From NCBI RefSeq assembly GCF_907164915.1, contig NW_025919514.1:62001-126000 (forward strand): a DNA stretch of 64,000 nt. The letters are read 5' to 3'. This DNA is from Impatiens glandulifera. Its lineage: Eukaryota > Streptophyta > Magnoliopsida > Ericales > Balsaminaceae. The notes under the pieces are model-generated. The model did no database searches and was not told where the DNA came from. It saw only the letters and a list, made by a program, of their open reading frames with translations. Positions 1 to 64,000 of this stretch are shown here, piece after piece. A program made the translations under genes and the position numbers. Numbering within the stretch: position 1 is the first letter of the stretch; each line of letters begins with the position of its first letter.

Positions 1-563
1 CTCTTCTATGCCCTTTGAAGATTCTGAGAGGTAATTTGTGTCAGCAATGCACGACATTGATGACGCCTCTTTATTATGTTTGATATAACTAGGAATAAAA
101 ATGAAACAAAGCCTACATGCATTCATTAACCTTTGATATCACACTTACATCATATCAGATTAGACCTTTCAATGTGATTTTAGCTGAAATACAAAGTTTT
201 TTCAATTTCTTAGTGTTAAGATTAGATTCTATGTGGATAAATAAAACTTGTAAGTTATTAACTCTTTATTTGTACTAATTTATTAGTATAATTGTTACCA
301 ATTTAGAGTGAAAAAAATTAGCAATGAGCAAAGAGCTCAAGGGAAAGGGAAAATGACCAAAGGAACCAATCTTGCAATGAAATCAAATAAAATGGGCAAC
401 TTTGTTTGCTTCTCTTCCAACCCATTGTGGTTTGCAAGTAAGGCTTCTTTGGATGTTGTCGCTGACACACAAAAAATGCACATTATCAGTAAACTATCAC
501 AACCGCGTATAGGGAAACTAACAAGGAAAATGAACAATGAATAATACCAACGCCAGACATCTT
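1..563. other. AT-rich flank, no gene recognised
   Basis: This stretch lies downstream of the sulfate-transporter stop codon. The open frames here (for example 308-544 plus) are short, have no recognisable domain and partly overlap the antisense of the transporter's last exon region. I see no RNA gene and no transposon end. It may include the 3' UTR of the transporter remnant, but I cannot place a poly(A) site with confidence. Confidence 0.5.
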
Positions 564-1528
564 TCATGGTCCTGCAGGGGGAGAACACCTGCGAACAGCA
601 TCTGCAACAGTGAGAAACACGTTCTCCACCCCAATCAACTCTACAAAATTAGACAAATGCAGCTTCTCTGTCACAACCGGTCCAGGATTTGCTACAACAA
701 GCTGTTTTTTTGTTTCAACCCAACACAAACAAACAAACAAAAAATCAATCAATCATAAGTGTAGCCTTTCGTTACAATGATTTTATTGTTATTCAACCTA
801 GAGCTTATTTGATATTATAGGGTTATTTGGAAATAATCTTGGTTTTAGAAAGAAAAAAATAAATTGTTTGATGTAAAAACTGGGTTTTTTAAGGGTAAAA
901 TGTCTTTACAAGAAAAGGGTAATTTGGTTGATGATTTAAAAGATGAAGGGATTGATGATTGAATAAAGGGTTAGTTTTGGATTCATCAAACAAAGGACCT
1001 AATTACCTTGATTTCCTTTTTATGCAGAGACTGATGCAACGCTTCCAACCCGTGAATTCCACTAGTATCTAGGTCGGTAACAGCTACAACAAAACAAAAC
1101 AAAACAAACATCAATTCCCGAAACAACAAATGTTTTCTTAAGGGTATAACGCAAAAAACAGCAGCAGCTCTTATGCGACATCTCAGATGATCACATATTG
1201 AATTCTCTGGTCATTATCTTTAATCGGTTCTTCTTCTTCAGTAAGCCACCCCAAAGTCGTAGACAAAATTATTAATTCCCCAATGTTTATTTTCTGAAAC
1301 TAGAAAAAACAAATCAAACATTACTACCCAATTATACCTCTCTCGGATATAGTTATCATTTGAAAAATAGATCCCGGAATCAACGCAAGCAATCAACAGC
1401 CCCGGAATCCTAGATGCATCTGGATACTGCAATATATTTCTGTATACCGTAGTTCTAGGGATATTCCCTAGCAAAGCAATCCGAGGCCTAGTCACTTGTA
1501 AAAGAATTTTCGCAAACGATATGCATAC
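564..1528 (-). pseudogene. 3' end of a sulfate transporter (SULTR group 3-like), decayed
   Basis: SLC26/SULTR proteins are plasma- or plastid-membrane sulfate/H+ symporters with a C-terminal STAS domain. Only the STAS part is present. Exons read on the minus strand: 1528-1338 (residues ISFAKILLQVTRPR, then LGNIPRTTVYRNILQYPDA and SGIYFSNDNYIRER), about 1258-1175 (WLTEEEEPIKDND), 1083-1007 (AVTDLDTSGIHGLEALHQSL) and 701-564 (VVANPGPVVTEKLHLSNF, then ELIG and FLTVADAV, ending PPAGP and TGA). GT or AG borders are visible at 1337, 1084, 1006 and 702. The second exon has an apparent extra T that puts a stop just after VII and lacks a clean acceptor, so I call it a pseudogene. All transmembrane exons are absent; their place upstream is taken by UPF2 exons on the same strand. 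Confidence 0.82.
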
Positions 1529-1631
1529 CTGAAGATAGATTTTTCTACATGTTCAAAATTATGCTTCAAAATGCTAAAGATATGAGTAATGATACTCATT
1601 TTGCAGGTTAGAGAAATTACAAAATGACTAC

Positions 1632-4600
1632 CTGATGTAAAGGAGGGCGGACTTTAGAAACCCTTGCTGATCGTTCAGGTGGTTTGCAGAGATAATAAAC
1701 ATTTTTTAAAAGAGTGCTGTGATGAGGATCCAGATTCTTGACATTTTTCAACCGCATCAAAATTTCCAACATATTGGCCATTCGCACAGAAGTTTCAGGA
1801 GATCGATAGAGAAATTGTCTGCAGGTCTCAAGGAGATTACATGCAACATCTATGTTATGATGCGAAAAATCATCCAAACAAGTCTGTAGAGGGAATATTA
1901 CGCTGAATATGAGAAAAAGGATAAGATGAACAAGTACTTTATTGCATTAAAATGAACTTTTATGTAACAGAATTATCAGGAAACATGATAAATGTAGGAA
2001 AAGTAATGAAAGCTACAGTTCCAAGTTAAAATAAAGATGAGACCATGTACATTTCTCACTTACCTTCAAACAGCCGAACACTAATCCAGGTGAAGCAATT
2101 TTGAATTTGCAGAGCTCCCCAATAAAGAGAATATTACGTATTTTTGTTTCAATATTCATTTGATCCTGGCAAAATAAAATTTTAATTTCAGTGTAACTAA
2201 AATTTTCAAAGAAGAAAGCAACAAACTACTAAACAAACCTTCTTATTTATCAGAGAGTTGAACTCTTCCTCCAGCAGTTGTAAGAGCATGAAAGAAACAT
2301 CTTTTATACAAGTGGATAGTGTGGCAACCATACGAGAGCAGTACGGAAGCAGTTCAAGAGATGTCCTGGGAACATTGAACAAGGCTCTCACAAGCTTGAT
2401 TTTGAATTCAAATAACAAAATTCTACCTGGAAAATAGAAAATGCATATTTACCAAAATCTTCACGAACAAACTAGATGTATTCACAGTAGAAAAATTATA
2501 TAAAGAGAAAAGACAAGGCTGGAACAGATGGTTATAGTTAATTGATCAATTAGATCTCGGCTCACACATCCTGGCAGCCTCTGCAACATACCATCCAAGT
2601 TTGTCCCCTCTAGTCCTTTAAGTTTCTCCTTTTCATTTTCTATTTTTCTTTCAGCATCTTTGTCTTTTCCTTTCTCTTTTTCAGGATCCTTACACTTTTC
2701 CTTTTCTTTTGCATCTTTGTCTTTGGCTTTCTCATTGTTCCCCTCCTGAACAGCTGCAGCTTCACGGGAAGCCTCTACAGGTTCTTGGCTAACGCTCTAA
2801 CTTTGGTCTGGCTCATGTGAATCCTATATGTATACATATTAAAGTTAAGAAAAATAAAATCAATACTTACTCGTATATTACACTATACATATTTTTCATT
2901 ATTTATAGACGTTAGGTGGAAGCAACAAGTGGAACAGAAAAAAAAAAAAAGAAAAAAAAAGCTGATTGGAATGAAATATCAAATCTTCCTTGACTAGGTT
3001 CAACATCATAAAATCTCATTCAAACAACCAAACCTTGCAGATATCTTATTTGTATGGCCAGGTAGTGACAATTTTAACATCTCACATACATTTCAAACTG
3101 CTAAGTAGATTGCAAAAAGGATTTGCAAGCTGTGTTCAGAGAACAATTATGACAAGGTTTAAATGGATGCCACTAATTTATCATTCGCATCACTGTAATA
3201 TGTGTCAAAACATTAGGATAGAATGTTTAAAATGGTATTGCAGGTACACTCCATGTATTACACACAAAGAAATATTATGATACAAGTATATATGACATAG
3301 TTGTTGGAGCTTAAATAAAATAGAAATGAGTTCCTTACAGATGGTTTCTCTTGTGACTTCGGAGAATGGTTATTAGCCTTGGGTTCTGCTTCTCCCAGAA
3401 GCACAGCTGGAACAAAAGCTCTGATATAGAATAAAATAAGTGCTTAATGACTCAATATTGTAGCTTAAAAACTCATTCGAAGAAAGCAACAGGAGAAAAT
3501 CATCATGCAACTCCTTGTTCAAGAAAAAGGCAATAAACATTAGGCATAACAATCTGATGGCACAAACCTAAGGTCAGGCAAGCTTTCATAAAATGCTTTG
3601 GTGTCTTCATCAGAATTTGGTAATGATGATTCCCCCACAGTAGTAACCCTGGTTGTGTGGCCATCCTCTGGCATTACTGTAGGTTCCATGTCAAGAGCTT
3701 CTGCCAATCTGAAACAAACAATTTTTTTGGGTGGGGTAGAGAGTTAATAGTGTGAAAGCACGAGTAGTATACTTCTTTTAGATTGAAGAATCTCGTGAAT
3801 CCATAAAGCACAGTTGGAAAGAATACAAGGGGAAGAACAAATGGATAACCAACAGGAAAGTGAAAGTGCACAGCCTGATTGGACTACTATTAAAAGAAGG
3901 AATGTTGACATTAGTTAGGAAACCCAATCAATGATAAAACAAATAAAGTAGCTTACAATATCGATTCTTCCAGAGAAATTTCTACTTGCTGAGTATGAAT
4001 AAATCTCATTTAAACACTTGTTTGACAAATATAAATTGGGATTTAATCTAAAATCCTTTTACAAATAAATATTATTTTAATTAATTTTTAAAAAAAAGGA
4101 TGAAGCCTTAATTAATAAATTTTTAAGTACTTTATTAATGAATGTACAGTCCAAAACCATATTTTATTTTTAAATATTATATTTCTTTTTATTTAATAAT
4201 TTATAAATATTTTATCATATATAAAGTAATCCAAAACAAACAACTAAGAACAAAGTTAGTAACAACTTCCAGAACAAACTTCTTAATAGAAAATAATTGT
4301 TTCTAACGAAAATGAAGGCTTCAAAAGTCACAATAGTGGCAGGACAAAATATTTGTCAGGAGACAAAAAGAAAGGTAAGAAGAGGAATACTGGGTCAAAA
4401 CAGAAAGTCGTAATCAGTTTAAAAGAGGAATACTTAATCAAATGTTGCACATATTCAGATTAAGAGGTCAATCATAACCTGGTTCCAAGGGATTCACCAT
4501 GGACTATAAAATTAAATTGAAGTGTTGTGCATATGAAGAAAAGCATAACAACTAGTAGCCAATATCTTTTAGAAGTGGAACGCAATTTAGTAACTTACGC

Positions 4601-6870
4601 TGATACACCTCGTTGCAGATGATCATAAGCTCGTCGCAACTTATCATACGTTGATGCATTTTCATCATTTAATTCACCTTTGGCATTTAGAATCTTGGCA
4701 CTTTCTTGCTCCATTTGGCGAAGTGACTTGATGTCAAAGTGAAAGAAAAAATATAACATCAATAGCAGCAGTTTAATGGATATTTTATGTACGGAAGGTA
4801 GATGAGGTAAGCATATTCGACAATTAATGGATCTGCATTGCATAAGAAGCATTTCTAATAGTACTCATTACTAGAACTAACATAGAAACCAATTAATAAA
4901 ATTGATGCCTTACAGCGTGCTCTGACAGAAGAAGTTCTGCAGCAGAATCATGATGTGAATGAAATGCCTTCCTGAAAAATTTCTTCTGATCTGCTGTGAT
5001 ATTAAGGTCCTTGGAAAACTGAAATAACAGAATATGAACACAAGGAAAGAAATGAAACATGTGAATTTTGGGTACTACAAAGCTGTGAGCTAATAATTCA
5101 CTAGAAAGAAATAATAAGTATGCAACTTAAGTTCAGTGGCTAAGTGTCCAGCCGCATTTGTAGTTGGAGGTTACTCAACTAAAAGACCCTCTCTGGCCCA
5201 CTATATTAATAGCTGATAAAATTATGTAAGAAACAACAATGACATCTCCATCATTAAACCTTCAATCATTGATAAATTAGTCAAAATGCACTTTTGCAGG
5301 AGACACCAAAAAGAGCCAGTTGTAATTATTTAAGTATGGGATGAGACATCAAACTGCTCACTTAAACAGACGAGTTAAGAAAAATTTTCAGTCACCTCAT
5401 CAAGTACTTGTTGTCCTGACAGTGGAAGTCCAAGGAAGGTTCTCCCTTGTCGAGCAAAGCTGGCAAGAAGAGACAGATTCGTCTGTGTTGCCTCACGGTC
5501 CTTAAAATGCTCCATACTGGTAAGATCCTTGATGATATTAACAAAAATACTACAATCGTCTATTACTCTAACAAAGTACAGCTCCAGGAGGAGCTTTAAT
5601 GTGTTACGCTTCTTCATCGCTCTTAAGTTCTTGTCTGCCTCCAAATCATCACTAGATTTTCCAGGAAAGAAGATTTTCAGCAGGCACTGAACCAAACTTG
5701 GTGATAAATCCTTGAACCTTTGATGAAGCAGCGAACAAATCTACGAAATGATAACAAACATTACCAAAGGGGGGCACAAAAGATAATGTATGTGGAATTG
5801 AAAAATAGAAACACAAAACTGCTAAATCCATTCACATGTCTCAAGTTTCTACATCTCATGTGGTCCAACAAATCAAGGTCCGGGTAAAAAGTGTAAAGTG
5901 ATCCACCTAACACTAGACATGTTGAATGGTAAGAGACATGTAAGATGAATAAAAACCCAACAAACTGAAAGAACTAGCTAGGACTGGTATGTGACTCAGC
6001 ATGCCAGATGACTACAATAGCTTAGCACTTTCCCAGTCTATATGACCATATTATCTCTCTAAAATCCACTATAGAATCAGCTGCTTCGAGTTGAATTGTG
6101 TGGTCGAAGGGTATAAAACAGATGATAGTAAACTAGTCGTGTTTATTGATATTTTAAAAGGAATACACTGACAAAAGGAAACAACATATATGTAGTAACA
6201 TTTCTCGGCGGTACATTCGTGCAGCAGAGCATGGCTGAAAACCATAAAGAAAAATAACAAAATGCTTTATTGAATAATATGAGCATTCAGTTTATGGAGA
6301 TATATTTAGAGAAATCTAGGATGCAATTATCGAGCAAGATAAAATGCTAACAAATTCAAATGGACTCAACCACTCTAAGATTTATTCTACATCTGAATGA
6401 TTGAAAAACCCTAGGACCATAGGAACTTTTAATAGTTTGAGATCATGAATAATTGTTCATAGGCAAGTTTTTTCCAAAGAACCATGGGATTTAAGGATTA
6501 TCTATAACAGAAATTTAGCATTTCAAACTTATATAAGCCAACACTGACCTTAAACAAAAAGGACAAAATGTTCTCCTACATTCACTAAAATATCTCTAAA
6601 GTAAAGCTATACACAGTAAGATTCTGTTTCATAAGAGAATGAGTTACTACAGCTGCAAACTACCATAACATACTTATTTATCTAATCACCTGAACAGCAG
6701 CTTGAATATCAGAAGACCGTAGCTTTGCCTCACTGATGGCTGTCACTGCTTCAGTAACAAATTTGCTCAAGTTGACATTTCCCAACTCATCCATCAAACT
6801 GTCTCGCTGTTCTTCATTAATCTGCTTAAGTTTCTTAATAACTGCTGTATTGCGTTTTATACTGGAATCT
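1632..6870 (-). pseudogene. UPF2: UPF2 (nonsense-mediated decay factor), internal fragment, copy A
   Basis: UPF2 bridges UPF1 and UPF3 in nonsense-mediated mRNA decay and has three MIF4G domains. Minus-strand exons: about 6870-6690 (LDSSIKRNTAVIKKLKQ), 5740-5396 (first MIF4G; ICSLLHQRFKD, LLKIFFPGKS, TLKLLLELYFV, FARQGRTFLGLPLSGQQ), 5018-4914 (DLNITADQKKFFRKAF), 4726-4599 (LRQMEQESAKILNAKGEL), 3708-3568 (LAEALDMEPTVMPEDG), 3420-3339 (AFVPAVLLGEAEPKA), about 2826-2545 (acidic/Lys-rich linker, then LQRLPGCVSRDLIDQLT), 2426-2239 (ALFNVPRTSLELL), 2165-2064 (DQMNIETKIRN) and 1883-1632 (second MIF4G, ending KVRPPLHQ). Most GT-AG borders are intact. The linker exon has an in-frame TAG at 2799-2797 and no donor after DQLT. 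The 2426 exon has a frameshift before LVRALF. The first two coding exons and everything after the 1632 exon are missing. The family is about 1200 residues long in Arabidopsis. Confidence 0.9.
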
Positions 6871-7654
6871 AATGTCAATGAAAAATGCTGTCTGTAATTA
6901 GTCAACACAACAACCACATCAATATGATATACTTTAGATTCTAAAAACACAATTAGCAGAAAACATTGAACAAATTACAGTAACTAAACTTCATAGATAG
7001 TTTCAAAATTTTCATTTGTTAGAGTAAAGAAGGTTCAAGTAGAAAAATTATAGTACGCTTTATTTTATTCAGTAAAATCAGAAAGATCCCATGCACCTAT
7101 TACCAATGAGATAGGATGGAGAGATGTTAATGTCACTATTGGGAGGGTGAATAAAGAATAAGCATGAAGTAAAATAGTCATTGAAATCGTGAAAAGACCA
7201 AATCACATCTGCAAGAACACTATAACACCTGGAAAAAAACTTATCAAATACCATCTTCTTAAACACAATTATAGGCTAAAACTTGTAAGAAAGGCTACAA
7301 GAACACCTTCCAATATACCAACCCAGAGTAGCTCAAGGAAGTAAGAGTCTTTGGACATAAGAGGTTAAGATCTCAAGTTTGATTCACACTTAAACACCTT
7401 GATTGAAGTGTTGGAGCATTGACAGTGGTTTGTTGTGCTAGCCACCTTCAGGGAAAACTAAAATCTGGTCTAAAAAATCTTCCAATATAGTAATATTAAC
7501 ATCCATCCAAAATCTTCACTTTTGTTAGAGATTTGGGTCTTTGAGAAGTTACAGGTCATCATGGGCTACTAACAAAAGAATAATTTTAGATGATGTTACA
7601 ATGAGTGTATTAAATAGGGCCATTTGAGCCTTTCTCATATTGTTATTAGCTGTA
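6871..7654. other. UPF2 intron remnant, no gene
   Basis: This is the intron upstream of the exon encoding LDSSIKRN. It aligns with about 42250-43015 and again in part with about 44350-44810. Homology to the other copy stops near 7635, after a stretch reading GAGCCTTTCT. About 25 bases with no counterpart follow before the 7655 repeat. In the other copy the intron continues to the exon encoding QSNLNPERP, which is absent here. Confidence 0.7.
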
Positions 7655-8285
7655 ATCTAAAACACTTGTTTGGTAAATATAAATTGGGATTTAATCTAAA
7701 ATCGTTTTACAAATTAATATTATTTTAATTAATTTTTTAAAAAAAGGATGAAGCCTTGATTAATAAATTTTTAAGTACTTTATTAATGAATGTACAGTCC
7801 AAAACCATATTTTATTTTTAAAAATTACATTTCTTTTTATTTAATAATTTATAAATATTTTATCATATATAAACTAATCCAAAACAAACAACTTCCAGAA
7901 CAAACTTCTTAATAGAAAATAACTGTTTCTAACGAAAATGAAGGCTTCAACAGTCACAATAGTGGCAGGACAAAATATTTGTCAGGAGACAAAAAGAAAG
8001 GTAAGAAGAGGAATACTGGGTCAAAACAGAAAGTTGTAATCAGTTTAAAAGAGGAATACTTAATCAAATGTTGCACATATTCAGATTAAGAGGTCAATCA
8101 TAACCTGGTTCCAAGGAATTCACCATGGACTATAAAATTAAATTGAAGTGTTGTGCATATGAAGAAAAGTATAACAACTAGTAGCCAATATCTTTTGGAA
8201 GTGGAACGCAATTTAATAACTTACGCTGATACACCTCGATGCAGATGATCATAAGCTCGTCGCAACTTCTCATACGTTGATGCAT
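7655..8285 (-). repeat. Second copy of UPF2 intron/exon segment 4008-4665
   Basis: This segment repeats 4008-4665, including the 5' part of an AT-rich intron and the 3' half of the exon encoding LRRAYDHL. The copy has a 20-odd base deletion between two AACAACT direct repeats (near 7885 compared with 4242-4268) and scattered substitutions. It ends at 8282-8285 with GCAT, which both UPF2 (4658-4661 region) and the MULE (47918-47921 region) share at the fusion point. It replaces the first UPF2 exons that would be expected here. The AT-rich core (TTGTTTG ... CAAACAA ends) could be an old MITE, but homology extends well beyond it. Confidence 0.85.
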
Positions 8286-9584
8286 GTTTCCTTGTTATGG
8301 CATTGACCACCGCATGAGATGCACAGTCTCTATTCCTTACGAGGCTCTCCTTGTGATGGCCTACGCTTTGTTGTTTTCCGTCCTTTTTTAATCTTGATAG
8401 GGAGTTTTAGGCACACTCGTTCCTTGATATTTTCCCGAATATCCTAAGAACTTTCAATGTAAACTGGATAACATATCTCCGCATATGTATTGCACCACGC
8501 TTCAATTAAGTAAAATCTGGAAAATGTGATTTAAGTCATAAATTCAATCTTAGAATTAAACAACTAACTACATTGTGATTTAAGTAAATTCTCTAATCTT
8601 GAGAAACACTCATAGGGAACAGATTTCCGGGAACGGGCAGCAGCCAAGGCATGTGTACAAGGAAGACCAGATACATCAAATATCCTATAAGTACATGTCC
8701 GAGCTTGAAAGTCAACTTGAAAAAATCATATTCACCGTCATGCACATGGAACTGGAATCGGTTAAGCGGATTAATATTGTAGAATATTGCCTTCTCGGCT
8801 TGGTCACGTAAGAACTTTTCATAATATGGAGATAAACGTTATGTGTGATTGAAAAAAATTTCTCTTCTTTGATGAAATCATACTTGTATTGTGAATCTTA
8901 AATAGTTAGTTAAGGTTGATATATAATATTTTCTAGCATCCCTGCTCTAACTATTAAAGCTCTCGACGTAATTGTCTGTCATTTGACTATATCGCGAACC
9001 GGGAAAAAAAGCACGACTCCATCTCTCAAGTCCTATTTGTTTCAGATAGGCAACAATCCGAGGGTCCTTAGCCTTGATCTATCAAAATGCTGATGGAATT
9101 GTGACATATGTATGCGCGAGAGGCCATATCAAACTCAAGGTGACAATTATCGATTTTAAATTTGGCCATAATATTCATTTTCATGTAGTATGTGCATGCA
9201 CCGTGATGTGCTTCTGGAAAAAACCGAAGACAAGACATTGACAATACTTGGATATTTATCGGATACGAAGACGAGATCCAGGACTAATCCAATTGTCACT
9301 CTTAGTTGTTGCATAAAACATGTCCAAGAGTTATTATTCTCCAAATCAACGACGCCAAAAGCAGCGGGATATAGTTGTTCATTCGCAACCAATAGTTGAC
9401 CTCTAACCTTGTGCTTAAGAAAGCTAGCATCAATGCACAATACAGGACGACAACAACTTCTGAAACCCCTAATTGAGACGCCTAAGGACATGAACATATA
9501 CCTGAAGTGGCCATGCTCATCTGTCTGAATGTCAGTTATGGTACATGGGTTATTCTTTGCCAACATGAACATGAACATGAACAT
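8282..9584 (-). mobile_element. MULE, internal left arm, copy A (truncated)
   Basis: This is transposase coding sequence of a Mutator-like element, cut at 8285 inside the C-terminal zinc knuckle and at 9584 by the plus-strand copia. The missing left end (TIR and DUF1985-like gene) is preserved only in the other copy (45929-47921). The right arm lies beyond the copia at 36284-39163. Confidence 0.85.
8286..9584 (-). pseudogene. MULE transposase, core to C-terminus, copy A
   Basis: MuDR-type transposases cut and integrate element ends with a DDE nuclease. Minus-strand order: core 9584-9156 with RPVLCIDASFLK (first Asp), AAFGVVDLENNNSWTCF and LVFVSDKYPSIVN (second Asp); then about 9090-8930 with LERWSRAFFPGSRYSQMTDN and VESFNS followed by a stop; then about 8730-8590 a SWIM zinc finger, RTCTY...DVSGLPCTHALAAARSRK, where the second Cys of the CxC pair reads Tyr; then about 8400-8287 the start of a CX2CX4HX4C knuckle (CISCGGQCHNKETC). 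Several stops and frameshifts separate these blocks, so it is dead. The N-terminus is found at 36494-36724. The repeat of Met-Phe codons at the 5' edge comes from a CATGAA microsatellite (9565-9583). Confidence 0.87.
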
Positions 9585-10367
9585 TATTCTTTGCCCACGT
9601 TGTATCTAGAGTACAACACAATATTAGAGGATATTTGGCGCACTACCTGTCTTGTACGACCACGATCCCAATGCTCAGAGTCTGATGTACTGTCGTACTA
9701 TTGGTGACCGTTCAACGGACACATGCCACATGTTCTAGAAGAAGATTCGACTGTTGGAGCACTTCAAGTATAAATTACTACTCAAGGACAACGGACGAAC
9801 TGCCTCTCGAAGTGATTTTTGCCCTTAATATACCATTGCTTAAGCTCCATCTCTGATTATCCAATATCTCTCAAGCTCAAGCATAAACTACTCACTATCT
9901 CACTGTGTGATTACTCTATAATTAGTATACTATCTTTTTTGTGTGAAATCTCAATGTTGTAAGTTGAATAGAGGGTGTTTTGTTCAACAGAGAGTTAACT
10001 ATAAGTTTATAAGTTTTGTTAAGTCCTGTAGTTTCTAACTGGATTTGTGTAGTGTGTTCTATACAAATCAAAGCCTTTTAGTGAATATCCTTCCGGTTGT
10101 GGAAGAAGGGGTGACGTAGGAGTTTTATCTCCGAACATCCATAAAACTCCCTATGTTCTTTACTTTCTGCCATTTACATTCATCTGTCTAAAGCTTCAAA
10201 TCCAACAAACGGCATCGCACTTGAATTGAACTTGTTTAAGAGTCTGTAAAGATTTGCGAAGAATATAAACAGATCTTAATCCCTCACATGATTAATATCG
10301 AATTGAAGTGTGTAAACTATTAACAATAGCCAGTCCATAGTCTCTATTGTCGACATTGATCATAACA
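9585..10367 (+). repeat. Truncated 5' LTR of the plus-strand copia
   Basis: The segment matches 35780-36283 of the 3' LTR, including CCCACGTTGTATCT near 9596, the TATA box TATAAAT at 9769-9775 and the end GATCATAACA. The U3 part carrying the hairpin array has been lost at 9585. Positions 9957-10290 are present here, but in the 3' LTR they are replaced by a short block of hairpin units (36138-36210). Confidence 0.83.
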
Positions 10368-10369
10368 AG

Positions 10370-10382
10370 TGGTATTAGAGCC
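10370..10382 (+). promoter_or_regulatory. tRNA-iMet primer-binding site of the plus-strand copia
   Basis: The sequence TGGTATTAGAGCC begins two bases after the LTR end and matches the usual plant copia PBS TGGTATCAGAGC with one change. The start of gag follows (ATG at about 10420) and is cut off near 10444. Confidence 0.85.
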
Positions 10383-10444
10383 TCGTCTTCTATTCTCAAG
10401 CATCATAAGATCCGAAATCATGTTTATGGCTGCCACAAACAAGT

Positions 10445-10635
10445 GGTATTTTATTGCTTTTCAATGTTTTTATTTTCAATGCTTTATCTTCGTCAAACAC
10501 CCCATGAATAGGACTAGCCCCTTGCATAATGATTAAGATTTTCTCACACAAGTAAAAGGGTTCTGAACTCAGAACAAAAACGTAACAATCCTTCAAACAT
10601 CAACTGGTCAATTACTTAAGAGTAGAGACTATCTG
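10445..10635 (+). repeat. Gypsy 5' LTR remnant, first part
   Basis: It matches 31810-31980 in the 3' LTR (CAATGCTTTATCTTCGT, then TGAATAGGACTAGC, then GATTAAGATTTTCTCACACA). Roughly 3.2 kb of LTR that should precede it is missing. The last five bases, ATCTG (10631-10635), are the left target-site duplication of the minus-strand copia. Confidence 0.83.
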
Positions 10636-12329
10636 TGATAGGATCGACGTAATCAATAGAGACGGTGGTCTGGCTATTGATAACAGCTTCGGATAAACGA
10701 TTTGATAGAAATCCTATTAGGGATTTAAATCATTTTCTATTCTTCACAAACCCTTGCAAACTCTTGAACGATTCAAGTGCGAAAACGTTTGCTCAAATTT
10801 GAAGCTAAGAACCAAAGAATGAGAAGATGGTAAAGAAAAATAACACAATAGTTTGTTTATGAATGTTCGGAGCAAACTCTCCTACGTCACCCCTTCTTCT
10901 AACCACCGGAAGTATTCACTATACATTTCTTTAGAATCAAATACAATTGAAGGCTAGCTCAGTGTTGAACAGAACAGACTTTGTTCAACTTACAGTATAT
11001 TGAAGAATATCACTCAGCTAGACAATACTTTAATTCTAACTCTCTCTTGATAAACATACAGTAAAGCAAGAAAGCAGCCTTTTAGAATATCAACTTGTAT
11101 GTTCGCGTATGATTCTCTGAGTATCGATGGATCGATTATTTATCTGTTGTCCTTGAGATTCTTTAAATAGAGAGCAGGTCCCAATGGTCGAATCTTCCGT
11201 AATGACACGTGGCAAACTTCCATTGGAACGCCTCCATAGTACACAACAGACTCTGAGCACCAGGATCGTGGTCGTACCAATCTGGTAGTGCGTCAAATAT
11301 TCTTCTAGGATTTCTTGCAAGAAACAAATAGTGGGAAGAATATTTGCTTACATGGCATTAGTTAACTGGTTATAACTGGCTGTCTTACTGATCTTCACTG
11401 GAAATTGGAGCATGAGTTGTATACAACTAGTTGATCGTGGATAGACGGATGCTAGTCTCAAGCAACTGCTTAAGCATGGCATTAGACATTTTTCACTTAG
11501 ACTGACCAGTCTAATGAAATTAGATGCCCACGTCTAATAGTAGGATCCATTAGACCACCTAGTCTAATGGGATTAGACGACACGTCTCATTACGGTTCCC
11601 TTCAGACTATTCTAAAGGAATTAGACTACACGTCTAACTATCATCTGTTAGACTACACGTCTAATTACACTTCCCTTTAGACTAATCTGAAGGAGTTAGA
11701 CTACACGTCTAACTCTAATCTGTTAGACTACACGTCTAACTCTAATCTGTTAGACTACACGTCTAACTACGTCTGTTAGACTGCACGTCTAACTACGTCT
11801 GTTAGACTGTACGTCTAACTACGTCGGTTAGACTGCATGTCTAACTATGTCTGTTAGACTGCATGTCTAACTATGTCTGTTAGACTGTACGTCTAACTAC
11901 GTCTTCTAGACTGCAAGTCTAACTACTCCTGTTAGACTGCAAGTCTAACTACTCCTGTTAGACTGCACGTCTAACTACGCCTGTTAGACTGCACGTCTAA
12001 CTACGCCTGTTAGACTGCACGTCTAACTACGCCTGTTAGACTGCACGTCTAACTACGCCTGTTAGACTGCACGTCTAACTACGCCTGTTAGACTGCACGT
12101 CTAACTACGCCAGTTAGACTGCACGTCTAACTACGCCTGTTAGACTGCACGTCTAACTGAATGCATCTAACAGCCAATTAGTCTAATGAACCTCATTCAG
12201 ACTTAGATGTTTTCGATACACCTGCACCAAAAACGATTAGATGGGTTAGATTAAGTTTGAACCCAATATATCATCAAAATTCATTAGTCAAAATACTTTG
12301 ACGCTTAGTCAAAATAATTTGACCCAACA
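10636..12329 (-). repeat. 3' LTR of minus-strand copia, copy A (1694 bp)
   Basis: On the minus strand it begins TGTTGGGTCAAA (12329) and ends ATCCTATCA (10636). The TATA-like TATTTAAAG lies at 11169-11161, so the hairpin array (11620-12158) is in U3. It is 283 bp longer than the 5' LTR, almost exactly eleven 26-bp array units. Confidence 0.93.
11620..12158 (-). repeat. Hairpin array in LTR U3, about 20 units
   Basis: Tandem units of mostly 26 bp read GTTAGACTGCACGTCTAAC plus ACTACGCCT-type spacers. In each unit GTTAGAC and GTCTAAC are exact inverted repeats around a 5-base loop. The last units (from about 11957) are nearly identical, while the first units have longer and variable spacers. 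Confidence 0.95.
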
Positions 12330-12330
12330 A

Positions 12331-12344
12331 TTTCCCCCTTTTTG
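12331..12344 (-). promoter_or_regulatory. Polypurine tract of minus-strand copia, copy A
   Basis: Read on the minus strand, CAAAAAGGGGGAAA lies directly before the 3' LTR start TGTTGGGTC. This is the expected place and composition of a plus-strand primer. Confidence 0.88.
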
Positions 12345-12516
12345 ATGATGATGTTAAAACTTTGCATAGATAACAAAATGCACATCCATCATATAAAAGA
12401 AATAGTTAAACTTGTTCACCAATCTTATAGAAACACTTTTCAAAAACCAATATTCAGAAACCAAATTTAATGAACCAAGTTCATAAACTAACGGAGGATA
12501 GTTTAAGGAAAAGAGA

Positions 12517-15500
12517 TTATTGTTCTTCCCTTTTTATGAGTGGGTCGATTGGGAAGCGAGATCCTTCATAGCTGAGTTCTTCACAAGTTAGAAGGTTTTG
12601 AAAAGGAGGAAGAGAACTTCCACCACGATCACTTCCACCACTTCGGCCACCACGATCGCCACTACGACCTCCGCCTCTTTTCATTGGCCTGTTGTTATCA
12701 TCACCGGTTGGCTTTCGCTTTGATCTGGCCTGTCGAAACACCACCACCTCTTCTATTGCTATTGTCCTTGCCTTGAGTAATAACATATTTCTCTTTTTCG
12801 GCAGCAGCCTTAGCATCTTCTTCAGCCTGAACCTTCCTTGCAAAGGAATCAACATGTTCTAATCTCTCACCATCAGCTCTTCTCATGTTACCTTGAATCT
12901 CAACCATCTGATCTCGAATCAAGCTAATTTCATCCATAACCTCATTATGAAGTTCAACGTTAAATTCCCTATCACAATCATTCAACTCAGTCTGCCGTTT
13001 GAAGAAGTTCTTTTCAAATTTGGTGTATGACTTGTTGGCGATATGAACCTCGTACGTGTTCTTCTTTAGTGTCTGCTTTATCTCATTGTGGGTTTTAAAA
13101 AGATCAGCAAATTCTTTCTTGCTTACTTTTTGAGTCTTCATAATCTTCACCATATTGGATTCCATTACAGTCATATTCTTTTGAAGAGTTGCCATCAATG
13201 CTGTCATGGACTTCATAAGCTTTGTACCATCAACAGAAGATCCTTCATTAGATGAAATCTCTTGAGAATCTACTGGAGCGGTCTGAATGTGACTGATGTG
13301 GGTGTGCACTTGCATGGACTGCTTGGGTCCATCCTTCTCTGAATCACTTTCAGATTTTTCTTCTTCTTTACCTTCCAAAGTTTTTTCACATATCTTGTGA
13401 ACCTTATCGGACACATCTCCTGAATGATTGTGAAGGTTGATAATATCGTCATGAATATTTGCAGTAGTGATCAAAGGAGTTGGTCGAGGAGAATCTTCAG
13501 AACTTTTGGAAGATAAATCACTGTTGTCTTGTTCCCCTTAGCGGAAGAACTCTTCTCAAATTCCTTTTCTTTTGAGGGTTCCCCCTTAGAGTGATGTTCA
13601 TCAGGCTAAAAAACATCGACCTCCTTTTCTGGAGAAGCCTCTGCCTCGATAATAGGGGACTCCAAAATTTCTTCTTCTCAAGTAACAAGAGCTTGAACAG
13701 GCACTTAAACAACTTCTTCTTCTTCGATAGTTGGTTTGGTTTGAATGGGTTCCACAATTTGCTCAATTCTGGGTTGAGCCATTAGACGTTTTTCCTCTGC
13801 TGAAAAACTTCCCAGTTCTATAAGAAGAGCAACAATTTGCTCATCTTTATCAACATCACGATCATCGGAAAGATCCATAAGTTCATCTTCATCTGAGGAA
13901 CTTCCAAATGGGACTATCCCCTGAGCAATTTGCTCCATGAACGTACCTGGTAACTATAGAAATGTAATCTTCCATAATCTCATCCAATCTTTTCAAAGCT
14001 TTCTCCTCTGCTTTAACACTCTTCTCAAGAGGGTTGAGATTGGCTCTTCTGGCTTGAAGAATTGGAAAGAGAGCTTTTCCTCTCAAATTTGCTTTAACTG
14101 GCTCTTTTCTCTTAAGAGCTTCATAAACTTTCGATGTTTTAGCCCATTTTAGGACTCTATTTTCATTGCTGACTAGCTTCAACCATTGATTGCTTATGTC
14201 TTTACCCTTGATGACTTCATCATACTTAATAGACATTTTGTTCAAGACCCAAGTATAAAGATCTCGATCTTTTCAGTAGCAATTGACTTGGCCTGATCCA
14301 TCATAAGGTTGACAATGCAGGTTGCTTCAGAAACATCCTCATTAGGATAGGATGTGACATCTTTCTCTTTTCCAATAACCTGAACAGGCTTTGGAGCGGG
14401 CCTTGGTTCCCCAATTGTGATTCCAGTAGTCTGTCTGGTGGAACGCATAATTTCGTGAGTAAACAGGGGTTTAGAAAAGAGTCCTAGCAAGGGTTCTACC
14501 GGAACAAGCTTTTTAGTCACTAAGGACTCTGTTGGGACAGGATTGGGAACATGTGTCTCTACGACTTGCATAGAGAGGACTTTTTCAATTGCATCACTAA
14601 CAGCAAGGGTAATAACTGCACCTTACTCTAGTTCAAGAGACACTGTAGCATTAGCAGCTACAAGATCGGGTTGACGAACTGAAGATAGAGCCCTGTCAAG
14701 ATTTTCAGAATTTTGACGAACTGGCTCAACAGTTGGCCCGACAACAGATTCCACAACAGGAATAAAAACAGACTTATCTTGTTCCAACTCAGGAACATTG
14801 AATTTAGGCACTTCGACCTGGGATTGAGAAGGGGTTACCTTTGATGAAGCTTTTACAGACTTAGACGCCCCGGGCGCCTTTGATTTATCTCCTCTTGAAA
14901 CCGAGGACTTGGAGGGCCTTCTTAACTGACTCACAACTAGAGACATGGGAATGGCAGCAAGTTCTGACTAGACATTGCCTAACTCTAGAATCGACTATTC
15001 CAGAGTCCTTCTTCGAGGAACTCTTAAGACTATTATAACTAGCCTTTGATTCATTGACAGTCTTTGATCTTTTGGCTCATGTCGACAAGATAGAAGTTGT
15101 CGAGTGTTTAGAATGAGTAACAAACGTTCCTCCTATCTATTGGCTTGATGCTCCCGAGATCGATTCTTTATTGTTCTTCATTCGGACGAGGGTGTTAGCA
15201 ACTATGAAGACATTGTACACCTGGGTGGAGTTGATCGGCTCAGAATCCCCCATGGGGACCCCTAAATATTCTAGCAAACGACTCAATTAAGCAGCAAAGT
15301 TTATACTTTCTTTGTTCTCTTGGTTGATCGCAAAGCATAGATTCTGGTACAAAGTTGAGGCCCAGTTGACCTGAATCTCTTTGGTAATAATCAACATATA
15401 GTCAAAACGGTCTTGACTATACAGATGGAAAGAACCCGCCTTCCCTTGAAGCGATTTAGCCATCACGTCATTCAACAAAATAAACTGGGGTTTGAGAGCC

Positions 15501-15907
15501 TTCTTACTCCCATTAAGTCGAATCTTCGAGCTGTCGGATGAGAAAACCGTCTTCATTTCTTCCGTGACTTCCGATGGAAGATTCAAGTTGAAAGTGTGCC
15601 CCTCCGACGGAAGTTCAAAGAACTCCGCATAGGATGCTTCGTTGAAAGAGACTTCGGTATCATTCTCCGTTTCCGTAATGGAATTGCCGACCATTATCGC
15701 CGATTTGAAGAACTCCCTGACTTTTTTTTCGTGGAAAATGAACGGCCCACCAAGGTATTTTCTAAGACCGGAATATTCAATGGATCGGAACATATCGACC
15801 GCCTCTTGTTGATCGAACGTGTAGATGGAGGGAAAATCGACGTGCAGAGTACAATGACCGAGTGTGATTCTCTTGTTTCCCATCTTTGAAAGAATACGAA
15901 CAGACAC
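12517..15907 (-). pseudogene. ORF3 (extra ORF) of minus-strand copia, copy A
   Basis: A long reading frame of roughly 1100 codons lies between the pol position and the 3' LTR, broken here by several lesions. The N-terminal domain (15907-15287) includes GLRKYLGGPFIFHEKKVREF and FELPSEG, and LKPQFILLNDVMAKSL. A Ser/Pro-rich linker follows (14946-14570), then a block with ISNQWLKLVSNENRVLKWAK (14245-13889), acidic stretches, a coiled coil (about 13270-12860; MTALMATLQKNMTVMESN, IKQTLKKN) and an RGG-rich tail (KRGGGRSGDRGGRSGGSDRG) ending LIKREEQ and a stop at 12517. Private lesions are a CAA-to-TAA stop at 15287, a one-base loss near 14253 and a one-base gain near 13912; stops near 13706, 13690 and 13605 are shared with the other copy. 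I see no signal peptide or membrane segment, so it is not a typical env. Function unknown. Confidence 0.75.
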
Positions 15908-16685
15908 TCAAAGAACAAGGGTTTCTTAGAACGAAGATCAAAGAAATCTAGGGTTCTTAAGAGACTTTGAGAGAGAAGAAACTTTTTCAATCTCATGCAG
16001 AATGTCCTTATATGGACTATCAGGAGTCGCATAGAATAACCGTCATATTTCCTAGGGGTAGGGCCCATCAATTAATATTAAACGTCCTTTTCAAAGAGTC
16101 ATCATTTTATTGAGGGTATATTAGTCATTCTATTTTAACTTAAAAGACACGTGTCTTCATGTTATTCGGTGATGACTGTGTTTATGTTTGAGCGGGAATA
16201 TTAGATATCACATCACGTGGGACAACTGTCCTTGATCGGTCTAATACACACGTAGTTAGACGTTTTTCTTACTTCTACAACTATGAAATCTAAACGTCTA
16301 TTAGACGCATGGGTCTATTAGACACAAGCATCTAATCACGTGTCTTATAAACGTCTAACGTCTATTAGACGTCGACGTCTAATTACGCATGAACAACACG
16401 TATTAGACATGTGTTTAGTTAGACATGAGCATCCAATTTCTCTTGTCTTAAATTTTCCTTCTCATTTTGTGCATGTACAAAATGAACAAATGTTTTGAGG
16501 ACCTTAAGACCAAAAATATTTTTAAAACATAAAAGACTTAGTCCTCTAGAATGGAAAAGACCATTGTTGATCTCCTAAAATGTATAGTCAAAAGAGTATG
16601 CTCCATACTTCCTTCCTGCAGCTCTCCTGTATCACCTACACAAGAAAATATTTAGAAACTTTGGTACCCACATTCAATTGGGTCC
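15908..16685 (-). other. Spacer between gag remnant and ORF3, with dispersed TAGAC motifs
   Basis: There is no coding sequence here. Positions 16230-16440 contain many TTAGACG/CGTCTAA motifs in both orientations, related to the LTR array but not regularly spaced. Protease, integrase and RT coding sequence would be expected here in a full copia and is absent. Positions 16080-16150 hold a short AT-rich stretch. The leader of ORF3 is probably in 15908-16060. Confidence 0.65.
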
Positions 16686-18470
16686 TCAATCAATCAGTCC
16701 CTTAGAAATCCATATTTGAGATATTCTGATGGATTTCCCATTTTGTGTTGTGATTAATGCGTATGATTTTGACTTAGCAGACGCCTTCCTGCTAGCCACT
16801 GATTCCTTAGCTTTTGAAGATGATTTTCTTTTAAAACTCGTTGACTTTGAGTCAGGTTTTAAATTTCTAGACTTGCTGGCTGCTTCTAACTTATTTTTCA
16901 GCCAACTAACAGTCGGCGGGACATAAGTTATTTTATTCTTCAAAGCTACCTCTTCATGAATGAGATCAGATTCAATATTAGTTAAACTCCCTTTAATAAA
17001 GCTTATTGACTTAAGCTTGTTAGTTACTGAGTTTGACTTTTTGCAGGACTAGTTTGGGTCATTGCCATCAAATCCCAAACCGAATCTAGATCCAGCAGGT
17101 TTTAACAGACTAATCTGATATTTGACAGCTTCTCCAGACCTTGTCCAAGCACTAACAACATAGTTTAACCTTTTGTTTTCAAAAGAGAGTGTTAGGATCT
17201 GTTCTTTGAGCATCTCATTCTCGGATGAGATCTCTACTACTTTCTTTTCAAAAACATTTGATTCTTGATTTTGAGATAAAATAGGTTGAGACACTTTGGG
17301 TGACGATTTTGTTTCATTTAGGGATTCTGCTAGCTTTCTGTACTCTATGACCATGTCATCTAGTGCAGGTACCAGTTGTTCCCTTGAAAACTTTTCAGAA
17401 GAGAAGTCAAATACCTCAGTTTCCTGAGTCTCTTCTTCTTCTTCTCTTGCCATGAAGCAGGCAACCTCGTCTTCATCACTATCACTAGATGAGAAGTAAG
17501 AATCACGGTGGTTTCGTCTATCCTTCCCGTCTCCTGCCATAAGAGCCTTCAGCTCCTTTTGATTGTTATTTTTCTTCTCTTCACGCTTAGGCTTCTGACA
17601 TTCCGATTGGTAATGACCTAAAATGCCACAGTTATAACACTTAACATTAGCTTTGTATTTCTTATTATCATTAGAATTTGAAGAGCTTGAGTTAGAATTG
17701 CTCTTCTTCATGAAGTCGCCAATCTTCTTCACGAAGAGAGACATAGCATCGCTTCTTAGTTGCTAAGCCACTGTCTTCACATCAGAAGCAACTGTTGGCT
17801 CTTCAGCAGTCACCAACGCTTTGACAATGATAATGGATGTGTATTGATCTTCTTCAATCCTAGAGTTCAACTCGAACTCGTATGCCTTGAGATTAGCGAA
17901 CAAATCGAAGAGCGAAATATTGTTGAGGTCTTTAGATTCCCTCATGGTCATCGTTTTTATATCTCATTCCCTTGGAAGAGCATGCATGACCTTAATAGTA
18001 AGCTCCCTGTTGCTATAGGTCTTGCCAAGAATAGATAGAGTGGAGACAATTTGACTGAACCTTGTGTCAAACTCGTTCATCGTTTCTCCGGGACACATTT
18101 TGAAACTGTTGAGTGGCAACCATGATCTTGTTTTCCTTGGTTTTCTCATTACCCTCACATAGTTGAGTGAGTCTGTCCTAGATCTCCTAAGCAGTATCAC
18201 ACTCAATAATGTAGTTGAACATACTATCATCAAAAGATCTGTACAGAACGTCTAATGCCATGTTGTTGAGGTTGTTCTTCCTCTTGTCTTCACTGGTCCA
18301 TTCTGATTTCTCCTTATCGATCTTGATGGGACCATCTGTGATAACGCTCCACATGTCGTCATGAAGAGAAGTGAGATGAGCATAAACTCTCTTCTTCCAC
18401 ACGATGTAATTTTCTCTAGAGAATGTGGAGATTGCGATAGCATTAACATCTTTGGTTATGGTCGTTATTC
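16686..18470 (-). pseudogene. Gag of minus-strand copia, copy A
   Basis: Ty1/copia Gag packages element RNA. Blocks on the minus strand: 18470-18187 (AISTFSRENYIVWKKRVYAH, then YRSFDDSMFNYIIECDTA and a stop), 18190-17964 (MNEFDTRFSQIVSTLSILGK), 17951-17763 (LFDLFANLKAYEFELNSR), 17744-17049 with a zinc knuckle CYNCGILGHYQSEC (CX2CX4HX4C) and a Ser/Asp-Glu-rich segment, and 16943-16686 (YVPPTVSWLKNKLEAA, Lys/Ser-rich). The N-terminal part resembles the UBN2-type gag domain. Disruptions include stops after the first block and a TGG-to-TGA change near 17963 that the other copy lacks. The last block normally lies near the gag-pol border, after which pol is missing. Confidence 0.83.
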
Positions 18471-18498
18471 TTAGTAAAAACTTGAGAATAGAAATAGA

Positions 18499-18510
18499 GC
18501 TCTGATACCA
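18499..18510 (-). promoter_or_regulatory. tRNA-iMet primer-binding site, copy A minus-strand copia
   Basis: On the minus strand the bases read TGGTATCAGAGC, a perfect plant initiator-Met PBS, two bases after the LTR end. On the plus strand it appears as GCTCTGATACCA. Confidence 0.93.
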
Positions 18511-18512
18511 AT

Positions 18513-19923
18513 TGATAGGATCGACGTAATCAATAGAGATAGGGGTCTGACTATTGATAACGGCTTCGGATAAACGATTTGATAAAAATCCTGTTAGGGA
18601 TTTAAATCAGTTTCTATTTTTCATAAACCCTTACAAACTCTTGAACGATTCAGGTGCGAAAACATTTGCTCAGGTTTGAAGCTAAGAACCAAAGAATGAG
18701 AAGATGATAGAAAGAAAAATAACACAGCAGTTTGTTTATGGATGTTCGGAGCAAACTCTCCTACGTCACACCTTCTTCCAACCACCGGAAAGATTGATTA
18801 TACGTTTCTTTAGAATCAAATACAATTGAAGGCTAGCTCACTATTGAACAGAACAGACTCTGTTCAACTTATAGTATATTGAAGAATATCACTCAGCTAG
18901 ACAATACTTTCATTCTAACTCTCTCTTGATAAACACACAGTAAAGCAAGAAAGCAGGTCTTTAGAATATCAGCTTGTATGTTCGCGTATGATTCTCTGAG
19001 TATCGATGGATCGATTATTCATCTGTTGTCCTTGAGATTCTTTAAATAGAGAGCATGTCCCAACGGTCGAATCTTCCATAATAACACGTGGCAAACTTTC
19101 ATTGGAACGCCTCCATAGTACACAATAGACTTTGAGCACCAGGATCGTGGCCATACCAATCTGGTAGTGCACCAAATATTCTTCGAGGATATTCCTGCAA
19201 GAAACAAGTAGTGGGAAGAATATTTGCTTACGTGGCATTAGTTAATTGGTTGTAATTGGCTGTCGTACTAATCTTCACTGGAAAGTGGAGTAGGAGTAGC
19301 ATACAGCTAGTTGATCATGGGTAGACGGATGTTAGTCTCAAGCAACTGCTTAAGCATGACATTAGACGTTTTTCACTTAGACTGACCAGTCTAATGAAAT
19401 TAGACGCCCACGTCTAATAGCAGGATCCATTAGACCACCTGGTCTAATGGGATTAGACGACACGTCTAATTACGGTTCCCTTCAGACTAATCTGAATGAG
19501 TTAGACTGCACATTTAACTCTCATATGTTAGATTGCACGTCTAACTATGCTTCCCTTTAGACTAATTTGAAGGAGTTAGACTGCACGTCTAACTCTCATC
19601 TGTTAGACTGCACGTCTAACTACACCTGTTAGACTGCACGTCTAACTACTCCTGTTAGACTGCACGTCTAACTACTCCCGTTATACTGCACGTCTAACTA
19701 CTCCCGTTAGACTGCACGTCTAACTACGCCTGTTAGACTGCACGTCTAAATGAATGCATCTAATGGCCAACCAGTCTAATGAACCTCATTCAGACTTAGA
19801 TGTTTTCGATACATATGCACCCAAAACGATTAGACGACTTAGATTAAGTTTTAACCCAACATATCATCAAAATTCCATTAGTCAAAATATTTTGACGCTT
19901 AGTCAAAATAATTTGACCCAACA
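18513..19923 (-). repeat. 5' LTR of minus-strand copia, copy A (1411 bp)
   Basis: It has the same ends as the other LTR (TGTTGGGTC at 19923, ATCCTATCA at 18513). TATTTAAAG at 19048-19040 is the likely TATA box, which makes about 875 bp of U3. Over the first 150 bases compared by eye the two LTRs differ at about a dozen positions, so the insertion is not recent. Confidence 0.92.
19502..19749 (-). repeat. Hairpin array in LTR U3, about 9 units
   Basis: These are the same 26-bp TTAGAC(TGCAC)GTCTAA units as in the 3' LTR but only about nine of them. One unit carries TTATACT instead of TTAGACT and the first has a damaged right arm (CATTTAAC). Confidence 0.93.
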
Positions 19924-20191
19924 ATCTGTTAAGATAGGTGTATAAGACATAGCACCGTAGGCCCTTTCCTAATACGCAACCAAACACCGAACTCTTAAAA
20001 CGAATCTCTGGTTTTCTTTTCTTTAGTTTCTTTGGGAAGTAAACTAAAGTGGCGACTCTCAAGTCAATTAGATCAATACATTCGCGAGTGTATCGATTTA
20101 AAACTTGTACGAGCCAATTCAAAAGGGAGCGTATGCCAAATTAAAAAGGGCATACGTTAGAAAGGAAGCGGAACGAGAAAAAACGCGTACA
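19924..20191 (+). repeat. Gypsy 5' LTR remnant, second part
   Basis: After the right TSD ATCTG (19924-19928) the gypsy LTR resumes: GTAGGCCCTTTCCTAATACG and TTCTTTGGGAAGTAAAC, through AAAACGCGTACA (end 20191). It aligns with 31995-32250 of the 3' LTR. Confidence 0.88.
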
Positions 20192-20197
20192 GAAAAC

Positions 20198-20215
20198 TGA
20201 CGACTCTACTAGGGA
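20198..20215 (+). promoter_or_regulatory. Gypsy primer-binding site, copy A
   Basis: The bases TGACGACTCTACTAGGGA lie six bases after the LTR end. The other copy reads TGGCGACTCTACTGGGGA at the same place. This form is the tRNA-Arg-type PBS known from Ogre/Tat elements (family assignment from memory). Confidence 0.72.
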
Positions 20216-20745
20216 TTACCTAATATGTTTAACTTAAAACATGTAGTTGGCCAAACTACTCCAAAATTTTTGAAGGATGTTACGTTTATAATTTCACAAC
20301 ATTTTTGCTTAAGGATGTGAGAACACGTGAACAATGTGAACTCCGTGTTCACATTTGCTTGATTACTTAGTTGCTTAAATTGTATGAGTGTAAAACCCGA
20401 CAACGCTCGACACTTTTAATTGAAGGGGTGTGCAAACAAAAGCGTTGTCATAAACACAGTTTGCACATGAATGGACTCAAATGCTCACTATACTTCGAAG
20501 CCGTGTAGTCAAAGAGTATATATAAGATTCTAACTACGCCGGAAGACTGTGTGCCCAAAATGTATCAATAAAGAACTGAGATACATCAATTTCTCTCATC
20601 TTGTTTCTTCTTGATTACGGCATTCTACATGTTGTAAGTTAATCTCGATGCGAATCAATGTTTTGCATGCTAGTGAAAACATAGATGTTCATAGGGCTAA
20701 ACTAAAATAAAGAGGTGGTTGTCTAGAATCCAATTGAGGCGGTCG
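20216..20745 (+). other. Gypsy leader, gag deleted
   Basis: No gag-like reading frame is found between the PBS and the first protease-region homology. The stretch holds a few short direct repeats, a TATATATAAG near 20518 and a possible AATAAAG near 20568. The second copy lacks about 38 bases around 20485-20520. Confidence 0.6.
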
Positions 20746-23700
20746 TCCAAACCCCGCCTCCCAACAACATCTTAGCTCATCTCAAGAAGACTAATGTTAA
20801 CATCTCTCTTTGGGAGATATTGATGTATTCTGTGGAGCATCGTTAGACGTTGTTATCAGAATTAAGCAAGATATCAGTATCCTTTGATATCACCCCTATG
20901 GAGGTTGTTGCTATGATCTCCACGCATGCAACATGCCTCGCCATCACCTTCGATGATTCCGATCTCCCATCTTGGGGCCCTAGCCATGCTAAGCCTTTAT
21001 GTATTTCCGTCTATCTTGAAGGGAAGGTGGTACCCATGTCATTAATCGTTAATGGGTCAACTCTTAACATCTGCATGTGGCGTACCCTAGCAAGGATTGG
21101 AGTCACAAAGGATCGCCTTCTTCCCTCCGACTTGTGCGTGCGAGGTTTTGACAGCTCCGAGCGTGAGGTTATGGGGAACCTCAAGACTGTCATTAAGGTA
21201 GATGATATCCCGTTTGAAGTAGATTTTGTGGTTCTTAATATACATCCTTCTTACAATCTAATCCTTAGGAGGCTCTAGTTGCACCAAGCTAAGGTTGTCG
21301 CCTCAACTTTATACTAGAAGCTGAAATTCATGCATAAAAAGTAAACCATTGTGGTGAACGGAGAGAATTGCACAACTGTCGGGATAATTTCTTCACATGT
21401 TACTCAAGAGGTGGAGCTTAATGAGTTCCAAGTGAATGTGATTGAAGATTTAATGGGCAATTTAGAGAAGAGGAACCAGACTATATAGGAGGACTCGAGT
21501 AGCTTTTCCAAGAGCCAGAGACATTCACACGAAGCCAAAGGCGGTCAAAGGATACAACGAGGCCTTGCTCGATGGAGGCCAGCCCCGACATGATAATCTT
21601 TTCTCACTCGGACGATTTAAGCGACGGTGAAGGATTTACGTCGCATCCAAGCTGATTTCCAGATCCACCAAGGCGCGTGTTTAAGACACCGAAAAACAAT
21701 AATTAAGGAAGTCATATTAGAGAAGTTCACCAAACAAGAGTCTTCTTCTGTCGCTGCATTTTCTCCTTCTTCATTTTGCTCTAACTCCGATAAACTCCAG
21801 TTGATTCTCATCCTCCTTTCACTTCTAAGTTGGATGTTGTTATTGGGGATCCTAGTTCCGATTTTAATGCAATGCATGATCCTATTTTGAATTCAAATGA
21901 CATATTCTCTAATAACGATTTCCCCTTAGAAATGAAACGATTTTTAGAAAATGAAAACGAAGTCTCTTCTATGAAAGAAACTATTGAAATTAATTTGAAT
22001 TCGAAAGAAGACCCCCAAATTGTCTTAATAGGCCAAAGCTTAGACGAAAACGAGTGTCATCATTTGGTTGAGTTGTTGAAGCTCAACAAAGATGTCTTTA
22101 CATGGTCCTATAAGGACATGCTGGTTATTGACCCCGAAATTATCCAACATCGTATTATGTTGTACTCGGATGCCAAGCCTGTTAAGCAGAAGCTTTTGCG
22201 TATGAAGCCCGACATGGTTAACAAGATCAAGGAAGAGATACAGAAGCAAATTAAAGACGACTTTCTGGATGTTGTTGAATATCCAAAATGGGTCGCCAAT
22301 GTGGTCCCCGTGGCCAAGAAAGTTGAAAAAATCCATGTGTGCGTGGACTATCGCGATCTCAACAAAGCTAGCCCCCAAAACAATTTCCCACTCCCTCACA
22401 TCGATGTGTTGGTCGACCATGCAACTGGTCATGTGCTCCTATCATTCATGGATGGTTTCTCGGGCTATAATCAAGTCTTGATGGCACTTGAGGACAAAGA
22501 AAAGACTAACCTTCTGCTACCGTGTGATGCCCTTTGGGCTGAAGAACACTGGAGCCACGTATCAAAGGGCAGACACAACCATTTTCATGACATGATCCAC
22601 AAGGAAGTCGAAGTCTACGTTGATGATATGATTGTCAAATTTGAGAAGCGAGCATGACACATTGTAAACCTAGAGAAGTTCATTCGGAGGATTCGGAAAT
22701 ACCGGCTTTGTTTAAATCCAAAGATATGCACATTTGGTGTCACTACCGATAAGATGCTGGGATTTCTAATTACTCAAAGAGGAATAGAAGTCGATCCCAA
22801 CAAAATTGCAGCCATCACAACCATGCCAACACCCCAGAACGAGCGAGAGGTTCGGGGATTTCTTGGCAAAATCTAATACATCAGTCGTTTCATCAGTAAG
22901 CTCACTTCCACTTGCGATACTCTCTTCAAGCTTCTGAAGAAGGATCAAAAGTTCGTCTAGAATGATGCTTGTTAGCACACTTTCGAAAAGGTGAAAGCTT
23001 AGTTGCAATCACCTCCTATCCTCATGTCTCCAAGGCCAGAAATTTCTTTAATTCTTTATCTGACCGTCACCGAGTCATCCATGGGGAGCATGCTAGCCCA
23101 AGAAAACGAAAGCAAAGAGGAGGTAGCAATTTACTACCTTAGTAAAAGGATGAACGATTACGAGTTGAACTATTCTTAAGTGGAAAAAGTCTGTTGGGCA
23201 TTAGCTTGGGTAACGAAAAGGTTGTGCCACTAATGCAAGCCCACCCAATCAAGCTAGTGTCAAGACTCGATCCCATTCGTTTCTTGTTTCAAAGAACTCT
23301 TCTTTCACCGTGTCTTGTTAAATGGATGATGATAATTTCAGATACGACATCACATATACTGTCCAAAAGTCGATTAAGGGGAGTGTAGTGGCTGATTTCC
23401 TAGCTGATCAGCCAATCACTTTTGAAGACGATGATGAAGAGATGGTGTTCCCAAACGATGAGATCATGACCGTTCAATCCGAAGCATGGAAATTAATGTT
23501 CGATGGCGCATCGGGCAAACAGGGCTACGACATTGGTATTCTTTTGATCGATCCTGCTGACACATATAATCCTACTTACGTTAAGTTAGGTTATAGTGTC
23601 ACCAACAATGAAGCTGAGTACGAAGCATGCATCGCCGGGATCAAGTTAGCCAGCGAGAAAAGAATTAGCATATTGGAGGTTATCGGAGACTCAAATCTTG

Positions 23701-25209
23701 TAATCTCGCAAGCTAATAGAGATTGGCAGGTCAAAGGTGACAATCTTAAACCTTATCATTCTTTCCTCATGTGTTTAATCGCTAAGTTCGAAAGTGTTGT
23801 TTTCATCCATGCTCCAAGGAGTCAGAATCGTTTCGTTAACACCCTTGCAACTCTTGCGGTGATGACTCAAATTCCCGATGGAATCAAGATCAAGCCACTC
23901 AAAATCCAACAGAGGTGCAATCACATCTATGAGAAACTAGTGGTTGCTAACACTGATATCTCAAGTAAACCTTGGTTTGAGCCCATCCAATCTTATATCG
24001 AAAAGGGGGAATATCCTTCCCACTTTCATAAGAAAGAACATCGTTCTCTCCGTCAGTTTGCCACTAGCTATGTGGTTGTGGCAGGATGTCTCTATCGACG
24101 ATCCTTTGATGGATAAAACATGTTTTGCGTAGATCAGACAGAATCTACCACCTTCATGGAAGAAGTCCATGATGGAAATTGTGATTCCCACATGAACGAC
24201 ATGGCCCTTGCTAAGAAAATGCTTCGGCTAGGCTACTTTTGATAGAACTTGGAACATGATTGCATTGCGTTCGTCAAAAAGTGTCACTAGTGTGAAATTT
24301 ATGCTAATCTAAAGTATACTTTGTTTCTCTCCTCTATAAAATGACTTCTCCATGGACATTTTCCACATGAGGAATTGATATCATCGGAAAAATCCACCCC
24401 ACGCATCCAACGATCATGAATTCATCTTGGTCCCTATTGACTATTTCACCAAGTGGGTTGAGGCTTCTTCGTTCAAAATCCTCAAATCCTCCCACGTGGA
24501 AAAATTCATTCGCAGTAATATCATTAGTCGATACGGGGTTCCCCATTCGATGATTTCTGATAAAGAGCGACACTTTCAAGGTAGTGTGCTCGAGCTTTTG
24601 AGAGAATTCAAAATTGAGCATCACAAGTTGTCACCATATCGACCGCAAACCAACGGGGCGGTCGAGGCTGCTAACAAGAACGTAATCTCAATCTTGAAGA
24701 AAAGCACACGGACATATAGGGATTGGCATGAGAAGTTTCCCTATGCTCTGTGGGGTTACCGAACCACCGCTCGGACTTCTACAAGCAAAACTCCTTATTC
24801 GTTGGTTTATGGCATGGAGGCAGTTCAACCCATTGAGTTGGAGTTGCCTACTCTTAGGGTTCTTTTAGAGAGCCACGTCATCGAGGAAGATTGGTTAAAG
24901 TCCAGATACGATCAGTTATCACTCATGGAGGATTGGTTAGACTCCCTATGCAAGACACAAGCTTATCAACAACGCATGGCAAGGGCGTTCAATAAGAAGG
25001 TCAAACCTTGGCACCTTATCCTAGGAGACCTTGTTCTTAGAAAGACCCGAGAGCTGCAGGATCCCAGAGGAAAATTCCAGCCGCCATGTGAGGGACCTTT
25101 CATCATCAAACAGATCTTTTCGGGTGGAATTGTTCGTCTCACCACTCTCGATGGTGATGAATATTCATCCCCATTTAATCTTGACACGCTCAAGAAATAC
25201 GATGTCTGA
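20746..25209 (+). pseudogene. Gypsy Tat-type pro-pol, copy A
   Basis: Domains in order: protease region (about 20770-21278) with SLIVNGSTLNIC, where the catalytic Asp of the usual I-D-N-G motif is Val; RT (about 21900-22890) with KIHVCVDYRDLNKASP, FMDGFSGYNQ and YVDD at about 22618; first RNase H (about 22990-23330); second RNase H (about 23480-23870) with FDGAS, NNEAEYEAC and GDSNLVI, keeping D-E-D; integrase with a broken H2C2 finger (about 24180-24310) and core Asp in VPIDYFTKW (24427), Asp in SDKERHF and Glu in GAVEAANKN; C-terminal part to 25209. Before YVDD a small deletion moves the frame and a second one-base loss restores it; both are also in the other copy. Several stops occur (for example 22657, 23179, 24115). 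Protease, RT, RNase H and integrase would together copy and insert the element; none of it can work here. Confidence 0.88.
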
Positions 25210-26040
25210 AGTGGAGAAATCAACGACATGTGTTTGATTTGATACTAAAAAAAACAAAAAAACAAAAACAAAAACAAAAACAAAAAAGGGTCTTCTCATT
25301 CCATGTCGTTTCTTGATTGTCAAAGATGTTCCCAAATGAGGTGAATACTTAATCCCATTTGTTTTCTACAAGGGGCATTTTTTGGAAAACTCATATCATG
25401 AGTTCAACATCCTTTTTCTACATTTGCATACAGACGTGCATTTCATAACATTGTCTTCGAACCCCTAGTTTCCATACTAGGGGAATTTTTGCAAATGCAT
25501 TTAAATAAAAGAAAAAAAATATTTCAACGTGATTGCTAAGGTCGAGTTTCTAAAAAAATTATGTTGAGGACCTATTAGCAAGCACGTTAAGGGATTTTTT
25601 TCCATTTTCCTTTCAATCCATTGCACTCAGCATTGAAAGAAGAACCATTGAACTACCTTTGGACCTGATTCCCCATCCTTGGGGATAGGTAGGAAATCTA
25701 TCAAATAGGTTCGGTCAAAATCATTTAAAACATTTTTATCCTTAGCGTGAAGAAGACAACGATCTCTGTTGTCATGAACCAACAAGGACATTATGAAATG
25801 AGTAAGTGTTAAGACTAATTCTTAATCGAGGACTGTTTCCAAAAGCGATTTCGAAGTCTTTTTAAAAGACTCGCGTGGGGAAGTCTTGTCTGTCAAATGC
25901 CTTCAAAGATACCTTGCGATTGTTGAAAAAACTTTTTTTCAAACCCTTTGAGACACAGTAGAACCCAAACTTAACCTGAAAGTTGAGTGGATTAGGAGAA
26001 TTGTCTGGCTTCGCCAAAAGAGACGAGTTCAAAAGAAAAA
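25210..26040 (+). other. Gypsy 3' untranslated region, first part
   Basis: This is non-coding sequence after integrase. A simple repeat of AAAAAC units occupies about 25247-25287. No gene is seen. The length of sequence between integrase and LTR (over 3 kb) fits Tat elements. Confidence 0.6.
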
Positions 26041-26042
26041 AA

Positions 26043-26320
26043 ATCAATAAACAAAGTATTCATCAAAAGGTTGAGACCTTGAAATCACCGCTGAGCAATC
26101 CCGCTAGGCGTATCGATTCGGTTAGATATATCGATGATACTAAAAAAAATCAGTGAGCATAGTATCCATCAAAAGGTTGAGACATTGAAATCACCGTCGG
26201 GCAAACTTGTTAGGCGTATCGATTCGGTCAGATATACCGATAGTACTAAAAAAAATCAATGATCAAAGTATTCATCAAAAGGTTGAGACATTGAAATCAC
26301 CGCTAGGCGATTTCGCTGGG
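26043..26320 (+). repeat. 106-bp tandem repeat, about 2.5 units
   Basis: Units start at 26043, 26149 and 26255, each with ATCAAAAGGTTGAGAC, TTGAAATCACCG and GGCGTATCGATTCGGT. The third unit runs directly into the 69-bp array. Confidence 0.88.
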
Positions 26321-26321
26321 C

Positions 26322-27850
26322 GGGCGATTGTTTTCTTCACTTCCATTCATTGGAGAAAACACCTGCTCTGATCTGCTCTTGCAGTCGGGCAGACGATTGT
26401 TTTCTTCACTTCCATTCATTGGAGAAAATTCCTGCTCCGGTCTGCTCTTGTAGTGGGGGAGGCGATTATTTTCTTCACTTCCATTCATTAGAGAAACCCC
26501 TACTCCGATCTGCTCTTGTAGTCGGGGAGGCGATTGTTTTCTTCATTTCCATTCATTGGAGAAAATCCCTGCTCCGATCTGCTATTGGAGTCGGGGAGAC
26601 AATTGTTTTCTTCACTTCCATTCATTAGAGAAAACCTCTACTCCGATCTGCTCTTCCAGTCGAGGAGGCGATTGTTTTCTTCAATTCTATTCATTGGAGA
26701 AAACCCCTACTCCGATCTACTCTTGCAGTCGGGGAGGCGATTGTTTTCTTTATTTTCATTCATTGGAGAAAACCCCTGCTCCAATCTGCTCTTGCAGTCG
26801 GGGAGGGGATTGTTTTCTTCACTTACATTCATTGGAGAAAACCCATGCTTCGATCTGCTCTTGTAGTCGGGGAGGCGATTGTTTTTTTCATTTCCATTCA
26901 TTGGAGAAAACCCCTGTTCCGATCTCATTTTGCAGTCGGGGAGGCAATTATTTTCTTCATTTCCATTCATTGGAGAAAACCCCTGCTCAGATCTGTTCTT
27001 GTAGTCGGGGAGGCGATTGTTTTCTTTTCTCCATTCATTGGAGAAAACCTCTACTCCGATCTGTTCTTGCAGTCGGGGAGGCGATTGTTTTCTTCATCTC
27101 CATTCATTAGAGAAGACCCCTGCTCCGGCCTGCTCTTCCAATCGGGGAAGCGATTGTTTTATCCACTTCCATCCATTCGAGAAGACCCTTGGTCAGATCT
27201 ACTCTTTCAGTCAGGGAGGCAATTGTTTTCTTCATTTCCATTTATTGGAGAAAACCCCTGCTCCGATTTGCTCTTGCAGTCGGGGAGGCGATTGTTTTTT
27301 ACATTTCCAATCCTTGGAGAAAACCCCTACTAAGATCTGCCCTTGTAGTCGGGGTGATGATTATTTTCTTCATTTCCTTCATTGAAGAAAACCCCTACTC
27401 CAATATGCACTTGCAGTCGGGGAGACAATTGTTTTCTTCATTTCCATTCATTGGAGAAAACCCCTGCTCTGATCTGCCCTCGCAGTCGGGGAGGCGATTG
27501 GTTTCTTCACTTCCATCAATTGGAGAAAACCCTTGTTGCGGTCTGCTCTTGCAGTCGGGGAGACAATTGTTTTCTTTACTTCTATCCATTGGAGAAAACC
27601 CATGCTCCGATATGCTCTTGCAGTTGGGGAGGCGATTGTTTTCTTCACTTCCATCCATTGGAGAAACCCTACTCCGATCTCCCCTTGTAGTCGGGGAGGC
27701 AATTGTTTTCTTCACTTACATCCATTGGAGAAACCCCTACTCCGATCTGCTCTTACAGTCGGGGAGACGATTGTTTTCTTCATCTTCATTCGTTGTAGTA
27801 AATCCTGCTTCGATTTTCTCTTATAGTCGGGAGGCGATTATTTTCTATAT
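26322..27850 (+). repeat. 69-bp minisatellite in the gypsy 3' UTR, about 22 units
   Basis: The unit contains GGCGATTGTTTTCTTCA, CATTCATTGGAGAAAACCCC, CTCCGATCTGCTC and GCAGTCGGGGA. Because 69 is divisible by three, reading frames stay open through the array in all three forward frames and in part on the reverse strand, giving frames of up to 240 codons. These reflect the periodicity, not a gene. Tandem repeats in the 3' UTR are a known habit of Tat/Ogre elements. Confidence 0.93.
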
Positions 27851-28576
27851 CTCTAATCGTTGTGAGTACTATCGTTTCGGTGTTCACGCGAGGAAAAAAA
27901 AATTCTTATGAATGCTTGAAGCCACGAGGATCCTCCACGGGTTGTGGCATATTGTCTTCTTCAATGAGACTATCTTGGCCTCGACGATTTCAATCCTTTG
28001 AAGACAAAGGATTGTGTTGCTTTGTTGAAGAGTACCCTCAGATGGGTATATGGTTCTAGAAGGTTTCAACAAACGACTATTTTGTCGATCGGTTAACTTA
28101 GAAGATTACGCTCCTAGTCGTAGGGTTCCTTGATAAGGACATACGACGGAGACTTGTTAACTGATTCTTGAACTGACGGCCTATGGGCCTTATCATTATG
28201 TTTCCCTTGTTTTGCAGGTTATTGCTCGTAAAATTTCACTTGATGAGAATTCACACGAGATCGGCTGTGAAAAGACGGCTCATGACAAGATGCTTTCTTC
28301 CCCGAATCCTTATGTAAGCTTTGATACGAAACTTGTTCTAATGTCTAGTTTTCTCTTATAGGTACACCATGAGGATCGTTGCACAGTTCAAGCCTCCGGT
28401 TTCTTCAAATGTGTAAGGGCTAAACGAGAAAAATCAATGAAGGATATTCATTGTCATGTTGTATCTTTCTTTTCTCTTTCATTCATTCAGTTCGGGTAAA
28501 AAAAATTGTGGTGCCTATTGTTTAGGCTTGGACACACATTTTATGAAAACAAGAAATTTTTCTCCAAACTCTGTCC
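27851..28576 (+). other. Gypsy 3' untranslated region, end
   Basis: This is non-coding sequence between the minisatellite and the polypurine tract. No domain, RNA gene or further repeat was recognised. Confidence 0.6.
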
Positions 28577-28584
28577 AAGAGGGA
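28577..28584 (+). promoter_or_regulatory. Gypsy polypurine tract
   Basis: AAGAGGGA lies a few bases before the 3' LTR start, in the context GTCCAAGAGGGACATTC. Confidence 0.65.
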
Positions 28585-28589
28585 CATTC

Positions 28590-31500
28590 TATAGACACCC
28601 CATTTTTACACCCTAGATACCTAATAAAAAGACCCGGTCCGAAATAATACTCATGTTTGTTTATTAAACAGGAAAAACAAAAATTGAAACACCTCTTGGA
28701 AAACCGACTTTAAAAAACTTGAAAGACAATGATTCGAGTGAAAAGTTGCAAAAATACTTAAGTCTCAAGTCCCCTCATACTTTCAGAATAATTGACGCGA
28801 GAAATCATGAATTTCATGTATAATATTATTATTGAAGAAAACGTGTCAAAGAGTTATTTTAGATCCCTTTTATGAGTTGAATCACCGTTTTTTCTCTAAT
28901 TCAATTCCCTGAACCCGTGAAATATTACTATTTGCAAATTTGTGCAGAAGACGCTCATAAAGGGGAAAACGAGAAAACGGGCCAACCCAAGTTAACTCGA
29001 GTCAACCCGCCAACCAACAAGTCAACCCAGGTCAACAAGGGACCGAACATGTGACAAGTGGAAACGGGAAAGAGTTGACTAGTCTTCTAAAATAGGGAAA
29101 ATCGGATCATTTGGAAAATGGGTTATTTGAAAAGGATTATTTGAGAAAAAACCCAAGAATCCTTAAGTTTGAAGTCCCCATTGAGCCTCCATTGGAACCC
29201 TAGACTTCATGAATTTATCTCGGCTTAATTACTGTATGAAAATTCGATGATATTAGATGTTTTGAAAATAGAAATGAGTTCTCTCTCATATGGTGTAGCC
29301 CAATATCCCGTTGGTGCCCTCTACCTAGACGAAATCCGGTCATGAGTGGAAGGTGTTCCTGAAAGGTTTAAATCAAACACCCTTTCACTTAAAAAATCGT
29401 AACTTGAGCTGTGATTGATGGTTTTGAGTAATCAAAGTTGGGTTGGAAAGCTAACTCACGTATATTTCAAATGGAACCGTTCCCGAAGCGTAATTCGACC
29501 TTTAAGGGCCTTTATCGATCTGTAAAAGGGAAGCAATACTACATACTCAAATCCTGGGAGCTAATTGAAGCTATACCACACTTTTAAGCATCATAACTTT
29601 TGAACCAATGATCTATATTAAGTGTGTGAACTACCATTGTAAATCTATTTGAATTAGATTTCCAATGATATCAAGTAGTCCTCCCAGTTCGTCTTAGAGC
29701 TCAGTCCAAGTCGCCCTCTGTGAAGCTGGTACATGAACCGAGAGGATAAATAGTTGAAGACTTTGAAAACTCGTAATTTAGGCTAAGAAGGTCCGTTTGG
29801 GTTGATTCGAAATAGAGATTCACGGTAATTTGGTCCCGGATTTACCATAAAAAGTTCGCAATTTTTGAAGCTAAAATGAGGCCAGGGTGATTTATTTAGG
29901 ATGATGGTGCAAGTGGATAAAAGGAAATCGGGAATAAAGGGAAAGTAAAAAAGTTTTTTTTTATTCCCAAGCGTGCCCTTGATTTTAGGGTGTATTTCCA
30001 ATTTAACCATTGAAGTTAAAAAGGGCTGTTTTTCAGTTAAAAAAGGAGGATATCACTCAATTCAGTTTAGAGCAGTTTCAGACTTCTGGAGATTGATCGG
30101 GTAAAAAAAGAGAAATTGAGAGTTAACTCCATTAGAGGAGGGAGAGAGAACTCAATTTCATCTATGAAAAGATTCGATTCTCTTTTCAGTCAAGAAAAGA
30201 GGACAACATCAAATCCTGCTACCTGTGATTCTATTGCAGCTACATGACGAAGGACAAGCGAACAATTCAACCACGGACGTACTGTGATTCCTGGCCTCTC
30301 TTGTCGCGTGGAATTGAAAGAGCATTTCAACAATATTTGAGGAAGAATATTGCATTGGAGCAGAAAATCGAAAAAGGCAGAAACAGTCTTTGATTCATTC
30401 GTCTTCTTCATTTCTTGTAATCTTCTTGCTGATTCAGGTAATCTTCTTACAATGTGATTCTTGAATACTTGATTGGAGGCATCAGTTATGAACACTGATG
30501 CCGATTGCTATTTGAGTTTTGCTTGATTGTTGCTGTAATTATTTTTTGTTCACGCCTTCGATCTGCATTGTCGTATGTTTGATTCAACCTAGCTGGTAGT
30601 CGTTTGAGATTAGGATTGGTTTAGGTTATCTATTAGATTAGGAGTCTTTTGTCCTGATGTCACAGGTTCAATCTGATTGAAAATGTGAATATCATTTTGG
30701 CTGAAACGAGGAACACATAGAAGGGATTCTACTTCAGTTCTTCATTCGTATAAGCGTCTAAGCACGATCTAACTCGCGGATGGACTCCTGGTATATAGAT
30801 GAACTCACGAAGATCCAACGGGCTGTTGCAGCTTACTTGGTGGCGAATTGGGAGTAGAGCGAAGAACATCAACAAGTTCCAGCCAAAGCTCTGTCGATTT
30901 CGGCCGATCTGCTTTATGTGTTGTTGGATTCGTTCAGGCTGAAAAGACGAACCACGACGAGGAGAGAGCTTTGTTGAGCAAAGGAACAATTGTGGCATCT
31001 TCTTCTTTGAGCGAAAATCGGCCATCGGAGCAACTCGCCGGAAATCGTCTATGCCGGAAAATTCATCGGAAGGAAGGCCGATGACTTCACTTTTCTTTTT
31101 CTTTTAATTCGATTCCTCCAACTTCTCCTAAAGTTGCAAAGAGGCCTCTGGGCCTCTTTTATTTTTTAAATATGTCTAACAACTTTAATTTTGAATTAAT
31201 TATTTAATTCGAAATTAAAGTAGTCCTTGAACTCTTTCCTTCTTTAAAGCTTTGTTTTCCTTTTATTTCGATTTAAAACTTTAAAAATTAAAAATAAAAT
31301 AAACTCTAAAGTCCTGTTTGTTTCTCAATTTTCACAAACAACCTTAAAATGAGGATTCAAACGTCCTAACTACTTTCAAATTTTCTCGAATATTCTCAAG
31401 AATTCAAAAATATTATTTTCTTCAAAAATAAAATTTTCCCGGAATTTTTAGGGCCCGTTTGAAAAATGGCTATCTTCGTAGTGGCATGTCGGTAGTTCTA

Positions 31501-32250
31501 CAACTCAGAAAATTCCAAAATCGATTCCTATGAGCTTTTAAAAATATTTTTGATTATCATATGAAGCTTTGGGAACTTTGGGAATTATTTTTTGAAAATG
31601 ACTCATTTTACAGTGTTATATTCAAAGTTTTCTTAATTCTGAGAATTTAAAAGGGGAAACACTCAGAACCTTGAGTTAATCCATTCTTTTTTCTTCTATG
31701 AGTGAAATAATAAAATTATAATCCTCCAATCGAATTGTTATTCTCCTCATCTATCCTCATTTGATCATTCTCGGGAATCCTGATTCTCGCTTTTCTTTGA
31801 GAATGTTGTTTTATGCTTTGCAATGCTTTTCAATGCTTTTTAGTGCTTTTTAATGTTTTTTTTTCAATGCTTTATCTTCGTGAAGCACCTCATGAATAGG
31901 ACTAGCTCCTTGTAAAATGATTAAGATTTTCTCACACAAGCAAAAGGGTTATGAACTCACGTAACAATCCTTCAAACGTAAAGACGGTCTATAAAGATAA
32001 GCGTATAGGACATAGCGTCGTAGGCCCTTTCCTAATACGTAACCAAACTGAACTCTTAAAACGAATCTCTAATTTTCTTTTCTTTAATTTCTTTGGGAAA
32101 TAAACTAAAGTGGCGACTCTCAATTCAATTAGATCAATACATTCGTGAGTGTATCGATTTAAAAACTATACGGGCCAATTCAAAAGGGAGTGTATGCCAA
32201 ATTAAAAAGGGCATACGCCAGAAAGGAAGCGAAATGAGAAAAAACGCGTA
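28590..32250 (+). repeat. Gypsy 3' LTR (about 3.66 kb)
   Basis: It begins TATAGACACCCCATTTTTAC, one base from the TGTAGACACCCC start seen in related elements, and ends AAAACGCGTA at 32250. The last 0.42 kb match the 5' LTR remnant. It contains no gene; the short frames on both strands (for example 30190-30495, 30729-31025) have no recognised domain. Positions 31800-31880 hold a CAATGCTTTT-type simple repeat. Next to it the interrupted copia resumes at 32256. Confidence 0.78.
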
Positions 32251-32255
32251 AAAGT

Positions 32256-33108
32256 ATGATGGGAGAACTGAATTATTTCCTCGATCTTCAAGTTTGTCAA
32301 CTTGAAGATGACACAATCATCAACTAGGCAAAGTACACTAGGGAGCTGCTAAAAAAGTTTGGCATGGAGAACTACTCTACAGCAACTCCAATGAATTTTT
32401 CAAGAAAGCTTGACAAAGATGAAAATGGCAAAAGTTTTGACATCACTGTTTATAGAGGGGTCATTGGTTCTCTACTCTACCTAACTGCTAGCCGGCCAAA
32501 TATTTTGTTTGCCGTCGGCATCTGTGAAAGATTTCAGGCTAACCCTAAACAATCTCATTATGTTGCTTCTAAGTGTATTTTGAAGTATTTAAAGAGAACT
32601 CAAAATGTGAGACTATGGTATTTAAATGATTTCATTTTCAATTTAACTAGCTATTCTGATGTAGACTATGCAGGGTGCAAGATCGATCGGAAGAGTACCA
32701 TTGGAACTTGCCAGTTCCTTGGTGATCATCTAATCTCTTGGTTCAACAAGAAGTAGACGTTCATCACCACGTCTACAGTAGAGGTTGAATATCTTGCTGC
32801 ATATAGTTGCTGCTCTCAGCTCTTGTGGGTTCAACAATAGTTGAGGGACTATGACATTGAGACAGAAGAGTCATCAATCTTCTACGACAACACCAGTGCT
32901 AGAGTGATCACATACAACCCGGTGTTGCACTCTCAAACGAAGCATATCGAAATCCGATACCATTTCATTTCGGAGCATGTTAGTTAGAAGCATATTCATC
33001 TTGAATATGTCCCAACAAATCAACAAGTGGAAGACGTGTTCACAAAGTCACTCCCCGAGACTAAGTTTTCTTACTTTAGAAATATTTTGGGTCTTGTAGA
33101 CCTCAATT
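32256..33108 (+). pseudogene. Plus-strand copia: end of RT and RNase H
   Basis: The sequence begins MMGELNYFLDLQVCQLEDDT and continues with YTRELLKKFGMENYS, YRGVIGSLLYLTASRPNILF and DVDYAGCKIDRKSTIGTCQF, then the RNase H C-terminal part with EVEYLAAYSCCSQLLW, YDNTSARVITYNPVLHSQTK and DVFTKSLPETKF. In-frame stops follow HLISWFNKK (32754), LWVQQ and FISEHVS, and another interrupts the start. It is the remnant of a copia reverse transcriptase/RNase H that was cut off by the gypsy insertion; integrase and the RT core are gone. Confidence 0.9.
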
Positions 33109-33906
33109 GATTTATTTCTCAGTTAATCATGCACAAATTGAGGGAGAAATTTGTTGATTAAGGTGGCTGGACAAACGTGTGTAGACGGATGTCTCAATCG
33201 GACTAATTAGATTAGTCATCTAAAGAAACCACGTACTTAGACGAGTTGTTGCTTAAGCAACTTGCAAATTAAGCTTTGTTAGACGTCTATTTGTAAGACA
33301 GACGTTTGAAGCATCTGTAGACGTGCATAGTTAGATGTCGTCCGAATAAATGCATGTTAGACGTCTGTAGACGAGCGTAGTTAGATGCCGTACGAATAAG
33401 ACGTCTACCCAACATAGACGCAAGACATGCGGATAATATAGACGACGTATAACTATGTGTGTCTTTAGACGTCTCATCTACGGACGAATGGGACAGCTGT
33501 CCATCCCATGTACTTTTCCCTCCCATAAATTTAACAGTCATATTTCGAATAACTTGAAGACACGCGTCTCTCAATGTTACAAATATGACTAATATATCTA
33601 ACAATTTATTTCTTTCCGTTTTAAATTAATGATGGATTTTAGGATGGTTTTTAACTGACGTCTTTTCTTTTAAATGATGACTTTATTGGGAACAAATTTT
33701 TGAATTAAATGACGATTTACTTTTAATGATAACTTTTGTAGTTATGTGTTAGTCATACTCTATAAAGAGTAACTAATATATCTGAAGAGATTCACTATCT
33801 TCTTTGTAAGTCTGAATACTTCTTCTCTCTCTCTAAAAATCTCTTGAGTTTCCGATCTGCGTGCAACCATAAGACCTCTCCCTCTTTCAAAATATAAAGC
33901 AAAGAA
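33109..33906 (+). other. Copia spacer with dispersed TAGAC motifs
   Basis: This region between pol and ORF3 has many TTAGACG and CGTCTA motifs at 33170-33490 without fixed spacing, like 16230-16440 in the minus-strand element. The rest is AT-rich leader before the ORF3 ATG at 33907. Confidence 0.7.
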
Positions 33907-34514
33907 ATGGCCTCTTTTGCTCTAAACACTCTACAAATAAACTTTGAGCCTGTCTCTTCTTCGATAATTCTAGAAATTGTTGAAATGTTTACATCTCTTG
34001 AAATTTTTGACCTAAGAAAGTTCCTCGTAGGACCTGTCATCATTCACGAACCCGGGGTTCGTGATTTCTTTGAGCCTGCAAGAATAATAGGCGATAAGAT
34101 TATCCTGACAACAATAAAAGGAGATGAATCTCATTTGGTGAAGAAACTTTCGCTCTATTTTTTTAGCTTCCTACGGAGGGATTATCAGAGTTCCCCACCT
34201 CTCTAGATGATATCTTATCTGAGATGAAACTTGTTTTCTCAGATATCTCCTTCCCTATCAAAACTCACGTAAAGAAGTCTTCTTTAAAACCTGAGTTTTC
34301 CATTCTCAATGACATCATTTCTAAATCCCTCTTGGCTAAGACAACCACTAATGTCTACTCCAAAAAGATCTTTGAGATGATGGTGGCTATAACCAGGGGA
34401 ATAACCATCAAGTGGTCAAAAATAACCATCGATAACTTGGTGAAGATGATCTCTTCTCCAAGGAAGCCAATTGGGTATGCTTCTCCGCTCAGCATGCTGC
34501 TCGCCTATCTATGA
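33907..34514 (+). pseudogene. ORF3 N-terminal domain of the plus-strand copia
   Basis: Two frames, 33907-34206 and 34224-34514, form one domain interrupted by a frameshift near 34165. DLRKFLVGPVIIHEPGVRDF aligns with GLRKYLGGPFIFHEKKVREF of the minus-strand ORF3, and LKPEFSILNDIISKSLLAK with LKPQFILLNDVMAKSLQGK. The order pol, TAGAC-rich spacer, ORF3, PPT, LTR is the same in both elements, which supports ORF3 as a family trait. The coiled-coil and RGG parts are missing here. Function unknown. Confidence 0.72.
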
Positions 34515-34885
34515 GTTAATGTTGTACATGGGGTCCTCATTAAGTTATCGAAAGTTTTGGATAATCAAAGAGTTTATGACTTTGTCCTTAGAGTAGGAAG
34601 AGCAAAGGTCAAGAGAAGAAGTCTGACGCTCCAAAGGGGTCTAAAAGCATATTAAGACTTTGTTCTTCCCGATGATGTCAAAAGGGGGGGAAATAATCGG
34701 TCTGCAATCAAGGGGGAAGATCAGGCAAAAAGGGCTTTAATCTAGGGAAGAGAATGATAGGAGTGTCCCATTTTAAGAAAATTTTGTTTTTTGTCTTTTA
34801 ATGGGAAACTTTAATTATATATGAAATCTAATTGACTGGAATATTTGCTAGTTTCCTGATTTTCTAACTAAGTTTTAACATCATC
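34515..34885 (+). other. Copia 3' non-coding sequence
   Basis: Short stretch with a second purine run, CAAAAGGGGGGGAAAT near 34678-34693, that looks like another polypurine tract. No gene. Confidence 0.55.
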
Positions 34886-34899
34886 AAAAATGGGAAAAT
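34886..34899 (+). promoter_or_regulatory. Polypurine tract of the plus-strand copia
   Basis: AAAAATGGGAAAAT directly precedes the 3' LTR start TGTTGAGTC at 34900. Confidence 0.7.
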
Positions 34900-36283
34900 T
34901 GTTGAGTCAAGTCAAATTGATTAAAAATAAACTTAGGAAATAAGCTTATTCAAAACAACTCTATTTAATTGTGGGTTAACAGTATTTTGATGATGTGCGA
35001 ATTAATCAAAGTAAAACTTAGTTATGCACATGCAAAGCTGAAGAGCTTAATTTAATATCGCAAACGAATAAGACTAATCTGTGAAACTATTTTGTGTAGG
35101 CACAAATCTAAAGGATTATGCTACTTTAGACGTGGTCTGAAACAGGCGTTTATAAACATCTTGCTACTTCAGATGGAGTCTGGTGTACGCGAGTAGACGT
35201 CGTCTAACTCTTTTAGATGTGGTCTAAAGGAAAGCGCAGTTAGACACGGTCTAACTCCTTTAGACGTGGTCTAAAGGAAAGCGCAGTTAGACGCAGTTTA
35301 ACTCCTTTAGACGTGGTCTAAAGGAAAGCGTAATTAGACGTCGTCTAACTCATTCTTAGACGCGGTCTAAAGGAAAGCGTAGTTAGACGCCATCTAACTC
35401 CTTCTTAGACGCGGTCTAAAGAAGAAGAATTGTTAGACGCTGTCTAACTCCTTCTTAGACGTGGTCTAAAGAAGAAGCGTAGATAGACGCCATCTAACTC
35501 CTTCTTAGACACCGTCTAAAGAAAAAACGTAGTTAGACGTAGTATAACTCCTTCTTAGACGTGGTCTAAGGAGTGCACGTAGTTAGACGCCGTATAATTC
35601 CTTCTTAGACGCGGTCTAAAGGAGAACGTCTGATGCCTTACTCTAGTAGCCGTCTAAAGGAAGCATCCGTCTAACTACGTACTCAGCCCATCTACAATTA
35701 CTGTTTTCAACAGTCTGACAAGCCAGTTGATCCGAACAAATGAAAGACTGCTACATACACGTTTATCATTCAAATTGCCCACGTTGTATCTCTCTAGTAC
35801 AACACAATATCAGAGGATATTTGGCGCACTACATGTCTTGTACAACCACGATCCTAATGCAGAGTTTGTTGTACTCTCGTACTATTGGCAGCCGTCCAAC
35901 GGACACATGTCACGTGTTCTAGAAGAAGATTCGACCATTGGTGTACTTCAAGTATAAATTGCTACTCAAGGACAATAGACGAACTGCCTCTCGAAGTGAT
36001 TTTTGCCCTTGATATACTATTGCTTAAGATCCATCTCTGATTATCCAATCTCTCTCAAGCCCAAGCACAAACTACTCACTGTCTCACTGTGTGATTACTC
36101 TATAATTAGTATATTGTCTTTTCTATGTGAAATCTCAGTGTTGTAACTCCTTTAGACGTGGTCTAAAGGAAAGCGCAGTTAGAGGCGGTCTAAAGGAAAA
36201 CACAGTTAGAATATCGAATTGAAGTGTGTAAGCTATTAACAATAGCTAGACCCCAGTCTCTATTATCAACACTGATCCTAACA
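34900..36283 (+). repeat. 3' LTR of the plus-strand copia (1384 bp)
   Basis: It starts TGTTGAGTCAAG and ends TGATCCTAACA. U3 holds a hairpin array (35170-35650); the TATA box TATAAAT is at 35953-35959. Positions 36138-36210 carry extra hairpin units in place of about 330 bp present in the 5' LTR. It is a diverged relative of the minus-strand LTR, with similar order of blocks around the TATA box. Confidence 0.85.
35170..35650 (+). repeat. Hairpin array in U3 of the plus-strand copia LTR
   Basis: Irregular tandem units of about 45-50 bp, each with two imperfect palindromes such as TTAGACGTGGTCTAA and GTTAGACGCGGTCTAAC, separated by CTCCTT and GGAAAGCG blocks. The stems are related to the minus-strand family but the unit is different. 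Confidence 0.85.
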
Positions 36284-36493
36284 CTTATTCACTTTGAATT
36301 CAAATTGATTAGTCATCGCATGTCTATACAACCTCAATTGAAGTTCTTTTTTGTCCTAAAAAAACGTACACACTTCCAATCCGTTTTCAATGGTTAATTG
36401 AGCAGGTGTTTCAACCTCGATTGGATCATATGAATTAAGCTTTCTTGGTATTTTGCTTTCTTGAGTTGGATGTGAAGGTAGTGACTTGTCTAC

Positions 36494-36724
36494 TTAAGAG
36501 ACACACAGAGGAGTGCAAAGCTGGGGGAGTGAATTCGAAAATTCTTTTACGTAGAACATCATATCCCTATCTATCCTGATAACAACAAGAGGAGAAATTG
36601 TCAAAACCATATTATACTTGACTTTGAACACTAAATTATATCTCAATCTGTCCGCACGAAAAGCATCATAGACAATGTCAATTAATTCGTCATATGTACT
36701 ATTTTTGGATATAGTCACACCCAC
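36494..36724 (-). pseudogene. MULE transposase, N-terminal domain
   Basis: The frame reads GVTISKNSTYDELIDIVYDA, then LRYNLVFKVKYN and PLVVIRIDRDMMFY, typical of the N-terminal domain of plant MuDR-type transposases. Upstream coding sequence is separated by the TRIM-like insertion at 36746. The rest of the protein lies at 9584-8286 beyond the copia; the part between the two (about 200 residues) is missing, probably lost with the left part of the copia LTR. Confidence 0.72.
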
Positions 36725-36745
36725 ACATGAACTTGAGACAAAAGA

Positions 36746-37522
36746 TGTTACGCCCTAAATTCCTACTTTCATGCAACTAAATCAGGGCAATTTCAGACAT
36801 AAATGCGGAAACGCTAGGGTACCTATCTGACCCGATCATTGAAAAGGTTGATAGAAAATACGGTCCTACGGTCTCGGTCCCTCCTTCCACACACATCTCC
36901 AACACCACGCTTCCGCTCCAACTCTTCCTTCACCTGTCATAAAATCCGCTGACTGGATTCCTACACCACACAAGCATAGTGAGTCTACGGACCCATCAAG
37001 CATTTATAAGAAAACCATTTAATCCATTGCATCCATGAGGGTTTTTAAGGGTATCTCATCAATCAATCATGTATAGTTGCATACTGAGCACATATTCGGG
37101 TCCTTAGCCCGGAGAGCTGATCCTCCGGGGTGGGCATTCCTTCGTCAATTCCTCCAGCTATATTTGAGAGCATCGGACCACCAGAGCTCATCCTGCGCGG
37201 CCATCCTCTCGTATCCGTCAATTCCTCCATGATTATCTCTTAGATTCCATAGCCCTTAACTCAAAACCATCCTTCTTTAGAAAACCATGGACTTGCAATG
37301 AAAACATGCTTTGAAACCATATGCATCGTTTATATAAAATACATGATAAATAGCACTGTGTGGGTTTTAGAAAGCGTATAGAAAAGTACTTGCCTTAGAA
37401 TTCCTTGTTTGCGGAATCTTCGGTCGGACCACTCGGCCCTGGGTGCTATCATCCACGGTCGTAGATCTCGGTCTGGACCGCAGATTCCTCGGTCAAGAAA
37501 AACGTGATTTTAGGGTGTGACA
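36746..37522 (-). repeat. TRIM-like element, 3' LTR
   Basis: 777 bp, same length as its partner; TG/CA ends on the minus strand. Confidence 0.92.
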
Positions 37523-37763
37523 AACTACCACCCTTATAATGAATTTCGTTCCCGAAATTCGATCATAAAGGAAGTACAAATATTGTGTTTGTGAAAAATG
37601 GTTTCATGAAAAACATTATTTCCAATAATTATGAAAAACGATTTCATGTCATGCAAAAACATCATTTAAAAACAATTTACAGACATGAAGGCCTTGGGGG
37701 TGCATCTGCAGGAGCATATGTGTGAAAGTACTAAGGTTCGGAACCGTTGCTCTGATATCAAGT

Positions 37764-38540
37764 TGTTACGCCCTAAATTCCTACTTTCATGCACCTAAAT
37801 CAAGGCAATTTCGGACATAAATGCGGAAACGCTAGGGTGCCTATCTGACCCGATCATTGAAAAGGTTGATAGAAAATACGGTCCTACGGTCTCGGTCCCT
37901 CCTTCCACACACATCTCCAACACCACGCTTCCGCTCCAATTCTTCCTTCACCTGTCATAAAATCCGCTGGCTGGATTCCTACACCACACAAGCATAGTGA
38001 GTCTACGGACCCAGCAAGAATTTATAAGAAAACCATTTAAGCCATTGCATCCATGAGGGTTTTTAAGGGTATCTCATCAATCAATCATGTATAGTTGCAT
38101 ACTGAGCACATATTCGGGTCCTTAGCCCGGAGAGTTGATCCTCCGGGGTGGGCATCCCTTCGTCAATTCCTCCAGCAATATTTGAGAGCATCGGACCACC
38201 AGAGCTCATCCTGCGTGGCCATCCTCTCGTATCCGTCAATTCCTCCATGATTATCTCTTAGATTCCATAGCCCTTAACTCAAAATCATCCTTCTTTAGAA
38301 AACCATGGACTTGCAATGAAAACATGCTTTGAAACCATATGCATCGTTTATATAAAATACATGATAAATAGCACTGTGTGGGTTTTAGAAAGCGTATAGA
38401 AAAGTACTTGCCTTAGAATTCCTTGTTTGCGGAATCTTCGGTCGGACCACTCGGCCCTGGGTGCCATCATCCACGGTCGTAGATTTCGGTCTGGACCGCA
38501 GATTCCTCGGTCAAGAAAAACGTGATTTTAGGGTGTGACA
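37764..38540 (-). repeat. TRIM-like element, 5' LTR
   Basis: 777 bp; next to the PBS, hence the 5' LTR on the minus strand. Confidence 0.92.
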
Positions 38541-38659
38541 AAAGAAGTAACACCATCATCAACTTTTTACTCTTCATCCTAGAGGACAAAATAGCTAACA
38601 AATATTGTGATCTACAATTGATAGAAATTGACAAAAGTGAGTGGAGTGGAAAATACAAT

Positions 38660-38755
38660 GGGTTGCAACTTTGCATCCCACGCAAGGTGAAATTTGTGTG
38701 GGACGCAAATTGCAATTTGCGTGGGACGTAGATTGCACTTTGCGTGTTGACGAAA
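38660..38755. repeat. MULE subterminal palindromic motif cluster, right arm
   Basis: Several copies of a TTTGCGTGGGACGCAAATTGC-like motif in both orientations lie about 410-500 bp inside the right end. A similar cluster occurs about 425-590 bp inside the left end (46353-46520). Confidence 0.72.
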
Positions 38756-38849
38756 ACTGAACTTTAGGTCTTTATATTTCAGCTAATACCAAACATATAA
38801 TAGCAAAAACGTATAATAGTTAATACTAAACATAAAAAGAACATACACA

Positions 38850-39163
38850 TTTCGATGGAGTCGCCTTGCTTGCTATCGTCGTGGTCTCGTGGTGCGGCGA
38901 TGCTGCTGGAGTCGGGGCTCGCGGGGAAGCGTCCAACGACAGTTGGGGAGGGATAGGGAATAGTAGCATCGCCCGGGGGAGAAGAGAGAAAGAAGAACTG
39001 AGAAATGGGGAAATGAGAGGGAAAGGGGAAAGAAACGAATATAAAAAAACTATTAAGGGTAAAATGGTCATTTTTTTAAAAATGTTACATTTGCAAATTC
39101 ATTTTGGGGTGGGTTATTTTTTTAAATAAGACCCCTTTTCAGGGTCATTTGATCAAATTTCCC
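38850..39163. repeat. MULE right terminal inverted repeat
   Basis: Read inward from 39163 it is GGGAAATTTGATCAAATGAC and continues with CATTTTACCCTTAATA and a pyrimidine-rich, locally GC-rich part. By eye it matches the left end (45929 onward) at roughly three quarters of positions over at least 150 bp, the normal look of a long MULE TIR. Confidence 0.8.
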
Positions 39164-39701
39164 GTAAGGACTAAAGATTTGAATCTGCGTCTATTAAGGG
39201 ACTAAAGATTTGAAAGAAACGGATTTGAATCTGAGTCTATTAAGGGACTATGCTTAATTTTAATCTTAGAAAAATGTTTAGGAGATTCATAATAATTAAC
39301 GAGATTTAAATAAAAAATGATAAAAAATATGATATAAGAGAGTACACAAATGAAACCTTAGAATTAAGTTTTTTAAACTAGACATTTGTTTGAACATGAT
39401 TGCGATATAATTTTAGAAGCATGTATGAATTTTCCTCATATTTTTTGGGGGTCGTATAACTCTTTTTAAACTATTGATCTAAAAATATAGGACGATGAAT
39501 ATAAATAAACTTCTATTGACAAATGCCTAGTTTACAGAAATCAATGATTTAGAACATATAGAAATATTATAGCAATTAGAATTATAAATTTACATAATGC
39601 ATTACATTTACTTGCACGAGATAGAATTGAAGACATTTCTAAAACTCAATTAGTTTGAAATAAATAGGACAATGTATGAGACATGTAAGATGTGGTCCAA
39701 C
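39164..39701. other. Spacer between MULE and duplicated UPF2, no gene
   Basis: AT-rich sequence. Positions 39171-39250 hold two copies of an approximately 60-bp direct repeat (GGACTAAAGATTTGAATCTG and TCTATTAAGGGACTA). UPF2 homology begins at 39702 with AATTTATCATTCGCATC. Confidence 0.6.
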
Positions 39702-39874
39702 AATTTATCATTCGCATCACTGTAATATGGGTCAAAACATTAGGATAGAATGTTTAAAATGGTATTGCAGGTACACTCCATGTAGTACACACAAAGAAAT
39801 ATTATGATACAAGTATATGACATCAATGATAAATAGTTGCTGGAGCCTAAATAAAATAGAAATGAGTTCCTTAC

Positions 39875-42800
39875 AGACGGTTGCTCTGGTGACTTTAGAG
39901 AATGGTCATTAGCCTTGGGTTCTTCTTCTCCCAGAAGCACAGCTGGAACAAAAGCTCTGATATAGAATAAAATAAGTACTTAATGACTCAATATTGTAGC
40001 TTAAAAACTAATTAGAAGAAAGCAACATGAGAAAATCATCATGCAACTCCTTGTTCAAGAAAAAGGCAATAAACATTAGGCATAACAATCTGATGGCACA
40101 AACCTAAGGACAGGCAAGCTTTCATAAAATGCTTTGGTGTCTTCATCATCCCAGATTGCTTCAAGAACTAAAGAATCTTTCCCAGAATTTGGTAATGATT
40201 ATTCCCCCATAGTAGTAACCCTGGTTGTGTGGCCATCCTCTGGCATTACTGGAGGTTCCATGTCAAGAGCTTCTGCCAATCTGAAACAAACAATTTTTTG
40301 GGGTGGGGTAGAGAGTTAACAGTGTGAAAGCACGAGTAGTATACTTCTTTTAGATTGAAGAATCTCGTGAATCCATAAAGCACAGTTGGAAAGAATACAA
40401 GGGGAAGAACAAATGGATAACCAACAGGAAAGTGAAAGTGCACAGCCTGATTGGACTTTACTATTAAAAGAAGGAATGTTGACATTAGTTAGGAAACCCA
40501 ATCAATGATCCAACAAATTAAGTAGCTTATATATGTTATATAGCAAATAGAGATGTCTAGCCGCATTCGTAGTTGGAGGTTACTCAACTAAAAGACCCTC
40601 TCTAGCCATATTAATAGCTGATAAAATTACATAAGAAACAACAATGACATCTACATCATTAAACCTTCAATCATTGATAAATTAATCAAAATGCACTTGC
40701 AGGAGACACCAAAAAGAGCCATCAAGTACTTAAACAGACGAGTTAAGACAAGTTTTTCAGTCACCTCATCAACTACTTGTTGTCCTGACAGTGGAAGTCC
40801 AAGGAAGGTTCTCGCTTGTCGAGCAAAGTTGGCAAGAAGAGACAGATTCGTCTGTGTTGCCTCACGGTCCTTAAAATGCTCCATACTGGTAAGATCCTTG
40901 ATGATATTAACAAAAATACTACAATTGTCTATTACTCTAACAAAGTACAGCTCCAGGAGGAGCTTTTAATGTGCTACGCTTCTTCATCGCTCTTAAGTTC
41001 TTGTCTGCCTCCAAATCATCACTAGATTTTCCAGGAAAGAAGATTTTCAGCAGGCACTGAATCAAACTTGGTGAGAAATCCTTGTACCTTTGATGAAGAA
41101 GCGAACAAATCTACGAAAGGATAACAAACATTACCAAAAGGGGGCACAAAAGATAATGTATGTGGAATTGAAAAATAGAAACACAAAACTGCTAAATCCA
41201 TTCACATGTCTAGTGTTTCTACATCTCATGTGGTCCAACAAATCAAGGTCCGGTTAAAAAGTGTAAAGTCATCCACCTAACACTAGACATGTTGAATGGT
41301 AAGAGACATGTAAGATGAATAAAATCCCAACAAACTGAAAGAACTAGCTAGGACTGGTATGTGACTCAGCATGCCAGATGACTACAATAGCTTAGCACTT
41401 TCCCAGTCCATATGACCATATTATCTCTCTAAAATCCACTATAGAATCAACTGCTTCGAGTTGAATTGTGTGGTCGAAGGGTATAAAACAGATGATAGTA
41501 AACTAGTCGTGTTTATTGATATTTTAAAAGGAATACACTGACAAAAGGAAACAACATATATGTAGTAACATTTCTCGGCGGTCCATTCGTGCAGCAGAGC
41601 ATGGCTGAAAACCATAAAGAAAAATAAAAAATTCTTTATTGAATAATATAAGCATTCAGTTGCTGGACATATATTTAAGAGAAATCTAGGATGCAATTAT
41701 CGAACAAGATAAAATGCTAACAAATTTAAATGGACTAAACCACTCTAAGATTTATTTTACATCTGAATGATTGAAAAACCCTAGGACCATAGGAACTTTT
41801 AATAGTTTGAGATCATGACTAATTGTTCAAAGGCAAGTTTTTTCCAAAGAACCATGGGATTTAAGGATTATCTATAACAGAAATTAAGCATTTCAAACTT
41901 ATATAAGCCAACACTGGCCTTAAACAAAAAGGACAAAATGTTCTCCTACATCCACTAAAATATCTTTAAAGTAAAGTTATACACAGTAAGATTCTGTTTC
42001 ATAAGAGAATGAGTTACTACAGCTGCAAACTACCATAACATACTTATTTATCTAATCACCTGAACAACAACTTGAATATCAGAAGACCGTAGCTTTGCCT
42101 CACTGATGGTTGTCACTGCTTCAGTAACTAATTTGCTCATGTTGACATTTCTCAACTCATCCATCAAACTGTCTCTCTGTTCTTCATTAATCTGCTTAAG
42201 TTTCTTAATAACTGATGTATTGCGTTTTATGATGGAATCTAATGTCCGATGAAAAATGCTGTCTGTAATTAGTCAACACAACAACCACATCAATATGATA
42301 TATTTTAGATTCTAAAAACACAATTAGCAGAAAACATTGAACAAATTACAGTAACTAAACTTCATAGATAGTGTCAAAATTTTCATTTGTTAGAGTAAAG
42401 AAGGTTCAAGTAGAAAAATTATAGTACACTTTATTTTATTCAGTAAAATCAGAAAGATCCCATGCAGCTATTACCAATGAGATAGGATGGAGAGATGTTA
42501 ATGCCACTATTGGGAAGGTGAATAAAGAATAAGCATGAAGTAAAAAAGTCATTGAAATCGTGAAAAGACCAAATCACATCTGCAAGAACACTACAACACC
42601 TGGAAAAAACTTATCAAATACCATCTTCTTAAACACAATTATAGGCTAAAACTTGCAAAAAATGTCTACAAGAACACCTTCCAATATACCAACCCAGAGT
42701 AGCTCAAGGAAGTAAGAGTCTTTGGACTTAAGAGGTTGAGATCTCAAGTTCGATTCACACTTAAACACCTTGATTGTAGTGGAGGAGCATTGACAGTGGT

Positions 42801-45790
42801 TTGTTGTGCTAGCCACCTTCAGGGAAAACTAAAATCTGGTCTAAAAAATCTTCCAATATAGTAATATTAACATCCATCCAAAATCTCCACTTTTGTTAGA
42901 GATTTGGTTCTTTGAGAAGTTACAGGTCAATAAGGTCATCATGGGGCTACTAACAAAAGAATAATTTTAGATGATGTTACAATGAGTGTATTAAATAGGG
43001 CCATTTGAGCCTTTCTTGCAAGTTCAATGAACCATTTGAACTAATCAATAGTTCAGTGGTTCATTTGAGGCCATTCGTGCAAGTTACTTAAATTCATAGC
43101 CATAAGCATTCCAAAGAAATACCAATACCGCAGGACAACACAACAATATGTAATTCATAATAACATTTTGAAATATCTGACCAGGTCTTTCAGGATTCAA
43201 GTTACTTTGCTGAAGAGCAATCTTAGCCTACACTAATTTTTTAAATTCTTCCTGACAAGCAGCTGTTTCCTGCTATTGAAAACAGAAGGAAAAAAAATCT
43301 TATGTAAAGAAAAAACCTCTAAAATTTAATAATGAAGAATATTACAACTACTTCTAATCCATGAAAAGTAAAAGGAGCAAAAATCCATTGCAGAAAAGAC
43401 TGTAATGTTTCTTAGTACTATTATTGATTACTAAAAAGAAGCAGAGCATCAATCATGTGTAAGAATTTCAGTATCAGGCTAAAAAGGGGACATAGATGTA
43501 AAATCACCCAAAGAAACATGTACATCCCCAGTATTATATAACGTTGACCCTTAGAAAGACAACTAGAACTTAACTAAACTTAGTCATGCACAAAAACCAG
43601 AAGTAGAAGTCTAAGTCCATCAAACTGTAGAGACTCATATTTGACTTAACAGTTCTGCGCATCTTTATATATTATAGGAGAATGATATATGTGAAAGTAA
43701 ATTACAATTTCATGATACCATCCAAGTGCTGCAAATTATTATGCATGATGTGCAATTGGAGGATCTGAGAAAAAGCAATGACAAATGGCAAATAAAATTT
43801 TACCTGTTAATAGAGTCTTGTGTACAAAAATATAGAACATGGCAACATAATTCGACATCAGTTGATAACAAACAACAAAGACATGTCCTAGAAACATTAT
43901 TCATACACATAAATCTACTGAACTTACTTCACCATCTTGCTTTTCCTGATTCTCACTACCAATTCTCACTACCAGCACGACTTTCATCCTCAGTCTCATC
44001 CATTGCTAGATAATAGTCAGCTGTTACTATTAGAATAACAAATTGAATCAATGATCAGCAAGTCTTTCTTTTTAAATAACAAATTGAAAATGCATATTCG
44101 ACAATTAATGGATCTGTATTGCATAAGAAGCATTTCTAATAATACTCATTACTAGAACTAACATAGAAACCAATTAATAAAATTGATGCCTTACAGCGTG
44201 CGCTGACTGAAGAAGTTCTGCGGCGGAATCATGGTATGAATGAAATGCCTTCCTGAAAAATTTCTTCTGATCTGCTGTGATATTAAGGTCCTTGGAAAAC
44301 TGAAATAACAGAATATGAACACAAGGAAAGAACTGAAACATGTGAATATAGGGTACTACAAATAAAAAGTCATTGAAATCGTGAAAAGACCAAATCACAT
44401 CTTCAAGAACACTACAACACCTGGAAAAAACTTATCAAATACCATCTTCTTAAACACAATTCTAGGCTAAAACATGCAAGAAAGGCTACAAGAACACCTT
44501 CCAATATACCAACCCAGGGTAGCTCAAGGAAGTAAGAGTCTTTGGACTTAAAAGGTTAAGATCTCAAGTTCGATTCTCACTTAAACACCTTGATTTAAGT
44601 GGAGGAGCCATGGCAGTGGTTTGCTGTTCTAGTAAAATCTGGTCTAAAAAATCTTCCAATGTAGTAATATTAACATCCATCCAAAATCTCCACTTTTGTT
44701 AGAGATTTGAGTCTTTGAGAAGTTACAGGTCATCATGGGGCTACTAACAAACGAATAATTTTTGATGATGTTACAATGAATGTATTAAATAGGGCCATTT
44801 GAGCCTTTCTTTCAAGTTCAATGAACCATTTGAACTAATCAATAGTTCAGTGGTTCATTTGAGGCCTTTCGTGCAAGTTACTTAAATTCATAGCCATAAG
44901 CACTCCAAAGAAATGCCAATACCGCAGGAAAACACAAACATATGTAATTCATAATAACATTTTGAAATATCTAACCAGGTCTTTCAGGATTCAAGTTACT
45001 TTGCCGAAGAGCAATCTTAGCCTCCACTAGTTTTTTTACTTCTTCATGACAAGCGGCTGTTTCCTGCTATTGAAAACAGAAGGAAAAAAATCTTGTGTAA
45101 AGAAAAAAATCCTCTAAAATTTAATAATGAAGAATATCACAACTACTTCTCAATCCACGAAAAGTAAGAGGAGCAAAAATGCATTGCAGAAAAGACTACA
45201 ATGTTTCTTAGTAGTATTATTGATTACTAAAAAGAAGCAGATTATCAATCATGTGTAAGAATTTCAGTATCAGGCTAAAAAGGGGACATAGATGTAAGAT
45301 AACCCAAAGAAACATGTACACCCCCAGTACTAGATAAGTTTGAGCCTTGGAAAGACAACTAGAACTTAACTAAACTTAGTCATGCACAAACACCAAAAGT
45401 AGAAGCCTAGGTCCATCGAACTGTAGAGACTCATATTAGACTGAACAGTTCTGCGCATCTTTTTATATTATATGAGAATGATATATGTGAAAGTAAATTA
45501 CAATTTCATGATACCATCCAAGTGGTGCAAAATTATTGTGCATGATGTGCAAGTGGAGGATCTGAGAAAAGGCAATGAAAAAATGGCAAATAAAATTTCA
45601 CCTGTTAATAGAGTCTTGTGTACTAAAATATAGAACATGGCAACATAATTGGACATTAGTTGATAACAAACAACAAAGACATGTCCTAGAAACATTATTC
45701 ATACACGTATAAATCTAGTGAACTTACTTCACCATCTTGCTTGGCCTGACTCTCACTACCAACACGAGTTTTATCCGCAGTTTGATCCAT
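39875..45790 (-). pseudogene. UPF2: UPF2 5' half, rearranged copy B
   Basis: Minus-strand pieces in window order from the right: exon 1 45790-45728 (ATG; MDQTADKTRVGSESQAKQDG), exon 2 45066-44976 (KLVEAKIALRQSNLNPERP), a displaced exon about 44298-44192 (DLNITADQKKFFRKAF), a second exon 1 44003-43928 with a 13-bp duplication causing a stop, a second exon 2 about 43273-43185 with a stop (LV then stop then AKIALQQ), about 42240-42060 (IIKRN...), about 41110-40768 (first MIF4G; one extra T in the Leu-rich stretch gives a frameshift), 40280-40104 (LAEALDMEPPVMPEDG; stop after GE, but keeps EAIWDDEDTK which copy A lost) and 39956-39875 (AFVPAVLLGEEEPKAN). Segment 3955-5145 of copy A is deleted here. 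It cannot encode UPF2. Confidence 0.88.
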
Positions 45791-45840
45791 TGCTAGATAA
45801 TAGTTAGCTGTTACAGTTAGAATAACAAATTGAATCAATG
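42545..45840. repeat. Local tandem duplication of the UPF2 5' region
   Basis: About 42545-44070 (intron, exon 2, intron, exon 1) is repeated at about 44360-45840. The two copies are separated by a piece (about 44085-44360) that matches 4795-5085 of copy A and carries the DLNITADQKK exon. The joint at about 44360 runs from GGGTACTACAAA into AAAAAGTCATTGAAATCG. Confidence 0.82.
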
Positions 45841-45928
45841 ATCAGCAAGTCTTTCTTTTCAAACTAACTAATAGGAAATTAGGGAGAAAATTTTCCTAGA
45901 ATAGTTTATAGTTTAAAGGGTTATTACA

Positions 45929-46215
45929 GGGAAATTTCATCAAATAACCCTAAAAAAAGGTGTTATTTAAAAAATAATCTAGCCAAAAAGAAATTTGCAA
46001 AAGTAACTTTTTTCAAAAAAATTGCCCATTTTACCCTTCATTAATATATTTTTATTTTCCGTTTCTTTTCCCCTCATTTTCTCTTCTCTTCTTTTCCTCT
46101 TCTCCCCGAGCGACCGCTGCGCTCCCACTTCTCTCCCCCGCTACTAACATCCCTCATTCCCGACGATCGCCAAGCAACGCCAGACGCTTCACCGCGCGAC
46201 TACTATATTCAGGTG
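45929..46215. repeat. MULE left terminal inverted repeat
   Basis: It starts GGGAAATTTCATCAAATAAC and contains TTGCCCATTTTACCCTTC and a C/T-rich part to about 46215. It is the inverted counterpart of 38850-39163. Confidence 0.8.
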
Positions 46216-46352
46216 AATTTTTATTTTTTTTGCCCGCTTGCATGCTGAGTATGATAGGTTTTAGGGTTGTAGAGTTTTAGGTTTTTAGGTGAATGGTTTG
46301 AATGAGTATGAATGATTATTATTCTGACTAAATGTGTGAGAATCTTTCTGTA

Positions 46353-46520
46353 TATTATGTCCCACGCAAATTGCATTTTTCGTGGGACGCAATTTACAAT
46401 TTGCGTCCCACAAAAAATGCAATTTGCGTTCCATACAAAATGCAATTTGCGTGAGACGTAAATTGATGAAAAATGCATTATGCGTCCCACGAAAAATGCA
46501 ATTTGCACACTTTGCGTCCC
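46353..46520. repeat. MULE subterminal palindromic motif cluster, left arm
   Basis: At least six copies of GCAATTTGCGT and ACGCAAATTGC-type motifs with CGTCCCACG occur in both orientations. One further group is at 47465-47530. Confidence 0.75.
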
Positions 46521-46555
46521 CATCACCATTCATTTAACAAACTGTTTCTTTGCAA

Positions 46556-47395
46556 ATGGCACCAACCAAAACCATTATTAATAATTTTGATGGTCGTGTT
46601 TCATGGAAATCCACCGACACCAGCTTGGCAAGGATAAATGAGAGGTTTACTCACCTTGATCTTTTGGATAGGGCTTTGCAGACCCAATTCTAGCATTTAT
46701 TCAAAGCCCCGACAATATTTTTCTCAGGAACAATACTCCATCAGATGCTAATCAAGAAAATCAGCTCAAATTCGAAGGAGATAAGGATCATGGTCAATGG
46801 TGAGGAGGTCTGCTGGGGCATGAAGGATTATGCCTTGGTGATAGGCTTCAACTTTGGTAGATTTCTTTGGGTGGAAACAAGCAAGGTGAAGAATGTCCAT
46901 CCCCGATCCAAAAATATTTTAGTGGTAAAATGATGGTTAGAGTGACAGAGGTTGAAGTTTGTTTCCTCCAATGCTCTGATAAGGAGGATGCATGGAAGAT
47001 GGGACTCATATACCTTATTTACCAGTACCTCTTCGCAGTTGTTAATAGGAGGATGGTAAGTATGGAAATCTTCCGCATGGTGGAGGACATGGAGATGTTC
47101 CTCCAATTTCCATGGGGAAATGTGTCATTCTGAGAAACCCTAAAGGGTATTGACAAAGATATTAAACACCTACAGGAGGTATATCTCGCCAAGAGGAAAA
47201 AACTTGGAAGGGGAAAGGCGTATGTGATGTCGCTTGTATTGTACATGGGTTTGCACTAGCCTTCCAAATGTGGACCTATGAGCTTATCAATACATTTGTC
47301 CCCAAATTTGCAGAAAGGACGGTGCGACAAGAGCCTGCATTCCCAAGGATAAGCTTTATACATCCTTCAGGAGTTATTCCGTCCAGGAGGTAGAC
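46556..47395 (+). pseudogene. DUF1985-like gene carried by the MULE
   Basis: From ATG 46556 the frame has VSWKSTDTSLARINERFTHL, a stop after ALQTQF (about 46694), then RIMVNGEEVCWGMKDYALVI and GFNFGRF. After a frameshift near 46915 it continues with YLFAVVNRRMV, FLQFPWGNVSF, a stop, AYVMS and, shifted again, GFALAFQMWTYELINTFVPK and ISFIHPSGVIP. This pattern is that of DUF1985, a plant domain often found with Ulp1-like proteases in MULEs. I see no Ulp1 catalytic region here. It is broken and on the strand opposite to the transposase. Its role in transposition is unknown. Confidence 0.72.
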
Positions 47396-47886
47396 ACTTC
47401 CCTCCAGGAGTGCAAGGTTTTCACCAAAATTGATGAGTCTGAGGAGGTAGACACTACCCTTTAGGTGCACTTTGCGTCCTACGCAACGCATTGACAAAAC
47501 TTTGTGTCCCACGCAAGGTGCACTTTGCGCCCCTCACCCCTCACATACTGCACTTGATATAACATTGTTTTTGGAATAATATAACATTGTTTTTGGAATA
47601 TCAATATACATTTAAATAAACACATCTAATTGATTTAGAATATGTCCAAATAAATAAACAAACAGTTAGATAAATATATCATCAATCATCTTGTGTGATT
47701 CACTATCATCATATAATTAAACCCAGATCACATAATTCCTTAAACTAAAAATCACATAATGCCAAAAGAATTGATCATTAAACTACAAAGCCACTCTTGT
47801 TGATGCATCATTTCCAATTTATTAAAACAACTCTTTTTTATTCATGCCAAAGGTTGTGCACTAAATTGTGAAGGTTGTGTACTAGA
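47396..47886. other. MULE intergenic stretch
   Basis: AT-rich, non-coding, between the convergent DUF1985-like gene and transposase. It includes the motif group at 47465-47530 and an approximately 20-bp direct repeat (ATAACATTGTTTTTGGAATA, near 47561 and 47580). Confidence 0.55.
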
Positions 47887-49224
47887 TTATTTTGCAGTAG
47901 ATGGTGCAGGAATCATTGTTGAGCATGTTTCCCTGTTATAGCATCGACCACCGCATGAGCTGCACAGTCTCTATTCCTTACGAGGCTCTCATTGTGATGG
48001 CCTACGCTTTGTTGTTTTCCGTCCTTTCTTAATCTTGATAGGGAGTTTTAGGCACACTCGTTCCTTGATATTTTCCGGAATATTCTAAGAACCTTCAATG
48101 TAAACTGGATAACATATCTCCTCATATGTATTGCACCACACTTCAATTAAGTAAAATCTGGAAAATGTGATTTAAGTCATAAATTCAATCTTAGAATTAA
48201 ACAACTAACTACATTGTGATTTAAGTAAATTCTCTAATCTTGAGCAACACTCATAAGGAACAGATTTCCGGGAACGGGCAGCAGCCAAGGCATGTGTACA
48301 AGGAAGACCAGATACATCAAATACCCTACAAGTACATGTTCGAGCTTGGAAGTCAACTTGAAAAAATCATATTCACTGTCATGCACATGGAACTGGAATC
48401 GGTTAAGCGGATTAATATTGTAGAATATGGCCTTCTCGGCTTGATCACGTAAGAACTTTTCATAATATGGAGATAAACATTATGTGTGATGTAAAAATTT
48501 TTCTCTTCTTTGATGAAATCATACTTGTATTGTGAATCTTAAATAGTTAGTTAAGGTTGATATTTAATATTTTCTAGCATCCCTGCTCTGACTATTAAAG
48601 CTCTCGACGTAATTGTTTGTCATTTGACTGTATCGCGAACCGGGAAAAAAAGCACGACTCCATCTCTCAAGTCCTATTTGTTTCAGATAGGAAACAATCC
48701 GAGGGTCCTTAGCCTTGATCTATCAAATGCTGATGGAATTGTGACATATGTATGCGTGAGAGGCCATATCAAACTCAAGGTGACAGTTATCGATTTTAAA
48801 TTTGGCCATAATATTCATTTTCATGTGGTATGTGCATGTACCGTGATGTTCTTCTGGAAAAAACCGAAGACAAGACATTGACAGTACTTGGATATTTATC
48901 GGATACGAAGACGAGATCCATGACTAATCCAATTGCCACTCTTAGTTGTTGCATAAAACATGTCCAAGAGTTATTATTCTCCAAATCAACGACGCCAAAA
49001 GCAGCGGGATATAATTGTTCATTCGCAACCAATAGTTGACCTCTAACCATGTGCTTAAGAAAGCTAGCATCAACGCACAATACAGGACGATAACAACTTC
49101 TGAAACCCCTAATTGAGACGTCTAAGGACATGAACATATACCTGAAGTGGCCATGCTCATCTGTCTGAATGTCAGTTATGGTACATGGGTTATTCTTTGC
49201 CAACATGAACATGAACATGAACAT
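47887..49224 (-). pseudogene. MULE transposase, core to C-terminal stop, copy B
   Basis: It has the same blocks as 8286-9584: core 49224-48796 (RPVLCVDASFLK, LVFVSDKYPSTVN), SWIM region about 48370-48230 and the CX2CX4HX4C-like knuckle. It then continues past the copy-A breakpoint to a natural end, STMIPAPSTAK and TAA at 47889-47887. It thus shows how much copy A lost. The core frame is open, but stops separate the later blocks. It differs from copy A by a few residues per hundred. Confidence 0.85.
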
Positions 49225-50012
49225 TATTCTTTGCCCACGTTGTATCTAGAGTACAACAAAATATTAGAGGATATTTGGCGCACTACCTGTCTTGTATGAC
49301 CACGATCCCAATGCTCAGAGCTTGATGTACTGTCGTACTATTGGTGACCGTTCAACGGACACATGCCACATGTTCTAGAAGAAGATTTGACTGTTGGTGT
49401 ACTTCAAGTATAAATTGCTACTCAAGGACAACGGACGAATTGCCTCTCAAAGTGATTTTTGCCCTTAATATACCATTGCTTAAGCTCCATCTCTGATTAT
49501 CCAATATCTCTCAAGCTCAAGCATAAACTACTCACTATCTCACTGTGTGATTACTCTATAATTAGTATACTATCTTTTTTGTGTGAAATCTCAATGTTGT
49601 AAGTTGAATAGAGGGTGTTCTGTTCAATAGAGAGTTAGCTATAAGTTTAGAAGCAGTCGGTTGTTAAGTCCTGTAGTTTCTAACTGGGTTTGTGTAGTGT
49701 GTTCTATACAAATCAAAGCCTTTTAGTGAATATCCTTCCGGTTGTAGAAGAAGGGGTGACGTAGGAGTTTTATCTCCGAACATCCATAAAACTCCCTATG
49801 TTCTTTACTTCCTGCCATTTACATTCATTTGTCTAAAGCTTAAAATCCAACAAACGGCATCGCACTTGAATTGAACTTGTTTAAGAGTCTGTAAAGATTT
49901 GCGAAGAATATAAACAGATCTTAATCCCTCACATGATTAATATCGAATTGAAGTGTGTAAACTATTAACAATAGCCAGTCCATAGTCTCTATTGTCGACA
50001 TTGATCCTAACA
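49225..50012 (+). repeat. Truncated 5' LTR of the plus-strand copia, copy B
   Basis: It aligns with 9585-10367 and has the same truncation point, so U3 was lost before the duplication. The TATA region and the end GATCCTAACA are present. Confidence 0.85.
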
Positions 50013-50014
50013 AG

Positions 50015-50027
50015 TGATATTAGAGCC
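50015..50027 (+). promoter_or_regulatory. Primer-binding site of the plus-strand copia, copy B
   Basis: TGATATTAGAGCC corresponds to 10370-10382 with one further substitution. Confidence 0.75.
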
Positions 50028-50089
50028 TCGTCTTCTATTCTTAAGCATCATAAGATCCGAAATCATGTTTATGGCTGCCACAAACAAGT

Positions 50090-50280
50090 GGTATTTTATT
50101 GCTTTTAAATGTTTTTATTTTCAATGCTTTATCATCGTCAAACACCTCATGAATAGGACTAGCCCCTTGCAAAATGATTAAGATTTTCTCACACAAGTAA
50201 AAGGGTTTTGAACTCAGAACAAAAACGTAACAATCCTTCAAACATCAACTGGGCAATTACTTAAGAGTAGAGACTATCTG
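50090..50280 (+). repeat. Gypsy 5' LTR remnant, first part, copy B
   Basis: It corresponds to 10445-10635 and ends with the TSD ATCTG (50276-50280). Confidence 0.83.
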
Positions 50281-51821
50281 TGATAGGATCAGCGTAATCA
50301 ATAGAGACGGGGGTCTGGCTATTGATAACGGCTTCGGATAAACGATTTGATAGAAATCCTATTAGGGATTTAAATCATTTTCTATTCTTCACAAACCTTT
50401 GCAAACTCTTGAACGATTCAAGTGCGAAAACGTTTGCTCAAGTTTGAAGCTAAGAACCAAAGAATGAGAAGATGACAGAAAGAAAAATAACACAATAGTT
50501 TGTTTATGAATGTTCGGAGCAAACTCTCCTACATCACCACTTCTTCTAACCACCGGAAGTATTCACTATACGTTTCTTTAAAATCAAATACAATTGAAGG
50601 CTAGCTCACTGTTGAACAGAACAAACTTTGTTCAACTTACAGTATATTGAAGAATATCACTCAACTAGACAATAATTTGATTCTAACTCTCTCTTGATAA
50701 ACACACAATAAAGCAAGAAAGCAACCTTTTAGAATATCAACTTGTATGTTCGCGTATGATTCTCTGAGTATCGATGGATCGATTATTCATCCGTTGTCCT
50801 TGAGATTCTTTAAATAGAGAGCAGGTCCCAACGGTCGAATCTTCCATAATGACACGTGGTAAACTTCCATTGAAACGCCTCCATAGTACACAACAGACTA
50901 TGCGCACCAGGATCGTGGTCGTACCAATCTGGTAGTGCGTCAAATATTCTTCTAGGATATTCTTGCAAGAAACAAATAGTAGGAGGAATATTTGCTTAAA
51001 TGGCATTAGTTAATTGGTTATAACTAGATGTCGTACTGATCTTCATTGGAAATTAGAGCAGGAGTAGTATACAACTAGTTGATCATGGGTAGACGGATGC
51101 TAGTCTCAAGCAACTGCTTAAGCATGGCATTTGACATTTTTCACTTAGACTGACCAGTCTAAATAAATTAGATGCCCACGTCTAATAGTAGGATCCATTA
51201 GACCACCTAGTCTAATGGGATTAGACGACACGTCTAATTACGGTTCCCTTCAGACTATTCTGAAGGAATTAGACTGCACGTCTAACTCTCATCTGTTAGA
51301 CTACACGTCTAACTACACTTCCCTTCAGACTAATCTGAAGGAATTAGACTACATGTCTAACTCTAATCTGTTAGACTACACGTCTAACTCTAATCAGTTA
51401 GAATACACGTCTAACTACGTCTGTTAGACTGCACGTCTAACTACGTCGGTTAGACTGCACGTCTAACTACGTCTGTTAGACTGTACGTCTAACTACGTTT
51501 GCTAAACTGCAAGTCTAACTACGCATGTTAGACTGCACGTCTAACTACGCCTGTTAGACTGCACGTCTAACTACGCCTGTTAGACTGCACGTCTAACTAC
51601 GCCTGTTAGACTGCACGTCTAACTACGCCTGTTAGACTGCACGTCTAACTGAATGCATCTAACAGCCAATTAGTCTAATGAACCTCATTCAGACTTAGAT
51701 GTTTTCGATACACCTGCACCAAAAACGATTAGACGGCTTAGATTAAGTTTTAACCCAATATATCATCAAAATTCAATAGTCAAAATACTTTGACGCTTAG
51801 TCAAAATAATTTGACCCAACA
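50281..51821 (-). repeat. 3' LTR, copy B (1541 bp)
   Basis: It has about 14 hairpin units at 51269-51650. TATTTAAAG is at 50816-50808. It is 153 bp shorter than the copy-A 3' LTR, about six units. Confidence 0.92.
51269..51650 (-). repeat. Hairpin array, copy B 3' LTR, about 14 units
   Basis: 26-bp TTAGAC...GTCTAA units. The frame at 51215-51427 on plus is a by-product of the array. Confidence 0.92.
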
Positions 51822-52018
51822 ATTTCCCCCTTTTTGATGATGATATTAAAATTTTGCATAGATAACAAAATGCACATCCATCATATAAAAGAAATAGTTA
51901 AACTTGTTCACCAATCTTATAGAAACACTTTTCAAAAACCAATATTCAGAAACCAAATTTAATGAACCAAGTTCATAAACTAACAGAGGATAGTTTAAGG
52001 AAAAGAGATTATTGTTCT

Positions 52019-55000
52019 TCCCTTTTTATGAGTGGGTCGATTGAGAAGCGAGATCCTTCATAGCTGAGTTCTTCACAAGTTAGAAGGTTTTGAAAAGGAG
52101 GAAGAGAACTTCCACCACGATCACTTCCACCACTTCGGCCACCACGATCGCCACTACGACCTCCGCCTCTTTTGATTGGCCTGTTGTTATCATCACCGGT
52201 TGGCTTTCGCTTTGATCTAGTTCCTGTCGAAACACCACCACCTCTTCTATTGCTATTGTCCTTGCCTTGAGTAATAAGATATTTCTCTTTTTCGGCAGCA
52301 GCCTTAGCATCTTCTTCAGCCTGAACCTTCCTTGCAAAGGAATCAGCATGTTATAATCTCTCACCATCAGCTCTTCTCATGTTACCTTGAATCTCAACCA
52401 TCTGATCTCGAATCAAGCTAATTTCATCCATAACCTCATTATGAAGTTCAACGTTAAATTCTCTATCACAATCATTCAACTCGGTGTGCCGTTTGAGGAA
52501 CTTCTTTTCAAATTTGGTGTATGAATTGTTGGCGATATGAACCTCGTACGTGTTCTTCTTTAGTGTCTGCTTCATCTCATTGTGGGTTTTAAGAAGATCA
52601 ACGAATTCCTTCTTGTTTACTTTCTGAGTCTTCATAATCTTCACCATATTGGATTTCATTACAGTCATATTCTTCTGAAGAGTTGCCATCAATGCTGTCA
52701 TGGACTTCATAAGCTATATACCATCAACAGAAGATCCTTCATTAGATGAAATCTCTTGAGAATCTACTGGAGCGGTCTGAATGTGACTGATGTGGGTGTG
52801 CACTTGCATGGACTGCTTGGGTCCATCCTTCTCTGAATCACTTTTAGATTTTTCTTCTTCTTTACCTTCCAAAGTTTCTTCACATATCTTGTGAACCTTA
52901 TCGGACACATCTCCTGAATGATTGTGAAGGTTGATAATATCGTCATGAATATTTGCAGTAGTGATCAAAGGAGTTGGTCGAGGAGGATCTTCAGAACTTT
53001 TGGAAGATGAATCACTATTGTCTTGTTCCCCCTTAGCGGAAGAACTCTTCTCAAATTCCTTTTCTTTTGAGGGTTCCCCCTTAGAGTGATGTTCATCAGG
53101 CTAAAAAACATCGACCTCCTTTTCTGGAGAAGCCTCTGCCTCGATAACAGGGGACTCCAAAATTTCTTCTTCTCAAGTAACAAGAGCTTGAACAGGCTCT
53201 TAAACAACTTCTTCTTCTTCGATAGTTGGTTTCGTTTGAACGGGTTTCACAATTTGCTCAATTCTGGGTTGAGCCATTAGACGTTTTTCCTTTACTGAAA
53301 AACCTCCCAGTTCTATAAGAAGAGCAGCAATTTGCTCATCTTTATCAACATCACGATCATCGGAAAGATTCATAAGTTCATCTTCATCTGAGGAACTTCC
53401 AAATGGACTATCCCCTGAGCAATTTGCTCCATGAACGTACCTGGTAACTATAGAAATGTAATCTTCCATAATCTCGTCCAATCTTTTCAAAGCTTTCTCC
53501 TCTACTTTAACACTCTTCTCAAGAGGGTTGAGATTGGCTCTACTGGCTTGAAGAATTGGAAAGAGAGCTCTTCCTCTCAAATTTGCTTCAACTAGCTCTT
53601 TTCTCTTAAGAGCTTCATAAACTTTCGATGTTTTAGCCCATTTCAGGACTCTATTTTCATTGCTGACTAGCTTCAACCATTGATTGCTTATGTCTTTACC
53701 CTTGATGACCTCATCATACTTAATAGACATTTTGTTCAAGACCCAACTATCAAAGATCTCGATATTTTCAACAGCAATTGCCTTGGCCTGATCCATCATA
53801 AGGTTGACAATGCAGGTTGCTTCAGAAACATCCTCATTAGGATAGGATGTGACATCTTTCCCTTTTCTAATAACCTGAACAGGCTTTGGAGCGGGCCTTG
53901 GTTCCCCAATTGTGATTCCAGTAGTCTGTCTGGTGGAACGCATAATTTCGTAAGTAGACAGGGGTTTAACAAAGAGTCCTGGCGAGGGTTCTACCGGAAC
54001 AAGCTTTCCATTCACTAAGGACTCTGTTGGGACAGGATTGGGAACATGTGGCTCTACGACTTGCATAGAGAGGACTTTTTCAATTGCATCAGTAGCAGCA
54101 AGGGTAAGAACTGCACCTCACTCTAGTTCAAGAGACATTGTAGCATCAGCAGCTACAAGATCGGGTTGACGGACAGGAGATAGAGCCCTGTCAAGATTTT
54201 CAGAATTTGGACAAACTGGCTCAACAGTTGGCCCGACAACAGATTCCACAACAGGAATAAAAACAGACTTATCTTGGTCCAACTCAGGAACATTGAATTT
54301 AGGCACTTCGACCTGGGATTGAGAAGGGGTTACCTTTGATGAAGCTTTTACAGACTTAGACGCCCCGGGCGCCTTTGATTTATCTCCTCTTGAAACCGAG
54401 GACTTGGAGGACTTTCTTAACTGACTCACAACTAGAGACATGGGAATGGCAACAAGTTCGACTAGACATTGCCTAACTCTAGAATCGACTATTCCAGAGT
54501 CCTTCTTCGAGGAACTCTTAAGACTATTAGAACTAGCCTTTGATTCATTGACAGTCTTTGATCTTTTGGCTCATGTCGACAAGATAGAAGTTGTCGGGTG
54601 TTTGGAATGAGTAACAAACGTTCCTCCCTATCTATTGGCTTGATGCTCCCGAGATCGATTCTTTGTTGTTCTTCATTCGGACGAGGGTGTTAGCAACTAT
54701 GAAGACATTGTACACCCGGGTGGAGTTGATCGTCTCAGAATCCCCCATGGGGACCCCTAAATATTCTAGCAAACGACTCAATTGAGCAGCAAAATTTATA
54801 CTTTCTTTGTTCTCTTAGTTGATCGCAAAGCATAAATTCTGGTACAAAGTTGAGTCCCAGTTGACCTGAATCCCTTTTGTAATAACCAACATATAGTCAA
54901 AACGGTCTTGACTATACAGATGGAAAGAACCCGCCTTCCCTTGAAGCGCTTTAGCCACCACGTCATTCAACAAAATAAACTGGGGTTTGAGAGCCTTCTT

Positions 55001-55401
55001 ACTCCCATTAAGTAGAATCTTCGAGCCGTCGGCTGAGAAAACCGTCTTCATTTCTTCCGTGACTTCCGATGGAAGATTCAAGTTGAAAGTGTGCCCCTCC
55101 GACGGAAGTTCGAAGAACTCCGCATTGGATGCTTTGTTGAAAGAGACTTCGGTATCATTCACCGTTTCCGTAATGGAATCGCCGACCATTATCGCCGATT
55201 TGAAGAACTCCCTGACTTTTTTTCGTGGAAAATGAACGGCCCACCAAGGTATTTTCTGAGACCGGAATATTCAATGGATCGGAACATATCGACCACCTCT
55301 TGTTGATCGAACGTGTAGATGGAGGGAAAATCGACGTGCAGAGTACAATGACCGAGTGTGATTCTCTTGTTTCCCATCTTTGAAAGAATGCGAATAGACA
55401 C
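52019..55401 (-). pseudogene. ORF3 of minus-strand copia, copy B
   Basis: This is the same extra ORF as 12517-15907. The central part 54066-53200 is one open frame of 288 codons, where copy A has two frameshifts, and confirms that the blocks belong together: APKPVQVI, ISNQWLKLVSNENRVLKWAK, an acidic SSSDEDELMNLSDDRDVDKD segment. The coiled coil is at about 52710-52351. Private lesions are stops at 54815, 52713 and near 52353, and a frameshift in the N-terminal part near 55215. Stops near 53198 and the DVF-stop are shared with copy A. Confidence 0.75.
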
Positions 55402-56340
55402 TCAAAGAACAAGGGTTTCTTAGAACGAAGATCAAAGAAATCTAGGGTTCTTAAGAGATTTTGAGAGAGAAGAAACTTTTTCAATCTCATGCAGAATGTC
55501 CTTATATGGACTATCAGGAGTCGCATAGGATAACCGTCATATTTCCTAGGGGTAGGGCCCATCAATTAATATTAGACGTCCTTTTCAAAGAGTCATCATT
55601 TTATTTAGGGTATATTAGTCATTCTATTTTAACTTGAAAGACACGTGTCTTCATGTTATTCGGAGATGACTGTGTTTATGTTTGAGCGGGAAAATTAGAT
55701 ATCACATCACGTGGGACAGTTGTCCTTGATCGGTCTAATACACACGTAGTTAGACGTTTTTCTTACTCCTACAACTATGAAATCTAAGCGTTTGTTAGAC
55801 GCATGGGTCTATTAGACACAAGCGTCTAATCACGTGTCTTATAAACGTCTAACGTCTATTAGACGTCGACGTCTAATTACGCATGAACAACACGTATTAG
55901 ACATGTGTTTGGTTAGACATGAGCATCCAATTTCTCTTGTCTTAAAAACGTCTAACGTCTATTAGACGTATACGTCTAACCGCACAGGTTTTTAACCAAG
56001 ACACACAGACTTAGATGCATAGAGTGTGAGTAAAAATACGTCTAAGTACATGCTTTTTCTCTTAGACGATCTCGTCTAATAGATCCATTACGGCCTTTTG
56101 TCCGAGTGTATATTTATTTCTAAAATAAATTTTTCTTCTCATTTTGTGCATGTACAAAATGAACAAATGTTTTGAGGTCCTTAAGACCAAAAATATTTTT
56201 AAGACATAAAAGACTTAGTCCTCTGGATTGGGAAAGACCATTGTTGATCTCCTAAAATGTATACTCAAAAGAGTATGCTCCATACTTCCTTCCTGCAGCT
56301 CTCCTGTATCACCTACACAAGAAAATATTTAGAAACTTTG
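55402..56340 (-). other. Spacer with dispersed TAGAC motifs, copy B
   Basis: Non-coding. TAGACG/CGTCTA motifs occur at 55735-56090. The block 55940-56120 includes TTAGACGTATACGTCTAA and has no counterpart in copy A, which joins CTTGTCTTAAA directly to TTTTCCTTCTCATTTTGTG. Confidence 0.65.
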
Positions 56341-56399
56341 GTACCCACATTCAATTGGGTCCTCGATCAATCAGTCCCTTAGGAATCCATATTTGAGAT

Positions 56400-58150
56400 A
56401 TTCTGATGGATTTCCCATTTTGTGTTGTGATTAATGCGTATGATTTTGACTTAGCAGACGCCTTCCTGCTAGCCACTGATTCCTTAGCTTTTGAAGATGA
56501 TTTTCTTTTAAAACTCCTTGACTTTGAGTCAGGTTTTAAATTTCCAGACTTGCTGGCTGCTTCTAACTTATTTTTCAGCCAGCTAACAGTCGGGGAACAT
56601 AAGTTATTTTATTCTTCAAAGATACCTCTTCATGAATGAGATCGGATTCAATATTAGTTAAACTCCCTTTAATAAAGCTTATTGGCTTAAGCTTGTTAGT
56701 TGCTGAGTTTGACTTTTTGCAGGACTAGTTTGGGTCATTGCCATCAAATCCCAAACCAGATATAGATCCAGCAGGTTTTAACAGACTAATCTGATATTTG
56801 ACAGCTTCTCCAGACCTTGTCCAAGCACTAACAACATAGTTTAACCATTTGTTTTCAAAAGAGAGTGTCAGGATCTGTTCTTTGAGCATCTCATTCTCGG
56901 ATGAGATCTCTACTACTTTCTTTTCAAAAACATTTGATTCTTGATTTTGAGATAAAATAGGTTGAGACACTTTGGGTGACGATTTTGTTTCATTTAGGGA
57001 TTTTGCTAGCTTTCTGTACTCTATGACCATGTCATCTAGTGCAGGTACCAGTTGTTCCCTTGAAAACTTTTCAGAAGAGAAGTCAAATACCTCAGTTTCC
57101 TGAGTCTCTTCTTCTTCTTCTCTTGCCATGAAGCAGGCAACCTCGTCTTCATCACTATCACTAGACGAGAAGTAAGAATCACGGTGGTTTCGTCTATCCT
57201 TCCCGTCTCCTACCATAAAAGCCTTCAACTCCTTTTCATTGTTATTTTTCTTCTCTTCACGCTTAGGCTTCCGACATTCCGATTGGTAATGACCTAAAAT
57301 GCCACAGTTATAACACTTAACATTAGCTTTGGATTTCTTATTATCATTAGAATTTGAAGAGCTTGAGTTAGAATTGCTCTTCTTCATGAAGTCGCCAAAC
57401 TTCTTCACGAAGAGAGACATAACATTGTTGCTTAGTTGCTAAGCCGCTGTCTTCTCATCAGAAGCAACTGTTGGCTCCTCAGCAGTCACCAACGCTTTGA
57501 CAATGATAATGGATGTGGATTGATCTTCTTCAATCCTAGAGTTCAACTCGAACTCGTAGGCCTTGAGATTAGCGAACAAATCGAAGAGCAAAATAATGTT
57601 GAGGTCTTTAGATTCCCTCATGGTCATCGTTTTTATATCCCATTCCCTTGGAAGAGCATGCATGACCTTAATAGTAAGCTCCCTGTTGCTATAGGTCTTG
57701 CCAAAAATAGATAGAGTGGAGACAATTTGACTGAACCTTGTGTCAAACTCGTTCATCGTTTCTCCGGGACGCATTTTGAAACTGTTGAGTGGAAACCATG
57801 ATCTTGTTTTCCTTGGTTTTCTCATTGCCCTCACATAGTTGAGTGAGTCTGTCCTAGATCTCCTAAGCAGTATCACACTCAATAATGTAGTTGAACATAC
57901 TATCATCAAAAGATCTGTACAAAACGTCTAATGCCATGTTGTTGAGGTTGTTCTTCCTCTTGTCTTCACTGGTCCATTCTGATTTCTCCTTATCGATCTT
58001 GATGGGACCATCTGTGATAACGCTCCACATGTCGTCATGAAGAGAAGTGAGATGAGCACAAACTCTCTTCTTCCACACGATGTAATTTTCTCTAGAGAAT
58101 GTGGAGATTGCGATAGCACTAACATCTTTGGGTATGGTCGATATTCTTAG
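56400..58150 (-). pseudogene. Gag of minus-strand copia, copy B
   Basis: Same blocks as copy A. The frame 57909-57439 is open where copy A has a stop (PREWDIKTMT here). The zinc knuckle CYNCGILGHYQSEC lies in 57420-56725. The terminal block with YVPP is frameshifted here by a one-base change near 56595. Stops after ECDTA are shared with copy A. Confidence 0.83.
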
Positions 58151-58174
58151 TAAAAACTTGAGAATAGAAATAGA

Positions 58175-58186
58175 GCTCTAATACCA
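58175..58186 (-). promoter_or_regulatory. Primer-binding site, copy B minus-strand copia
   Basis: Read on minus: TGGTATTAGAGC, one substitution from copy A. Confidence 0.88.
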
Positions 58187-58188
58187 AT

Positions 58189-59651
58189 TGATAGGATCGA
58201 CGTAATCAATAGAGACAGGGGTCTGACTATTGATAACGGCTTCGGATAAACGATTTGATAGAAATCCTGTTAGAGATTTAAATCAGTTTCTATTCTTCAT
58301 AAACCCTTACAAACTCTTGAACGATACAAGTGCGGAAACGTTTGCTCAGGTTTGAAGCTAAGAACCAAAGAATGAGAAGATGATAGAAAGAAAAATAACA
58401 CAGCAATTTGTTTATGGATGTTCGGAGCAAACTCTCCTACGTCACACCTTCTTCCAACCAGCGGAAAGATTCACTATACGTTTTTTTAGAATCAAATACA
58501 GTTGAAGGCTAGCTCACTGTTGAACAGAACAGACTCTGTTCAGCTTACAGTATATTGAAGAATATCACTCAGCTAGACAATACTTTCATTCTAACTCCCT
58601 CTTGATAAACACACAGTAAAGCAAGAAAGCAGCTCTTTAGAATATCAGCTTGTATGTTCGCGTATGATTCTTTGAGTATCGATGGATCGATTATTCATCT
58701 GTTGTCCTTGAGATTCTTTAAATAGAGGGCAGGTCCCAACGATCGAATCTTCCATAATAACACCTGGCAAACTTCCATTGGAACGCCTCTATAGTACACA
58801 ATAGACTTTGAGCACCAGGATCGTGGCCATACCAATCTGGTAGTGCACCAAATATTCTTCTAAGATATTCCTGCAAGAAACAAGTAGTGGGAAGAATATT
58901 TGCTTACGTGGCATTAGTTAATTGGTTGTAATTGGCTGTCGTACTAATCTTCACTGGAAAGTGGAGTAGGAGTAGCATACAACTAGTTGATCATGGGTAG
59001 ACAGATGTTAGTCTCAAGCACCTGCTTAAGCATGACATTAGACGTTTTTCACTTAGACTGACCAGTCTAATGAAATTAGACGCCCACGTCTAATAGCAGG
59101 ATCCATTAGACCACCTGGTCTAATGGGATTAGACGACACATCTAATTAGGGTTCCCTTCAAACTAATCTGAATGAGTTAGACTGCACATTTAACTCTCAT
59201 ATGTTAGATTACACGTCTAACTACGTTTCCCTTCAGACTAATCTGAAGGAGTTAGACTGCACGTCTAACTCTCATCTGTTAAACTGCACGTCTAACTACG
59301 CATGTTAGACTGCACGTCTAACTACGCCTGTTAGACTGCACGTCTAACTACTCCTGTTATACTACACGTCTAACTACGCCTGTTTGACTACACGTCTAAC
59401 TACGCATGTTAGACTGCACGTCTAACTACGCCTGTTAGACTGCACGTCTAACTACGCCTATTAGACTGCACGTCTAAATGAATGCATCTAATGGCCAAAC
59501 AGTCTAATGAACCTTATTCAGACTTAGATGTTTTCGATACACCTGCACCCAAAACGATTAGACGACTTAGATTAAGTTTTAACCCAACATATCATCAAAA
59601 TTCCATTAGTCAAAATATTTTGACGCTTAGTCAAAATAATTTGACCCAATA
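58189..59651 (-). repeat. 5' LTR, copy B (1463 bp)
   Basis: About 11 hairpin units at 59177-59477. TATTTAAAG is at 58724-58716. It is 52 bp (two units) longer than the copy-A 5' LTR. The terminal TG reads TA because of one substitution (59651 region). Confidence 0.92.
59177..59477 (-). repeat. Hairpin array, copy B 5' LTR, about 11 units
   Basis: 26-bp units; three of them carry a substitution in one arm (TTAAACT, TTATACT, TTTGACT). Confidence 0.92.
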
Positions 59652-59919
59652 ATCTGTTAAGATAGGTGTATAAAACATAGTACCGTAGGCCCTTTCCTAA
59701 TACACATCCAAACACCGAACTCTTAAAACGAATCTCTGGTTTTCTTTTCTTTAGTTTCTTTGGGAAGTAAACTAAAGTGGCGACTTTCAAGTCAATTAGA
59801 TCAATACATTCGCGAGTGTATCGATTTAAAATTTATACGGGCCAATTCAAAAGGGAGCGTATGCCAAATTAAAAAGGGCATACGTTAGAAAGGAAGCGGA
59901 ACGAGAAAAAACGCGTACA
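59652..59919 (+). repeat. Gypsy 5' LTR remnant, second part, copy B
   Basis: Corresponds to 19924-20191. Confidence 0.87.
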
Positions 59920-59925
59920 GAAAAC

Positions 59926-59943
59926 TGGCGACTCTACTGGGGA
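59926..59943 (+). promoter_or_regulatory. Gypsy primer-binding site, copy B
   Basis: TGGCGACTCTACTGGGGA, closer to the expected tRNA-Arg-type PBS than copy A. Confidence 0.75.
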
Positions 59944-60439
59944 TTACCTAATATGTTTAACTTAAAACATGTAGTTGGCCAAACTACTCCAAAAATTTCG
60001 AAGGATGTTACGTTTATAATTTCACAATATTTTTGCTTAAGGATGTGAGAACACGTGAACAATGTGAACTTTGTGTTCACATTTGCTTGATTACTTAGTT
60101 GCTTAAATTGTATGAGTGTAAAACCCGACAACACTCGACACTTTTAATTGAAGGGGTGTGCAAACAAAAGCGTTGTCATAAACACAGTTTGCACATGAAT
60201 GGGCTCAAATATATATAAGATTCTAACTACGCCGGAAGACTATGTGCCCAAAATGTATCAATAAAGCACTAAGATACATCAATTTCTCTCATCTTGTTTC
60301 TTCTTGATTACGACATTCTACATGTTGTAAGTTAATCTCGATGCAAATCAATATTTTGCATGCTGGTGAAAACATAGATGTTCATAGGGCTAAACTAAAA
60401 TAAAGAGGTGGTTGTCTAGAAGCCAATTGAGGCGGTCGT

Positions 60440-63400
60440 CCAAACCCCGCCTCCCAACAACATCTTATCTCATCTCAAGAAGACTAATGTTAACATCTCG
60501 CTTTGGGAGCTATTGATGTATTCTGTGGAGCATCGTTAGACGTTGTTATCCGAATTAAGCAAGATATCAGTATCCTTTGATATCACCCCTATGGAGGTTG
60601 TTGCTATGATCTCCACGCATGCAGCATGCCTCGCCATCACCTTCGATGATTCCGATCTCCCATCTTGGGGCCCTAGCCAAGCTAAGCCTTTATATATTTC
60701 CGTCTATATTGAAGGGAAGGTGGTACCCATGTCATTAATCGTTAATGGGTCAACTCTTAACATCTGCATGTGGCGTACCCTAGCAAGGATTGGAGTCACA
60801 AAGGATCGCCTTCTTCCCTCCGACTTGTGCGTGCGAGGTTTTGACAGCTCCGAGCGTGAGGTTATGGGGAACCTCAAGACTGTCATTAAAGTAGCTGATA
60901 TCCCGTTTGAAGTAGATTTTGTAGTGCTTAATATACATCCTTCTTACAATCTAATCCTCAAGAGGCCCTAGTTGCACCGAGCTAAGGTTGTCGCCTCAAC
61001 TTTACACTAGAAGCTGAAATTCATGCATCAAAAGTAAACCATTGTGGTGAACGGAGAGAATTGCACAACTGTCGGGATAATTTCTTCACATGTTACTCAA
61101 GAGGTGGAGTTTAATGAGTTCCAAGTGAATGTGATCGAAGATTTAATGGGAAATTTATAGAAGAGGAACCAGACTATATGGGAGGACTCGAGTAGCTTTT
61201 CCAAGAGCCAGAGACATTCACACGAAGCCAAAGGCGGTCAAAGGATACAACGAGGCCTTGCTCGATGGAGGCCAGCCCCGACATGATAATCTTTTCTAAC
61301 TCGGACGATTTAAGCGACGGTGAAGGATTTACGTTGCATCCAAGCTGATTTCCAGATCCACCAAGGCACGTGTTTAAGACACCGGAAAACAATAATTAAG
61401 GAAGTCATATTAGAGAAGTTCACCAAACAAGAGTCTTCTTAAGTCGCTGCATTTTCTCCTTCTTCATTTTGCTCTAACTCCGATAAACTCCAGTTGATTC
61501 TCATCCTCCTTTCACTTCTGAGTTGGATGTCGTTATTGGGGATCCTAGTTCCGATTTTAATGCAATGCATGATCCTATTTTGAATTCAAATGACATATTC
61601 TATGATAACGATTTCCCCTTTGAAATGAAACGATTTTTAGAAAATGAAAACGAAGTCTCTTCTATGAAAGAAACTATTGAAATTAATTTGAATTCGGAAG
61701 AAGACCCCCAAATTGTCTTAATAGGTCAAAGCTTAGAACAAAACGAGTGTCATCATTTGGTTGAGCTGTTGAAGCTCAACAAAGATGTCTTTACATGGTC
61801 CTATAAGGACATGCTGGGTATTGACCCCGAAATTATCCAACATTGTATTATGTTGTACTCGGATGCCAAGCCTGTTAAGTAGAAGCTTTTGCGTATGAAG
61901 CCCGACATGGTTAACAAGATCAAGGAAGAGATACAGAAGCAAATTAAAGACGACTTTCTGGATGTTGTTGAATATCCAAAATGGGTCGCCAATGTGGTCC
62001 CCGTGGCCAAGAAAGTTGAAAAAATCCATGTGTGCGTGGACTATCGCGATCTCAACAAAGCTAGCCCCCAAAACAATTTTCCACTCCCGCACATCGATGT
62101 GTTGGTCCACCATGCAACTGGTCATGTGCTCCTATCATTCATGGATGGTTTCTCGGGCTATAATCAAGTCTTGATGGCACCCGAGGACAAAGAAAAGACT
62201 AACCTTCTGCTACCGTGTGATGCCCTTTGGGCTGAAGAACACTAGAGCCACGTATCAAAGGGCGGACACAACCATTTCCATGACATGATCCACAAGGAAG
62301 TCGAAGTCTACGTTGATGATATGATTGTCAAATCTAAGAAGCGAGCAGGACACATTGTAAACCTAGAGAAGTTCCTTCGGAGGATTCGGAAATACCGACT
62401 TTGTTTAAATCCAAAGATATGCACATTTGGTGTCACTGCCGATAAGATGTTGGGATTTCTAATTACTCAAAGAGGAATAGAAGTCGATCCCAACAAAATT
62501 GCAGCCATCACAACCATGCCAACACCCCAGAACGAGCGAGAGGTTCGGGTATTTCTTGGCAAAATCTAATACATCAGTCGTTTCATCAGTAAGCTCACTT
62601 CCACTTGCGATACTCTCTTCAAGCTTCTGAAGAAGGATCAAAAGTTCGTCTGGAATGATGCTTGTTAGCACACTTTCGAAAAGGTGAAAGCTTAGTTGCA
62701 ATCACCTCCTATCCTCATGTCTCCAAGGCCAGGAATTCCTTTAATTCTTTATCTGACCGTCACCGAGTCATCCATGGGGAGCATGCTAGCCCACGAAAAC
62801 GAAAGCAAAGAGGAGGTAGCAATTTACTACCTCAGTAAAAGGATGACCGATTACGAGTTGAACTATTCTTAAGTGGAAAAAGTCTGTTGGGCATTAGCTT
62901 GGGTAACGAAAAGGTTGTGCCACTACATGCAAGCCCACCCAATCAATCTAGTGTCAAGACTCGATCCCATTCGTTTCTTGTTTCAAAGAACTCTTCTTTC
63001 ACCGTGTCTTGTTAAATGGATGATGACGATTTCAGATACGACATCACATATACTGTCCAAAAGTCGATCAAGGGGAGTGTAGTGGCTGATTTCCTAGCTG
63101 ATCAGCCAATCACTTTTGAAGATGATGATGAAGAGATGGTGTTCCCAGACGATGAGATCATGACCGTTCAATCCGAAGCATGGAAATTAATGTTCGATGG
63201 CACATCGGGCAAACAGGGCTACGACATTGGTATTCTTTTGATCGATCCTGCTGACACATATAATCCTACTTATGTTAAGTTAGGTTATAGTGTCACCATC
63301 AATGAAGCTGAGTACGAAGCATGCATCGCCGGGATCAAGTTAGCCAGCGAGAAAAGGATTAGCATATTGGAGGTTATCGGAGACTCGAATCTTGTAATCT

Positions 63401-64000
63401 CGCAAGCTAATAGAGATTGGCAGGTCAAAGGCGGCAATCTTAAACCTTATCATTCGTTCCTCATGTGTTTAATCTCTAAGTTCGAAAGTGTTGTTTTCAT
63501 CCATGCTCCAAGGAGTCATAATCGTTTCGCTAACACCCTTGCAACTCTTGCGGTGATGACTCAAATTCCCAAGGGAATCAAGATCAAGCCACTCAAAATC
63601 CAACAGAGGTGCAATCACATCTATGAGAAACTAGTGGCTGCTAACACTGATATCTCAAGTAAACCTTGGTTTGAGCCCATCCAATCTTATATCGAAAAGG
63701 GGGAATATCCTTCACACTTTCATAAGAAAGAACGTCGTTCTCTCCGTCAGTTTGCCACTAGCTATGTGGTTGTGGCAGGATGTCTCTATCGACGATCCTT
63801 TGATGGACAAAACATGTTTTGCGAAGATCAGGCAGAATCTACCACCTTCATGGAAGAAGTCCATGATGGAAATTGTGATTCCCATATGAACGACATGTCC
63901 CTTGCTAAGAAAATTCTTCGGCTATGCTACTTTTGGTAGAACATGGAACATGATTGCATTGCGTTCGTCAAAAAGTGTCACTAGTGTGAAATTTATGCTA
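60440..64000 (+). pseudogene. Gypsy Tat-type pro-pol, copy B (runs off the window)
   Basis: Same order as copy A up to the start of integrase: protease region with the same Asp-to-Val change (LIVNGSTLN) in 60543-60971, RT (about 61600-62580) with YVDD near 62311, RNase H (about 62700-63020), second RNase H (about 63150-63560) with FDGTS, INEAEYEAC and GDSNLVI, and the integrase H2C2 region. The frame 63016-63939 is open further than in copy A because a stop near 24115 is absent. Private lesions include a CAG-to-TAG stop at 61880-61882. The small RT deletion and the missing gag are shared with copy A. Confidence 0.87.

Follow-up and report, generated by a model that had tools for sequence, protein, structure and literature searches.

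What is the palindromic repeat that occupies the upper part of the LTRs of a duplicated copia element in Impatiens glandulifera, how does it come to vary in length, and what might it do for the element? The window, i.e., the whole 64,000-nucleotide stretch of DNA analysed, is C729:62001-126000 within the 654 Mb genome. The element copies are described first, followed by the build of the array, its changes in number, and its relation to known LTR repeats.

The Two Element Copies and Their LTRs

The window carries two copies of the element, with the following LTRs and gag region:

10636..12329, minus strand: LTR A, 3′ LTR of element copy 1, 1694 bp
18513..19923, minus strand: LTR B, 5′ LTR of element copy 1, 1411 bp
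50281..51821, minus strand: LTR C, 3′ LTR of element copy 2, 1541 bp
58189..59651, minus strand: LTR D, 5′ LTR of element copy 2, 1463 bp
17049..18512, minus strand: gag region in several frames, with a zinc knuckle above the cut-off (E 4.8e-6) and Retrotran_gag_2 below the cut-off

These lengths are the ones that a sequence-only reading of the window had given. The sense strand of all four LTRs is the minus strand. LTRs A, B, and C have TG...CA ends, and LTR D starts with TA instead. The 5 bp target duplication ATCTG is common to both element copies, indicating that the element was duplicated together with its surroundings. In the downstream half of the LTRs, the divergence within an element copy (K = 0.084 for A-B and 0.098 for C-D) is larger than that between copies (K = 0.048 for A-C and 0.038 for B-D). 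Thus, the insertion is older than the duplication. A large segmental duplication relates window positions 3175-24306 to 39702-64000, its five longest pieces being 95.8-97.3% identical. On the unplaced contigs C729 and C740, matches are spaced about 33-47 kb apart, giving at least six copies of one retrotransposon insertion.

The element interiors (12330-18512 and 51822-58188) contain gag and env-position ORFs, and pol is apparently absent. A domain scan of six window ORFs found no pol domain. Of the three env-position ORFs scanned, two had no Pfam match and one had a match below the cut-off; env identity here means position only. Relatives bearing the same palindromes have copia domains: a reverse transcriptase domain (RVT_2) in L013 and L014, and an integrase core, above the cut-off, in L013. 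The L013 stretch 92-3448, which includes integrase and reverse transcriptase, has no counterpart in the window element (internal positions 1879-2061), and pol thus seems to be missing from the latter.

A tandem array of 69-bp period and about 22 copies lies at window positions 26323-27846, for which a 344-bp period is also a possible reading. By eye, it is unrelated to the LTR palindromes.

Build of the Array

Each of the four LTRs carries an array of TTAGAC...GTCTAA palindromes, and further copies lie inside the element, as follows:

11478..12157, minus strand: array of LTR A; 15 units of 26 bp, 3 of 27 bp, and 2 of 48 bp, plus a promoter-side palindrome block
19358..19750, minus strand: array of LTR B; 5 units of 26 bp, 2 of 27 bp, and 2 of 48 bp, plus the matching block
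51126..51649, minus strand: array of LTR C; 9 units of 26 bp, 3 of 27 bp, and 2 of 48 bp, plus the matching block
59034..59478, minus strand: array of LTR D; 7 units of 26 bp, 2 of 27 bp, and 2 of 48 bp, plus the matching block
11161..11169, minus strand: TATA-like box TATTTAAAG of LTR A, downstream of the array
16365..16382, minus strand: internal perfect palindrome TTAGACGTC-GACGTCTAA of copy 1, between the gag and env-position ORFs
55812..56079, minus strand: four internal TTAGAC...GTCTAA palindromes of copy 2, between the gag and env-position ORFs

Splitting the arrays into units bears out the counts of the sequence-only reading, i.e., 20 for A, 9 for B, 14 for C, and 11 for D, in segments of 680, 393, 524, and 445 bp. 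That reading also placed the array upstream of the box, as found here; its span of 11620..12158 for LTR A has to be replaced by about 11478-12157. The proposed 26-bp unit holds for the majority, to which 27- and 48-bp units must be added. Likewise, many units are the perfect inverted repeats with a 5-base loop that had been described, but a few palindrome arms contain mismatches, and the promoter-side block consists of further palindromes toward the TATA box with mostly 6-base loops. Each 48-bp unit has a second palindrome inside it, the most regular form of which is CCTTCAGA-TTAG-TCTGAAGG.

The length differences between the arrays are exact: A-B is 10x26+27, A-C is 6x26, B-D is 2x26, and C-D is 2x26+27. 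Only the 26- and 27-bp units vary among the four window arrays, the two 48-bp units and a 113-bp promoter-adjacent block being constant. Perfect palindromes with 6-bp arms and loops of 3-7 have 59 start positions in 700 bp, against a mean of 1.7 and a maximum of 8 in 200 Markov reshuffles; the array is thus not a product of chance.

The CpG observed/expected ratio is 0.96-1.13 in the arrays versus 0.72-0.90 outside, at an array G+C of only 0.42-0.43. Among the 12 commonest loops listed, the loop begins with GTG in 147 of 183 five-base-loop units, and an ACGT core is formed at the junction of arm and loop. ACGT cores are associated with bZIP-type factors. The internal palindromes, one in copy 1 and four in copy 2, are found at 2.1-2.4 kb of the internal regions and are extended by bases that differ yet stay complementary.

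Unit Number and LTR Length

The 3′ part of LTR A, 545 bp long, was used to search for the family; 40 of 6,977 candidate places were scored, and 41 matches were listed. The sample consists of the best-scoring 16 of these 41, i.e., the four window LTRs and 12 others. All 16 have the array, and in 13 of them the LTR start carries a TTTGAC...GTCAAA motif that is separate from the array. LTR length follows palindrome number closely (r = 0.983, slope 27.1 bp per unit) in the 15 LTRs with both ends, L024 being left out because no LTR start was found. In these 15 LTRs, the length ranges from 1411 to 2006 bp and the palindrome count, one mismatch per arm being allowed, from 13 to 35; the palindrome counts include the TTTGAC...GTCAAA motif and the promoter-side block and so exceed the unit counts of 20, 9, 14, and 11. 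Eight of the 15 (A-D and L020-L023) are copies of one insertion and are not independent, and the seven others span 15-35 palindromes and 1501-2006 bp.

The rest of the LTR hardly varies. The part beyond the array measures 840-845 bp in the 15 LTRs. Measured from the array-end anchor, the region of the TATA-like box starts after 300-303 bp in 15 of the 16 LTRs and after 293 bp in L024. A promoter-side palindrome precedes the anchor by 93 bp in 13 LTRs and by 92, 91, and 55 bp in the remaining three. The sequence-only reading held that unit number sets LTR length, and had named array absence from most family members, or length unrelated to unit number in other copies, as grounds for giving this up; among the best-scoring 16 of 41 listed matches, neither is seen. 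For LTR annotation, it follows that LTR length in this family is a gauge of array size and not of completeness.

Changes in the Array after Insertion

The 20-base downstream flank is common to six 3′ LTRs (A, C, and L020-L023), apart from one base that differs in L020, L022, and L023. The six are for this reason regarded as copies of a single insertion, with array segments of 731, 575, 601, 575, 470, and 521 bp. Of the 15 pairs, 14 differ, by near-whole multiples of 26, at K = 0.025-0.073, the differences among all six ranging from 0 to 10 units. Thus, the array changes in place: the unit changes among these segmental copies are explicable without transposition. The 5′ LTR copies B, D, and L024 have array segments of 444, 496, and 444 bp, where L024 is assigned as a 5′ copy by its similarity and by its distance of 7.9 kb to L021, the same as that of B to A.

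Identical 26-mers, up to six of them, are found at the TATA-distal end of the array. In LTR A, the first seven 26-mers differ by at most one change, for which P = 0.0025 if they have been apart since the insertion and P = 0.068 if since the duplication, assuming neutral, independent sites. Separation since the insertion is unlikely, then, and separation since the duplication less so. These comparisons agree with the sequence-only reading that the array has changed in whole units since the duplication, and its suggestion of a slippage hotspot fits as well, if unequal exchange is allowed beside slippage.

Might the length differences among the duplicates stem mainly from assembly collapse or expansion? 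The copies sit on unplaced contigs, C729 and C740, within a large repeat, where assembly error could alter array lengths. Against this, the variant units are not identical between copies, and LTRs on chromosome-size contigs (L025, L026, L027, L029, L030, and L031) vary widely too, with segments of 521-1027 bp. We consider an assembly origin very improbable.

Relation to the Sirevirus RM

Several published hallmarks point to a Sirevirus-type copia element. The junctions are as follows:

18499..18512, minus strand: ATTGG and primer-binding site TATCAGAGC of copy 1, the Sirevirus 5′ junction
12332..12339, minus strand: polypurine tract AGGGGGAA, followed by AT/TG, of copy 1, next to LTR A

The two junctions read CA/ATTGGTATCAGAGC and AGGGGGAA-AT/TG. 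At the 5′ junction, CA/ATTGG plus TATCAGAGC is exact in copy 1, and copy 2 reads TATTAGAGC. The Sirevirus polypurine tract is AGGGGGAG followed by AT/TG, with several copies in the linker, and a final A, as in AGGGGGAA, is published for ToRTL1 and Tnd-1 (PMC2829016). Polypurine octamers number 2 and 3 in the two internal regions, the extra ones 1.2 kb away; Sireviruses have an average of 4, within 0.5 kb (PMC2829016). By eye, an inverted repeat surrounds the junction of polypurine tract and 3′ LTR, with ATCATCAAAA directly before the tract and TTTTGATGAT within LTR A. Also by eye, LTR C has a C-rich signal, CCAGACCCCCGTCTC, about 23 bp from its end, one C of which is replaced in LTR A; the Sirevirus signal is about 21 bp before the LTR end (PMC2829016). 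The box cTATTTAAAg, one base off the published consensus, comes about 300 bp after the end of the array and past the LTR middle, at about 1160 of the 1694 bp of LTR A. The Sirevirus TATA box is described as conserved, near the LTR middle, and shortly after the cluster of the repeated motif (RM) (PMC2829016).

The RM was described in 13 Sireviruses by Bousios et al. in 2010 as palindromic and grouped in the upper part of the LTR, from 200-400 bp and upstream of the TATA box, with 8 to 32 copies per element, a cluster that forms a CpG island, and extra copies before env in the env-bearing members (PMC2829016). A CGG-CCG core is present in 12 of the 13, the exception being Tnd-1, and no common binding factor could be named (PMC2829016). 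The Impatiens array, too, consists of palindromes, has at least 8 copies, and sits before the TATA box in the upper LTR; its internal TTAGAC palindromes, lying between gag and ORFs that are env by position only, recall the extra copies. Yet the array begins about 170 bp into the LTR, is built of 26-bp head-to-tail monomers with up to 35 palindromes in one LTR at a G+C of 42-43%, and lacks the CGG-CCG core, which counts against RM identity. The RM of Usier reads GTCGGAC-GTCCGAC, where the Impatiens family has GTTAGAC-GTCTAAC, a change of CG to TA in each arm, loop aside (PMC2829016). The array is probably a lineage-specific form of the Sirevirus RM in which TAG...CTA has taken the place of the CGG...CCG core.

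Two other systems bear comparison. According to a 2016 study, maize Sirevirus palindromes are variable, fast-evolving clusters in the LTR regulatory region, and small RNAs map to them (cited in PMC5311732 and PMC10760457). The Impatiens clusters have the same location but a different sequence core, and small-RNA mapping is a maize result. The repeated U3 boxes BII of tobacco Tnt1 bind defence-induced factors and vary in number between copies (PMC3316501, PMC2923131); in the Impatiens array, the number is likewise copy-dependent and the sequence is another.

Tnt1 is not known to be a Sirevirus. The earlier reading did not mention the Sirevirus precedent. The idea that the array represents an object of a new kind was considered and rejected, as RM boxes are known from Sireviruses (PMC2829016). 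No earlier description of a TTAGAC-GTCTAA array in Impatiens was found in listings of the literature outside subscription journals.

The CGG-CCG Core in Relic Arrays

TTAGAC-N5-GTCTAA has 100,904 exact copies in the genome versus 55 for the reversed control, a lower bound since it covers loop 5 only, a loop range unlike that of the N0-8 counts that follow. Neither TCGGAC- nor TTGGAC-type palindromes proved abundant genome-wide: TCGGAC-N0-8-GTCCGA has 108 copies versus 135 in the control, and TTGGAC-N0-8-GTCCAA 305 versus 634. TCAGAC-N0-8-GTCTGA is strongly enriched (9,450 versus 237), mostly with a 2-base loop among the places listed.

Three relic arrays (L032, L033, and L034), picked from the TCGGAC-N0-8-GTCCGA list for clustering or a common loop, are compared here with a second, related LTR of the window, which has its putative ends at about 34898-36300:

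35189..35640, plus strand: array of the second, related LTR; 3-base-loop palindromes that alternate between two registers, a pair taking up about 50 bp

Part of the promoter-side half of this LTR recurs at 9591-9962 and 49231-49602, in both duplicated segments, at 89-90% identity.

The relic arrays contain CGG-CCG units and hybrids where the related LTRs bear TAG. In L032 and L034, TCGGAC-GAA-GTCCGA, with decayed forms, alternates with CTTC-TTAGAC-GTG..TA-GTCTAA-AGAAG at about 50-bp spacing. The left arm of the first register has CGG in 7 of 11 units in L032, 7 of 11 in L034, and 2 of 4 in L033; the second LTR of the window has TAG there, and CGG in 0 of 4. These counts cover units placeable by pattern expression only and exclude those that fit no arm pattern. 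Four hybrid units combine a CGG left arm with a TAA right arm, and L034 has one of the opposite make-up. In their sequence beyond the arrays, L032 and L034 agree at 88% over 193 bp before and at 86% over 69 bp after the array, the L034 sequence compared reaching only shortly past its array. L033 matches L032 at 86% over 88 bp before the array, its identity to L032 and L034 there being 75-86%, and it matches the window's second LTR at 77% over 308 bp after the array. The relic array L032 and the maize consensus CACCGGACNNNGTCCGGTG both have CGGAC-N3-GTCCG (PMC10760457).

The occurrence of CGG-CCG and hybrid units in relics where related LTRs bear TAG suggests that both arms were rewritten, i.e., that TTAGAC-GTCTAA replaced CGG-CCG in this register. 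The direction from CGG to TAG would follow from the published RMs and the three picked arrays, two of which are alike. Loops that start with GTG, typical of the neighbouring palindrome, are found in the 26-bp unit as well, which favours some conversion over point changes alone. It is conceivable, though we lean against it, that a whole Sirevirus clade in this genome rewrote both arms from CGG-CCG to TAG-CTA through hybrids, with dyad symmetry kept, and spread the new form to at least 100,000 sites. Such a rewrite could remove methylatable CpG from the arms, the CpG at the arm-loop junction staying. It could also reflect a change in which host factor drives the elements.

What the Array May Do

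Our proposal is that the array is probably a cis-regulatory repeat in the U3 of a Sirevirus-type copia element, RM-like in kind. A host factor that drives LTR transcription would recognise the units as repeated sites in double-stranded DNA, in line with the protein-binding guess of the sequence-only reading. The starting state would be an ancestral two-palindrome unit of about 50 bp, the CGG-CCG core of which was lost either by CG to TA changes in both arms or through conversion by the adjacent TTAGAC palindrome. Of the two palindromes, one would then have grown as a 26-bp monomer on the TATA-distal side, through slippage or unequal exchange, and this growth would set the LTR length. Small-RNA production, also among the guesses of that reading, may be a side effect, as argued for maize (PMC5311732, PMC10760457). 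The hexamer arms are identical across LTRs that are about 70-80% alike in their aligned 3′ parts, with loops of 3-6. A loop length of 3-6 is unusual for a rigid dimer site and counts against DNA sites. Within the family, the arms are conserved at 84-99% per base (beside chosen spacers) and the spacer at 53-100% (between exact arms); since conservation of the spacer comes close to that of the arms, only the between-family comparison argues for the arms.

Could the palindromes act as RNA instead? Being in U3, the array would be part of the 3′ end of the element transcript, where it would fold into hairpins that either serve the element or feed host small-RNA silencing, the latter having been proposed for maize Sireviruses (PMC5311732, PMC10760457), a precedent that speaks for the idea. 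The predicted fold is strong on both strands (z about -15, with 0 of 20 shuffles as good); such a fold is expected of any palindrome array, hence it is no independent evidence. The pairing counts, which are rough because the sequences are related, are divided. Pooled over loop classes, 107 of 201 distinct units are complementary at the first flank pair versus 86.8 in shuffles (1 of 1000 reaching this), and 228 distinct units have GU at this pair 26 times versus AC 8 times. The inner loop pair of the 6-base-loop units pairs in 23 of 35 versus 11.0 shuffled, the flank pair of the 4-base-loop units in 14 of 15 versus 8.7, and the internal palindromes, as described above, extend by complementary bases. 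In the 5-base-loop units, however, flank pairing equals that of the shuffles (72 of 140 versus 71.1) and is, on balance, unsupported. So is selection for core RNA pairing: in 299 distinct units, core wobbles are sense GU 43 times and antisense AC 45 times (p = 0.92), beside 49 other mismatches and 6 compensated pairs, and these 6 are of the TTTGAC...GTCAAA type, the motif outside the array. On balance, the sequence comparisons for selected RNA pairing are mixed and mostly negative, and an RNA role is unlikely, although less so than the other alternative, a passive minisatellite expanded by slippage with no function of its own. The whole-unit changes in place, the TATA-distal run of as many as six identical 26-mers, and the spacer conservation within the family are what a minisatellite would give. 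Yet the hexamer arms recur in LTRs only about 70-80% alike, with other loop lengths and spacings, and inside the element; the array keeps a steady position relative to the TATA-like box; and RM arrays are found in Sireviruses of distant plants (PMC2829016). We reckon a purely passive repeat to be improbable and prefer, over selected RNA pairing, a reading in which a host factor would bind the repeats as DNA.

For such DNA sites, the genome offers two kinds of material. The six segmental copies of one LTR, with their differing unit number, form a natural series for site dosage, and the related LTRs, in which one unit has CGG, hybrid, and TAG forms, bear on the role of the core.
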